Of a stretch of 64,000 nucleotides of DNA, positions 1-64,000 are shown piece after piece. The notes under the pieces are model-generated. The model worked only from the letters and a program-made list of their open reading frames with translations, was not told where the DNA came from and did not search any database. Numbering within the stretch: the first letter of the stretch is position 1; every line of letters starts with the position of its first letter. The translations under genes and the position numbers were made by a program. Source of the DNA: Atherinomorus stipes (taxonomy: Eukaryota; Chordata; Actinopteri; Atheriniformes; Atherinidae); contig JALJCO010003062.1 of NCBI GenBank assembly GCA_023101725.1, positions 434,001 to 498,000 of the forward strand, written 5' to 3'.

Positions 1-132
1 TTGTTTGCATTGGTCTCCATGACCACCGTTACGTGCGTGATGTCATTCATGTTTAACTGAGCATGCATGTCACTTGAGAAGCGTGAGCTGTTCATATTGC
101 AGTCATTGGACAGGCCACATTTAGAAGTGTAA

Positions 133-720
133 GGCCTGGGATATACTTGCTGTGGACGCAAACGTTCACGCAAGCGGTCTGCGTCGTCTGTGAATATACT
201 TGCTGCAGCACTTCGCGGCCGAAACGCTCAATACCGGAGGCCACCGCTAGGAGGAGTACACAGCACTTCATGAGAATGTAAAAAGGTCAGTCTGCCGGTC
301 AGATTGTTTTTCCGGGGCATACGTGAACGACCCAGGTGTATGTGGAAAATGGACAATGTTATTGCTCTCGAAGAAGAAACGATCATTTTACTTTTGCTAC
401 TGCGAAAGAAAAAGAGGTCGCTGTGCAACGGGGAGGAAATATCATATCAGTGTCTGTAGTTTCGGAGCAGGTCCGAGAGACGCTCTTCAAAACTACTCGC
501 CGACGCCATTGTGTTCGCCATTGTGTTTACCTCTGACCTCGTGTTCACGCTTTTTGTACGCACAAGCACCTCTAGCGTTCAAGTCAATATTGCACCACGC
601 GCATGCGGCACGTTACCTCGCGTCAACGCGAGCGACCTACGTGTCGTAGGTACGCTGGGAACGCGTGGGCACCATGATGCGTATGCGGACGCGTCGCCAA
701 CAGCAAGTATATCCCAGGCC
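133..720. mobile_element. Non-autonomous PIF/Harbinger-type DNA transposon (MITE)
   Basis: The ends are perfect 20-bp inverted repeats: GGCCTGGGATATACTTGCTG at 133-152 and its complement at 701-720. Both sides carry the trinucleotide TAA (130-132 and 721-723), the target duplication typical of PIF/Harbinger elements. A second copy of the ATATACTTGCTG motif lies inside the left end near 194-205. The interior is CpG-rich and has no frame resembling a transposase or Myb-like protein, so the element would depend on an autonomous relative. The open frames inside it (for example 323-649) have no recognisable domain. Confidence 0.8.
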
Positions 721-1158
721 TAATGGGAACACCCACACAAAAAGATCGGATCTGACAAAAAATCAGAATTGAGCATTAAGACCTGCAGTGTGAGCATAGC
801 TTCTGACTCTGATGTCTCTGCAATATCAAGATGAAAAGTCAGAGCTTCTGGAAAAAATGTTTTCTCTGAAAAAGCTTAAAGTGCTGGTGACACGATTTTA
901 ACATTTTTTGCCATGTTTTATAGACCAAAACGTCCTTCATGATGATCTATGTAACATAAACAACCGCAGCTGCATAAATGAGTTATTAGAAAACATCGCT
1001 GCTTTTCTGACCAGACTGTGGCGCTGTTCACCACAGGAGTACAAAACCGGATGTGACATCAGCGAAAGACTGCCCACCCGGCTTGTTGACTGGAGAGCTA
1101 GCGGTTTTGCTAACAGTTTCTCCTTTTGTTTTAGCTTTACTGGCTAAAGGTTACAGAT

Positions 1159-1329
1159 ATGCCGTCGTGTTGTGTTGCAGGTTTTTGTCCAAACACTCAT
1201 AAGAATGGCGTAAGTTTATTCAAGTTTCCAGCTACGGGACTTTTAGCTGTGCTGTCAGCGCTGTGTGCTGTCGAATGGGATTCCAAGCTGAGAGCGCTTG
1301 TTTTAAGACAAGGAGTGTCTGAGGGTTGA
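1159..1329 (+). pseudogene. THAP-domain N-terminal-like fragment
   Basis: A 56-codon frame opens MPSCCVAGFCPNTHKNG and runs on to SLFKFP. Starting at the first Met, Cys-x(n)-Cys followed shortly by a Phe-x-Phe-Pro block is how THAP zinc-binding DNA-binding domains usually begin. The second zinc pair, the central Trp and the AVPTIF-like block are absent before the stop at 1327-1329. A possible donor, GTAAGT, lies at the NGVS codons, so this could be a first exon. THAP domains occur in host regulators and in P-element-like transposases. With no continuation seen, I take it as a fragment or an isolated exon. The family call rests on the short N-terminal pattern only. Confidence 0.4.
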
Positions 1330-1912
1330 ATTTAGACTAAAACGGATGTGGACACTTGTTTTGCAGGAAGGAGAGTGAGGAAAACAAGCACACCCCAACA
1401 GCTACGTTAGGGGTCGTAGCAAGATGTTACTAAACAAACCGTGTTGCTGTGACGAGCGGACTTTTTGGACGGTGAAAAATTTTTTTTTTTTTTTCTCTGT
1501 GTGTCGGCTATTTTCACACTACGGAATCGTTTTCATCAAAAATATTTTTGATTACTTTAAATTGGTGAACCCTTACGAACTTGCGAACAGAAGGACTGTA
1601 AACAATGTAAACAATTGAAGATTGGACTTATAAAATGGCTTCTGGATCCACTTCAAAGGTAGGGAGATGCAGTTGCTTCTTTTTATTTATGTATTTATTT
1701 ATGTATTTATCTAAGCTTTATAACCATGTATATGTCCATATAGTGGCTTGCTGTTGTTAATTGAAAACACAGCTAAATGGGCGCTGGTGTCCAGGTGGGT
1801 GTGGAGAGGTTAAAAATCAGTTTTTTAAATAGTTACATTTATTCACAAATTACTATATAAACAAATCACTAACAACAAAAAATGCTAATCGTAATGTATA
1901 ACAAAGACATAC

Positions 1913-2152
1913 CAATCGGTGTTCCCCTGCCGTGTGTTTCCCTCTGCTGCTGCAATGACCATGTCATCTTCTCCGGCACTCCCGCTTTCAGTCTTGCTCA
2001 CTCAGCATGAAGTCCGTTTGGTAAGGCTCAAATCTATAAGGTGTGATGCCTCTATATTCCTCAACATCACCTAACTCTTCTGAACTGTCTGATGATTCCA
2101 CCAAACAAATCCATTCCAGGCTGGGACTATCGTTACCGTCCACCGCTTCCAT
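1913..2152 (-). pseudogene. P2X7 C-terminal-domain-like first exon, frameshifted
   Basis: The minus strand has a strong start context (CACCATGG at 2156-2149), then an acidic stretch (SSDSSEELGDVEEYRG) and the motif PYRFEPY. This frame stops near 1988. The reading continues one base out of frame as ESGSAGEDD..., ending GNTRQGNTDW at a consensus splice donor GTATGT (from 1912). A YRFEP-like motif followed by NTDW at an exon end matches my recollection of the fish family carrying the cytoplasmic P2X7 C-terminal zinc-binding domain (P2RX7_C). The downstream Cys-rich exons are not visible, and the frame break near 1998-2004 suggests a decayed or mis-sequenced copy. The family name is recognition, not a search result. 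Confidence 0.45.
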
Positions 2153-2194
2153 GGTGCTTGTTGTTAGCTGACCGAGTAAGAAAAAGAAAAAAAG

Positions 2195-2260
2195 AAAAAG
2201 CCGCCCGAGTTCTCCCGCTGACGTCGCAATATGGCTGCGTGTTTTTCTTAGTCGCTGTTG
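2195..2260. promoter_or_regulatory. CRE-like, CpG-containing promoter candidate
   Basis: The sequence CTGACGTCGCAATATGGCTGCG lies (in two overlapping parts) within 2218-2240. It holds a CRE-like TGACGTC core beside an ATGGC motif, about 70-90 bp upstream of the minus-strand start at 2152. This fits a short TATA-less promoter for that exon. It is inferred from motif and position alone. Confidence 0.25.
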
Positions 2261-2817
2261 CAGAGCTCCTTTCAAACTCAGAAAACTTAAGATATTTCTG
2301 TGAAAACAAGTCTGTTTGACTTACAATTCCACTGAGCCACTCATTTAGTGTTGCTGTAATATTGTATAGTAGCATTACATGAAATGATAATCGTGTCACC
2401 AGCACTTTAAAGAAGGCAGAGAAAAAGACAGAAAAGTCTTCAGAGAGAGGTTACTGAGGAGAATCCACAATCTAGAAGGTCTGATGTCAACAGAAGAAGA
2501 AACCAAAGAGACATCTGTAAGACAGGAATCTCTACACTGAAGACTGAGGGATATCTTCTTCAAACTGATACAGGTAGAAATTCCTCCATGATCTTCTAAG
2601 CTCATGGGGGAATTTAGCCTCCAGATCTGGAGAAATTTCTCCCCACCTTTGCCCAACTCTGACCTTTTAACTCTAACCTCTAGACTTTCTCCCTCTATCC
2701 CTTTCCTTTCACCCCCACTGGGCACTTTTTGGTTGAAAAGATGTTAAAGAGGCATCAATTTTTTTTTTCTGATATCTGTTATTAGACTCTCAGAAATCAA
2801 AGTACTTTAGGATTATC

Positions 2818-3308
2818 AAGGATTGCCACTAAGATGGTACCCTCAAAGGTATACTGTTGTATCCTCAGCAGTGCAGTCTGTACTTCTTGAAGACCAGATA
2901 GTCCCCTGAGGAACAGTATTGGTCTTTATAAGGTACTGTTAAGGGTACAACAGCAGCACCATGAGGGTTCCATCCCAGGGAAAATCTTTTGTATCGCCAC
3001 AGAGACAATTAGATAATAATTTTTGGAGAGTGTGGCTGTATAGTTACATAAAACATCTCATATGTGAGATGCATCTCTGTAACATTAATGTTCATATAGA
3101 TATTTCAGATAATTGTACCTTTAGAGTAAAGGATTCTCACTGGGGTGATTATCTCGAAGGGTCTGTTGATACCCTTAGAAGTGCAGCGATACCTTATAAA
3201 GACCAGACAGCCCCCAGGGGTATAGTATTGGTCTTTATAGAGTAGAAATTATAGTGTTGAGGGTAAAACAGCAGTACCTTTAAGGATACCACCCCAGTGA
3301 CAATCCTT
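2818..3308. mobile_element. Foldback MITE with about 45-bp imperfect terminal inverted repeats
   Basis: The left end (2818-2865, AAGGATTGCCACTAAGATGG...) pairs with the reverse complement of 3262-3308 (AAGGATTGTCACTGGGGTGG...) with a few mismatches. An internal partial copy lies at 3112-3170 (ACCTTTAGAGTAAAGGATTC...). The block around AAGACCAGA...GTATTGGTCTTTATA occurs in both halves (2888-2932 and 3195-3240). Nothing codes. The superfamily is not clear because no convincing target duplication was found. Confidence 0.6.
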
Positions 3309-3924
3309 TGCTGACATTCGGCCTGCAGCTCTTTATTTTCAACCAAGAATCAGTGTCTAGTGCTCAGTGGGTCTTTTTTCCTTCATCCTTTACTCAGCCC
3401 TTTACCCTCACCTCTCTTCTATTTTTCCTCCTTTCCTATCCTCTCCCCCCAAAATAGAAATAAAATAAAGAAAAAGTAAAAAAATAAAAATAGACAAAAA
3501 AATCAAGAAAATTAAAACAAAACTATATTTTGTGTTTAATTCTTTTTAAAAACATTTCTCCGTTTTAAAAATGTAAAAAATGGATTATGTGTATAAAAGT
3601 TGTATGGATGTTATTGTATGTTTACTTGCAGTGGTTCAATAACAAGTTCTTTACAGAGAAAGTAAAACACGAAAAAAGAAGGAAAAAAAAAAACCTTCAA
3701 CTTTAAATAAAATTTTCACTTCTTTGTTGTGAAAAATGGTTGTTGTGAAATTTAACAACTTTAACCATTAGAATGAAAAAACAAATGAAATCAAAACAAA
3801 CTTTGTTTGTATAGCACTTTTCATGCACAAAAGCCTCACAAAGAAAAACAACAACAACCAAGTTTATCACAAACAAATCGCACACACACACGTATACACA
3901 CAACACACACACACAAACACATGT
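3309..3924. other. AT-rich sequence without a gene; short CA repeat
   Basis: I see A-rich, low-complexity sequence and an interrupted (CA)n run at about 3880-3920. The open frames here follow from that base composition. No gene or element end is recognised. Confidence 0.5.
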
Positions 3925-4280
3925 TTGTTTTTCTATCCCCGTGGGGTATATCCATTGACATAATGAACTCCCTAGCCCCTTACCCTAAACCAAACGCCCA
4001 TAACTGATTGCCTAAACCTAAACCTTGCCCTTACCATAACCAAAACCTAATTGTAACTTTATCTTGACTCTCAAAATGGGGTTTGGACCCGTGGGGACCG
4101 GGAAAATGTCCCCACGAGGGCAAGATGTCCCCACGGTGATGGTAAAAATCTGGAACATGGTCCCCACAATGCTCCAAAAATGCGCCCACGTACATCTCCC
4201 TATTCTCGTCACCTCATCTGTCAAGTGCGAGAATGCAGGTGTTATTGTGACTTTCTAGGGGAACTTTTCTATCCCCGTGG
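3925..4280. repeat. Dispersed fish repeat with GTGGGGAC / GTCCCCAC motifs
   Basis: The block starts TATCCCCGTGGGG, runs through the TAACCC/CCTAAACC-rich stretch and several GTCCCCAC / GTGGGGACC motifs in both orientations, and ends TATCCCCGTGGGCAAAC at about 4270-4287. Sequence of this style is common in fish genomes. The assignment is recognition only, and the superfamily is not determined. Confidence 0.45.
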
Positions 4281-4479
4281 GCAAACTCCAACCTTATTGG
4301 TGGACACTCCACAGAGAAGGGACAAAACATTTATAAGATTCACTGCAAGGGACCCCCTACCAACATTACTGTAGTGTATGACTGTATTTGAACATTTTTC
4401 CATCATGTAAACTGAATAATACCACATAGTTAATTTGATGTTGGTATTTTTGTCAGTTCTGTTCAAACTGAATGCAAGT

Positions 4480-5110
4480 GTGGACTTTAAAGGTCTCCTT
4501 CCACTGAAAACCCGTTTAATGTGCTCCTTGTGAAATACGGAGGGTTTCCCCTTGTTTACTTACACATGCTGACTTGCTAGCGTTGCGTTCCCCCCAGTCG
4601 GCTGTGCTTTCTCATCAGAGAAACAATACGAAGAAAAGAGCGAATCGGGAACAGCCTCGCACTTCTACGTCACATTGCAAATAGCGTATCCCACGTGGGG
4701 TTTCTATCTGTCCATTGGAAGGCAGGTAATCCTCCACTACACACTAGAAGTGGAGACAGCACGACTGTAGCTTCGGAGCTGAGAAGCTAATTAGCTAACT
4801 GTTTGTTAGCATGGCGGAACAAACTTGTTTGTCGGCTCTATTTCCTGTCTGTTACGAAATAAGAGCGGAGGGCGGAGCTTCCTTCATACACTCATGGGAG
4901 GCAGCCAATCAGACGGAAATTCATGAGAAGGACCCGGAAAAGCCTGCCGTTGGACCACAAGCCTCTCTTCTAGTATACAAATACAGCTGGATACAAAGAT
5001 ACCAGAAGGTTTTTTTTAAACAGAAACGATGCAGAATGCATTCAATAATAACTTCCTGTGTTGTTGAAGTGTTTTTCTTGATGTCAGAGAACTGCAATGT
5101 GTACTGAAAT
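4480..5110 (+). other. Uncertain repeat-like block with a 98-codon open frame
   Basis: A 98-codon frame (4811-5107) starts MAEQTCLSALFPVCYE in a reasonable start context (TTAGCATGGCGG). It follows a CpG-containing stretch and a tandem TTAGCTAAC-type motif at 4788-4808. The protein has no recognised domain, and the sequence resembles dispersed fish repeats with start-proximal TAGCTAA motifs. It is more likely part of a decayed element than a gene. Confidence 0.25.
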
Positions 5111-7246
5111 GCAGTTTGATATACACAGTGTGGATTTTTTTCTGTGAAAAGTATGATATAAATGTCTTTTGGGCTGTGGGTGGAACAGATGGAGAATGAG
5201 CAAGGCTGAGAAAACATACAAGGTTTTCTTTGAATTATTCACCATGATTGAATTTTATAAGTTTCTCTTGTGACATGTGGTGAATGAAAATCCAGTCACT
5301 GCTCTGAGTAATTTTATTCATAGAAAACAGTGGCTGCAATTAAGTTTCTCTGCAGAATGTTTTTAATCCAGTGGCACCTCCCATAAATGTGTCCATGGGA
5401 GCTCCAACTCCCATGAACACATTACTGTACCACAAGTATTTTTGAGTAGACTGATTTCAGTCTGTCATTCACCAATACAGTTTTGTCTCAAACTTCTGAG
5501 CAATTAATTTACATCATTTTAGTTTCATGCTGCTTTGGATTTTATTTTCTTAATTCTAATGTGGATTTTTTTCTTTTGTTAAGTTAAAAGTTGTAAGAAA
5601 TTAAAAAAAGCTAAATGAATCCCACTGAAAATGATATTTAGCAAGCTGCAGTTTTGTTTTATAATTATTACAACCCTGATTCAGATGTTTAGCTCTTTTT
5701 AAAGTTTTTGATTAAAAACATACTTTCTGCCGTATACCAGTCCTGTGTGTTCTGTTTTGAAGCGGAAAACGTCACTGCGCATGTCAAGACAGAACCTTTT
5801 TATTTTCAAACAGAACTTTATTGATGAACAGAAACATCAAGACAGAGCGCGCAGACCGAACGCAGCCTAATAATGTTCTGTTTCACTGTTTATGTGACAA
5901 AACTTCACTTTTAATCGGTTTGGGAAACGTAATATTCTGTGAAACTGGATGAAATTCCATTTTCAGCCTGTTTATTCTGATTGAGGTGCTTATATGTAGC
6001 ATTTTTATTTGGTTTGGGCTTCTAAACCATTTCTATTCAGAGTGGCCTATAAGGCTTCATGTAAACCCAGCTAGAGATGGAGGTTCTTGAACTGTACACT
6101 GATAACAACAGCACAAAAAACTGGGCCATTTCTGGATGTAAGAGCTGATTGTCCTCTCCAGCCTCCCAACTTTGGTCATTGGGCTCTTAAAAGCCACCTG
6201 GTCCAGAAAGTAAAAATCCTGTCCTGCAGTTGTTCTAACCAATCACTAAACCAGCTGAATTTGATTAGCACAACTCCTCTGCGGGTAGATGTGCTTGTTA
6301 GTAAAAATACCTGTTCTGTACAGGAAGATCCAAAAACATGGAAGGATTTTTAGATTCTTGCACCTGTCCACCTCTGTAAGCTACATCAGGCAGGGAATCA
6401 ATCCAAACTGCAGGCTCTATAGTTTCAGCTAGCAACGTCTTGTGCTGACTAGGCCTTTGATTGTTTCTTCCCTCTGGTCTGAGTATTTGAGGCTCCCATT
6501 GTGTGCCCTAAACTCTTGAATTGCAGCTCTGACACCAACATAATGGGTATGTCCTGGAAGCAGAACAAGTATTCCTCTCATGATGGATACACTCCTGGAT
6601 TTTCTGGGTTTCAGCTTCATCCTTGCCCATGTGATGTTATCATGACTGACATGCCACACATGCAATGGTAGATGTTAGCTAGTCAAGTCATTCCTGCATG
6701 GGAGATCAATGCTGTCTAGACTGTACAGGGATTTTCCTGCATATAAAATTTGGAGGCAGCCGCCTCCGCCAAATTTCGCGCCGCCTCCAACTCTTGGTGT
6801 CGGGGCAACTGTTATTTTCTGACAATGGATATTAATTACCGTTGCAGCTGGGGATGAGCCGGACACTCGATTCAGATGAGTATCCGGTACGGATAGAGCA
6901 TTCTTGACGACTAGGAGCATGATATGCGTAAAACTCGTCAATATCCGTGCTCGTGCTGAGGGAAAATCCTCATTTGATAACTGTCTGCAGGCTCTGTGAT
7001 TGTTTAGTTACACACAGCGCGCGCCCCCTGCACGGATACACATCTCCTCAGCAATGTGCGCTTCACTCGGGCACACACAATCAGTGATTAATCTCTGCTT
7101 GGGTTGACTCGTGCTGACGTTGCTCTCTTTCGTACTCCTTAAGATTTTCTTCAGCTCACATGTATTTCTGTTTGTATGATATTTAAAGTTACTTATTTCA
7201 TAACATACGCGGCGCATTTGACAAGACAGAGCTGAAAACAGCTTAA
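5111..7246. other. Unannotated sequence
   Basis: No coding region is recognised. A short perfect inverted repeat, GGAGGCAGCCGCCTCC (6752-6767), sits in a CpG-rich patch. The ATCCGGTACGGAT-containing stretch at 6850-6960 looks like a remnant of a dispersed DNA transposon. The rest is ordinary AT-rich sequence. Confidence 0.4.
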
Positions 7247-7514
7247 GTCACTGCCGGTGTTACGGGGTAACTGGTTTTCGTGTTAACTGGTGATTTTTGC
7301 AGATGTTGCCTTCAGGAGTACTCAGCCTGTTTTCCGAACGCGCAGATTCGACAATCCATATGAAAACACAGCCCAATGCTTCAGTTTGCTGTTCAATAAA
7401 GTTAAACAAAACTAAACGCTGTGTTGTTGATTTGTGACTATAAAGAGTTCTGTTGGTATGAAACTGTGGCAGGCAATAAATAAAATACACGTAAATAAAA
7501 CACACATTCTGACG

Positions 7515-7602
7515 ATATGCAGCAGGGTTCGAACCTGCGGCATACGGAAAAAAAAAAAGTCACCCCTCCTCAGGGAGGCGTAACCCGCTACACTACGAAG
7601 CT
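7515..7602 (-). repeat. tRNA-like module (left arm)
   Basis: Read on the minus strand, CTTCGTAGTGTAGCGGGTTA (7600-7581) resembles a tRNA D-arm and A box, and GGTTCGAACC (7535-7526) is a B box. Between them is a stem-forming GCCTCCCTGAGGAGGGG followed by a T-run. The poly-T and the lack of a clean acceptor stem make a functional tRNA unlikely. It resembles the tRNA-Val pattern most. Confidence 0.55.
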
Positions 7603-8047
7603 CGACACAACAGCTCCCAAAACTGTCATATTTCACGTCTCAGCTGGTCTTCCTATGTAAACATCACAAGATAACACGCCTGCCCGTGTTATCTGGTTAT
7701 CGTGTTAACTGGTGACACTCACTGCACTGTTTGCTACTCAGTACATCGCAACAACGGTTTGGTTTTCAGCCTTTCTTACCGTCATTTTGTCTTAATTCAG
7801 CCGTTTTAATGCTTCGTTTAGTGAATCACAACTTGTAATGTGGTTTAATCTGTCCACAACCCACAGGTAGCCAGGTAGCTACAACGTGACGCTTCGCTTA
7901 GCTCTTCATTAGAACTGAGCGACCGAGCAAACAAACACTCGTTGATTTGTGAAATTATATAGTGTTGTGGGCGCGAAGACATGGCAGACAATACATTAAA
8001 TAAACAAACAAACAAACAAACAGACGAAACATTCAAAAAGCCCAATG

Positions 8048-8128
8048 TCGTGGCAGCTAGGTTCGAACCAGGAGCAAAACAAAAACACATAAATCATGTC
8101 AGTGAACTTACACACTGAGCTAAACAAC
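8048..8128 (-). repeat. tRNA-like module (loop)
   Basis: On the minus strand TTTAGCTCAGTGTGTAAG (from about 8124) is A-box-like and GGTTCGAACC (8060-8069) is an exact B box. It differs clearly from the modules in the arms, so it is an older or independent unit. The anticodon region does not fold convincingly. Confidence 0.5.
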
Positions 8129-8862
8129 ATCATGGGTGGAAGTCCCATATCTTAAAAATTACTTTTCTCATCTTGATTTTATGTAAACATCACAAGTTAA
8201 CATGTGTACTTGAGTTTTCTGGTGACATTAATTGTTGACTGAAATGAAGCTTATTCTTCACTGTATGAGTTTGCTGCTAAATAAATCTCAACAGTTGGGC
8301 CTGCAGCCCCAGTCTCGCTCATTCTGGCCAAATGTAGCCTCGTTTAATCCAAAACTAGACGAACGTTGTCACAGAGAAAGTCGTCGCAGAGAAGTGCAGC
8401 GTTTTGTCGTTCTTTGTGGACAGATGACAGTTAGGAACGATTTCAGTGTCAAGTGTTTGTTTGTTTATTTAATGTATTGTCTGCCATGTCTTCGCGCCCA
8501 CAACACTATATAATTTCACAAATCAACAAGTGTTTGTTTGCTCGGTCGCTCAGTTCTAATGAAGAGCTAAGCGAAGCGTCACGTAGCTACCTGGCTACCT
8601 GTGGGTCGTGGACAGATTAAACCACATTACAAGTTGTGATTCACTAAACGAAGCATTAAAACGGCTGAATTAAGACAAAATGACGGTAAGAAAGGCTGAA
8701 AACCAAACCGTTGTTGCGATGTACTCAGTAGCAAACAGTGCAGTGAATGTCACCAGTTAACACGATAACCAGATAACACGGGCAGGCGTGTTATCTGGTG
8801 ATGTTTACATAGGAAGACCAGCTGAGACGTGAAATATGACAGTTTTGGGAGCTGTTGTGTCG

Positions 8863-8946
8863 AGCTTCGTAGTGTAGCGGGTTACGCCTCCCTGAGGAGG
8901 GGTGACTTTTTTTTTCCGTATGCCGCAGGTTCGAACCCTGCTGCAT
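8863..8946 (+). repeat. tRNA-like module (right arm)
   Basis: This is the inverted partner of the module at 7515-7602, with A-box-like TAGTGTAGCGGG at 8870-8881 and B box GGTTCGAACC at 8928-8937. A run of nine T sits between the boxes (8907-8915), which would tend to stop pol III transcription early. Confidence 0.55.
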
Positions 8947-9216
8947 ATCGTCAGAATGTGTGTTTTATTTACGTGTATTTTATTTATTGCCTGCCACAGT
9001 TTCATACCAACAGAACTCTTTATAGTCACAAATCAACAACACAGCGTTTAGTTTTGTTTAACTTTATTGAACAGCAAACTGAAGCATTGGGCAGTGTTTT
9101 CATATGGATTGTCGAATCTGCGCGTTCGGAAAACAGGCTGAGTACTCCTGAAGGCAACATCTGCAAAAATCACCAGTTAACACGAAAACCAGTTACCCCG
9201 TAACACCGGTCACTGC

Positions 9217-10346
9217 CTCCACTCCGCCCGTTTTTTTTTTTGTTTTTTTTTTCCTTTTCCCGTCTACCTGTTCTTAGTTTGGCTGTGATATAAAGTCAAT
9301 TGTAAAAACTTTGTTCGTACTGAGCGTGGTGCTTTGAGGACACAGTGAACAAGGCTGACGTAGGCTATTATTTCCCTGTTTGCTATCACTGGATGTTTTC
9401 ACGAATCACCACGTTCACACAAAGTACACACAAACCCACACAGCTGAACTCACTAACTAGCAGTTATTGTTTTTATTGTATATGGCTGTTCATAAAAAGA
9501 AAAATAAATGTTACAAACTAAGCTTTATATACTATAGGCTTTTCATAGGCTTCATACAGTAGATATTTTAACTGCTGCATAGCACCACACACACTGTGTG
9601 GAAAAAAGCCAGAATGTTAGGTAATGAAAATAGATAAATAATTTAGAAATCATAAAATTAAAAAGAAAACAAATTTTAAAAAATTAAGTTGTGTTGAGTA
9701 TAAAAAACCTGTTCATGCATACTTCGTAGGTCATATTTCATACTGCATGTGTTGTATGCACTTGAAAATATATATATATTGTATATGTGTATATTCTGAA
9801 TATGTTCTGATTTTTATTTTTTTTTAAACTTGCTCTGTAAATAGTTCCTTTACTGTTGTGATCAAAAACAATGAATTTCAATTCTGAGGCTGTTCTGTAG
9901 TTTTTCAAACAATAAATCAAGAAACTTTTGATCAATCTGTATCGATTTCAGAATAATAATAATGTACAGATTTAAGCCCGATTTAAGATCGCTGAACAGA
10001 CAGAGATAGTGGTGTACTCACTCTAAATTCAATTGCTTGGAAATAGTACTAGTACATGTACGTATATATGTGCACGTGCACATGTGCACGTGGTCAGGAT
10101 GGTACCACCTCCACCTCAATTTGAGCCAGGAAAAACCCTGCTGTAGTTGTTCTCCTTCTATGATCCAAAAGCATTGGCTAAGTCCAGGAATAAATATAAT
10201 TATAATTTTTACTTTATCAATCCCAATTAGGAAATTTGGCTCTTTTTTTTAAAACCATCTCCAGATTAACCAGACGGCAGTGACCAGCTGACTACAGTGC
10301 CTGAGGAGCAGCTGGTGGGGGTTAACAACCTTGCTCAAGGGCTAAA
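9217..10346. other. No gene seen; T-run and an alternating purine-pyrimidine palindrome
   Basis: A poly-T tract lies at 9230-9252 and an AT dinucleotide run near 9768-9790. A perfect 20-bp palindrome CACGTGCACATGTGCACGTG is at 10073-10092, inside about 45 bp of mostly alternating purine-pyrimidine. No coding region is recognised. Confidence 0.5.
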
Positions 10347-10349
10347 TTA

Positions 10350-10900
10350 GGGGCCGGTCACACTTGGTACAGCTGGTACAAACAACGGGGTGTAACGTGC
10401 TTCATGTTAAAACTTCAGTGTGACCGATGGCCGTAGGGCAGTGTCCAAACCCACCATCAGAGGTGGTCTGCAAGAGTTGCTTAGTTCGGAATGATTGCGT
10501 TTTTCACCCATGTGACGAAGATGTAATGACACCGACAATTTAGAAGCCATGTACCGTTGAAAAAAAAGAGGAGTGAAAACATGGCTTCAAAATAAGCAGC
10601 TCTTGTTGCAGTCTTTAGCTCAGCAGCTTACACAAGCTCGCCATTAAGCAGTTGTTGGAAAACTGTGAAGGTACAACAAGCTTATCGTCATGTTGGGGTG
10701 GTTGTCAAAAACACAAATGACTACCACCCACTGGATTAGAGTGAAGCAGGTGCTGTCACTTTCTTAAATGCAGTCACATGACGTCGTGGCATAGTGGTGC
10801 ATTTCCAACTTTGCTAGTTTGACCAGAGGCCGGTTGTTCTAGACGTTTGACACCCGGTGAGTTGAAACGGGATTAAACAGTGCCAAGTGTGACCCTGCCC
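10350..10900. mobile_element. Harbinger-like MITE
   Basis: The left end GGGGCCGGTCACACTTGGTAC (10350-10370, given with its neighbour base) pairs with the complement of CCAAGTGTGACCCTGCCC (10883-10900). The flanks are TTA (10347-10349) and TAA (10901-10903), a TWA-type pair as in PIF/Harbinger, though not an exact direct repeat. The 551-bp interior has no coding capacity. Confidence 0.6.
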
Positions 10901-11060
10901 TAAGACTGAATAAGATAATAAGATGTACAGTTCTCTTCCTTGCCGATGGCACATTGAAGTTGGTGCCATATCATGCTTGCACGTTCCAAGCATCCTGAGA
11001 AAGTGGGGTTGCCAGCTTTCTGGACTGATGTGTCAGTCAGGTTATTTTATTATTGTAGGT

Positions 11061-11284
11061 CAGGGGTGCCCAAGTCTAGTCCTCGAGAGTTACTATCCTA
11101 CACAGTTTGGCTGCACCTCTTCTCCAACACATCTGAATCAAATGACTGGCTCGTTACCAGGCCTCTGCAAAGCTGAATGACATGTGCATGAAGAAATTAG
11201 CCATTTGATTCAGGTGTGTTTGGGAGGGTATATTCTAAAAATTGCAGGATAGCAGCTCTTTAAGACCGGACTTGGGCCCTTCTG
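11061..11284. mobile_element. hAT-type MITE
   Basis: The left end CAGGGGTGCCCAAGTCTAGT and the right end GGACTTGGGCCCTTCTG are imperfect inverted repeats of the hAT CAGGGGTG type. The flanking octamers TTGTAGGT (11053-11060) and TTGTAAAT (11285-11292) match at six of eight positions, as expected for an aged 8-bp target duplication. The TCCTCGAG and CATCTGAATCAAATGA motifs inside are typical of a very common fish hAT-derived repeat. Confidence 0.8.
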
Positions 11285-11349
11285 TTGTAAATCATCGTCC
11301 TCCGTGCAACAACACTGAAGAGCATCTTATCCTCAACATGTTCCATGTT

Positions 11350-11440
11350 GTGCTCTGTTCCACTTCGTAAATTGAATAAACGCCAACCCTACTTAAATTT
11401 TCATGGATTCCAGACTGAACTGATGCTAAGCATGGCTCTT
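11350..11440 (+). repeat. Fragment of the 12.4-16.6 kb repeat family
   Basis: The stretch ATAAACGCCAACCCTAC...GATTCCAGACTGAACTGATG recurs at about 12543-12600 and 16028-16075, and inverted at about 16485-16540. It is a truncated extra copy outside the main element. Confidence 0.6.
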
Positions 11441-12440
11441 ATCAGTCATTATAACGTCAGTCATCTGTTTTTCTGTGTTAAAGTCCTAACAAATGCGTCC
11501 ATATTCACACCTGTTGTTATAGCCTTCTTGTGAGCCAGAGTCACTTGATTTTTCTCACATGTAGCATTATGCGGTGGAAGGGGGAAAAACACGAGACAAA
11601 GAGGAGAAAGAGCTCTCTCATTAGAATGGTTAATTTGTGGCGAGTCACAATGGAGGAGCAGTAATGATCGCTCTGCTGCTGCTAATGCTGCAGTTCCGCT
11701 ACCGGCAGCTTTGCTGTGCTAGCTTTAGCTTTAGCAACCAGAAATCTGCGCATAGTGACTCGACTGTTCAAATTACAAAAGAGAGAGCGATAAGAGAGAC
11801 ATAGAGAGAACAAGAACACGTTGAGAGAAACGGTAACCAAATAATTTCGTGACAGAGGGCAGAAGAAATCTCAAAACAGTGGCTGAGCTAACTGCAGCAT
11901 GTCTGTGTGCTGGACTGTGACTGTGAGTGAGACGCGGAGCTCAGGTTGACCAGAGGAAAGTGAAGGAACTGGCCCTGACTGGACACACCCTTCCTATGCA
12001 TCTACCATAGCTACCAATCAGTAGCTTGATTGAGGGAGAGAAAGAGAGAGAGAGAGAGCAGAATGCGCTCTCACCATTTTCCTTGAAATAATTTTTCAAT
12101 TTGGGATTTTTGCATGCCATCATGTTTGGGGGGGCAGTAATGGCATTTAGGGGGGCATTGCCCCTCCTTGCCCATGACTATATCCAGCCTCGTTTCTGTC
12201 CCTGGTTGATTATCACTTCTTCCGTTCCTCTCTGCCTCCCTTCCGCACTGGTGGCTTCTGGGAACCGTCCTGTTACCGGTGCACCTGCCGGCTCCTTCTT
12301 TTCGCTCTCGGCCCCCCACTGTTTTATCAGACCTTTGGGCTTCGCTGCCATTGCTCCCCGTCTGCCGGTAGTCATTCCCTCACTTTCAGCCTCGTGTTCC
12401 TTCTGCTGCATGTCTTGCCACCGATACTCCTCTCTTCCCG
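11441..12440. other. Unannotated, with a GA run and a G-rich patch
   Basis: A (GA)n run lies at 12036-12058. A G-rich patch is at 12125-12160, with GGGGGGCATTGCCCCTCC forming a small inverted repeat. Frames on both strands here have no recognisable domain. Confidence 0.4.
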
Positions 12441-12742
12441 GTATAGGGGATTATCACGCTTCCGTGTTCCGAACTTCCGGTTAGACGGCCCACTTCCGGT
12501 CCAGTTCAATGTCCCTGCTTTACTTCGTAGATAACGTGATATTGAATAAATGCCAACCCTACTGAAATTTTCACGGATTCCAGACTGAAGTGATACTAAG
12601 GAAGAAGTGGATCAAAGCAATTCTCCAGAGTGAAGGGCCGCACTTTATAATAAAACAACGTAGCATGTTTGTTTGTAGCCGGTGGGGCACAACACCGGCA
12701 TGCTAGCATTAGCCAGCTAGTGTTTACCGACGTGCTTAACTT

Positions 12743-15700
12743 TTTTTGCGTGTGTGTGTGGTTGCCTGTGGGGGTGTGTGGAGATGGGTGGGTGGGTGGG
12801 GGTGCATGGGGGATGGGTGTTTGGGTGTGGGGGTGGTGGTGCATTGGTGGGGTTTGTGTGTGTCGGGTTGGGGGGCTTGGGTGGGGAGCGGGGGGTGGAT
12901 CTGTGGGGGGATCGGATGCGGGGCGGCTGGGTGGGTGGGGGGGTGTGTGGGTGGGTGGGTGGTGGCTCTGGCGGAGTTGGGGGATTGTGTGTGTCGCGGC
13001 CTGGGTGGGGGTGCAGGCTTGGGTTTGGAGGGGGGGCATGGACACTGGGGGGGCGGATGTGCGGGGACTAACTGGCTATACAGGAGGGGGTGGGAGGAGG
13101 ATGGGATGGGGGAGTGTTGATGGGGGTAAAGTCGTTGGTTGTTTGAAGTAGGGTTTAGGGGTGATACAATAGAGTGGGGGAGGAAAGGGGAGGGAAAAAA
13201 AAAATAGCAGTTCTGCGTGCCTCTTGGGGGGTTTGCGAGGCCTGGGGATGTTGGGCCGGTGACTCTGGCCCCTCCGCCGACCCTTTCCGCTCCCGTCCCT
13301 TTTCCCCCCTCCCTGGCCTGGGGTGGTCGAGCGCCTCCAGGGGCCGAGGCTGGCCCCTCTGTGGTGAACGCCGGTCGCCGGGCCGTGGGGGCGGCCGTGC
13401 CTGCCCCCTTCTGCCCTGGGGGGATCCCGGGAGGCAGGGGTACCTAATGCCGGTAACGGCTCTTCTTCCAGGGGGGGAATTCATACCCCCCTGGTCTCCT
13501 TTCCCAAGACCCCCCCCCTGCTCTACCTCACACACACACGTAGGGTTTTGGGGAGGGTGCGTGTCAAGCGGGCGTGGTGAGGGAGGGCACCAAAGTGCCT
13601 TTGCTTGCCACGTCTAGAGACAGCCTGCTCCCCAGTTTTAACCACACTTAGACACCTAAACACATAAAATAACAACAGCTCACAACCACTTCTGAGGGGC
13701 GGGCCATATAGTGTTTGGAAGGAGGGAGGGGCCGGTTGGGGGGTCATGCCCCCTACGCGACCCCACTCCCGGCATGACTTGGCACTGCCCCTCAGTTTTA
13801 ACTGCAAACAACACACATCTTACACACACAGTCATGAGCGGGGGAGGGGGGGGGGGGGGCAGACAGGGTCCTTTCATACCCCCGGTCTCCCGGCGCTACT
13901 GGGGGAGGGGGGGGGGACAGTGGCTGCTTCACGCGCCAGTGGTTAAGGCTGGCTGCATTGCTGGGGATCTGCTGGCCTGGGGGATGCCTGGCCTGCTGCG
14001 TCCGGGGGTGGTGGTGGGGGGGAACATGTTGGGGGCTTGGAGCTCACGGCTCCTTCCCCGGCCCGAGCTACCACTCAGGAGGCACGAGGGCATGGGCAAG
14101 AGAGAGGTGGGTATGTGAGAATAATGAATGAGAGTGTGAAAGAGGAAATGTGGGAGGGAGGAACTTGGGCTGGAAGAGGGAGGAGATGTGGGTAAGTGGT
14201 TGGAGGAAAGGGGGGATGGAGGAAGGAGGGGCATGCTTGTGAGTGTCTAGTAGGGATGGTCATGAGGGGCTGAAGGAAGGAAGGGCGGGACTGTGATAGG
14301 TCAGAGGGATGGGCGGGGCTGGACATGTAAGGGGGGGACTGTATGGGGCATTGGGGGTATAGGGAGGTGGGGGCGTATGTGTGGGGGGGGTATTGAGGGG
14401 TTGGTGCAGTTATGTGGGGGGAGTGCATGTGTGAGGGTATGAGGAGGTGGGGGTAGGTGTGGACGGTAGAGGGAGGAGAGTGTTGGGGGTGGAGGGAGGA
14501 GTGAGTGTGGGTATGTAAGGTTGGAGAGCGGAGTGGGTGGGTGTATGTGTGTGTGGGGGGGGGGTACATGGAGGTGTTGGGTAGGGCTGGGCGGTGTGGG
14601 CGGAGGTTCGTATCTCGGTATTCGTGCCGGGCATCTCGGTGTCGGTGTGGTGCGGTGTGGCTGCGGGTTGGTTGGGGGCCGGGCGCTTTGGTGGGGGGTG
14701 CGGTTTTGTTTGTGGCTTCCGGGGCTTTGTATGCGGGCGCGGGGGATCTGTATCTTGTGTGTGGTTGCTCTTGCGGTGTTGATGTCTTGGGTGCCCGTGT
14801 CTCGATGTGGATGCGGTGATGGTATATCTTTCAGCCCTAGTGTTGGGGTAGGTGTGTGGGGAGTGTGTGTGTGAGCGTGGTGGCGGGGTAGGGGGTGGTA
14901 GAGGTGGTGGCGCCCTGGTGTCAGGTGTGTGGGGCAGGGACGTTGGGGTGGGGGCTGGCCTGCCCTGGGGGGCGTCGTCTGGGGGGTCCGGCCCTCCTGG
15001 GTTTCAGTTGGGCCGCCCGGGTCCGGGGGGGGGGGGGGGGGGGTGGCTGCTCCTGGTCGCTTGGGCCCTGGGCCCGGCGCTGTCTCCGCTCCGGGGGACG
15101 CCCGGCGCCCGGTGGGGTCGGCAGCTGCTGGTCTTGGTCCGCTGGGGCCTGGGCCCCCAGACTGCAGGGGGCTCCGGCTGGGGCCGCCTTTGCCGCCCTC
15201 GGGGGATACATGTCCGCTCTTTGGGGGGGGGGGGGGGGTAGCTGGGATCTGGGCCTCTGGGTGGCTGCTGGGGGCCTGGGTCGTGAGCCTTGCGGGCTTC
15301 CTCCTCCTTGCAGAGACGAGGCTGCATCTGCATGACTGTATCACCACGGAGCACGCTTTATTATGCATGTTGACACTGTGACACTGCTTTCCATTGCGAT
15401 GACTAGGTTGTACCTCTTCTCTACTTCCCATTGCGCTGACTAGGTTGTACCTCTTCTCTGCGTAGTTCTGCGTGTGTTTGTATGATCTGAGGATATTTAA
15501 GCCACCTGCAGGTCCTCCTGTAGGGGATTGCTTGTTTTGTTTTCCAACAGAGACCTTGGTTGTTTAGGGATCGCGGTACAGATGTACCAGTGAACTGTGT
15601 AAGTGGATTCATGTTTTCTCTCCTCTCTCTCTTCCTCTTCCTTACTCCTTTTTTCTCTGTTTCACTTTCTATCATTACCTCTGTTAACTTTCATTTCTTC

Positions 15701-15856
15701 CTTGTCAGGCCCAGCAGTATGAAATGGAATGGTGTAATAGACAAATGTTTAAATAAAGAAATAAAATTAATAAACATGATATCAAGTGGAGCCTTATGTT
15801 CATAAAGCTCCGCTTGGTAAAGCAAAACTGTTCAACAGAATAAAGCAATCAGACCC
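12743..15856 (+). mobile_element. G-rich retroelement insertion (5'-truncated non-LTR type, inferred)
   Basis: The plus strand is extremely G-rich from 12750 to 15300, with GGGTG/GTGTGG tracts and poly-G runs such as those at 13847-13858, 15026-15043 and 15221-15238. The last 640 bp (15211-15855) recur at 37086-37736 with high identity, so the block belongs to a dispersed family and not to a CpG island. Its right end (AATAAAGCAATCAG) is the same in both copies, while the left end varies, as expected for 5' truncation. The insertion disrupts the surrounding repeat unit after GACGTGCTTAAC. Long proline-rich frames on the minus strand (for example 14301-15431) mirror the base composition. No reverse transcriptase is seen. 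The poly-C at 15856-15872 marks the junction. Confidence 0.6.
15211..15855 (+). repeat. 3' end of the G-rich retroelement family, copy 1
   Basis: This region matches 37086-37736 almost base for base. It includes a short tandem duplication (CCCATTGCG[A/C]TGACTAGGTT, twice at 15393-15450), a pyrimidine-rich stretch (15611-15662) and AATAAA-type signals near 15751-15770. The terminal motif GGAGCCTTATGTTCATAAAG also has a diverged relative at 44034-44058. Confidence 0.8.
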
Positions 15857-16789
15857 CCCCCCCCCCCCCGTTTCCAGTGGAACAACTGGGGACTGCCAAG
15901 AAAGGAGACGGTTTCAGATGCATGTGTGTTTTCAGCCGCACCAAGTTAGGCACGTCATCAAGCTGGCTAATGCTAACTGGCTAACAGTAGTCCGCCAGCT
16001 ACTACTCTGTTAAACTTTGTAAATCAGATAAACGCCAATGCCAAGTTTTCATTCCAGACTGAAGTGATGCTAAGGAAGAAGTGGATCAAAACGACCGATT
16101 CGCCGCGGTGAAGGACTGAACTTTATAATAAAACGACACACGTTTGTTTGTGGCCGGCAGACTGCGCAGTCGTGTTAGCAGGTTAGCATTAGCCAGCTCG
16201 ATGACGTGCCTACCTTTGTGTGGCTGAAAACATCTGAAAGCATCTCCTTTCTTGGCAGTCCCCAGTTGTTCCACTGGAAACGGGGAGGTACAGACCCGAT
16301 TTTCAGATGTTTGTGTGTTTTAAGACGCACAATGTTAAGCACGTCAGTAAACGCTAGCTGGCTAATGCTAGCATGCTGTGAAGTGCCGGTGTTGTGCCCC
16401 ACCGGCGACAAACAAACGTGTGTTTTATTATAAAGTTCGGCCCTTCACCGCGGTGAATCGATCGCTGATCCACTTCTTCTTTAGTATCATTTCAGTCTAG
16501 AATGAAAACTTGAGTATGTTTGGATTTTATCCGATTTAAACAGTATAACAGAGCAGGAACGGCTGTCGTTAACATGGCCCGGAAGAGGAAGTGTCCAAAA
16601 TCCGGGAACTTCCGGTAAGCGTGATAATCCCCTATTCCCACCTCAGTGTTCCCAGTGTCGCCGCTGCTTTGTCCTCATCTCTCATCGGTTTACGGTAGCA
16701 TTGCTCTGCTAAAGGCACATTCTGGTCGATCGCTCTCCCTCTCCCTGTGAGATTACTAATAAACAAGACTACATCGCATGCCCAGCAAG

Positions 16790-17362
16790 CACGCTGATGC
16801 ACGTTCACGAAACTACGGAAGCCACGGCAGACAAGATCGCGCGTTCTGTTTTTCTTTCTTTCTTTCTTTTAGATCAATATCAACCCCTCCTGTGTTTGTC
16901 CCGGTTTGTTAAGAGCTCTTGCGCACTTACCACAATGCAAACAGTGAATTTCTTCTTCTACGCTTGCATTGTCGGCAGAGTAGGCTCTGAACGCCGAGGC
17001 TTCCGTAGTTTCGTGACCGCGCATGTGCGCGCTTCATGGACGTAAACAATACTCCTTTATAGACTCTAAAAATATACTAAATGGCGTAGTTTCAAGTAAA
17101 TTCTGGACGCCACCCACTCAGGACACTTGGATTACATGGGACGAGCAGTATGGAGGAATATTGACAATTTTTTATGGACTTTTATGGACCTTTTTGGCTC
17201 GGACCCTGGTGAACTCCATTGGGGGGAAACGAGAAGTCGTCCTGATCTCCGGCTGCATTTGACATACTAAAAAAGTGGTTAAGAGTCTTGCTCACCATCA
17301 GGGTAAGTGAAAAATAAAGTAAAATCATTCTGAGGGTGAACTATTCCTTTAATGCCACCAGG
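16790..17362 (+). mobile_element. TTAA-type element with an internal inverted-repeat segment, copy 1
   Basis: An inner segment is bounded by the inverted repeats TCACGAAACTACGGAAGCC (16805-16823) and GGCTTCCGTAGTTTCGTGA (16998-17016). To its right, CTCTAAAAATATACTAAATG through CATTTGACATACTAAAAAAG is shared with 44645-44855. The right end GTGAACTATTCCTTTAA resembles TTAA-targeting element ends seen also at 38003-38021. No coding is recognised. Compared with the 44.4-kb copy the inner segment is reversed. Confidence 0.6.
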
Positions 17363-20300
17363 CTCCATCCATACATTTTCTTTACACTCTTATTCTGTGG
17401 AGTTGTAGTGGAGTTGTGGTGGGTGGGAACCTGCTACCAGGCTGATATAAATACAGCAATAACTTTAGCATCACAAGCAAATAGCATAAATCAAATAATT
17501 TATTAAGGTTTAGCTTCTACAAGCTTGTTCCCAAATACATCAGGTGGCAAACGGTGGAATGATCTTTTATTTTTTCACTCGGGTACCACCTTTTGGTGAA
17601 TAATTCTTGATATTTGAACTGTACTGTCAGAGCTGCGCATGCAGAGCAGTGTTGCATGATGACATGCTTCTGTCTGCGAGTCCAACTTGTTCAACTTCTT
17701 TGTAACTTTGTGGTTTTGCCTGTAGACAGGCAGGACACTGACAGATCCAAAGCACATTAATTAGCATGTGTTTTCTGGCAGAGTACTGCTAATTAGAGGC
17801 ATAGTGGCTTAATGCAATTACACCATCCTGTCTTTTTGGTCATTAAACAGCCTCAAGCCACCTTTTGCGTTTATAGTCAACATATAGCATGATGTTCACT
17901 GCACTTTGCCCAACCTGCTGAGATGTTTAGGAGGAATCGTGCTTACAAACAGTTTTTACATTTCGTTTATACAAAGACACAAAATAAGTCAAATAACTAC
18001 TATTCTGTTTTTATAGCAAAATGTGAATAATACTTAAAACAGAAATCGGTTTGGAGCGGAGGAACTGATTCAGGGCAGAAAATTTTTCTTTCCATGTTTT
18101 CTCATGAAAATTTGTGGTTAAACTATAATGCCAAGACTTTTTCTGCAGAATTGCTGCTTTTTCTGCAGCAGCTGTGATGATTGCCTCTCCACCCAACAGC
18201 ATTACACATGCATGCTGATTCATTGAGTCATACAGAGCTAATCTCATTCTGCATTTGATCACTGATTAAGTTTTCTAAAAATATGCAGTCTTTTTTCAGC
18301 AGCTTGGCAGCTTATTTCCCCATTATACTCTGTCTTACTGTACTTATTTTACACCAAGAGCTTAAAGGAAAAAAGCCACAGGATTGAGTTGACTATTTGA
18401 AAACGGGTCCTTTTTTCAGTCCATGAACTAATCAAGATAAGACATCACAGACAAATGCTCTTTTTCATTAACTGGTTGGCTCATAGATTTTGGGCAGTTT
18501 TTGCTTCCTTAAAATGGCAAGTTTTTCGACTACTGAAAAGAGGGGGAAAGTATGTAACTTTTCCTACTTTTTTTACCACTTTAAATCACCAGATTTTCCA
18601 GTTTCACTATGTTTCCAGTTTTGACTATTTTTCTAAAGGCTTGCTCTGAGGGGTTGTTGTGTTTTATAGATATGGGACAGAGATTTGGGGTGAAAAGCAC
18701 AAATCCAAGGCCATCAAAGGGACCATCACAGCAGCTCAAATCTAGAAGACAGGAAATGGAAAGACTTGTTACTAAAATCAGGCTAAATATAACATTTAAC
18801 ACGCTAAAATTACTGTTGTCTTTAGTATTTTTCTCATTTGTAATAAAACATAAAAAATGGACTTTTAAGAGCTTTTAAGCATGTTACTGTGTTGTTTCCT
18901 CATAAAAAAAACTTTTATGTCGTTTTTTTTTTCTTCATTTCTGCATATTTGAGTAATATACGCATATGAATATTCAGGCCAAGCTGTAGCTTCCTTAACA
19001 CGACCTGACTGACCACTAGTGTACATAATCAGGTGGCACCAATCATGAAACGACGAATATGCATGCACAGCATTGCAGCAAGATGCCCTCTTTGTTCAAG
19101 GGAAACTCGAGGAGAATCCTAACCTATTCTCACTCTCTGAGGAAAAAAAGAAACAGCCTGCGGGAAGATTTCCTCAGAGACAAACAGTCATCAGCTAACA
19201 GAATTTTGCTCCAGAGTTCAAAAGAAAATCTTTTTTTTTTGTTTTCTTTGTTTCTTTCTTAGCGTATGATTTGTTTGCTAATTTACTAACTTGTCAGGGG
19301 TCTCTGTGGTACTTCTGTGGTACTGCGTGTACTTCAAACTCCATGTCAGACTCTGGGTGGAGCGCATACAGCTCCATAACAGGCTGCTTCATTTTATAAC
19401 ATCGATTGGAGTCCGATCATCCATCAGTGTGTACAAGTACCGTCCATGTGAGTGACAAAAGTGCTCTAACCAAATATGTTACTTTTAGATTCCGTGTCTG
19501 TTCTGGGGCGACATCATAAAATGGGCATTCAGTGAAGTCAGCTGTTGTACTTCCATGTTAGAAATTAGATGCATTAAAAAAAACTAATATTTAACACCAA
19601 ATTAGTTTCTATAGTGACGAGGGGAACATTTTTAGCTTATATATACCTGTAGTTGACTTTTGGAACGTTTGAAAAGCATGATACAGCATGATAAGAGAAG
19701 TCTTACATTATACAGTCATAAACCAGAAGACTGAACAAACTGAAATTGTGCCTTTATGGTTATGCTTAATGGGAAGTCAGGGGATCAATAAACTCAGTAA
19801 GACACAGCGGTTACATTAAGCTTTTTAATCCAGCCAATAGTGTGACCTCCCTGCATATTTTATCACACTGTTGTGGAGCTGGGTGTGTAATACAGACTGA
19901 ATAACCTCTCGCTGAACCCACAAGATAGATTTTGTGGCGGGACAAAAATGGAGACGTGGAATCTGTAACTAAGATTTTATCCTTAGAAGGCAAACATGGC
20001 TACAAGTATGATGGACTGACCAGTGAATAGCAGCTTTTTCTGCTCCCGCAGTTGTTGTGTTTAAAGGGCCTTTGGTGTGGTTTTCCTAGTTTCTGCAGTG
20101 TCAGTGCATTTTCATGTTCAAAAACATGTTTGTCAAAAGTATTCATTTTGTGTACAACCTTTGGTAAATCTCCATACCAGGAGTGTACAATATGCTCATG
20201 AGTCACCACCACACTTTCAACACCACAGTTGGCAAGTCAACCAATCAGGGGGCACCTCCACATACTCTTGTTTTCAGAACTAATAATCAGGAATCAGGGA

Positions 20301-21373
20301 TCTATACTTGTCCTGAATTTGATTTAAATGGTTTATAAATGGCCTCTTTTACCTTATACTGCACGCCATCTGCTAGAAGCTTGCAATCCCAAAACACACC
20401 CAGAACTCAGTAAAATGGTAAGAAACATGGACACATAAACAACATCAGTGTCTCTGCAGAGAAAGACACCGCCACACACTTTTAGCTGGCCATAAGACAA
20501 TACTGAAAGGAATAACTTTTAAAACAATGTGTTCAAGTCCCTTTTCCATAAACATACCAGTCAGCATTTGAAAACACCAGTCAGTGTTGCAAAGATCATT
20601 CATAAACACCATCTGCTGTGTGAAACAGCATTTATAAACTAAACTGAAGATAGATGTCACTGCAGAGTATCTTTTTTATTTTACTTCTCAGTGAAATATA
20701 TATAATATAGACTTAATATGTGAACTATGCCTCACAAGGATAATGTATAATCAATTTTGTGTACTTGCTCTGTTTTTGTATATTTAGTGCTCTCATCATG
20801 AAATCCAAGTTCATCCATTTGTTGTTTTCCATGTGGATACTGTGGATTTGTTGTCATAAGTGGCCGCAGGCAGCACCTGTCCTGTCTGTTTGCACAGTGT
20901 CGGTGCACATGCATGTGTGTGTGTGTTTGTTCAGTGATAAATGAGGCTGGTAATGACACTTTAACAATGAGTGCATTAGTGTTCCACCGGGCTTCACGTC
21001 AGCAGCCTCCAGCTACACGAGCTGCAGTGTTGACTGCTCTGAAAGCTGATGACACCTGAAAGCAGCAGCAGGAGCGTTTTTATTTATGAAGCTTTAAAGC
21101 TCATCTGATCCCTGAATATCCATTCTGCCCAAACTTCTGTTCCTGAAATCTTGTTCTGGCACTTTCATTAAATTTGCATATTTGCTGTTGTATATGAACC
21201 TTGTTATTTTAACATCTTGTTACAATAACTGCAACTTCTGTGAGGCCAAGATGGGGTGGCACTCGCTCTGAAGCTGTTTGGAGTCTACATGGTGGTATAT
21301 AATTGAACTTTTTTAAAAAATGTTTCTAATGTAGATGTACCTTTGATTGATTTGGCTGTCATTTTTGTCAATT

Positions 21374-21374
21374 C

Positions 21375-21420
<46 letters not shown>

Positions 21421-21436
21421 TTATTTATTTATTTTT
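21374..21436 (+). repeat. (ATT)n microsatellite
   Basis: About 16 copies of ATT/TTA are followed by ATTT-type units. Confidence 0.95.
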
Positions 21437-21666
21437 GTATTTTATTGTTTTTTTTAAGCATCAAAGCTCAAATGAAAGGCATGTTTGTGTCATTTTTACT
21501 CAATTTATCTGTGTAGATATTTTGCTCCACGGATATGTTTGGATTTGGGTTGTTTTTTTTGTTTGTTTGTTTTTTACATTATGATTTTTATAACATCAGC
21601 TTCTATAAAATGAATGGCTGAGTTACAGAAGCTGGTGTAGTAGTAACAATAGTAATAATAGTAACA

Positions 21667-21671
<5 letters not shown>

Positions 21672-21698
<27 letters not shown>

Positions 21699-21700
21699 CT
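21672..21700 (+). repeat. (AT)n microsatellite
   Basis: A TA dinucleotide run lies inside ATATAAATATATATAT sequence. Confidence 0.9.
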
Positions 21701-21961
21701 GTATATACATAAATGCAGTGTTGCTGGCTGAAAAATCCAGAGTGAAATACTGCCACATCACCAACATGATCTCTGGTTAGCTCCTTGTCTAACAGTAACA
21801 GGTCATCAGTTTCTTCACCCCTCTAAACCAGCAGCTGCACCACAGCTTTATCTGAGTATTCTGGGATTCATCTTCCTCATCTTCCATGCTGGTAGATGTT
21901 CTATTGCAGGAAGCACATAGCTGTTTCCCTGCTGTAACTTCGTAGAATAGAATAACAGAGA

Positions 21962-22212
21962 GGCGGCTGTAGCTCAGGTGGAAGAGCAGTCGTCTTTCAA
22001 CCGGAGGGTTGTGGGATCGATTCCAGGCTTCCCCAGACTACATGCCGAAGTGTCCTTGGGCAAGACACTGAACCCCAAGTTGCCTCCCGATGTGCCTATC
22101 GGGGATGAATGTGTGTGTGACTGGGTGAATGTGATATGTAGTGTAAGCGCTTTGAGCGGTTAGTGTGACTGGAAAAGCGCTATATAAGTACAGTCCATTT
22201 ACAGTCCAGTTG
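21962..22212 (+). mobile_element. tRNA-derived SINE, copy 1
   Basis: The tRNA-like head has an A box (TAGCTCAGGTGG) at about 21970-21981 and a B-box-like GGATCGATTCC at 22014-22024. The body contains GTCCTTGGGCAAGACACTGA, a conserved block of many fish SINEs. The 3' part GAAAAGCGCTATATAAGTAC resembles LINE2-type tails. A second copy in the same orientation is at 47281-47536. Confidence 0.85.
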
Positions 22213-22379
22213 TAATAATAGCCTATTTTTAAGATTTAATAATAGCCTAATGAGGTAAATACAAGACTACCGCAAGTCTTGTAACAGAGAAATATGGTAT
22301 GGTTAATACAACAACATATAATTATCTAAAATAGCTTTATTCCTGATTTAGTACAGCCAAACGTTGCGTTTGTTTTTAT

Positions 22380-22452
22380 TGTCTTGAAAAGCACTTTGGG
22401 TTGCCTTTGGCATGAAAAGCGCTTTATAAATAAAGTTTGATTTGATTTGATA
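22380..22452 (+). repeat. LINE2/SINE-type 3' tail fragment
   Basis: The sequence CTTTGGCATGAAAAGCGCTT followed by TATAAATAAAGTTTGATTTG and GATTTGAT is the typical 3' end of fish L2-like elements and their SINEs, ending in short TTTGAT tandem units. Only the tail is present. Confidence 0.6.
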
Positions 22453-23399
22453 CATACTAAGAAAAAGCTGTTCAAAAAGAGGGAAAAGTGTTATGAACTC
22501 AGAGGAAAACGTATGTTTAGTAAACCCAAGGTCCGGACAAACGCAAAGATTCACTTTATTTCTGTACTGTGAAACTTGTGTCGTGCCACTTAACTGTTCT
22601 ACTTTGAAAAGGTTTAAAAGAATGTATAAAAATGAGAAAATAATGAAGTATTATGATAAATGATACTATGACATTTGTTTATTTAGTTTATAAGTGTTTT
22701 ATCTTGATTGATGGTATATATTGATGCAATTTTTTTTCTGAATTTAAAATTACCCCAGTTTTATTTTGTATATTATTCTTGCATGTCAGTGATGGGTAGG
22801 CAGTAGGCACTATATAAGCTTTAGCTTCTGCCTACACCCTTTTGGTATTCTTTTACTTTTTAATCTGTGATTTTTTTTTCATATTTGCTTTTGTTAATCA
22901 AATAAAGATGTTAAATGAGAAATAAATAAAAAATAAAAATTATGTGAAAATCAAGACTGTGATTTTCAATTATAGTTTAACAGAAATATTAAAAACAAAC
23001 AAGCAAAAAATAAAACAACCAAACAAGCATGATGGAGCTCCTAAACTGGTATTTTGTGATTGGCTTTGAAACAGTCACAGGGTTTTTCTGTTACGTTCAA
23101 TCAGACTTCTGCACCTTTTGACAGCTATTTCGGCCCATTTTTAATGAGAAAGGTGCTCTAATTTGTCTGGGTCAGTTTTTTTCTCTTTAAATGATTCTTT
23201 TCAACCACAGTTCAAAAGCAATATTTTATTTCACTAAATTATGATCATAAGAAAAGTTTATTTATTATTAATTTTTTCAGTTTCTTGTTTTTGAATGACT
23301 ATTGTTTAATTATTGTTTCTTTAATGGGAGGTATGAATAAATTTGAGGACAATTTTTTATGTATTTTCATGCTAAAATTTTGAAAGCAAGCTATCAACG

Positions 23400-23800
23400 T
23401 ACTAGGAGGACATGTTCTTTGGTTCACTGTACGGTTCGTTTTATTTCACACAGCAAGTGACCTGAGAGCCCCGGGTTTTCGAGGGGACCAGAGTTTGCTT
23501 TTTTGGTCCACACCAGGGGGGGATGCAGATTCACTCTGCTCCCAACAAACCTGTCCATGAAAGCAGACCAGGATTCATTTATTTTGACAAAACAGGACCA
23601 CTTGGAATCCGTCATCACATGCCAACGATTGTCAACTTTAAGGACTGGATGTGTAAACGATTGCTTTCCTCAAAGACACTGTATCATCGACCAGAGTTGG
23701 CTTCTTTGATCCACCCCAGTGTGCAAACACGTGTTCACACTACTCCAAATGCCCACACAATCTAAGAGCAAACCAAAGAACACTGGTTTGAATGTGCCCT
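23400..23800. repeat. MITE-like block with weak terminal inverted repeats
   Basis: GTTCTTTGGTTCACTG near 23413 pairs loosely with the complement of GAGCAAACCAAAGAACACTG (23767-23786). The inner TTTTTTGGTCCACACCAGGG looks like a common fish repeat motif. Boundaries and family are uncertain. Confidence 0.35.
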
Positions 23801-23989
23801 CAAATACTTGATATCACTTTTTGTTTAAAATTTTTTATTTCTTTTTCCCCCTGAACATTATCACCTGATTCAGTTGGTGATGCTTTTTTAATTATTATTA
23901 TTTTCTACAAAGCCAGGCTAAAAATACATAAATGAATAAGTAAATAAAATAAATAAATGCCTTTTTTTATTAAAACTGTTTTTGTCATT

Positions 23990-25140
23990 CTTCTTTGATT
24001 TTTGCGCAGAACCATTTTCGGTTGGGAATCTATTGCCATATGCTTCAGCTCTCTCTCCTATCTTGGAGGAGCAGAGAGGAGGCTGTGAGGTAATAGTGCG
24101 CAGGAGGGGGTGGTGGTGGAGAGAGAGACGGGATATAGGACAGGCTTCAAACGGAGGTTTGGCTGCAGACTGGTCGGGATCCCTTTCGCCACCTCGCTCC
24201 ATTCAGACGCATCAGGTCAGTAAAACCAAACGCACCGCGTGCGCTCCACATCCAAGCAGCCACGCAGGGGGGGGGGGGGGGGGGGCTCGCTTGTTGATCT
24301 GCTGTTGCCTGCCGGTCTCTGTCAGGATGCTATCTGTATTTTCCCCTGCAGCTCGGATTGTTTCAGCGAGGTGAAGAAGAGCTGTTGGAGGGTGCGCACA
24401 TGTTTTAAGGCGTGAACGCTTGTTGTGTTTATTACTGGTTCAGATAAACATCCAGACAGGCTTCAGGTGTCAGGAAGCGCCACCTGGCTGGATGTTGTGC
24501 CGCAACATGCGGAAACGGTCCAGCGGGGAAGGGCGCGCTTTCTGTGCACAAATCGCGGTTTGGTGTTCGTTATGGCACACGGGTGCAAAAACTGCGGAGG
24601 ACCCCCCCTCATATCCCTCCCCCCAAACCTGCTCCCATGTCCTCTCTCTCCACCCAGGTGAAGGCGGACCCTCTCGCCTCTTTCATCGCCATATCTCGCA
24701 TGTAAAGGTGTGAGTGATGAGACAGGGAGGAGGAAGAGGAGGAGGCTTTTACGGGAAAATCATTGATGGGGAGGAGGCAGGAGGCTGAGCCCGGTTTGCT
24801 GAATATGAGGAGGGCCTGGCCGGTTCTGGTCCTCCGCAGTGCCGTCACCAGCAGCTGCTGAAGGATGATGGAGAGCCTGAATTATTTATAGCAGCCAGAA
24901 CATTGATTAGCTTTATATAATGCGCCCCGGAGCCGAGAGGGGCTGCCGGAGTGGAAGGCGTTGTTTCTGTGTGTGTGCATCAAGGAAATTCAGTTTGAAA
25001 TCAATACTGTATTTGTCCCTGCGCACGCGCCTGTGCGAGCGCACGCTTGACGGATAGTGATAGGTGGTGTGTGTGGAAATGGGTGAGAGTCCCAGCCAAT
25101 CACACGCAGAGACATGAGCCATAGTAACCCTCAGAGCCGC
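23990..25140. promoter_or_regulatory. CpG-rich, promoter-like block (possible 5' exons)
   Basis: This region is richer in CpG than its surroundings: GTGCGCACA at 24391, the CACGCGCCTGTGCGAGCGCACGC area at 25024-25048, and CAGCGGGGAAGGGCGCGC near 24520. It holds consensus-looking splice signals: donor CAG|GTCAGTA at about 24213, and acceptor TTTTCCCCTGCAG ending about 24352. Within it an AT-rich stretch (24877-24921) contains TTATTTATAG and TTTATATAATGCG and abuts GC-rich sequence. The pattern suits a vertebrate promoter with untranslated first exons. No protein-coding exon is recognised, so the gene and the direction are unknown. Confidence 0.3.
24265..24286 (+). repeat. Poly-G tract
   Basis: About 19 consecutive G lie within CACGCAGG...CTCGC. 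Confidence 0.95.
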
Positions 25141-26060
25141 TCTACTGCAGATTTAAAGAAAAATCACGAAAAATAATGAAATATTTACTCGAATATCTTT
25201 GTATCCTGCTGCTTGGGTAGTAGTTTAAAAAAATCAAATACTTTTTAATCCCGTGGAAGGAAAGCAGAGATAAAACGAGAGGTTCAAACATTTTTCTCAA
25301 CAAACATCACAAAATGTGACATTTCTTCACACGTCAGCATAAAATAAAAGTATCCTTCCAAGCAGCGACTGTATAGGCGATTTGAAAGTTCTCCATTCTT
25401 TCTGAAGGTCTTTCAAAGTTTTCTTTGGACATTGTCTGCCCTTTTCCATTCATATCCATTCCAGAGTATTTTGGTTTGCTAAGTCACTTAATGTAGCGTT
25501 GACTTTTTATTCGGCATTATTGTTATTCCCTGCATAGTGACCAATAGAATAGAATTCCATTCCAGCAGCTCCTGAACAGGACAAATAAAGGGAAAATAAA
25601 GAAATATTCAATATAAAAAAATAAATAGCTAAAAAACAACTTATATGGCAAAGTATTTACATAGCAGGACATATTTGTGTGGCAGCATAAACACAACAAA
25701 AACACCAAAACGATGTTGCTGCAGTCTTAATATCTCTGTTAAGCAAACACACAAAACAAAAGAATTAAAATGGTCCAGATTTTTATTAGTTTCATTTGCT
25801 TTTTTGTTATTTACATTTTTAAAGCATTTGAATCTGCTTCATATAAATCAGGTTAAATTTAGTTTTAAATATAAAAATTTTAGAGAAAATATAAAAAAAA
25901 AGAAAAAAAGACACGGGAAGGAAAAATATTAAAAAAAAAATTTTAAAATAAAAAAAAAGAATTTTTATAATTAAGGGGGAAAGTTGATAGTAAAAAAAAA
26001 AAGGTAAAGGGGGGGGATAGTATATCAAAAAGATATTATATAAATAAACTTAATAAAATA
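25141..26060. other. AT-rich sequence with an A-run cluster
   Basis: No gene is seen. From 25865 to 26010 the plus strand is an almost pure A/G/T low-complexity run (AAAAAGAAAAAAAGACACGG and similar). The minus-strand frame at 25819-26028 is only Phe/Leu-rich shadow. Confidence 0.6.
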
Positions 26061-26319
26061 TAAAAAATAATAGTACATAGCTTTAATAGCATGGTATATA
26101 CAGTGTCATGTTGCAAACCAGCAGAGAACCTCTACAAAGTCTGCAAACTTTCTAGATTTTGGTGTAAAATTTACACAAACAGACCAAACTTTTTGACATG
26201 ATCAGAAGCTGTTTACAAATAAGTCGAAAAAAAGGGTAAGTGATCTGAGGAAGAAAAGGTGAGGAACACCTTCCTTGTGTCTGAAAAGCAGTTTGACTTA
26301 AGGACAAATTCCAACCACT

Positions 26320-26885
26320 TTGTAAGATTAATTTAGTGGTTGGTAAGTGTGCACATGTAAAAGTGGTCTGTTCTTTTTTTCATTATAGTGCTGCAGTATA
26401 GCACATATTCTATTGTGCTGCGTTCCTGGTTGTACTGCCAACTCTGCCTGTAAGAAATCCTTTTTATAAAGAAAACGAATAAGATTAAAATGTCTCATCA
26501 GCACACTGCCGTTGATGTGGTAGCTCTGCTCATGGATCTGCTCCATCCAGCTCTCGTGCAGCTGAAGTTTCTTAAGCAGCAGTCACGGCTACACTTTGTT
26601 CGTTTCCATGACTTCATACGCTCGACCGGAAATTCAGCTTTGGTGGGAGCAGATCAGATCTGCAGCCTCCACCTGCACCTGCAGAGCAGCAGCAGCTGTT
26701 TGCAACCAGTGGCTTTATATTATCAAAGCTTTACAATCTCAGAGGAGTCATGAGCAAAAAAACCCATTATTTTTTCCTCTGTTTCTGCAGCGCATTTCTC
26801 TAAACTGCCAGCGTTATATTACCAGACGGGAACCATATAATGCTGAATTTGATTGTTGCAGCAAAGTTCCACCTCCATAATGAAC
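26320..26885. other. Non-repetitive block with opposed short frames
   Basis: Both strands are open over part of this block: plus 26490-26753 (MSHQHTAVDVVALLMDLL...) and minus 26328-26546 (MEQIHEQSYHINGSVLMRH...). The base composition is balanced, unlike the flanks. Neither product is recognised. It could be an exon or a conserved non-coding element. Confidence 0.25.
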
Positions 26886-27034
26886 ATTTGTTAGTGCTCC
26901 AGTTTAATTTGTCAAGACATCACTCACTTTTTAACAATTAAACAGCTTGAATTAAGTTATCTAACTATTCATGTGCTGGCAGAACTTGGTTAATATTTGA
27001 ATAAAGATTTTGCTGTTGGCTTTTTTATTATTAT

Positions 27035-27102
27035 CATTCTTATTATTATTATCAATAATAATAATAATAATAATAATATTAATCATAATAATAAGAAGAA
27101 AG
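27035..27102 (+). repeat. (TTA)n / (AAT)n microsatellite pair
   Basis: An ATT run is followed by an AATAAT run, giving a short inverted-repeat microsatellite. Confidence 0.9.
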
Positions 27103-28899
27103 GTTCAGAAAAGTAGAGGTTTTCAACACTTCTCCCAGAGTTAACCATCTCAAGCGCCCTGAACAATGGGAAACATTTTGGATTTTCCAACTGCAGACCA
27201 TGATGCATCCTGCCTCGATGAAGAGACTGATTATTGTCCCTTCCTCTTATCATTTGAATGGTTTGGATGTGATCCAAATGTGTATACATCCCATTCCTTT
27301 TTATTGTCAGTTTTTTTGCTATTGTCAGTCATGTTGTTTGATCGCATATTTTCATGTTATTGATTTTTCTGCTATTTTCTTTTAAAAAAAATTTTAGTTA
27401 CCTGATCATTTATGTGCTCATGATGTCACTTTCTGGCATTACCTATTTAGCCTTCCCCTCGGTCCTCATTAGTGATTTGTCACCCAGATGAAGTCAGAGT
27501 GCCACAACATGAAGGTGTGTTTTTATCCTTGTAAGTGCTTAACCACGTTTGATAAAGGCTTTTTAATCTTTGCGCCCACAAGTGCTTTTGTCACCCTTCT
27601 CTTTTTTTGAAAAAGAAAAAGGAGTTGATTGTTCAATTCATTCACTCACAGTTTGAGGTGCTTTTCTACAGCAAACTGTCGACATGCACATTTATTTCTC
27701 TTATGTAATTGTTCAACATTAAAGCTCTCCAGAAGTGGAAAATCCAGGTGCCATAAAGTAAAAAGCCTGATGTTTTTGGATCTGCTTATACATTTAGGTC
27801 AGGTCGTTTCACGAAAGAGCTCATCTACCTGCAGAGGAGCTGTTCTAGTTAAATTCAGCTGGCTAGTGATTGGTTGGTACAACTGCTGGACAGGACTTTT
27901 ACTCTCTGGACCAGGAATTTCCACCTCTGGTGCTGTCAAGAGCTTTAACAAATGATTATTCCATGATTATCCTATAGTTTAAGGGTAAAGTCCAGAGTTT
28001 TCCCCCATGTTTGTAAACACTATTCAAACTGAGTCCCCCGCCTATCAGGCTAATGGCTGCATCGCTCTTCAGCTTCTTTAGCCCAAGCCTCTCCTTCAGA
28101 GCTCGGAAGCAGATGAAAGCCAACCAATATTAACCCTGGTTTTCGAGTGTGCACTATCTCATGCTTTTTTTTTTACTGCAGAGTACTTCTGTGGTGCAGT
28201 TTCCCGCCCGATCAGCAGGAGTCGCTACCCAAGACTGGCCGAATCCCATCATGCCAATGGTCGGTAACCCCGGTCATAACCTCGGTGGTTATTTTGCTTC
28301 CAGTTACCGTGAGCAATGGCGTCCGAGAGAGAAAGACTGTTGTTTTTGCTGCAGCTGAATAACATTTTGATACTTTTGATGCAAAGATGGAGATGATGGA
28401 GAAATGTTCTTATTTCCTCACCTCTTTGGCAAAATGTTCTTTGGTTGGAGTCATCTCTGCATCTTTGTAGGCTAGCCGGTGTTTACGTTGTGATAGACCA
28501 ATCACAGCCTTTGCCATCTTCGTTTTCACTTCATGCAGTGACGGACACTTAAAAAATATTTAGTGAAGCCGTAGATGACGGAGTGTCTCTCCGACAGGCT
28601 CTCTGTCGACGTAGATGGCTCTCCGTAACCTATGTGGAGCACTTAACAGACGACTATAAATTAGCCTTTAATGGTCTTAATTTGATTACAGGAAAGGATG
28701 GCAAGTTTTTGTTGATGGGCTGATCACTCAACAAGCTGAGCTAAGTGCATTTAAGGAAAATATTTTCTATTAGAATAAAAACTCTATTAAGAAAGTATTG
28801 TAACACTAGTAAAGGAATGAAGACCTCTGATAAAATCACAGTTAGCTACATCTGTGTTTTGATAGTTGTTGTACTTTCATGTAAAATATGAATAGCTTA
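27103..28899. other. No gene recognised
   Basis: Short frames such as 28147-28362 have no domain. A CCGGTCATAACCTCGGTGG patch near 28269 is ordinary. I see no repeat ends. Confidence 0.4.
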
Positions 28900-29089
28900 A
28901 GCTCCCAGTGTTCCCCCTATTTTCAACCACTAACCCTTTCACCCACTACCACTACACCCTGAATTGAAGCCACAAGGGGTAGAACTTTATAATATTCCCT
29001 AGGTATTGGGACACCACTTGCTGCATTTACGTTCAGGCACGTAAGCGACTGCATAGTGACCTTAGCACATCTCACCGTAACTACACACC

Positions 29090-29320
29090 CAGCAGCGGGT
29101 AGCCCGGTGGTGGCGTCGGGGCTTTGGCGCGGAGGACCCGGGTTTGAGTCCCCGATGCGACATTCAGCTGAACCACTGTGGACCCCTGAGCAAGGTCCTC
29201 AACCCCCACCAACTGCTCCCCGGGCTGCTTTAAGTGGCAGCTCTCTGGTACTAGATCAGTAGATCGGTAAAAATGCAGAGCCCTAATTTCCCCTCGGGGA
29301 TGTAAACAGTATGTGAAAAA
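29090..29320 (+). mobile_element. tRNA-derived SINE, second family
   Basis: The tRNA-like head has GTAGCCCGGTGG (29099-29110) as the A box and GGGTTTGAGTCCC (about 29140-29152) as the B box. The body contains CCCCTGAGCAAGGTCCTCAA and CTGCTCCCCGGGC, typical of fish V-SINE-like elements. The 3' end CCCCTCGGGGATGTAAACAG forms a small hairpin and runs into A-rich sequence. Confidence 0.8.
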
Positions 29321-29633
29321 AACAAAAAAACAACAACATACAGAGTTAACAGTTGTTTTTCTTTTTTCATCATCCTTCGGTTGATTAAGAAACAAAACAA
29401 CCACACGGAGAAGAAGTCGCCATGATGACTGTTGTCACTTGTAAACTGCCGAAAAGCCTTCGCAAGCTTTTCATTAGTATTTTAGCCTAGCTAGCGTGGC
29501 TAGTCTGGCTAACGCTACGAAGAAATTTGTTATGTACACTTGTGAGTTTTCTTCTCCGAGTCCTGTCTCTCTCCGGAGGTTGCTATTGCTCCTTTTTCTC
29601 TGGCCCTTCCTCAGCAAATCATCATCTGATACT

Positions 29634-29740
29634 AGGGATGGGCGATACCGAAATTTTTCATGTCGATACGATACCAGTAGTTTATGGCACTTTTTCAGTG
29701 CCGACACCAATATCGATACCAATATTTTTTGTCCTTTAAA
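29634..29740 (+). repeat. hAT-type terminal fragment
   Basis: TAGGGATGGGCGATACCGAA begins a stretch of alternating CGATAC / GATACC motifs, typical of hAT terminal sequences with a TAGGGNTGGGCGATA start. No matching right end is found nearby. Confidence 0.55.
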
Positions 29741-30859
29741 AGAAAATGACATGATTCCTGAAAGACTCACCTCGTAAATCCTCAGCCATTTCTTTCTGCT
29801 CTTCCTATGTTGATTTCCAGCGACACGCGGTGAGTCTTTATGCGCTGTCCCTTGTTGGTTTGGAGTGTTTAACCATCATAACGCTCATTCGTTATTTACT
29901 ACAGACAACTTTCTCCATTTTGCAGTATTGGGTCCCAGCTGTGGATATTTCACTAATAATATCTACAACAGCATAACAGGCAAGGCAAGCATAACGCTCA
30001 TTCCAAGGTTTCGGGAGTTTCTTGACTGATGAACTTTCATCTCCATCTTGATTAAGTGCACTTGAAATCATATCCAGCCATACAAACAGAGGTCAGTGCT
30101 CTGATTACAGTAAAGCTAGCATCATGAAAATGGTGGGGGCATCTCTTGAAGAGCCCTTTATTGTTCCTGTTGGCTGTTGGAAAAGGAAATCAGTCATCTG
30201 AAAATGTGCAGCGAACTCTGAAGTACATAAGAGCCTTCAATGTTCTGAGTTCATGATGTGAAGCACTTGGGGGTAAAATTGTCCCTTTTTCTTCCGTCAC
30301 TGTCAGCTTTCAGAATTCACATTAACTTTTCTTGAATCTGATAGCCAACTGCACAAAACAGAGGACTTCTCTCTATTTTTTTAACAGGTTTATAAAACCA
30401 ATTTCCATATGGGATAAAAAAAAAAAGCCCTTAATTATACAGAACTTAACAAGCACAAAAGTACAAAAAGAAAATGCAAAACATCTCTCAAAAAACTAAT
30501 AAAACAAAATCAAAATACTATATATACAGTACAAAGCCCCCCACATTGTCCAAATTGAACAAAAATAGTCTCAGTTGTTCGTGCTATATGTAAGTGCTGG
30601 TTTCAGCAGATAAAATTTTTTGTTTGTGCTGCTTTGGTTTTTAAGATATAACAAGTTCATTATCAGGTGATGATATCACACAGCCCGCCAACATTGGCAA
30701 AATGAACAAAAAATGTCTGTATTAGTGTTTGTTCTCCTTTCCAAGTGCAGTTTTCTCCTTTTTCAACTGCTGGACACATAACAAGTTCACAATTATGACA
30801 AAATAAACTCACAATATGTGTTACTGTCTCTAAATGAAACCGGCTTAAAATGAGGAAAC

Positions 30860-31185
30860 CATAACATAAATTAGAGACCACCACCAAGCAGCAACGGTTG
30901 GAACAAAGTTTATTTAAACCAAAAGAAAATAATAAAAAGAAGGGAGCCCTGGTCAAAAAAAAACAAAAGAAGGAGCAGACCTCAGACCAACCGTTTAGCA
31001 GGCTGTGAAATCTGGGGTGCCCCCAAACAAAAAGAAACAGCAAGCATAAGCCTGAAAACAGGACTACCGAAGACTCTTAACTCAAACCGAAAGTAAAATG
31101 CAGCTGGCGGTGGCCCTCGCCTGAATGCTGCCAGCTCCTGATATTTAAGCTCCCCCTGGCAGACCTTCCAGCCAATCACTGAGGA
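30860..31185 (-). mobile_element. LTR-like or promoter/poly(A) fragment (tentative)
   Basis: On the minus strand a CTTAAATATC TATA-like box (about 31150) is followed about 250 bp later by a TTTAAATAAACTTTGTTCC polyadenylation-like signal (about 30920). A promoter and a poly(A) signal this close is the layout of a long terminal repeat. No TG...CA ends, target duplication or partner LTR could be fixed, so the call is weak. Confidence 0.25.
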
Positions 31186-31634
31186 GAGAAAACAGACAAA
31201 TAGAAACAGCTAGAAAAGACAGGAAAGACACATAGACTGACGGAGGCACGGGTAACACATGTAAAAGCAGTTTTGTGGTCTGATAAATCCACAGATAACA
31301 GATGGATTGAGTGTTGTATCAGTTTGGCATATGCTACGGACAGTACGTGGTGAGAACAGCTTACACTTGATGAATGCGCATATAGCACAGTAAACTGCAG
31401 ATTACAGAGAGCTGCGTGGATAAAGTGACCATTAAAATATTTGAATGCTTTTAGAATCTTTTTAAGACTTAAAACAGCAGCTAAACTATGTTTTATTCAC
31501 AAACCAGCAAAATGATTGATCTATGTTCACTGTTTGCGGAGGTGGGGGGCCAACTTATGTTTGTGACAGCTGAATCTCCTATGACTATGATCATGCATCC
31601 TACTTGGTCACAATAATTGTGGTCAATAATTGTA

Positions 31635-31860
31635 GTTCTTTTTTCATCCTCTAGGGGCTGGCTCCAAAACAGAGCAAATCCCCACAGACTTCCATGTTAA
31701 AAAGACCAACGTCACAGCAGAAGCAAACATGTTTACAGCCTGGTTCAAAGAATCATTTTAGGTTTAATAGGTAAAGTTTACCTTCATGTCAACTATGAGG
31801 GGGTGAATTTTTTTTATAACTCATATGTTTAGATGGTATTTAACCCCGAAATGACTCATA
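31635..31860 (+). repeat. Dispersed fish repeat, left part (copy 1)
   Basis: The stretch CCACAGACTTCCATGTTAAA...CACAGCAGAAGCAAACATGTT...GGTGAATTTTTTTTATAACTC is matched by 37040-37082 plus 37797-37882, where it is interrupted by a retroelement. The rightmost 31860-32270 continues as CpG-richer sequence with TTAGCTGGCTAATAGC, probably of the same element. Confidence 0.6.
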
Positions 31861-32270
31861 ATTAGGGGCATGTCCTTTTGATTGACAGGCGGCAGACCGG
31901 ATGCCGTTTTTAGCCGTGGAGGCTAATAGTTAGCTCCCTGCTTCCTCCCAGAAGGGCCTCAGCCTGTAGCAGAGTTACACAACGGTGGATTTTAGCTGGC
32001 TAATAGCAAGTCTGAGCATGCCTTACCTTTAAACCACCTATCTTTCTTCATTCCTGTTCACTTCGGATTAGCTCGGTTAGCGTTAGCTTGGGTGTCAATC
32101 ATTTGCCCCGCTGCTCCTAGCGACCCTGTCTTTGCCCATTTTAGTATTATTATTTTCTAGGAGTGACAACACACGCAACACGGCAAGATTGCTACGGTGG
32201 GAAATGCCCAACTAGCTTCACTTTCCCCTATTCAGACGTGACCGGACACTACGTCCTTTTTTTTTTTTTT

Positions 32271-33894
32271 TTTTGACAGTCTTTGATCCTGTCACACATT
32301 GAAAGGATATTGATAAAGGACACACATTATTTTCCATTTTTAACAATATTATTTATAGGTTGGTTGTATGCTATTTATCATGAATTATTTAAAGAACTAA
32401 GAAATATGATGTAAAAAAAAAAAAAAAATTGCCAGAATGGCATGATCTTAGTTTCATAACCACTTTTTGAGACAATTCAACCTAAAAATTGGCAGTCAAG
32501 TCACAGTCTGAATCAAGGAATCTTTGAATATTTGGGGTTCCACCTTCATACAGTATTCATGTATTTATATAAATTGATTGTTTCACTGACCACTGTTGCA
32601 TCATGGTCCTGATGAAGGAAACCAGACCAAACCATTAAACCACCACCGTTGTGGCTTAATGATAGGAAGAGCTCCTTTTTTCCCCCCTAAGACTTATGAT
32701 TTATGTATCTAAGTAATTTATAATCTAATCTATTTTAGGTTAATCTCAGGTCTAATTAATTTATTTTCTTGACATTTCCCCTATTTCAGTTGACAGCTCC
32801 TTCATGTCATTAGTTAATTTGTTCTCATACTGCATGCTGTCACAAGAATCCTCTTTGAGTAATGCCGTTAATTCTGGTTTATGAATAGTTAAGCATTAAA
32901 TTGACATACATTAAAGACATGAGTCATTCCAAACATGAGAGTTTATTTATCTACATTAGTTTTTAATAGTTTAAACCCTGTTCTGCTCAGTACACTGAAT
33001 ATTGTCTTTCACTAATTTGTTTTCTTGACACCATTTTCCTTTTAAACAACTATAGTTGAGATCCTGGTTTTAATAACTGCAAAAGAAAAAGCATTGGATG
33101 CCTTTATAGCTAACCACCACTATACAGTATATCAACAACCAAACTATTATCTGCTTCCTTTTCCTCTGCTGTGAGTGTGGGGGGAATACGTTTCCATTAT
33201 CAGCCCTGCATCACTTTTTTGTTCTCATAATGGAAAATATGGCAGCGCTCAACAGATGAATGAAGCTGGAGCATCGTTGGCTTTGTGCTCCTGAGCAGTG
33301 AGAGGTTTGAGCGACAGCCGCACACAAAGGTTCGCCCGGCGTGTTGGCTTTCTCGCGCTGTCTGTCACCCTGCTGATGCCTGAAACAGACCTCTGCACAC
33401 GTGAGCCGGTGCTGTGCTGATACGCCATCAACTCTCATTAGACATCTTGGCTGCACGATCACTGCACATGCTGTTTGCTGGGAGGAAGCTCAGAGTTTTT
33501 GTTGCACAGTTGTCAGTTACTGGAGGCAGATAATCAGAATTTAGTGAAAGTGGATGGATGGAGTGGATGAAGTAACTGGCAACCTGCAGAAGTAAGTGGC
33601 TCTAGGAAGCATTTTTGCATTAAATTGGCAGATTATTGTGTCCTTATCGTGTCATATTGTGCCAGTTTACATATCCAGTAATGCTGCAGAAAAGTCTCAT
33701 GTTAGAGTATATTCACCTCTCACTTTTTTAAGTACACCTGTTCAATTACTTGTTAACACAAATATCTACACAGCCAAGCGCATGGCAGCAGCTCAGTGCA
33801 TTTAGTCATGTAGACGCAGACAACATGTGTTGCCAAAGTTAGGTGAGCATCAAAATGAGTATTTGAGTATTTTAGAAACCGCTGATCTACTGGG
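32271..33894. other. No gene recognised
   Basis: A poly-T tract is at 32259-32274 and a poly-A tract at 32414-32428. The frames at 33211-33462 (minus) and elsewhere show no domain. Confidence 0.4.
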
Positions 33895-34710
33895 ATTTTC
33901 AATTCAAATTAATTCAATTCAATTCAACTTTATTTGTGTAGCATCCATTCATGACAGTGTCACCTCAGGGCGCTTAACAGACAGAAAAATTCAGGTTAGA
34001 TTAATAATAGCCTAGCTAAGGAAACCAACAGATTGGAGCGAATCTTGACTTGACTCGGTCCAATCCCCCATCCTGAGCAAGCACGGAGTGCTGGCGACAG
34101 TGGGAAGGAAAACACCCTTATAACAGGGAGGAAAAACCTACGGCAGAACACGGCTCAGGTAGGGCGGCCATCTGCCTCGACCGGCTGGGAGGGGAGGGGA
34201 CAGAAAGGGAGACCAACAGATACTGCAACTTTTATCCAGCCAGACCTGCTGAGAGAGGAGAAACACAGTTAATGATGCAATACTGTCACAAGTCTCTACA
34301 TGGAGAAGCAGAGATGAGTGGGAGAGGAAGAGCCCAGTGCATCATGAATGACCCTCAGCAGTCTAAACCTATAGCAGCTTAACTAAGGGAAGGCTAGCCA
34401 TCCCTAACTATAAGACTTATCAAAAAGGAAAATTTTAAACCTAATCTTAAAGGATAGAGAGGGTGTCTGCCACCCGAACCTAAATTGGTAACTGGTTCCA
34501 CACTAGGGGGGGCTGATAACCAAACGCTCTGCCTACCATTCTACTCTTAGAGACCCTTGGAACTGTGTCACACAGACACACAACAGAGAATAGTCTGTAG
34601 AAGAGAAAGTGTTCAGTTAGTGGCAGATGTCTGGACCAAAATGTCTTGTTGATGTCAGAGGAGAAAGGGCAGACTGGTGGAAGATGACTTAAATAACCAC
34701 TGGTTCCAAC
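33895..34710 (-). mobile_element. Non-LTR retrotransposon 3' region, part 1
   Basis: The tandem ATTCAATTCAATTCAA followed by CTTTATTTGTGTAGCA is, read on the minus strand, the 3' tail of a common fish non-LTR element. Body landmarks are GGCGACAGTGGGAAGGAAAA, CGGCAGAACACGGCTCAGG and GGGCGGCCATCTGCC. The sequence continues beyond the hAT insertion at 35956, where AACCAAGGTTAGCAGAATAC fits straight on to the left part. No reverse transcriptase frame survives in this portion. Confidence 0.65.
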
Positions 34711-35955
34711 TAGAGCTGGGTGATATGGGAAAAGTTCTATCACAATAATTTTTTCCATATTGTTCGATATCGATATATATCACGATATAAAATAAATTTT
34801 TATTTTTGACAATCTTTAATGTTCCCTTTGACTTCTAAACGAGATTTAAAGATGTCAGAGGATTCATTTTATTCAAATATTTATTTTCTGTCCAAGCTGA
34901 ACGTGACATGTAACATTACACAGCTGTGTCAGATAAAATAGGTACACAAATAACTCTAAATGAATTATAAAAATCGTAATTCTAAAACTAAAATCTTAAA
35001 GCTTTCCAGTTTAACAGGAGAACAGAAGCAAAATGGAAATATTTTCAATGTCATAAAAATAAATAAATGATATATTTGATATTTTAAATAGCACCAATAA
35101 TACCTTTTGTTTCTGGAAATTTGGATGATGTAAACTTAAATTTAAGGTATAAAATAATCAGAAACTTTATCAATCAGGAAAAAGTGTGATGATAAATGTC
35201 GATCTTCATGCTGTAAACCATCTTCCATCTGAGAGATGATGCCCAATTCAGATTTTTTATTTAATGACGTGAGCAGTTCATGTGTTATCTATGTGATTGT
35301 ATCGTGCATTAATACTGTATGCGCATGCACGTGACTCGTGAAGTCTCTACAGACCTTAAAGAAAGCCTCCCCTGAAAGCCACAGTGTGATCTGAACCTTG
35401 ATCAATTTATTTATAGGAATGTCTTCAACTTGTAAAATTCAAGCTAACTTATCAGCCGTTACCTTTCCTCCCTCCAGGTAGCACTCCTGCTGCTCCGCCT
35501 CTGCCCCCCCAGCTCTGCATGTTGTCCGCATGCACAGCAGGTGACAGTATCGCCGCTGCTGCAGCGTCAGTTCAGAAATGTTGACGTTTTTGTGTTAAAT
35601 CATTTAATCCTCGGCGTCCTGAAAGTGGTGATGATAAAACAGCTGCAGTCAGTGAAGGAGAAACGTGGCTTTTCCTCCTCTGTCATATCGGAGGCTTTGC
35701 TCTGTCCATGCGGTGGCGCGCGCTTCTTCACGTGTTTGTGTTGTGGTTTGAGAGGGGGCGTGACTTGGAGACAGCACGTGCCTGGGTCTGCATTTGTGAT
35801 TGGTTAGGATGGAGTAATGACTCTAGTATTAAGCTACATGATAGGCTGGAATGAAAAACGAAGGGAGGCTTTTTTTTCCCCCTAACGTCCTATTGAGGCT
35901 CTCTTTTATCTATCGCAGGCACGCCTTTTTGATAGATATATATCGCCCAGCCCTA
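34711..35955. mobile_element. hAT-type element inside a non-LTR element
   Basis: The left end TAGAGCTGGGTGATATGGGA and the right end TATATCGCCCAGCCCTA are inverted repeats of the hAT TAGGGCTGGGCGATAT type. Tandem GATAT motifs follow (34763-34790). The flanking octamers GTTCCAAC (34703-34710) and GAACCAAG (35956-35963) match at five of eight positions. The 1,245-bp interior has no transposase. The host repeat resumes on the right, which supports the boundaries. Confidence 0.75.
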
Positions 35956-36120
35956 GAACCAAGGTTAGCAGAATACCATCTCTGTACACAAAAGATGAAG
36001 CAGGTGGGCTTTGGCATAAGAAGACCACTGGCTGCCACTCCTGTCAGTTAAAAGCAGGAAAGTGAGGCTACAATTTACACACACTCACCAAAAATGGACA
36101 AAAAAATAGGTAGAAACGTT
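35956..36120 (-). mobile_element. Non-LTR retrotransposon region, part 2
   Basis: AACCAAGGTTAGCAGAATAC...GAAGACCACTGGCTGCCACT...CTCACCAAAAATGGACAAAA matches a very common fish repeat. It appears to continue the element broken at 34710. Strand is given to match part 1. Confidence 0.5.
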
Positions 36121-36244
36121 GTCTAAATCTTAAAAGTCTGCAAACATGTAATGAAGCACACAACACAAGACAATAGGATAAATACACTTGATATGAAAAG
36201 AGAGAAACAATTTTTGTAAAATATTTGTCAAATGTGCATGTTGA

Positions 36245-36478
36245 ACTTTGGCTGACTGCTGTTGGGGGGAGAGTCCCCCTCCCCCCAACAGTTTTTTGGC
36301 TCTAGTGACCTTTATTTGGCAGTAATAGACAGGAAAGGGTGTCAGAGAGTGGGGGATGACATGCAGCAAAGGGTCTGAAGCCAGGAATCAAACCTGGGCC
36401 GGCTGTGCTGAGGACCAGTGGCCTTCGCCCATGGGGCAGCGGCTCAACCAACTGAGCCAAACACCGCCCCCAAGTAGG
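36245..36478 (-). mobile_element. tRNA-derived SINE, third family
   Basis: On the minus strand, GGCTCAGTTGGTTGAGCCGC is a good A box region and GGTTTGATTCC (about 36388-36398) a B box. The body GACCCTTTGCTGCATGTCAT and the tail TGCCAAATAAAGGTCACTAG are typical of a common fish SINE. The 3' end is followed by a perfect hairpin at 36260-36292 (stem CTGTTGGGGGGA). Confidence 0.8.
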
Positions 36479-36984
36479 CTATGTGCTCATTACTGTGCTT
36501 TGAATAATTTCACTCTGCGGAAACCTCTCTGCTGCAGCAACTGTGTTGGCTAGAATTCATTAAAATGCATTATTCATCACTGACTGGTCTGAACCACCTC
36601 CACTTAAAAGTGCTGTATTTAGAAACAACTTCACAGACTGCTCTCTCCCCATGAAGATTGTTCCAAAATTTATTTAGACACTGTAAAAGAAAATATGTCA
36701 ACATAAATTAACATATCATCTGCAAACTGTAAAATGTGGCATTAAGACTGTTGGGATAATGCAAGCCACTCAGGGAATGCAAGCAATAATGCGAGAACCA
36801 GTCTCAGGATTTCTCTTAGTTTTAATTCATTAACTCTTTTAAGTCTGAACTAATAAATGATATTTTAAAAAAGAGTCAGAAATGTATATTTTTAGAAAAA
36901 TCTACAGTTTTTATTCAGCCCTATTTTAAAATAAGTATTTGTATATAAGTATTATTCATCACAATGCTATTTTGCAATTTTTCA

Positions 36985-38022
36985 GACTTCCGGGTTAGCT
37001 TTACTTTTCTCACCAGGGTTTGCCGCTTGGTCAATCCTAATAGATTCCCATGTTGAAATATTACTTCACAGCAGAAATAAATCCGCCCTTCGGGGATGCA
37101 TGTCCGCTCTTTGGGGGGGGTAGCTGGGATCTGGGCCTCTGGGTGGCTGCTGGGGGCCTGGGTCGTGAGCCTTGCGGGCTTCCTCCTCCTTGCAGAGACG
37201 AGGCTGCATCTGCATGACTGTATCACCACGGAGCACCCTTTATTTTGCATGTTGACACCGTGACACTGCTTCCCATTGCGATGACTAGGTTTTACCTCTT
37301 CCCTACTTCCCATTGCGCTGACTAGGTTGTACCTCTTCTCTGCGTAGTTCTGCGTGTGTTTGTATGATCTGAGGATATTTAAGCCACCTGCAGGTCCTCC
37401 TGTAGGGGATTGCTTGTTTTGTTTTCCAACAGAGACCTTGGTTGTTTAGGGATCGCTGTACAGATGTACCAGTGAACTGTGTAAGTGGATTCATGTTTTC
37501 TCTCCTCTCTCTCTTCCTCTTCCTCACTCCTTTCTCTCTCTGTTTCACTTTCTATCATTACCTCTGTTAACTTTCATTTCTCCCTTGTCAGGCCCAGCAG
37601 TATGATATGGAATGGTGTAATAGACAAATGTTTAATTAAAGAAATAAAATGAATAAACAGGATATCAAGTGGAGCCTTATGTTCATAAAGCTCCGCTTGG
37701 TAAAACAAAACTGTTCAACGAAATAAAGCAATCAGATTTCCATTCTGCTTGCTTCGATGCTGGACAGGACAAGTAGAAAAAAAAAATAAATAAATAAACA
37801 TGTTCAGAGCCTGTTCAAATAATAATTTTCGATTTAATAGGTCATGTCAACTCTGAAGAGGTGAATTTTTTTCATAACTCATCTGTTAATTAATCTTGAT
37901 AGTGCGTCCTTGAGAGTTCACAACACTATGGAAGATATTAAGAAAGTGCTCCAGAGTCTTGCTCAGCATGACGGTGAGTAAAAAATGAACGCACATCATT
38001 CTGTGGGTGTACTATTCCTTTA
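36985..38022 (+). repeat. Dispersed repeat (copy 2), split by a retroelement
   Basis: The left part 36985-37082 and right part about 37785-38022 together match 31650-31860 and end like 17290-17362 (AGAGTCTTGCTCA...ACTATTCCTTTAA). The retroelement sits between CACAGCAGAAATAAA and ATAAACATGTTCAGAG, so AAATAAA may be the target duplication. Confidence 0.65.
37083..37784 (+). mobile_element. G-rich retroelement family, 5'-truncated copy 2
   Basis: Starting at CGGGGATGCATGTCCGCTCT it parallels 15206-15855 (including CCTTGCAGAGACGAGGCTGC and the duplicated TGACTAGGTT motif). It continues 3' with TTCCATTCTGCTTGCTTCGA and GGACAGGACAAGTAGAAAAA, ending in an A-rich AATAAATAAATAAA tail. Truncated 5' end plus A-rich tail is the normal product of target-primed reverse transcription. 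This copy shows the true 3' end that copy 1 lacks. Confidence 0.75.
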
Positions 38023-39310
38023 ATCAGACCGGTCAATCCAGTTTGGGCGTAGCTTATACTTTTACTGTTTGTCAATACTTTTTCAAAACCTTTCAAATGG
38101 ACATGATGCCATTGTGGGTTTTTGAGCATAGATATTCAGCCATCTCAAGCGGAGCGTATGTGTTGCTCCCATGCAACGTTGTTACCTGGATATGTTGATA
38201 CTGAAAACACTTCATTTGAATCTCAGTTGTCTGCTACTTGAACAAAATGACAGTATTTGATGCAGTGGGAATGAAGCCATGTTGAAAGGAATCACGATGA
38301 GTCAAGTGTTGAAATAGAGCAGAAACAAGCGGAAAGTTTGGTGAAAAGTGACATTTTGATTCAATTTAAATATTTGTATTCAAAATGACAGACAGCCCAC
38401 ACTCTTTATTCCTCAAAGCGTTAGACTTCCCAGCTGCCATTTCAGCTGCATGAAATTTCTCAGATAATCTTCTAAGTCAGTGCCCACCACAGTTTGACCT
38501 GAACACAGGAGGAGTCCTAAAACGCTTCAGAGCGGCCCTCCCATCCCTCTTCGTCAAGGCTGTTACTTAATCCAGCGGCTGCGTTGTCCGAGGAGTCTGA
38601 CAGTAGGATGGTGTGTTTAATCTTGTTTAAATGTTACACAGATGAAGCATCTCAAGTTCCCTGTCGCAGTCTGAGGAGGCTGGGCTGGTATCTTATCATC
38701 CTGCTGCAGCAGGATCTACGGATTGCCAGCAAAGGGACGGATACCAGCTTAGCATGACCTCAGGCAGGCACACGGATCCCATCAGGTGACGTGTAAACAT
38801 GATTTGTAAAAACATACATCCGAGCAAGGTTAAAAGTTTAGCTCACAGTTGTTGCCTTCATGTCATGATTTTTCTGGGGTATTTAGTTTTTCTGCCGTTT
38901 TATTTCTTTATTCACAATAAAGGAAGCGAAACGAGGTCACCTTTTCAGGAGACTCTGAGGAAGTTCAGGTGCTTTGATGGAAAAATAATCACTTTAGCTT
39001 TCACTTTGAAGTTCTTTTAGCTGAACATGCAGAGCAATTTTTCTCCTTTCTACCCAGTCTGTCTTCACTCCTTTCCCCCCTTACATTCTACTTTCTATGA
39101 ATACAAAAAGCATTTGCTGGTCATCATTTCATTTAACAGACTTTATATTCTCCAAAGTGTGAAAGAATATAGGGCAAGTTTCAAGCTCAATAGGATGCTT
39201 TTTATTGCTTGTTGCGCAGAAATTCTTTTTCTTGTATCCCTGAAGTGTTTGGCTCTCATAAGAAATGTCTACTGCCACGCTTCCACCAAAGGATTAAAGT
39301 GCTGATGACT
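38023..39310. other. Unannotated, mostly non-repetitive
   Basis: No coding region is recognised. The block at 38470-38790 is balanced in composition and includes the palindrome ATCCTGCTGCAGCAGGAT (38698-38715). It may be conserved non-coding DNA, which one sequence cannot show. Confidence 0.35.
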
Positions 39311-39440
39311 AGAGGTCGACCGATTAATCGGTGCCGATAGGACGTTTTACAAACTATCGGTATCGGCTGAACTTGGCTCCGATAGTGGCCGATGGCTGCA
39401 GTTTTTTCCACAGCGCCATGAAGCGCTGCTCTCTGATCAC
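39311..39440 (+). repeat. hAT-type terminal fragment
   Basis: TAGAGGTCGACCGATTAATC begins alternating ATCGG/TATCGG motifs, a recognisable hAT terminal pattern in fish. No right end was found within 1 kb. Confidence 0.6.
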
Positions 39441-40324
39441 TGAGGGGCAGGGCTTTTTCTCCGTAGTTACAATTTTTAGTGGTCTTTCAGTTGATCTAGA
39501 TCGTATTCTGACGGCAGAAGAATCCATAACTATCGCTTACAGTGTTTTTATTTAACGTGACCGTCTTTTTCCTGCATCAAAACTGCGGATGTAGCGTCAT
39601 TTGACGTCACGTTCGCAGGGCAGCGCGGGAAATTCGGACACCGAATTGCAGCGCATTTTGCAGCACACAGCCTGTTCAAGGCAACGGAGAGGAACATGGG
39701 TGGAAACGTTATTTTTGGTATTTAGCGCTTCATCACCCATTAGTATGAAAAAAAGGGACATTCATGTTTGGTTTTTTTCAAATTCCTGCCTCAAGTCCCT
39801 TTAAAGATTTTGGAAACTTCATAAATAATGTTTTTAGCATGCTTAAAGCGACCCTTACCGTTCTTGCATTTCAGAAAGCACAGCAAAATTATTTGAACAT
39901 CAACAGTCCCACTTCACACCAAAGACCCACCCTCCATTCCCTCCGCCTCCTAATGCGGAAGCAAAGGTCTGACAGGCAGGTCCCTCGGCCAGTCCTAGGC
40001 GTGGGCCCCACTGCAAGGATTGGTTGGAGTTTTCATTGAAATTTTAGAGATTAGAATAATATTTTATTTTGATCAATAGTGAGTCTGTCTTGTATTTCAG
40101 AGTTCCATTACCTCATTCATAGCATTTTACCCTGTTAAGAAATAGTGCAACAATACAACATCAGTAAGAGCTGCTTTAAATCAGCTTCTGCTGATGCGAT
40201 AATGCCAAATTAGAATTTTTATTATGACATGAATAATAACTTCGATAGTATCTTAATAAAAATCACAAACATATTTGATCAATGTATTGGTTATATTTCA
40301 CACACACACATAGAGCAGTTTAAT

Positions 40325-40412
40325 AATTATGTGATTCATAAACTTGGTCGACTCGTCATTTCAGTAGTTGATGACTAAATTACTCTCAGAATAGTCATTA
40401 GTCGCAGCCCTA
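40325..40412 (-). repeat. hAT-type terminal fragment
   Basis: On the minus strand TAGGGCTGCGACTAATGACT begins a sequence with CTGAGAGTAATTTAGTC, a common hAT-derived end. Only this end is visible. Confidence 0.6.
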
Positions 40413-40705
40413 CTTGAAAGAATTGTCACCTTCCATACGACACGGCAAGAACAAAACAGAAACAGTGGCATGTTTAAAAATACCACCATTGTTGTTGTTG
40501 TTGTTTAAAGCCATGGAAACAATATTCTGACCTGTCCATGATACCAAACATTTACTGAGCTGGTGACTGCATAAATCCACCATTAGGTACTTCCAACGGA
40601 CGATGGCAAAATCACAAAATGTATTATGTTCTCAGAATAAAGAGGACGGCCTGCAGAAATGTGTTAATTGTGCAAAATTTGTTGAAGGGGCAGTGCACCC
40701 AATAA

Positions 40706-41236
40706 AGGACCATTCACATCAAACGCACAAAGCGCAGGCGGCTGGCGGCAAACCCATTCATTGTGTATGTGTTACCGCAACACAGCGGAGCGCTCTGCCG
40801 CCGAGCTCTGCGGCGCACCAGGTGGGTGCGTGCTGCCGCTGTACCGCTGTGACGGCATCCTAGCGCATCCAATAGGAGAGACCAGTTCAGAAAAAAAGTG
40901 GTCCTTGGTCAACCTGAAGTGAACCTGAAAGTGGTCCTGTGTGAAAGAATGCAGCTCCTGGACGAGCCGGTACCCCCAAGTCCTGCCCTGCCATCAGGAT
41001 CGGGTGGACCCACACCCTTTTATTTGCTGCTGATTTTCTCCCCCTCCTCCTCCTCAGGAGAAAAGCTCTTTGCTATGACGATGAGAGGTGCGTCTTTCAC
41101 AACAAAGCGTGCCGGGGAGAAAATACTTCCTGGTCTATCGCTTAGCAACGTGTGCTCGACGTGCTTGCTGCCGCCGTGGTCTGCGCCCTACCTCGTCGTG
41201 AGCGCAGTGAAAACCGTGTTCTGTGTGAAGGGCTCT
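40706..41236. mobile_element. Harbinger-type MITE
   Basis: The ends AGGACCATTCACATC (40706) and GTGTGAAGGGCTCT (to 41236) are imperfect inverted repeats. Both flanks are TAA (40703-40705 and 41237-41239), an exact 3-bp target duplication. The 531-bp interior is CpG-rich, rich in GCGCTCTGCCGCCGAGC-like motifs and non-coding. It differs in sequence from the elements at 133-720 and 10350-10900. Confidence 0.65.
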
Positions 41237-41239
41237 TAA

Positions 41240-42840
41240 GTGTTTTTTGAATTGAAAACACAGTATTACTTTGGTGTGATGAAAACCACCTGTAGCCTAC
41301 TGTTGTCAACATTTGTCAAATTTGTACATCTTTAAAAATCTGGATTTTGTTGATCAAAAATAACTGAGCCACCACTTTATGACTATTTTTTCCCAGGAAA
41401 CTGTGTAACTTCACAGCATCATTTCACTTAGCAACTAGAGATCAACATACTGGCCATTTTGAACACGTAAGCTGGTTTATTCATCAAAGAAACTCAAGAA
41501 GACATTATCAGAGGAAGAGACGAAAAGAAAGAGAAAGGGACAGAGCAGATAAGACAAGAATTCGCAAACACTGGCTTTTACTGGCTGAGGAGGTCTCAGA
41601 AAAGAGACAAAATGCAAGATGGATGCTAAATTAACCTTTGTTAGGGTGCGTGTCACTGAGAAAATGAGCCTAAGTTTAATGATGCGGCTTTAATTAACAG
41701 CCACATCACATGCAAGAACTCAGAACTGCTAGGTATCTGCAGATGCACACTGAAACGCAAATGTACGTTAAATGAAAAATTAGTTTGTGTCGGAGAACAC
41801 ATGAACAAAGTAAGGAAATATTGTATTCTATATGTATTTGTCAACACAGTCTACGTGGAGCAGAGATCAGTCCGCGGTCAGTGTTTCAGATGAAAGACAT
41901 AAAAATTAAATCTTGGTGCTTTTTATCTGTTTCTTTTTTGTTTTGTTTTGTTTGTTTTCATCTTTCTTCAGAACACAAATTGGAAAAATGATAACTGTTC
42001 ATTATCTGATTTCTAATTTTGGTTTAGAGAACAAAGAATTGGGGAAACATGTAATATTTTGTTTCCCTTTTAAAGGGAAAAACCTGTCTCAAAGTACATG
42101 GACTATTGTTTTCTTTTCAGTTTCTGAACACAGAAAATGGCTAAAGTTCTCTTTAAGATTATTTGTGTTAAATTTTAAACCACAAGATTGATGGAGGGGA
42201 AATATGCTTATACTAGAATGTCTGACTGCAGCAGACTGAACCTGTTTGCTCTCCTTAAATAAACCAGTTATTTACCCGTCTGCCATCTCTACGCCTGCCT
42301 TCTGCTGCCTGTCTGTTTGTCCATCTGTTTGTCTACATGTCTGTTTCTGTGTTTGTGTCTGCGACCACCTGTCTGTCTCCTCCTACCTGCTCGGGTTAGC
42401 CACTCAGCTCATAAAGCCTTCGGCTGCGAGTTGATGACTCATTTAAAAAACTGAGTCACTGACGCCTCTCTGGCTCATTATGAGTCTCACACCTGTACCA
42501 CATTTCATTTCTGCTTCCCATTAGATGACTCACAGTAAAATATTTGACATTTATTGCTTCTTTATGACCGCTCAGACGTTTTAATGGACTTTTGGTGGAC
42601 CTGGGGTCTGTATTACAGGGACGTCATTTTCGCCTCTGTGGGATAATTGAACTTCCTCACAGTTTTGTTCGTCTACCTGCAGTTTTAACTCACACACTCA
42701 CTGCTGTGCCAGACGTAAATGAAAGATTGGGCCTCTGACTTCAGATCCTGCTTGAAAACAGACGTGCTTGCTAAAGATTTTAAAAATAAAACAATAATTG
42801 TATGCACTTCCAGGGTTTCCACCAGGATTTCTTGAAACTG
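41240..42840. other. No gene recognised
   Basis: The frames are short. The stretch 42440-42660, with TGAGTCA/TGACTCA-like motifs (42460, 42525), is balanced in composition and might be regulatory, without further support. Confidence 0.35.
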
Positions 42841-42842
42841 TA

Positions 42843-42844
42843 CC

Positions 42845-42875
<31 letters not shown>

Positions 42876-42892
42876 ACAAAAAAAAAAATATA
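42843..42892 (+). repeat. Poly-C / (CA)n / poly-A compound microsatellite
   Basis: A run of about 19 C is followed by CACACA and then AAAAAAAA. Confidence 0.95.
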
Positions 42893-43027
42893 TCATCAAA
42901 ACTTTAAATTTTTACATACATGATTTATTTATAAAACATAACATTAACTCTTTCTGTTTTTGCAGCTTGTTCTCAATGCATTAGCGGAGCAGAACTTTAT
43001 ACTCGTAAGGCTCTGAGAGGTATCGTG

Positions 43028-43092
43028 AAAGGGCACGTGACTGAGTATCGAACTGAACCGAACTGGGAATTTTTTATCGTTGCACCCCGAGT
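43028..43092 (-). repeat. hAT-type terminal fragment
   Basis: On the minus strand GGGGTGCAACGATAAAAAAT starts a stretch with GTTCGGTTCAGTTCGATAC, typical of hAT-derived ends. It is truncated. Confidence 0.5.
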
Positions 43093-43959
43093 GCGCATAT
43101 ATATAACGTTTATTTTTATATGTATCCATTCAAACAATACAATTTCCATTGTAACATGTGGAAAAAAGGTCATAGTTCTGAAAGTTTTTATTTTGTCGTG
43201 GTGTCACGATCATTTACATGCAGCGGAAACCCTGCATTGACTGGTGTGATCTGGTTAAAGCACAGTTGCACCAGTTCTCCCAGTGACTTTTAGTCTCGCC
43301 TTGTTTCATTTGACTTTTTTCCGCTACCCGTGCTGTTGCTTCTGAAACTCAGCTGAACTCAGGAACATGTGTGCTGTTGACGTTTTCCCTTTAGTTGTCA
43401 ACCTGTAGCTGATGCAAAGTGCTTCTGTTGCCTCGGTAACGACCCTTCGGCACCCGGTGGTGTGTATCTCTGTGTTCGTGTTTGCCATTCGGCCGCATTG
43501 TGGAGACAGAAAGAGCTTTATCTCATTTGTTTTACTGCTCTCCTGTTAAAGGTCCACTTTAACTCTAACTTGATTTATTCTCTCAGCATCAATGACTCTT
43601 TTTCTGTAAAGCATAATGTCACCTGTACCAAGTGCAGTGGAAAGTTGTGTCTTGGTCTCCCAAACATAGAAATGTGGAGGCATGCACATCATTTATTTTT
43701 TTCTCAGAGAAAGCATTTGGTTGTTTTTTCTGTGTTTTACTTGTGTTTTAGTTTCTTCATCTTGTTTTTTTTTTTATAGGTGATCCAGATGACTGTCACT
43801 TTTGTTTTCTAGCAGAGGCTATAGGATGCTTTCTTTTATGTTTCTTGATGCATGAAGCATGATTGTCTGTTTTTTTTGCTTCCATGTTGCTGTTGCTTTC
43901 TGTTTGGTTTGTCTCCATCTTCTATTTCTTCTCCTCACTCTTCTTTGCTCTTCTGTTCA

Positions 43960-44155
43960 TTCTCCCCCCACCCCCACCTGTCAGGTCCAGCATTAATATG
44001 CAAATTCAGCAACAACCAAATTTAGGAATAAAGAGGAGCCTTACATTCATAAAGTTTGGCAAAGCAAATTTGTTCTGCACAACACGGCAGCCAGATTATC
44101 ATTGTGCTGTCACCATGTTGGACAGAGCAAGTAAAAAAAAAAAAAAAAAAGTAGG
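43960..44155 (+). mobile_element. Diverged 3' end of the G-rich retroelement family
   Basis: GAGGAGCCTTACATTCATAA...GGCAAAGCAAATTTGTTC...ATGTTGGACAGAGCAAGTAA plus an A-run parallels 37667-37782 with many substitutions. It shares the order of landmarks and the A-rich tail, so it looks like an older subfamily. Confidence 0.6.
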
Positions 44156-44354
44156 AAGAAAATGTAAGTTTGATTGTTAATCTGCACGTCTAGTGATCCA
44201 TTTGTGTTTCTGTATCTTTGTCAAAAGAATTAAAACCAGTCAGAGCATTTCAGTGTCGTATCCAAAGCAGAGTACCAGACTCCATCTGGATGAATACTTT
44301 TATGAATATTTAGCACATAAAAATTATTTTGTTGCCTACAAAAATATCTAGAAA

Positions 44355-44870
44355 GGAGTATTGTTTACGTCCATGAAGCGCGCACATGCGCTGTCACGAA
44401 ACTACGGAAGCCTCGGCGTTCAGAGCCTACTCTGCAGATAATGCAAGCGTAGAAGAAGAAATTCACTGTTTACATTGTGGTAAGAGCGCAAGAGCTCTAG
44501 ACAAACCGGGACAAACACAGGAGGGGGTGGATATTGATCTAAAAGAAAGAAAAAGAGAACGCGCGATCTCGTCTGCCGTGGCTTCCGTAGTTTCGTGAAT
44601 GCGCATCGGCGTGCTTGCTAGGCATGCGATGTAGTCTTGTTTAGACTCTAAAAATATACTAAATGGCGTAGTTTCAAGTAAATTCTGGACGCCACCCACT
44701 CAGGACACTTGGATTACATGGGACGAGCAGTATGGAGGAATATTGACAATTTTTTGTGGCCTTTTATGGACCTTTTTGGCTCGGACCCCAGCAAACTCCA
44801 TTGGGGCGGAACGAGAAGTCGCCCTGAACTCCGGCTGCATTTGACATATTAAAAAAAGTGGTCGGAGTTC
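44355..44870 (+). mobile_element. TTAA-type element with internal inverted-repeat segment, copy 2 (inner segment flipped)
   Basis: The inner segment (about 44357-44642), bounded by TCACGAAACTACGGAAGCC (44394-44412) and GGCTTCCGTAGTTTCGTGA (44580-44598), is the reverse complement of 16762-17060. The right flank (44643-44855) is in the same orientation as 17063-17270. In copy 1 the join is ACTCCTTTATAGACTCTAAA; here it is AGTCTTGTTTAGACTCTAAA. Confidence 0.7.
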
Positions 44871-45486
44871 AGTGGTCCTCATGCGTCACCAATAGTCGCC
44901 CGTGGCGCAGTAAACCGACATCACAACTGTTTCCGGAAGAGTTCGCAATGCCATCTGCAACATTGAATTGTCAATAAAGTTTTGTTGAAAAAAAAAAGCC
45001 GTCTGCAGCAGCAGTAATTTCCCTTTCCTGGGCGACTGGATTATTTCTTCGGTTTTAGGCTGAAAAACGTAAAAATGAAAGGAAAAGAAGACGCACGCCT
45101 TTGACTCAAACTTGCCGTTAATGTTACTTTTCAGACATGATCAGTTGCACGTAATGTTACAAAACTAGAGACTTTTTTTACATTTCTAAAACTGTATTTA
45201 ATACATTACAGCGACCTTAAATAGCGTTTTCATATTTTATTTACAAAAAATACTCACATTTATATGTTTCTCTGGCTGCTGCTGATTTTGTCGCCCTTTT
45301 GCCCATATTGCACTTGGAGTTGTGGTAACATCACATACCACTCGTTTTCTAGTGTGCCCCTGGAAAATCTCGAGGGCCAGATAGCCCTACCACCCTCGCC
45401 CTCACCTTCAGTCTGAATCAGAATTGGGACATCACTACCCCTTCACATGAAAGCGCAAACCGAAGGCTTAGGGGCAAGGGCTAGGG

Positions 45487-46875
45487 CAGGGGTCGGCAAC
45501 CCGCGGCTCCGGAGCCGCATGCGGCTCTTTAGTCCCTCTGTTGCGGCTCCCTGCATTGGAAAATGAATTAATGACAATTCTACTAAAGTGTATTGTATTT
45601 TGGTTGGTTCACTTTAATAATGTGATTCTAAAAGACCAAGACAAATGTCCCCTTGAGAGACAATAAAGTTTCTTATCTTATTCTAAATTTGAGGATTATG
45701 ATGATCCCTCTGAGGGATTCATGTACAGTTGCGCACTTTTCCCGAGTTCTCCGAGCACTGCAAATGCAGCACGTGAAATAAAATCCAACTCAACTATTAA
45801 AATAAAGACATAATTTATATTTTACCATTTTGCAAAGCAGCCCATTGAGTGTCAGGTGCAACAAGCAGGTAACTGCAGTGAAACGGCGATTCACTGTCCA
45901 GCACGCTATGATGCGTCTCACAAACCTTTACGCAGCCAATCAGTGTTAATAACTGCACTTCATTCTCACGTGCCGCTATTGTGCAGCATAGCATGATACA
46001 GCCCTATTGAATCAGCAATCACGGAATTAAACATTAAAAACGGAATCAATTACAAACAAAGAATATCACTGAGTGTGGACGTGCCGCGGAGCGCTGAACT
46101 TTCCTCCTGGCGCACTATCCCACGAACGCCTCACAGCGGAGCGTCTCTGTTGTGCTGTTGCTGCAGTTCTGGCATTTAAAGTGAATAATAAACAAGCAAA
46201 AGCTTATTTGTCCACTCCGACCCTGTCATGCTGCGCTTTGATCACTTCTCCAGCCAGGTAGGCCGACGATAGAGAAGAAAAGTGTCTGATGCACTGAGCA
46301 TGTTCAGCGCTGCGTGGGCAGATTCATCTGTTTTCACTGCTGACCAGATTATTTTGCGTAGCCATGTTCATATTTTGTGAAACAGTAATTTCATTTTTCG
46401 GGTAGCTTACTGCACGCGCCAGTAAAAGGATGACGGCACAGACAGGACAGCGTGTTTGGTTTGCTGATGGTAGATTATTAAAGCTGCGTCTTTTTCCATC
46501 CTACATAAATACAACAACTAAAATAGATAAAAAAAAAAAAAAAAAAAAAGTGACCTTCAACCCGACGTCTTTTCTTTTTTTTTTAGTTTAAAATGTTTTT
46601 TTGCTGGATGCAGAAATGTGATTTCGTTTTCTCGTTTTTATGTTAAATGCAACACATTTAACGTTAAAGTTTTATTTAATTATCAATGTTAAAAGTCAGT
46701 TGATGCTCCAGTGTTTTCTTTATTGTAGGAAACGGGTCTAAAAGGCTGTTTGGCTGAAACATGTTGCCGACCGGCTTATTTAAGACTTTTACATTTTTGC
46801 GGCTCCAGACAGATTTTTTTTTTCGTTTTTTTGGTTCAATATGGCTCTTTGAACATTTTGGGTTGCCAATCCCTG
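45487..46875. mobile_element. hAT-type element with perfect 8-bp target duplication
   Basis: The element starts CAGGGGTCGGCAACCCGCGG and ends GGGTTGCCAATCCCTG, an inverted pair of the hAT CAGGGGTCGGCAACC type. The octamer GGCTAGGG flanks both sides (45479-45486 and 46876-46883). The 1,389-bp interior holds a CGCGGCTCCGGAGCCGCATG hairpin near the left end, a GACAATAAAGTTTCTTATCT motif and a poly-A run at 46530-46549. No transposase frame is seen, so it is a non-autonomous copy. Confidence 0.9.
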
Positions 46876-46941
46876 GGCTAGGGCTAAGGGGGAATTGGAA
46901 TTCACCCGAAGCCTCTGTTTGTTTATGTACTTGTGTCATAA

Positions 46942-47852
46942 GCTCAAAGCATAACTTCATGTTTTTTCAATCTGGACCTGATTTCTAGGAGTTTATATGT
47001 GCTTTTACTCACCGGTAAAATTTATGTATCACTTTGACTCCTTTGGAAGATACTACGTCGAGTCGCCCTTTGGCATACATCTATATAATGGGAGAGACGG
47101 GCAGCCACTCTTTAAGGCATTATCTGCAGCAAAACTCCTTTATTGCTTTAAGTAGATTGAACGAATGAACAAATACTATTGTCCTGTGAGTTCAGAGTTT
47201 TGCAGATTGTGTTTTTTGTCTTTTGTTATCTGGGTAACGAGCTGCTCTTCTCAGCTGTACTACAGAAGCGCAGATCGCTTGGGCGGCTGTAGCTCAGGTG
47301 GAAGAGCAGTCGTCTTTCAACCGGTGGGTTGGGGGATCGACTTCAGCCTTCCCCAGACTACATGCCAAAGTGTCCTTGGGCAAAACGCTGAACCCCATGT
47401 TGCCTCCCGATGTGCCAATCGGGGTATGATTGTGTGTGTGACTGGGTGAATGCAACATGTAGTGTAACGCGCTTTGAGCGGTCAGTATGACTGGAAAAGT
47501 GCTGTATAAGTACGATCCATTTACCATTTTACCATCGGGGATGTGCGGGCCCGAAAAGTGTGTAGAACTTCCTGATAACTGACAGAAAGCTAAATCTGGA
47601 CTCACGGGACAATAGTAGTCATTCATTTGTTCACTCCCCTTAAAGTGTTGGTGAAATGAAGGAGTTTTGCTGCAGATAATGCCTTATAGAGAGGCTGCTC
47701 TGTCTCTCCCATTATTTGGATGTACACCGAAGGGCGATTCAATGTAATGTCTTCCGAAGGAGTCAAAGTGATACAGAAATTTTACCGGTGAATAAATTCA
47801 CATATTAATTCCCAGAAATAAAGTCCAGCTTGAAAAAAATAGTTATCCTTTA
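46942..47852. mobile_element. Foldback element with TTAA-type end, SINE in its loop
   Basis: The left arm (46960-47215) is matched by the reverse complement of 47575-47835. Shared landmarks are TCACCGGTAAAATTT, GTATCACTTTGACTCCTT, TAATGGGAGAGAC, GCATTATCTGCAGCAAAACT and ACTATTGTCC. The right end TTATCCTTTAA has the TTAA-ended pattern; the left end is decayed. The arms differ at roughly one base in ten. The loop is filled by a SINE. Confidence 0.75.
47281..47536 (+). mobile_element. tRNA-derived SINE, copy 2
   Basis: This is the same family as 21962-22212, with A box TAGCTCAGGTGG, GTCCTTGGGCAAAACGCTGA in the body and a GAAAAGTGCTGTATAAGTAC tail followed by TTACCATTTTACCAT units. It lies in the loop of the foldback element. 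Confidence 0.85.
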
Positions 47853-48249
47853 AACCTACACCATCCCCCAGTCCTGTTATTCTTTACAGTTCTGTACTAA
47901 TCTAGAAAGTATGAACAAGGTGACACGATAAAACGCTGCAGTACAATAACCTGTATTATAATGGCCAAATTATTCTTTATTAAAAACAAACATGAACCAG
48001 GTGGGAAAAATGATGTAAAAAATTTAATTTTCAATTTTTATTACAGTCATTATGTCATACATCAGCTGTGAAAGCAATGGGGCTTAAAAAATATCCGCTG
48101 ATTACTTTTGCATTAATTACTTGTTTTATTTGTCTATAGGCTAGTTAATCACTCTTACTACCACAATAAGAGTGATTGACGGTCAGTTCAACAGGCAATA
48201 GGCAAGACTGATCAATGAGAGTAGAGAGATATACAAGGACACCTTTAGT

Positions 48250-48545
48250 CAAAATGTATGATTTATGACCCCCAGGTGTCATTTATGACCCTGTGACGTC
48301 ATTTATGACCCTATTGATGTGTTGTACGTCCGCTGTACGTCATTTATGGCCCCAGATGTCTTTTATGGTCCTGTGACGTCATTTTATGAACCATTGATGT
48401 TTAAATTAAGATTTATGACACCCAGATGTTCGTTTATGGTCCTGTGACGTTATTTAGGACCCTTTGATGTGTTCTACGTCCGATGTACGTCATTTATGGG
48501 CTATTGTTGATTATGACCTATTGTTGATTATATTTATGACATGCA
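48250..48545 (+). repeat. Subterminal repeats of the palindrome (left)
   Basis: Variants of ATTTATGACCC / TTTATGGTCCTGTGACGTCA, GATGTGTTGTACGTCCGCTG and TACGTCATTTATGG recur at intervals of about 20-110 bp. The many TGACGTCA/TACGTCA cores could bind bZIP proteins or the element's own proteins. The mirror set is at 61308-61603. Confidence 0.8.
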
Positions 48546-51500
48546 GGTGTAGTGTAGGAATGTGTTGACGTGTTTCAGTCTTTGATGAGTTGTTTTTGTG
48601 AGAATACAATTAGATATCAAAGGTTCTTTTTAAAAGTTGCTGAGACTTTGAGGGTGTGTTTCTATGGGAGGTAAGTGAAGGATGGAAATGTGAGACCCCT
48701 CACCCCTTTACAGCTGTGACACCCCGTAGGGGCCCTGTTGTCTGTGTGCTTTAGCTCCTCCCAGGAGCTGTGTGCTGAATTGGGAGATATCAGATGTCCT
48801 CCACAGAAAGATTTGATCCAATCAGAATTTAACGCTATGCTCCTCCTCGTTGTCAGAAAGACTCGACCTTCTCCTCATTTACTTTCAGAAGATTTCATCA
48901 ATTATTCCTTAAATGTGTCACTAGTGAGTGTTAGCAGTAAAAAACAGTGTATTTTCATGCATTGAGTTTGTGAGGTAAAAAACCTCCAGTTTGTTAGTGT
49001 ATGAGAACGGTCATTTGCAAAGGAGTTTTCAAAGAGCTTCTTTCCACAGCCTGTCTTTGACAATGTCGTGAGGCTCCTCCTGCCTTCCACACTGATTTGA
49101 GCTGAGAGAGGAGGAGGGTGTTGGAGGGAAATTTAAAATAGAGTTCCATGTATTCCTTTAGATGTGGGTCTCCCTATTCTGTTACTTTTAAATGCTTCAC
49201 TAACAACAAGTAATAAAAAGTCAAGCAGAGTTGTCCATTTGTGTGGAGGAGAAATACCTCCACAGTCTGCCTGTGTAAGGAAGTTTGTATGCAAATGTTG
49301 CCTCCACATCCACTTTCCTGTGATAAACCACCTCCTGCTTATCATCCAGCTCGGGGGATGATGTGAAAGAGGTCTCTATTGACGGCTGATGGATAGCAAG
49401 GGGGTCAGATGCGTCCTGATCAACACCTCTGATGTCTCCAGCTGTGTTTGATTGGTGGTCAGTGAGAGAGACTTTCCATTCAAATGGTTATTTTTGTCCT
49501 CCCTGTGTATCAAAAGCAGAGCACATTTGGTCTTTCTTTTTCAGCCTTCAAACTGATGGTATGTAAACTTTATTAAATACACCTATTCTTAACAAGTTTT
49601 AAATGTGGTGCAGACCATCATCATTCAGTTAGCTGATACATGTGCTTCACATAAAAACTCCTCTTGATTGTAAAGAATGCATTGAATTAAAGTTAATGGG
49701 AACAGGGGAAGAAGGTGCAAAGACAGACCGATCATCAGTGCAGGTGTAAACCAAGCTGAAACTAAAGCCTTATAAAATATAAAGAAAAACACCTCACCAA
49801 TTAACTTGTTTTCACCAACTAGTTGATGCTGTCAAGAGTTTCTGGCAGCCAAGTCCATCAGTGTTGATGCTCACCGAGGAGGTGTAAGGAGCAAGTGTGT
49901 TGATTCTAGTAGATTTTCTAAAAGGTAACTTGTAGTCATGCAGAAAACCTGTTCAAAACTACACAATATTTCTTTATCAAAGTGAAAGCACATCAACAGA
50001 TCTAATTTACCAGCACAACTCACATACAGCATCAGAAGGTTTCAGGTGAAGGAATACAGCCTTCACAGATTATGTTTAAGAACAACCAGAAAGAACAAGT
50101 TAGGGGTTGATTTATGGAATAACTTGAGCTTTAAAATTGTGTGTAACAATAAATAAATAAAAACATTTGGAAATGATCAACTTCACAGGATGGAAAGGAC
50201 TCATCTGTACTGTTATTGTTGGAGGAACACTTGTTTCTCTGAATTGCTTGTTATTGACTGGGTGCAAAGATTTTATATTTTTACTTCTTGCATACTGTGG
50301 TGCAGTACACTGAACATAGAACATTAATAATAAACATTAGAATAGTTATATGGAAAAAGGCCTCAAAATGTTTCTACTTTGGCCTGCTCCATTTTTGGAC
50401 CATAACAGGAAAGGATGAAAGAAAATTGGACAGAAAATGATAAAAAGTCACATTGGTGGCTCAACAAGAAAAGTGTTGCAGGGTCATGAGTTGACTGAAA
50501 AAGCTTCATGTAGTTTCTACTTGTGCCGCAGCTTTTTCTCCAAAGCCCTAATTGTGTTAATCTTGTCAAACACCTTCATGACACCCCGTCCCTTTGCTTT
50601 CTGTCCTTAGGGTGGAGTTTATGCTGATTGATTTACACATCAGTCTGCTGAGCTGCAGAGGTTTCTATTGAAAGGAGGTGATAAAAACTCAATATTCTTT
50701 TTTGTGGGTTAAACAAAAAACAGTTGTGGTAAATAAAAAGTCAAACTGTAGCAAAATCTGTGGTTGTGCCAAATTTACAATACCCTACATTGAAAAAATA
50801 GTTGTTTCGAAATCATGTGTCAGTCAAAAAATAGCCCATCTTTTATCCATGAAGTGTCAAAAATCATTTACTTATTCTGAAAAAAAGTTCAACAATTAAA
50901 AAACAACAAATAGTTTAACATTAGTTACAGTTCTTTGAAATGTAAACTGTATTTCATTTTGTTTCTACAGAGACTTTTAGCTTTGATCAGCAGGTTTTGA
51001 TGAAAACCAGATGCTCGGACAAAGGGGTCGCAAATCTTTTTGTTTCTACAGACACTTGGATCCCCTGGGAAAGCTTCTTAACAAAATGTAGGATTCAGAC
51101 TTAGAGATGCAGATATTTTTACTGAAAGGAGGTGTTAATATTTGTAGGTTCAACCCAAAACAGCTGTGCTAAACAAGTTTAATGTAACCAAGTGCTAACT
51201 TTGAGGCATTTAACATTCAGCAGATTGAACTTTAAGGGGGCATTTACTTACAAAAACACATTGACTTTGTGGAATTTATCAAGAAGTTAATACTAAATAC
51301 AGATGCTGAATGAGGCATGGAATTTCATGAGTGGTGATGAGAAAAAGACTTTCACTGAAAACCAGAGAGGTGAAAACATATATCGTATACTAAATTATTA
51401 TATTCTAGCAAAAAACAAAATTAAATTAAAAAAATAGTTCCATGTTTGTGTATTTTTGAAATAAAAGATATGATTGTTTTTTCAATTGTAAAAATAAAAA

Positions 51501-51549
51501 GTTTGTTTTAAATTTGTATAAAATATTTTTGGGTGTTTAGTTTGAGAAT

Positions 51550-52390
51550 ATTTTTTCTGTTGCTACATTTTTTTCAACTGAAACAAAAAAAAAAGTTTGA
51601 TTACCTTTAAACGTTGTGTTGACTTTTTTTTTATTAGGTGCTACATTTTTAATCTGGAACAAGAAATAGTTGGATCACTTTTTAATGATGTGTGAAATAT
51701 TTTTTCTCTGGTGCTACATTTTTTTAACTGAAACAAAAAGTTTGATTACTTTTTAAATTTGTGTAGATATTTTTATTTGGTGTTACATTTTTTAACTGAA
51801 ACAAAAACAGTTTGATTACTTTTTAAAGTTGTGTAGATTTTTTTTTATTTGGTGCTACATTTTTTTAACTGAAACAAAAAATAGTTTGATTACTTTTTAA
51901 AGTTGTGTAGATTTTTTTATTTGGTGTTACATTTTTTTAACTGAAACAAAAACAGTTTGATTACTTTTTAAAGTTGTGTAGATTTTTTTATTTGGTGCTA
52001 CATTTTTTTAACTGAAACAAAAATAGTTTGATTACTTTTTAAAGTTGTGTAGATTTTTTTATTTGGTGCTACATTTTTTTAACTGAAACAAAAACAGTTT
52101 GATTACTTTTTAAAGTTGTGTAGATTTTTTTATTTGGTGCTACATTTTTTAAACTGAAACAAAAAATAGTTTGATTACTTTTTAAAGTTGTGTAGATTTT
52201 TTTATTTGGTGTTACATTTTTTAACTGAAACAAAAAAAGTCTGATTACTTTTTAAAGTTGTGTGGTATATTTATTTAATTTTAAAGCTACTTTTTTAACT
52301 TAGACAAAAATAGTTTGATTACTTTACAAAGTTGGGTTGAATAGTTTTGTTTTTTCTGTTTGTAGGCTACATTTTTTTTTACTACTCATT
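51550..52390 (+). repeat. 71-bp minisatellite in left arm
   Basis: About 12 tandem units carry the core GGTGCTACATTTTTTTAACT, GAAACAAAAACAGTTTGATT and ACTTTTTAAAGTTGTGTAGA. The central units are nearly identical and the outer ones diverged. Repeats are directly contiguous with no unique spacers. Confidence 0.95.
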
Positions 52391-53692
52391 TTTATTAAAT
52401 GTTTGCTTTTTATGAAAGTTCTGTATATTTTGTAGACCAAAGAAAAACAAAAGAATCGATGTGTTTTCAAGATTTCTCGAGTTTAAATAAGCTGTGTAAA
52501 CCATCAACAGCATTTTCATTTCTACTAATCTATGGATTTAAAGCTGTGTAAGGAACAATTCATTATGTGTTCACTATTATGTTTAATCCTTAAAGGCTCT
52601 GTTGGTTTTGTATGTATGCATCTTCCCAAACCTCTATACAGTAAATTAAGTATGGTAAAAATGAGTGTGCAGTATAAACGACACTCTAAAAAGACTATTT
52701 TGGCTGTAGTTGAAAGACTTACTTACATCGACCTACCTTAATCAGTTTTTACTTTCACTCAGAGATTCAGTAAGTTCTTGCAGTTCTAAAAAAAAATCTC
52801 AACATATCTGGACCAAAGGCTCATGGGAAAAGCAAATTCAACAGAAATTAACCTTTTATGACAGTTATCCTATAAATTTGAGTTATGTGTTTACTGCCAT
52901 TGTTATGTTCATATTTAATTTCTGCTAGATAATGGATTTAAAAAGTCTAGTTTTAAGTGGAAATTTATTGTGTGCTCTATAGTCACTATTTTCTATCATC
53001 ATTCAATGTTCTATTGTTTTTGTATGTATTTTCCCAAACCTCTATGCAGTGAATTAAGTATGGTAAAAATGAATGTGCAGTATAAACTACATAAAGAATC
53101 TTTTAGATGCAGTATATTTAGCCCAGTTTAACACTGCTTTAGTGTAATTTACTGACAGTTTCCACGTCAGTTTGTCATCTAACCATTAGAACTTGAATAT
53201 CTATCGTGAATATCTTTGCCCTTCAAATGTTTTGTCCTGATTTACCCCAAACCGTGACTTTTAGTTAATTCCGTCATTCTCCTTCAGAACTAAATATATC
53301 TGCTGAAGTTTCACATCTTATTTTGGGATTTTTGTTTATTCCCGTTTCTACTACACTGACATACCATTTAAAACAACCACAACCTAGGATTTGTTTTTAA
53401 ATATCTATAAGAAGACAAGAAATTATTATGTGTGTCGTCTTTTTTACCTATAAAAATGCTAGTTAAATGCTGCCTGCAGTACTGGGCTACCTTGATGTTT
53501 TAGTCTAATAACTGAGTATCTTGCGTAGGAACACTGAGTGTCGGAAGCGTCTGGTCACGGTTCCTAATCCTAACCACGATTCTCGACCAACAATAATGTT
53601 ATCTAACATCTACATATCCGTCTCGTAATCATGATACTGTCAAATAATCGTGGTGTGGAACTAGGATAAACACACTTCCCTTGTTCTCACAG

Positions 53693-53794
53693 CTGTCCTT
53701 CACCTACTTCTGCATCCAAGAAAAGTCTCAGCTGCAACTTGAGAGAGTCGCTTTCTCTGCACAAAAGCTATTTGGGCCAAATGCTGCAGGAAAA
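53693..53794 (+). other. Exon-like block, left arm (unrecognised product)
   Basis: A 102-bp block in one frame is preceded by a pyrimidine-rich acceptor (CCCTTGTTCTCACAG) and followed by a consensus donor (AAA|GTACGT). Its 34 codons start LSFTYFCIQEKSQL and end KLFGPNAAGK. The length is a multiple of three. I do not recognise the protein. It could be a captured host exon, an exon of an element gene, or chance. No neighbouring exon could be matched. Confidence 0.35.
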
Positions 53795-53964
53795 GTACGT
53801 CCACTATACTGTTTATGTTTTTCTACGATCTTCTGCTCTAAGAAGCGTTTAATTGTAAGGATAGTTTCTGTTCTGATCCTCCTTGTGGGAAAACACAGTG
53901 AATCTTTTAACATCTTGTAATGTCTTTATTGTTTATTCTTAATTACATTGTCATAACCTTAAGT

Positions 53965-54050
53965 GCGTCAACAAATATCGGTATTGATAAGGAGTATCAA
54001 TGATGGTATCGATAAAACCATGATTTACATCTCTAATCTTGAGCTAGGAT
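53965..54050 (-). repeat. hAT-like terminal remnant in left arm
   Basis: On the minus strand TAGAGATGTAAATCATGGTT runs into TATCGATACC/CAATACCGATATT motifs, typical of hAT ends. The same remnant is at 55657-55742 in the other arm, so it predates the arm duplication. Confidence 0.5.
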
Positions 54051-54475
54051 ATGTTGAGCTATTTTCTTGGCACATCAGTGCTTGAGTTTTACAATAAATT
54101 TGCAAATCATATGAGACCGCTAATAATACATCATTTACATAATAATAATATGTCAAAAAAGATTCAAAGCAAATTCAGATGCATTACATCAGGCACTTTA
54201 CTCAATTATACACAGCAAACAAAAAGAATAACACAGTCATTTTTTGTCAAATACAACCCGTCCGAAACATCTTTTTTATAAATAATATAAACCTGTTTTT
54301 AAATGATGATGTACCCAACAAAGTGCAAAGAATGCAAAACTTATGTGGCAACTGATTACTTAATAAATTTTAAGTTAACAAAACTATATATTTTTTAAGT
54401 TAAGTTCCACTACAATGACTTTTCTGAGTAAAACTATTTGAAAGTTCTTAAAAAAAAATTGTCATGAATACATTA

Positions 54476-55224
54476 TAGAAGCTTTTGGCGTTGCTGTTAT
54501 TTCTGAAAGGAATGTAATGTTTGATCATCTACTTTTGGACGTGGTCTTTTTAAACTTTCCTGTTTGTTAGACAGTGTTAACATCTTGTGTAACAGAGTGA
54601 AACCATTAACATGGTCTTTAAAAAATAAATAGCCTAGATTGATAAGTAATTATGTTCAACCGAATCATTTAAATGTAATGAAATACACGATCCCTGTTAA
54701 CTATTATTAGAAAGTTTTGACTGTGACTTTTTATACTCAAATACGATGTGTACACTGTAAATTCTAATAAGTTGACTTTACTTAAAAAAAAATATGCAAA
54801 CTCTGCCTCAGAAAAATTAAGTAATCTGTAATAGAAGTGTTTAAGTAGAATAAACTAAAATGGTTTAAGTTTGTAGAACTTTTCTGAACTTAATAAATTT
54901 GATTAAACTGTAAGTGAATGATGCTGGGTAACAAACTTTATGTGATTAATTTCACAGAAATTAGATGAGATGTTTCACACTATTTTAATTTTAATTTTTA
55001 CCAACATGATGCTTTTGAGTTCATCTTACTTAAAGTAAATGATGAACTCAATACTGTTCTTACTATGTAGCAAGAACTTAGTGTTGGTGGGTTTTAGCTA
55101 CAACTATTGTCAGACCACATACTTCTCTGTCGCGGTGCAGCAGCTGCTGGATAGTAGCTGTTAAATACAGGAATAAACAAACAAGTTGAGAGCAGTCACA
55201 TGTAATTATGAAAATGGTACATGG
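54476..55224. other. Unpaired centre of the palindrome
   Basis: These roughly 750 bp are AT-rich with no open frame of note. They contain AAGTTTGTAGAACTT-like and TTACTTAAA motifs similar to the inner ends of the arms, and a CpG-bearing GTCGCGGTGCAGCAGCTGCT at 55130. No replication or protein motif is identified. Confidence 0.6.
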
Positions 55225-55906
55225 TGACATTCGTGACAAAAGAACTTTCAAATAGTTTTACTCAGAAAAGTCATTGTAGTGGAACTTAACTTAAAAAATA
55301 TATAGTTTTGTTAACTTAAAATTTATTAAGTAATCAGTTGCCACATAAGTTTTGCATTCTTTGCACTTTGTTGGGTACATCATCATTTAAAAACAGGTTT
55401 ATATTATTTATAAAAAAGATGTTTCGGACGGGTTGTATTTGACAAAAAATGACTGTGTTATTCTTTTTGTTTGCTGTGTATAATTGAGTAAAGTGCCTGA
55501 TGTAATGCATCTGAATTTGCTTTGAATCTTTTTTGACATATTATTATTATGTAAATGATGTATTATTAGCGGTCTCATATGATTTGCAAATTTATTGTAA
55601 AACTCAAGCACTGATGTGCCAAGAAAATAGCTCGACGTATCCTACAGTAGCTCAAGATTAGAGATGTAAATCATCATGGTTTTATCGATACCATCATTGA
55701 TACTCCTTATCAATACCGATATTTGTTGACGCACTTAAGGTTATGACAATGTAATTAAGAATAAACAATAAAGACATTACAAGATGTTAAAAGATTCACC
55801 TGTGTTTTCCCACAAGGAGGATCAGAACAGAAACTATCCTCACAATTAAACGCTTCTTAGAGCAGAAGATCGTAGAAAAACATAAAAAACAGTATAGTGG
55901 ACGTAC

Positions 55907-56008
55907 TTTTCCTGCAGCATTTGGCCCAAATAGCTTTTGTGCAGAGAAAGCGACTCTCTCAAGTTTCAGTTGAGACTTTTCTTGGATGCAGAAGTAGGTG
56001 AAGGACAG
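55907..56008 (-). other. Exon-like block, right arm
   Basis: This is the mirror copy of 53693-53794, with both splice signals and the 34-codon frame intact. One amino-acid change is seen (SQLQLE in the left arm, SQLKLE here). A preserved frame and splice sites after duplication are consistent with coding, but the arms are too similar for this to be informative. Confidence 0.35.
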
Positions 56009-57329
56009 CTGTGAGAACAAGGGAAGTGTGTTTATCCTTAGTTCCCCACCACGATTATTTGACAGTATCATGATTACGAGACGGATATGTAGATGTTAGA
56101 TAACATTATTGTTGGTCGAGAATGGTGGTTAGGATTAGGAACCGTGACCAGACGCTTCCGACACTCAGTGTTCCTACGCAAGATACTCAGTTATTAGACT
56201 AAAACATCAAGGTAGCCCAGTACTGCAGGCAGCATTTAACTAGCATTTTTATAGGTAAAAAAAGACGACACACATAATAATTTCTTGTCTTCTTATAGAT
56301 ATTTAAAAACAAATCCTAGGTTGTGGTTGTTTTAAATGGTATGTCAGTGTAGTAGAAACGGGAATAAACAAAAATCCCAAAATAAGATGTGAAACTTCAG
56401 CAGATATATTTAGTTCTGAAGGAGAATGACGGAATTAACTAAAAGTCACGGTTTGGGGTAAATCAGGACAAAACATTTGAAGGGCAAAGATATTCACGAT
56501 AGATATTCAAGTTCTAATGGTTAGATGACAAACTGACGTGGAAACTGTCAGTAAATTACACTAAAGCAGTGTTAAACTGGGCTAAATATACTGCATCTAA
56601 AAGATTCTTTATGTAGTTTATACTGCACATTCTTTTTTACCATACTTAATTCACTGCATAGAGGTTTGGGAAAATACATACAAAAACAATAGAACATTGA
56701 ATGATGATAGAAAATAGTGACTATAGAGCACACAATAAATTTCCACTTAAAACTAGACTTTTTAAATCCATTATCTAGCAGAAATTAAATATGAACATAA
56801 CAATGGCAGTAAACACATAACTCAAATTTATAGGATAACTGTCATAAAAGGTTAATTTCTGTTGAATTTGCTTTTCCCATGAGCCTTTGGTCCAGATATG
56901 TTGAGTTTTTTTTTAGAACTGCAAGAACTTACTGAATCTCTGAGTGAAAGTAAAAAATGATTAAGGTAGGTCGATGTAAGTAAGTCTTTCAACTACAGCC
57001 AAAATAGTCTTTTTAGAGTGTCGTTTATACTGCACACTCATTTTTACCATACTTAATTTACTGTATAGAGGTTTGGGAAGATGCATACATACAAAACCAA
57101 CAGAGCCTTTAAGGATTGTACATAATAGTGAACACATAATGAATTGTTCCTTACACAGCTTTAAATCCATAGATTAGTAGAAATGAAAATGCTGTTGATG
57201 GTTTACACAGCTTATTTAAACTCGAGAAGTCTTGAAAACACAGATCGATTCTTTTGTTTTTCTTTGGTCTACAAAATATACAGAACTTTCATAAAAAGCA
57301 AACATTTAATAAAAATGAGTAGTAAAAAA

Positions 57330-58325
57330 AATGTAGCCTACAAACAGAAAAAACAAAACTATTCAACCCAACTTTGTAAAGTAATCAAACTATTTTTGTC
57401 TAAGTTAAAAAAGTAGCTTTAAAATTAAATAAATATACCACACAACTTTAAAAAGTAATCAGACTTTTTTTGTTTCAGTTAAAAAAATGTAACACCAAAT
57501 AAAAAAATCTACACAACTTTAAAAAGTAATCAAACTATTTTTTTGTTTCAGTTTAAAAAATGTAGCACCAAATAAAAAAATCTACACAACTTTAAAAAGT
57601 AATCAAACTGTTTTTGTTTCAGTTAAAAAAATGTAGCACCAAATAAAAAAATCTACACAACTTTAAAAAGTAATCAAACTGTTTTTGTTTCAGTTAAAAA
57701 AATGTAGCACCAAATAAAAAAATCTACACAACTTTAAAAAGTAATCAATCATTTTTTTTTTTTCAGTAAAAAAATGTAGCACCAAATAAAAAATCTACAC
57801 AACTTTAAAAAGTAATCAAACTATTTTTTGTTTCAGTTTAAAAAAATGTAGCACCAAATAAAAAAATCTACACAACTTTAAAAAGTGATCAAACTTTTTT
57901 TGTTTCAGTTTAAAAAATGTAGCACCAAATAAAAAAATCTACACAACTTTAAAAAGTAATCAAACTTTTTTTGTTTCAGTTTAAAAAATGTAGCACCAAA
58001 TAAAAAAATCTACACAACTTTAAAAAGTAATCAAACTTTTTTTGTTTCAGTTAAAAAAAAAAAAATGTAGCACCAGAGAAAAAATATTTCACACATCATT
58101 AAAAAGTGATCCAACTATTTCTTGTTTCAGATTAAAAATGTAGCACCTAATAAAAAAAAAAAAGTCAACACAACGTTTAAAGGTAATCAAACTTTTTTTT
58201 TTGTTTCAGTTGAAAAAATGTAGCAACAGAAAAAATATTCTACAGAACTTTAAGTAATCAAGCTTGTTCTTGTTTCAGATGAAAAACTGTAGCACCAGAA
58301 ATAATATTTTATACAAATTTAAAAC
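57330..58325 (-). repeat. 71-bp minisatellite in right arm
   Basis: About 14 units, the inverted counterpart of 51550-52390. One extra outer unit (58245-58325, ending TGTAGCACCAGAAATAATAT) is missing from the left arm. The copy-number difference accounts for most of the length difference between arms. Confidence 0.95.
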
Positions 58326-61300
58326 AAACTTTTTATTTTTACAATTGAAAAAACAATCATATCTTTTATTTCAAAAATACACAAACATGGAACTATTTTT
58401 TTAATTTAATTTTGTTTTTTGCTAGAATATAATAATTTAGTATACGATATATGTTTTCACTTCTCCGGTTTTCAGTGAAAGTCTTTTACTCATCACCACT
58501 CATGAAATTCCATGCCTCATTCAGCATCTGTATTTAGTATTAACTTCTTGATAAATTCCACAAAGTCAATGTGTTTTTGTAAGTAAATGCCCCCTTAAAG
58601 TTCAATCTGCTGAATGTTAAATGCCTCAAAGTTAGCACTTGGTTACATTAAACTTGTTTAGCACAGCTGTTTTGGGTTGAACCTACAAATATTAACACCT
58701 TCTTTCAGTAAAAATATCTGCATCTCTAAGTATGAATCCTACATTTTGTTAAGAAGCTTTCCCAGGGGATCCAAGTGTCTGTAGAAACAAAAAGATTTGC
58801 GACCGCTTTGTCCGAGCATCTGCAACTCTGTGAGGAATCAGCAGATTGTCTACATTTCATCAAAACCTGCTGATCAAAGCTAAAAGTCTCTGTAGAAACA
58901 AAATGAAATACAGTTTACATTTCAAAGAACTGTAACTAATGTTAAACTATTTGTTGTTTTTTAATTGTTGAACTTTTTTTCAGAATAAGTAAATGATTTT
59001 TGACACTTAATGGATAAAAGATGGGCTATTTTTTGAGTGACACATGATTACAAAACAACTATTTTTTCATTGTAGGTATTGTAAATTTGGCACAACCACA
59101 GATTTTGCTACAGTTTGACTTTTTATTTACCACAACTGTTTTTTGTTTAACCCACAAAGAAGAATATTGAGTTTTTATCACCTCCTTTCAATAGAAACCT
59201 CTGCAGCTCAGCAGACTGATGTGTAAATCAATCAGCATAAACTCCACCTAGGACAGAAAGCAAAGGGACGGGGTGTCATGAAGGTGTTTGACAAGATTAA
59301 CACAATTAGGGCTTTGGAGATAAAGCTGCGGCACAAGTAGAAATACATGAAGCTTTTGTCAACTCATGACCCTGCAACACTTTTCTTGTTGAGCCACCAA
59401 TGTGACTTTTTATCATTTTCTGTCCAATTTTCTTTCATCCTTTCCTGTTATGGTCCAAAAATGGAGCAGGCCAAAGTAGAAACATTTTGAGGCCTTTTTC
59501 CATATAACTATTCTAATGCTTATTATTAATGTTCTATGTTCAGTGTACTGCACCACAGTATGCAAGAAGTAAAAATATAAAATCTTTGCACCCAGTCAAT
59601 AACAAGCAATTCAGAGAAACAAGTGTTCCTCCAACAATAACAGTACAGATGAGTCCTTTCCATCCTGTGAAGTTGATCATTTCCAAATGTTTTTATTTAT
59701 TTATTGTTACACACAATTTTAAAGCTCAAGTTATTCCATAAATCAACCCCTAACTTGTTCTTTCTGGTTGTTCTTAAACATAATCTGTGAAGGCTGTATT
59801 CCTTCACCTGAAACCTTCTGATACTGTATGTGAGTTGTGCTGGTAAATTAGATCGTTGATGTGCTTTCACTTTGATAAAGAAATATTGTGTAGTTTTGAA
59901 CAGGTTTTCTGCATGACTACAAGTTACCTTTTAGAAAATCTACTAGAATCAACACACTTGCTCCTTACACCTCCTCGGTGAGCATCAACACTGATGGACT
60001 TGGGTGCCGGAAACTCTTGACAGCATCAACTAGTTCGTGAAAACAAGTTAATTAGTGAGGTGCTTTTCTTTATATTTTATAAGGCTTTAGTTTCAGCTTG
60101 GTTTACACCTGCACTGATGATCGGTCTGTCTTTGCACCTTCTTCCCCTGTTCCCATTAACTTTAATTCAATGCATTCTTTACAATCAAGAGGAGTTTTTA
60201 TGTGAAGCACATGTATCAGCTAACTGAATGATGATGGTCTGCACCATATTTAAAACTTGTTAAGAATAGGTGTATTTAATAAAGTTTATATACCATCAGT
60301 TTGAAGGCTGGAAAAGAAAGACCAAATGTGCTCTGCTTTTGATACACAGGGAGGACAAAAATAAGCAATTGAATGGAAAGTCTCTCTCACTGACCACCAA
60401 TCAAACACAGCTGGAGACATCAGAGGTGTTGATCAGGACGCATCTGACCCCCTTGCTATCCATCAGCCGTCAATAGAGACCTCTTTCACATCATCCCCCG
60501 AGCTGGATGATAAGCAGGAGGTGGTTTATCACAGGAAAGTGGATGTGGAGGCAACATTTGCATACAAACTTCCTTACACAGGCAGACTGTGGAGGTATTT
60601 CTCCTCCACACAAATGGACAACTCTGCTTGACTTTTTATTACTTGTTGTTAGTGAAGCATTTAAAAGTAACAGGATAGGGAGACCCACATCTAAAGGAAT
60701 ACATGGAACTCTATTTTAAATTTCCCTCCATCACCCTCCTCCTCTCTCAGCTCAAATCAGTGTGGAAGGCAGGAGGAGCCTCACGACATTGTCAAAGACA
60801 GGCTGTGGAAAGAAGCTCTTTGAAAACTCTCCTTTGCAAATGACCGTTCTCATACACTAACAAACTGGAGGTTTTTTACCTCACAAACTCAATGCATGAA
60901 AATACACTGTTTTTTACTGCTAACACTCACTAGTGATACATTTAAGGAATAATTGATGAAATCTTCTGAAAGTAAATGAGAGAAGGTCGAGTCTTTCTGA
61001 CAGCGAGGAGGAGCATAGCGTTAAATTCTGATTGGATCAAATCTTTCTGAGGAGGACATCTGATATCTCCCAATTCAATACACAGCTCCTGGGAGGAGCT
61101 AAAGCACACAGACAACAGGGCCCCTACGGGGTGTCACAGCTGTAAAGGGGTGAGGGGTCTCACATTTCCAACCTTCACTTACCTCCCATAGAAACACACC
61201 CTCAAAGTCTCAGCAACTTTTAAAAAGAACCTTTGATATCTAATTGTATTCTCACAAAAACAACTCATCAAAGACTGAAACACGTCAACACATTCCTACA

Positions 61301-61636
61301 CTACACCTGCATGTCATAAATATAATCAACAATAGGTCATAATCAACAATAGCCCATAAATGACGTACATCGGACGTAGAACACATCAAAGGGTCCTAAA
61401 TAACGTCACAGGACCATAAACGAACATCTGGGTGTCATAAATCTTAATTTAAACATCAATGGTTCATAAAATGACGTCACAGGACCATAAAAGACATCTG
61501 GGGCCATAAATGACGTACAGCGGACGTACAACACATCAATAGGGTCATAAATGACGTCACAGGGTCATAAATGACACCTGGGGGTCATAAATCATACATT
61601 TTGACTAAAGGTGTCCTTGTATATCTCTCTGAGAGT

Positions 61637-63235
61637 GATTGATTGGTGAGAGTAATACTGTGTGCGCATTCTCGTATGATGTAACAGTCGGTAGCTAACA
61701 ACCATTCTGCTAGCAGTTAGCAACATTCAGACAATGACATCTGTTTTACTTGTATTTGTGACATGATGAGAGAATCTGTACCCGCTGTCTGCAACAGGAC
61801 TTGGCTCGTTGTGCCATGACTGGGGAGGGACCTGTGCATCTGGCAGGCTGATCTTGCGCAGGCGCATTATTCAAAAATTTGCTAACAGTATCTGCTTTCT
61901 GAATTGCTGAAAACATTGAGAAAAACAACAAGCTCATTTGCATGAGCCAATTCCCCCCCCCCAGCAAACTGCAAGAATATCGCTATACTATATTTAACAG
62001 AAAGTTATGGCTTGCCTGAGGTAATATGAACCTTTAGACAATAATTTTCTAGATTTTCTTCTAAAACACATCAGAGCTTACAGTCCCTGTGTCTCCTGAC
62101 AAATCTCTGCCTCTACACTTCAACTCTGGCTTCGCTGAGTCCCTCATGTCACCCCTCAGAAAACACACGGATTAATTGTTCAATCAGCCATGTAATGAAT
62201 CCCACCATCCTGAATCCCCAGCTCATTAACTGCACAGCAGGTTGCACCGCTAAGTTAGATAACTTGTGTCTGGCCTACGCGGTTTCCACCTCACAGCAGA
62301 GCCAATTCGCTTAATTCCCGTTTGTCATTTCAAGTTTAACTGTCTTCCTGTTTTATGTCGCGGCTGTTTTCATGCAGCAGAGGAAGTTGTGTCTCTGTGA
62401 GTGCTCTGATGTCCTGTTTAACACGCCGCTGTCACTGCATTTATCACAGAGCTCCTCACGCTGCCGGCCTGTGACAGGAAATGGGGCGAATCTTGGCCCT
62501 GCTACACTGTTCAGCACCATGTTGGCAGCGTGACAGCCGTGTCTCATTTCACTGTACGAGGCCTGAAACAGAAACGGGGTCATAAATTAGAATCAGGCCG
62601 AAGCTATATATGGCCCCACTGATGTCTAAGTTGGGGAACTGTGCGAGATATGTTCACATTTGCTAAAGTGAAATATAGTTGAATGTGCAATGAAAGTTGG
62701 ACTTCCACAATATTGGTTGTAAAAGTTTCCTCTGTCCACGGTGGCTGTGCAGAAATCCCCCAAGACTCTAATGTAACAGCTGGGAGGTAAAACTTGCCAA
62801 CTTCATTCAGTGCAAAAATGTTCCAGCTAAAGCTAAAATGAGAAGCTGGATTTCAAAATGGGAAAAACAGCTCCTGCCGCAGGGCTCCAGACCTCTCAGG
62901 GTGTCCCCAAAATACCTCAAACTAATTGAACACAGAAAACCTGAAGCCAGATAATCTAATTCCAACACTGGAGTGATGGCTGGCTTCAGGGTTTCAGGTC
63001 TGTAATCTTTTTTTCTTTTAGCCCATAATCTCCAACTGGGGGTTTTCCGCCTTCGTTTTCTGAATAGAAAGGGCTTGTCTGAAAGGGTTTTAGGTTTTTA
63101 AGGTGTTTTTTGGACTTTTCAAGATGGTCTTTTTGCAGAAGTTGTTTAAAGGATGATGTTTCTGTGTCACAACTGAAGCCATTTCACACAAACTCAGCAG
63201 ATGTTCAGGAGAATGTGGACAAAAAAAGATGTAGA
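61637..63235. other. Non-repetitive sequence, no gene recognised
   Basis: The sequence becomes balanced in composition. Frames at 61746-61967 and 62353-62583 (minus) have no domain. The block 62090-62600 looks unique and could include conserved non-coding DNA. Confidence 0.35.
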
Positions 63236-63655
63236 AATATTGAATTGATGTAAAAAGGGAGAAGGACGGGAAATAAAAAACACAAAAAAAAAAAAATAAA
63301 AAAAACAAGAAAAAAAATAAATAAAAGAGAATAAAAAAAAAAGGGAAAAAAAGGGAAAAAAAAAAAAAAGAAGGGGGGAAAAAAAAATAAAAGAAAAGAA
63401 TAAGGAAAAACGGAGAGAGAGGAGAAAAAGGAGGAAAGCAGACGAAAAAAAAAAAAAAAAAAAAAATATATATATAAAAATTAACAAGAAAATAAAAGAA
63501 AAAAAAAAAACCCCCCAGGAAGGAAGAGGACAGAGGGAGGAAAAAAGAAAAAAATAAAAAAAAAAAAAAAGGAAATAAAATAAAATAAAAATAAGACAAC
63601 ATCCAGGGAAGCGGCGCCCCCGCCCGCAGGGAAAAAAAAAAAAATATAACCCACT
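63236..63655 (+). repeat. Polypurine low-complexity tract
   Basis: About 400 bp of nearly pure A/G, with long A runs, a short CCCCCC island (63511) and GCGGCGCCCCCGCCCGCAGG at 63611-63630. Minus-strand frames here (63090-63739) are Phe-rich shadows. Long homopolymers make the exact sequence doubtful. Confidence 0.9.
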
Positions 63656-64000
63656 GTGATCCTTATTTTTTTTTCCCCCACCTTTGCTGTCCACGTGAGC
63701 AGTTCTCTGTCTCATCTTTGGATGTTCTGGGGATTTCATTCAGAGACAAGGTGAAAAATCTCCGGAAGAAGTTTTTCACAAATGTTGCCACCACACTATA
63801 AAATCTTTAGAATATTTTCAGGACCAGTGCATTTTTGAAAAACGGCTTGACATCAGTGATATCTGGAAAATTTACAGTCGTCCTCAAAATTATTCATACT
63901 CTCCAATTAAAGAAGGAAGAAAATCAGCTGTCAGTGAAATAAGTTGAAATTGATAAAGGTAATAGTAAATAAAAATTCTATGAAAATCATGACTTTGATG

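What the first reader, a model, noticed from the sequence alone, without database searches (positions are those of the whole stretch)
48223..61630. A 13.4-kb near-perfect palindrome with Polinton-type ends and no Polinton genes
Seen: inverted arms of about 6.25 and 6.4 kb, a 750-bp centre, termini AG...CT, and GAGAGT on both flanks. Known: Polinton/Maverick elements make 6-bp target duplications, start with AG and normally have terminal repeats of 0.1-1 kb around 15-20 kb of virus-like genes. Inference: this is a gene-less, fully palindromic derivative mobilised in trans. Protein-primed replication, as in adenoviruses, is known to yield defective genomes with long inverted duplications of one end, which offers a route from a normal Polinton terminus to this structure. 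The flanks are GA-rich, so a chance 6-bp match is possible.
Basis: partly seen in the sequence, partly recalled or inferred. Interest (0 to 1): 0.92.

Follow-up and report, generated by a model that had tools for sequence, protein, structure and literature searches.

The report
Gene-less palindromic relative of Polinton transposons
This is a 13.4-kb mirror-image piece of mobile DNA in a fish-like genome, with no genes recognised in it, that carries the ends of a virus-like Polinton transposon and was probably moved by that transposon's enzymes.

Summary
The palindrome is real: arms 48223-54449 and 55240-61630, 98.9% identical, a 790-bp centre, (AG)3...(CT)3 ends, GAGAGT on both sides, no recognised coding domain. 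One search of the window's own genome was answered: 40 matches to the outer 398 bp on 23 contigs. Six copies show two arms (two cut by contig ends); C4727, one arm mostly deleted, has a non-GA-rich 6-bp duplication (ACTGCG). C4539:76-16852 is a 16.8-kb Polinton/Maverick with polymerase, integrase and ATPase domains, the same ends and a 6-bp duplication (GATGGC). Near the centre a copy's two arms are close in 4 of 5 copies; farther out this fails. Against: C6585 has no duplication, C3620 and C6585 have unlike arms, nine contigs show one arm or less, and nearly 5 kb of each arm lacks a Polinton counterpart. Empty sites and the Polinton count are untested because the search stopped answering. New variant of a known kind.

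The parts
48217..48222 (.). left copy of 6-bp target-site duplication, GAGAGT
48223..54449 (+). left arm of the palindrome; terminus AGAGAG
48223..48888 (+). arm 1-666, homologous to the inverted repeat of the Polinton C4539 (right end: 84.9% by BLAST with gaps, 94.9% over ungapped columns of the first 650 bp)
48261..48499 (+). subterminal repeats (ATTTATGACCC type)
48889..49487 (+). arm 667-1265, homologous to the left-end sequence of Polinton C4539 and not found at its right end
51561..52334 (+). 71-bp minisatellite in left arm
54450..55239 (.). centre, not mirrored here; about 300 bp of it (arm numbering 6232-6530) occurs in both orientations in copy C5751
55240..61630 (-). right arm, reverse complement of the left; terminus CTCTCT
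57369..58297 (-). 71-bp minisatellite in right arm
60366..60965 (-). mirror of arm 667-1265, approximate position by arm alignment
60966..61630 (-). mirror of arm 1-666, approximate position by arm alignment
61631..61636 (.). right copy of target-site duplication, GAGAGT

Best explanation
A non-autonomous, fully palindromic derivative of a Polinton/Maverick. Both arms descend from the left (polymerase-side) end of a Polinton. Lacking genes, it was replicated and integrated by enzymes of gene-bearing Polintons such as C4539, which carries the same (AG)3 ends and a 6-bp duplication. Shown: the structure, the multi-copy dispersal, the shared ends, 6-bp duplications in some copies, and the left-end homology. 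Inferred: mobilisation in trans; and that the palindrome is made or renewed during protein-primed strand-displacement copying, when a strand that has copied one arm snaps back at the centre and copies the same arm again. I put mobilisation by Polinton enzymes at about 0.9. The replicative origin of the two-armed form I put at about 0.4, lowered from 0.5 on rechecking, because the closeness of a copy's two arms holds near the centre but not farther out.
For: Shared termini with a Polinton holding DNA_pol_B_2, A32-type ATPase and rve+Chromo integrase. 6-bp duplications in the window copy, C4727 and the Polinton; 5 of 6 in C5751. Outer 650 bp 94.9% identical to the Polinton's right end over ungapped columns (84.9% by BLAST with gaps). 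Arm 681-1264 aligns to the Polinton left end (score 732) but not its right end (25; maximum of 200 shuffles 36). Inner segment, arm 4900-6080: own arms are 99.2% (window), 99.8% (C3423), 99.9% (C5751) and 100% (C6585) identical, against 94.5-97.8% for pairs from different copies, apart from C3620's right arm, which matches C5751; the arms of window, C3423 and C6585 are sisters with support 98/98, 100/100 and 100/100. Subfamily C5751/C3620/C6585 has a different outer end, and has it at both ends of each copy. The (AG)3//(CT)3 motif and 6-bp duplications are reported for vertebrate Mavericks (PMC8097293, passages and section 7).
Against: C6585 has unmatched flanks (GTCACA/GAAGAG), and C3620 sits in TA repeats, so its match says nothing. 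Outer segment, arm 1520-3300: window arms are 98.7% identical to each other but 98.9% and 98.7% to C1981; C3620 arms are 97.2% and C6585 arms 96.5%; C5751 arms, 99.9%, are no closer to each other than to C3620's right arm, and the outer tree pairs no copy's two arms. In the inner tree C5751's pairing has no support (16.6/53). C3620's own arms are 97.9% in the inner segment. 13 of 32 window arm differences tested are variants also seen in other copies. Arm 1266-6227 has no Polinton counterpart beyond one 60-base AT-rich match. Only one Polinton was compared, so the left-end segment could be a long ancestral inverted repeat lost at its right end. Nine of the 17 other contigs read at length show one arm or less in the stretch read.
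Confidence: 0.7

Rival explanations
1. Same Polinton-mobilised element, but arm identity is maintained after insertion by host gene conversion or hairpin repair between arms, as in Y-chromosome palindromes (recalled), not made during replication.
For: C6585 inner arms are identical at all 1192 sites while its outer arms differ by 3.5%; arms of the window copy are close near the centre but no closer than another copy farther out. A patchy pattern that is strongest near the centre suits in-place repair.
Against: C3620's right arm is 99.8-99.9% identical to C5751 arms, hence recently shared, yet its left arm is still about 97-98%, so conversion has not caught up; this copy could be an assembly chimera.
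Confidence: 0.35
2. Assembly artefact or local inverted duplication of host DNA.
For: One assembly only; C3423 and C4931 end at contig ends; hybrids C3620 and C6585 could be misjoins; a run of G in C1365 looks like bad sequence.
Against: Two-armed copies on six contigs with different flanks; in the window symmetry stops at AGAGAG; 6-bp duplications differ between copies.
Confidence: 0.03
3. The element moves with another DDE transposase that also makes 6-bp duplications.
For: Duplication length alone is not unique to Polintons (recalled).
Against: The outer 666 bp and a further 600 bp are homologous to a gene-bearing Polinton of the same genome.
Confidence: 0.04
4. The arms derive from a Polinton lineage with long inverted repeats (about 1.3 kb at both ends), so the palindrome is an internal deletion with grown repeats, not a duplication of one end.
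For: C4539's own repeats are unequal (about 343 bp left, about 680 bp right), so they have changed; Maverick repeats reach 1,447 bp (PMC8097293, section 7).
Against: The right end of C4539 shows no trace of arm 681-1264.
Confidence: 0.25

Closest known systems
Polinton/Maverick (adintovirus-like) elements of fish
   Same: (AG)3//(CT)3 ends, 6-bp duplications, homologous terminal sequence, size within 12.7-24.6 kb (PMC8097293, section 7)
   Different: No recognised genes; inverted repeats of about 6.2 kb instead of 46-1,447 bp; whole element palindromic
Foldback-type transposons of Drosophila (features recalled; for Galileo only the start of one abstract, PMC4168063, was seen)
   Same: Very long inverted repeats with internal tandem repeats
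   Different: Galileo belongs to the P superfamily; here the ends are those of a Polinton
Defective adenovirus genomes with duplicated left ends (recalled; one search listed no paper on them)
   Same: Protein-primed replicon; two copies of one genome end in inverted orientation
   Different: Here integrated, dispersed and diversified as a genomic repeat family
Palindromic hAT-derived MITEs of Atlantic cod (PMC12368964, passages)
   Same: Non-autonomous elements with inverted repeats in a fish genome
   Different: hAT-derived; no link to Polintons seen in the passages

Membership tests
Polinton/Maverick | end motif such as 5'-(AG)3//(CT)3-3' or 5'-(AGT)2//(ACT)2-3' | tested here: met
   AGAGAG/CTCTCT at 48223 and 61630; motif from PMC8097293
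Polinton/Maverick | 6-bp target-site duplication | tested here: met
   Met for the window (GAGAGT 6/6). Other copies with both ends read: C4727 6/6, C5751 5/6, C3620 uninformative, C6585 not matched; Polinton C4539 6/6
Polinton/Maverick | protein-primed PolB, integrase, ATPase and capsid genes | tested here: not met
   No Pfam hit at cut-off in six frames of left arm plus centre; 17 Polinton ORF pieces against the whole window by tblastn gave one weak match (E 0.079) outside the element
Polinton/Maverick | terminal inverted repeats of 46-1,447 bp (range in PMC8097293) | tested here: not met
   Arms of 6.2-6.4 kb
Non-autonomous derivative of a Polinton | terminal homology to a gene-bearing Polinton in the same genome | tested here: met
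   C4539:76-16852: arm 1-666 at its right end, parts of arm 1-1265 at its left end
Non-autonomous derivative of a Polinton | mobilised in trans by that Polinton's enzymes | not testable with these tools
   Inferred from ends and duplications only
Foldback-type element (structural class, defined from recall) | long inverted repeats with internal tandem repeats, dispersed copies | tested here: met
   71-bp minisatellites in both arms; copies on other contigs

The most novel reading that the evidence does not exclude
These palindromes are genomic copies of natural satellite genomes of a vertebrate Maverick: near-full-length, gene-less replicons with two left ends. They may have kept the left end because it holds cis signals for replication or packaging, and copying may rebuild one arm from the other, so that a change in one arm appears in both.
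Probability: 0.25. Interest if true: 0.88.

Novelty: new variant of a known kind. Interest (0 to 1): 0.66.

Why it matters
Virus particles of Mavericks have not been observed (PMC8097293, start of abstract). A family of palindromic derivatives with 6-bp duplications would be a fossil record of how these elements replicate: it points to one end as carrying the needed signals and, if the replicative reading holds, to snap-back copying as in protein-primed viruses. It would also be a parasite of a virus-like transposon in a vertebrate, and a source of 6-kb hairpin-forming repeats that may destabilise the genome or feed small-RNA silencing (both untested).

Tried and rejected
Pfam on six frames of the left arm plus centre: nothing at cut-off; one sub-threshold match (RIN1, E 0.66). 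Rfam and tRNA scans of the window: nothing at their thresholds. IMG/VR scan with one exact terminus pattern: 0 matches. C1775, C3608 and C4931 have ends that sit against a TTTAGACCAC minisatellite; in C1775 the inverted symmetry runs far beyond the AGAGAG motif into that minisatellite and on, so this group was left out of the duplication count, although C4931 is counted as two-armed. C2187 and C1365 were read as possible further Polintons: homology to the arm stops in C2187 beside a 4.8-kb stretch with 136-bp direct repeats at its edges, and in C1365 at a run of G followed by retroelement-like ORFs; no match to the 17 Polinton ORF pieces was found in C1365 or C2187. C1685, C1343 and C468 share one flank and are duplicates of one locus. 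An empty-site search was planned and not asked; a search for Polinton integrases and one for the second subfamily's ends were asked but did not complete. Literature: seven searches listed no paper whose title or start of abstract describes a palindromic Polinton derivative: listed 5 of 5, 8 of 8 (21), 14 of 14 (50), 9 of 9 (51), 15 of 24 (64), 10 of 189 (112) and 10 of 854 (113), in the held open-access library only. Two further searches on adenovirus-type defective genomes and protein-primed replication gave no paper that I used.

Full report
WHAT IS THERE. The 13,408-bp palindrome at 48223-61630 is real. Arms of 6227 and 6391 bp are 98.86% identical over 6212 aligned bases (71 substitutions, 29 gap events); without the 71-bp minisatellite, 98.98% over 5399. 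The mirror symmetry begins at AGAGAG/CTCTCT and ends at a 790-bp centre. GAGAGT flanks both sides. Random sites in the window match at 6/6 with frequency 0.0004; GA-rich 6-mers match with 0.004. Six-frame Pfam scans of the left arm plus the centre gave nothing at cut-off; the right arm was not scanned separately.

COPIES IN THE SAME GENOME. One genome search was answered: the window lies in a 1.18-Gb assembly of 7656 contigs, and the outer 398 bp has 40 matches on 23 contigs (a lower bound, as the tool says). I read long stretches of 17 of the 22 other contigs; C581, C4785, C1685, C1343 and C468 were seen only as loci of about 3 kb. Two inverted arms are seen in six copies: the window, C5751, C3620, C6585, C3423 and C4931 (the last two cut by a contig end). 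C4727 has one arm mostly deleted. C1775 has short inverted arms nested in a larger inverted repeat. One arm or less in the stretch read, on nine contigs: C1981, C134, C3900, C6332, C1177, C3608 (two part-copies), C1365, C2187, C3111; contig ends, insertions and decay may explain some of these. C4539 is a gene-bearing element.

TARGET DUPLICATIONS. Among the five palindrome copies with both ends read and used: window GAGAGT/GAGAGT; C4727 ACTGCG/ACTGCG; C5751 CACAGT/CTCAGT (5 of 6); C3620 TATATA on both sides but inside TA repeats, so uninformative; C6585 GTCACA/GAAGAG, no match. The gene-bearing C4539 has GATGGC/GATGGC. So two palindrome copies and the Polinton have perfect 6-bp duplications, one copy a near-match, and one disagrees outright.

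THE GENE-BEARING RELATIVE. C4539:76-16852 (16.8 kb) has DNA_pol_B_2 split over two overlapping frames (so this copy's gene is broken), an A32-type ATPase, and an rve+Chromo integrase; the other 13 of 17 ORF pieces scanned gave no Pfam family at E 0.01. Gene order and strands fit the two converging modules described for vertebrate Mavericks (PMC8097293, section 7): polymerase, ATPase and two further ORFs on one strand; integrase and the ORFs of the capsid region on the other. The roles of those further ORFs rest on position and recall. A homology search with the ORF next to the integrase gave 147 relatives (120 listed), the named ones being hypothetical or uncharacterised proteins of fish and spiders. 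The integrase's best named relatives are fish proteins (Takifugu, Scophthalmus) and it also matches an integrase of Pimephales minnow adintovirus at 56%.

WHICH END WAS DUPLICATED. By BLAST the palindrome arm matches the right end of C4539 for arm 1-666, close to the reach of that Polinton's inverted repeat (about 680 bp right, 343 bp left), and its left end for arm 1-70 and 429-1114; a more sensitive alignment extends the left-end match to about arm 1265. A direct test gave score 732 for arm 681-1264 against the left end, 25 against the right, maximum of 200 single-base shuffles 36. The second subfamily's arm (C5751) also matches deeper into the left end than into the right. Beyond arm 1265 the only match to C4539 is one AT-rich stretch of 60 bases at 78% (arm 3156-3212). 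So each arm looks like a left end plus nearly 5 kb of unknown origin. A long ancestral inverted repeat lost from C4539's right end would give the same picture, and only one Polinton was available.

ARM IDENTITY. Inner segment (arm 4900-6080): own arms are 99.2% (window), 99.8% (C3423), 99.9% (C5751), 100% (C6585) and 97.9% (C3620) identical; pairs from different copies are 94.5-97.8%, except that C3620's right arm matches C5751 at 99.8-99.9%. So 4 of 5 copies have close arm pairs; the tree supports window, C3423 and C6585 as pairs (98/98, 100/100, 100/100) but not C5751 (16.6/53). Outer segment (arm 1520-3300): own arms are 98.7% (window), 99.9% (C5751), 97.2% (C3620), 96.5% (C6585), while C1981 is 98.9% and 98.7% identical to the window's two arms and C3620's right arm is 99.9% identical to C5751; no copy's two arms are sisters in this tree. 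Of 32 window arm differences tested, 19 are private to one arm and 13 are seen in other copies. C5751's arms are 99.3-100% identical in 21 of 22 blocks of about 300 columns before symmetry ends, and 97.9% in the last. Copies of the second subfamily carry its different outer end on both sides. This suggests that arms are renewed from each other, most clearly near the centre; it does not decide whether that happens during replication or in place, and the outer segments speak against a simple rule that new copies are born with identical arms.

MECHANISM. Polintons encode a protein-primed polymerase (PMC6431247, passages); strand displacement is recalled from related replicons. A displaced strand of this element could fold into one hairpin with a stem of about 6 kb; a polymerase that turns round at the centre would copy one arm twice. 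Such events are recalled for defective adenovirus genomes; one search listed no paper on them. Integration by a Polinton integrase would leave the 6-bp duplication. Mobilisation in trans is inferred.

VERDICT. Membership: it is not a Polinton in the sense of carrying the genes or a normal inverted repeat; it is a Polinton-derived, non-autonomous, foldback-like family. No described case turned up in the listings of seven searches.

Noticed in passing
window 7248-9217: A second, smaller palindrome of about 1.95 kb: arms of about 760 bp, 98.6% identical (7254-8014 and 8454-9209), a possible 6- to 8-bp duplication (TCACTGCC at 7248-7255 and 9210-9217), and a GGTTCGAACC sequence resembling a tRNA B box (recalled) in the arms.
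   Followed up: partly
L039, L022, L023 (C1775:34282-40020): A Polinton-end-like inverted pair nested inside a larger inverted repeat that continues through a TTTAGACCAC minisatellite and beyond.
   Followed up: partly
L049 (C3111:26000-35999), 6126-7210: A decayed PolB fragment, about 84% identical in DNA to the C4539 Polinton, near a remnant of a terminus.
   Followed up: no
L031 and L032 (C4727): The two ends of this copy are only 93.0% identical over 543 sites inside a perfect 6-bp duplication; the tree still places both with C1365, so a chimera is possible but not shown.
   Followed up: partly
L045 (C1365), about 1583-1630: A long run of G in the contig, possibly a sequencing or assembly fault.
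   Followed up: no
window 15193-15853 and 37083-37736: Direct repeat of about 660 bp at 95.6% identity.
   Followed up: no
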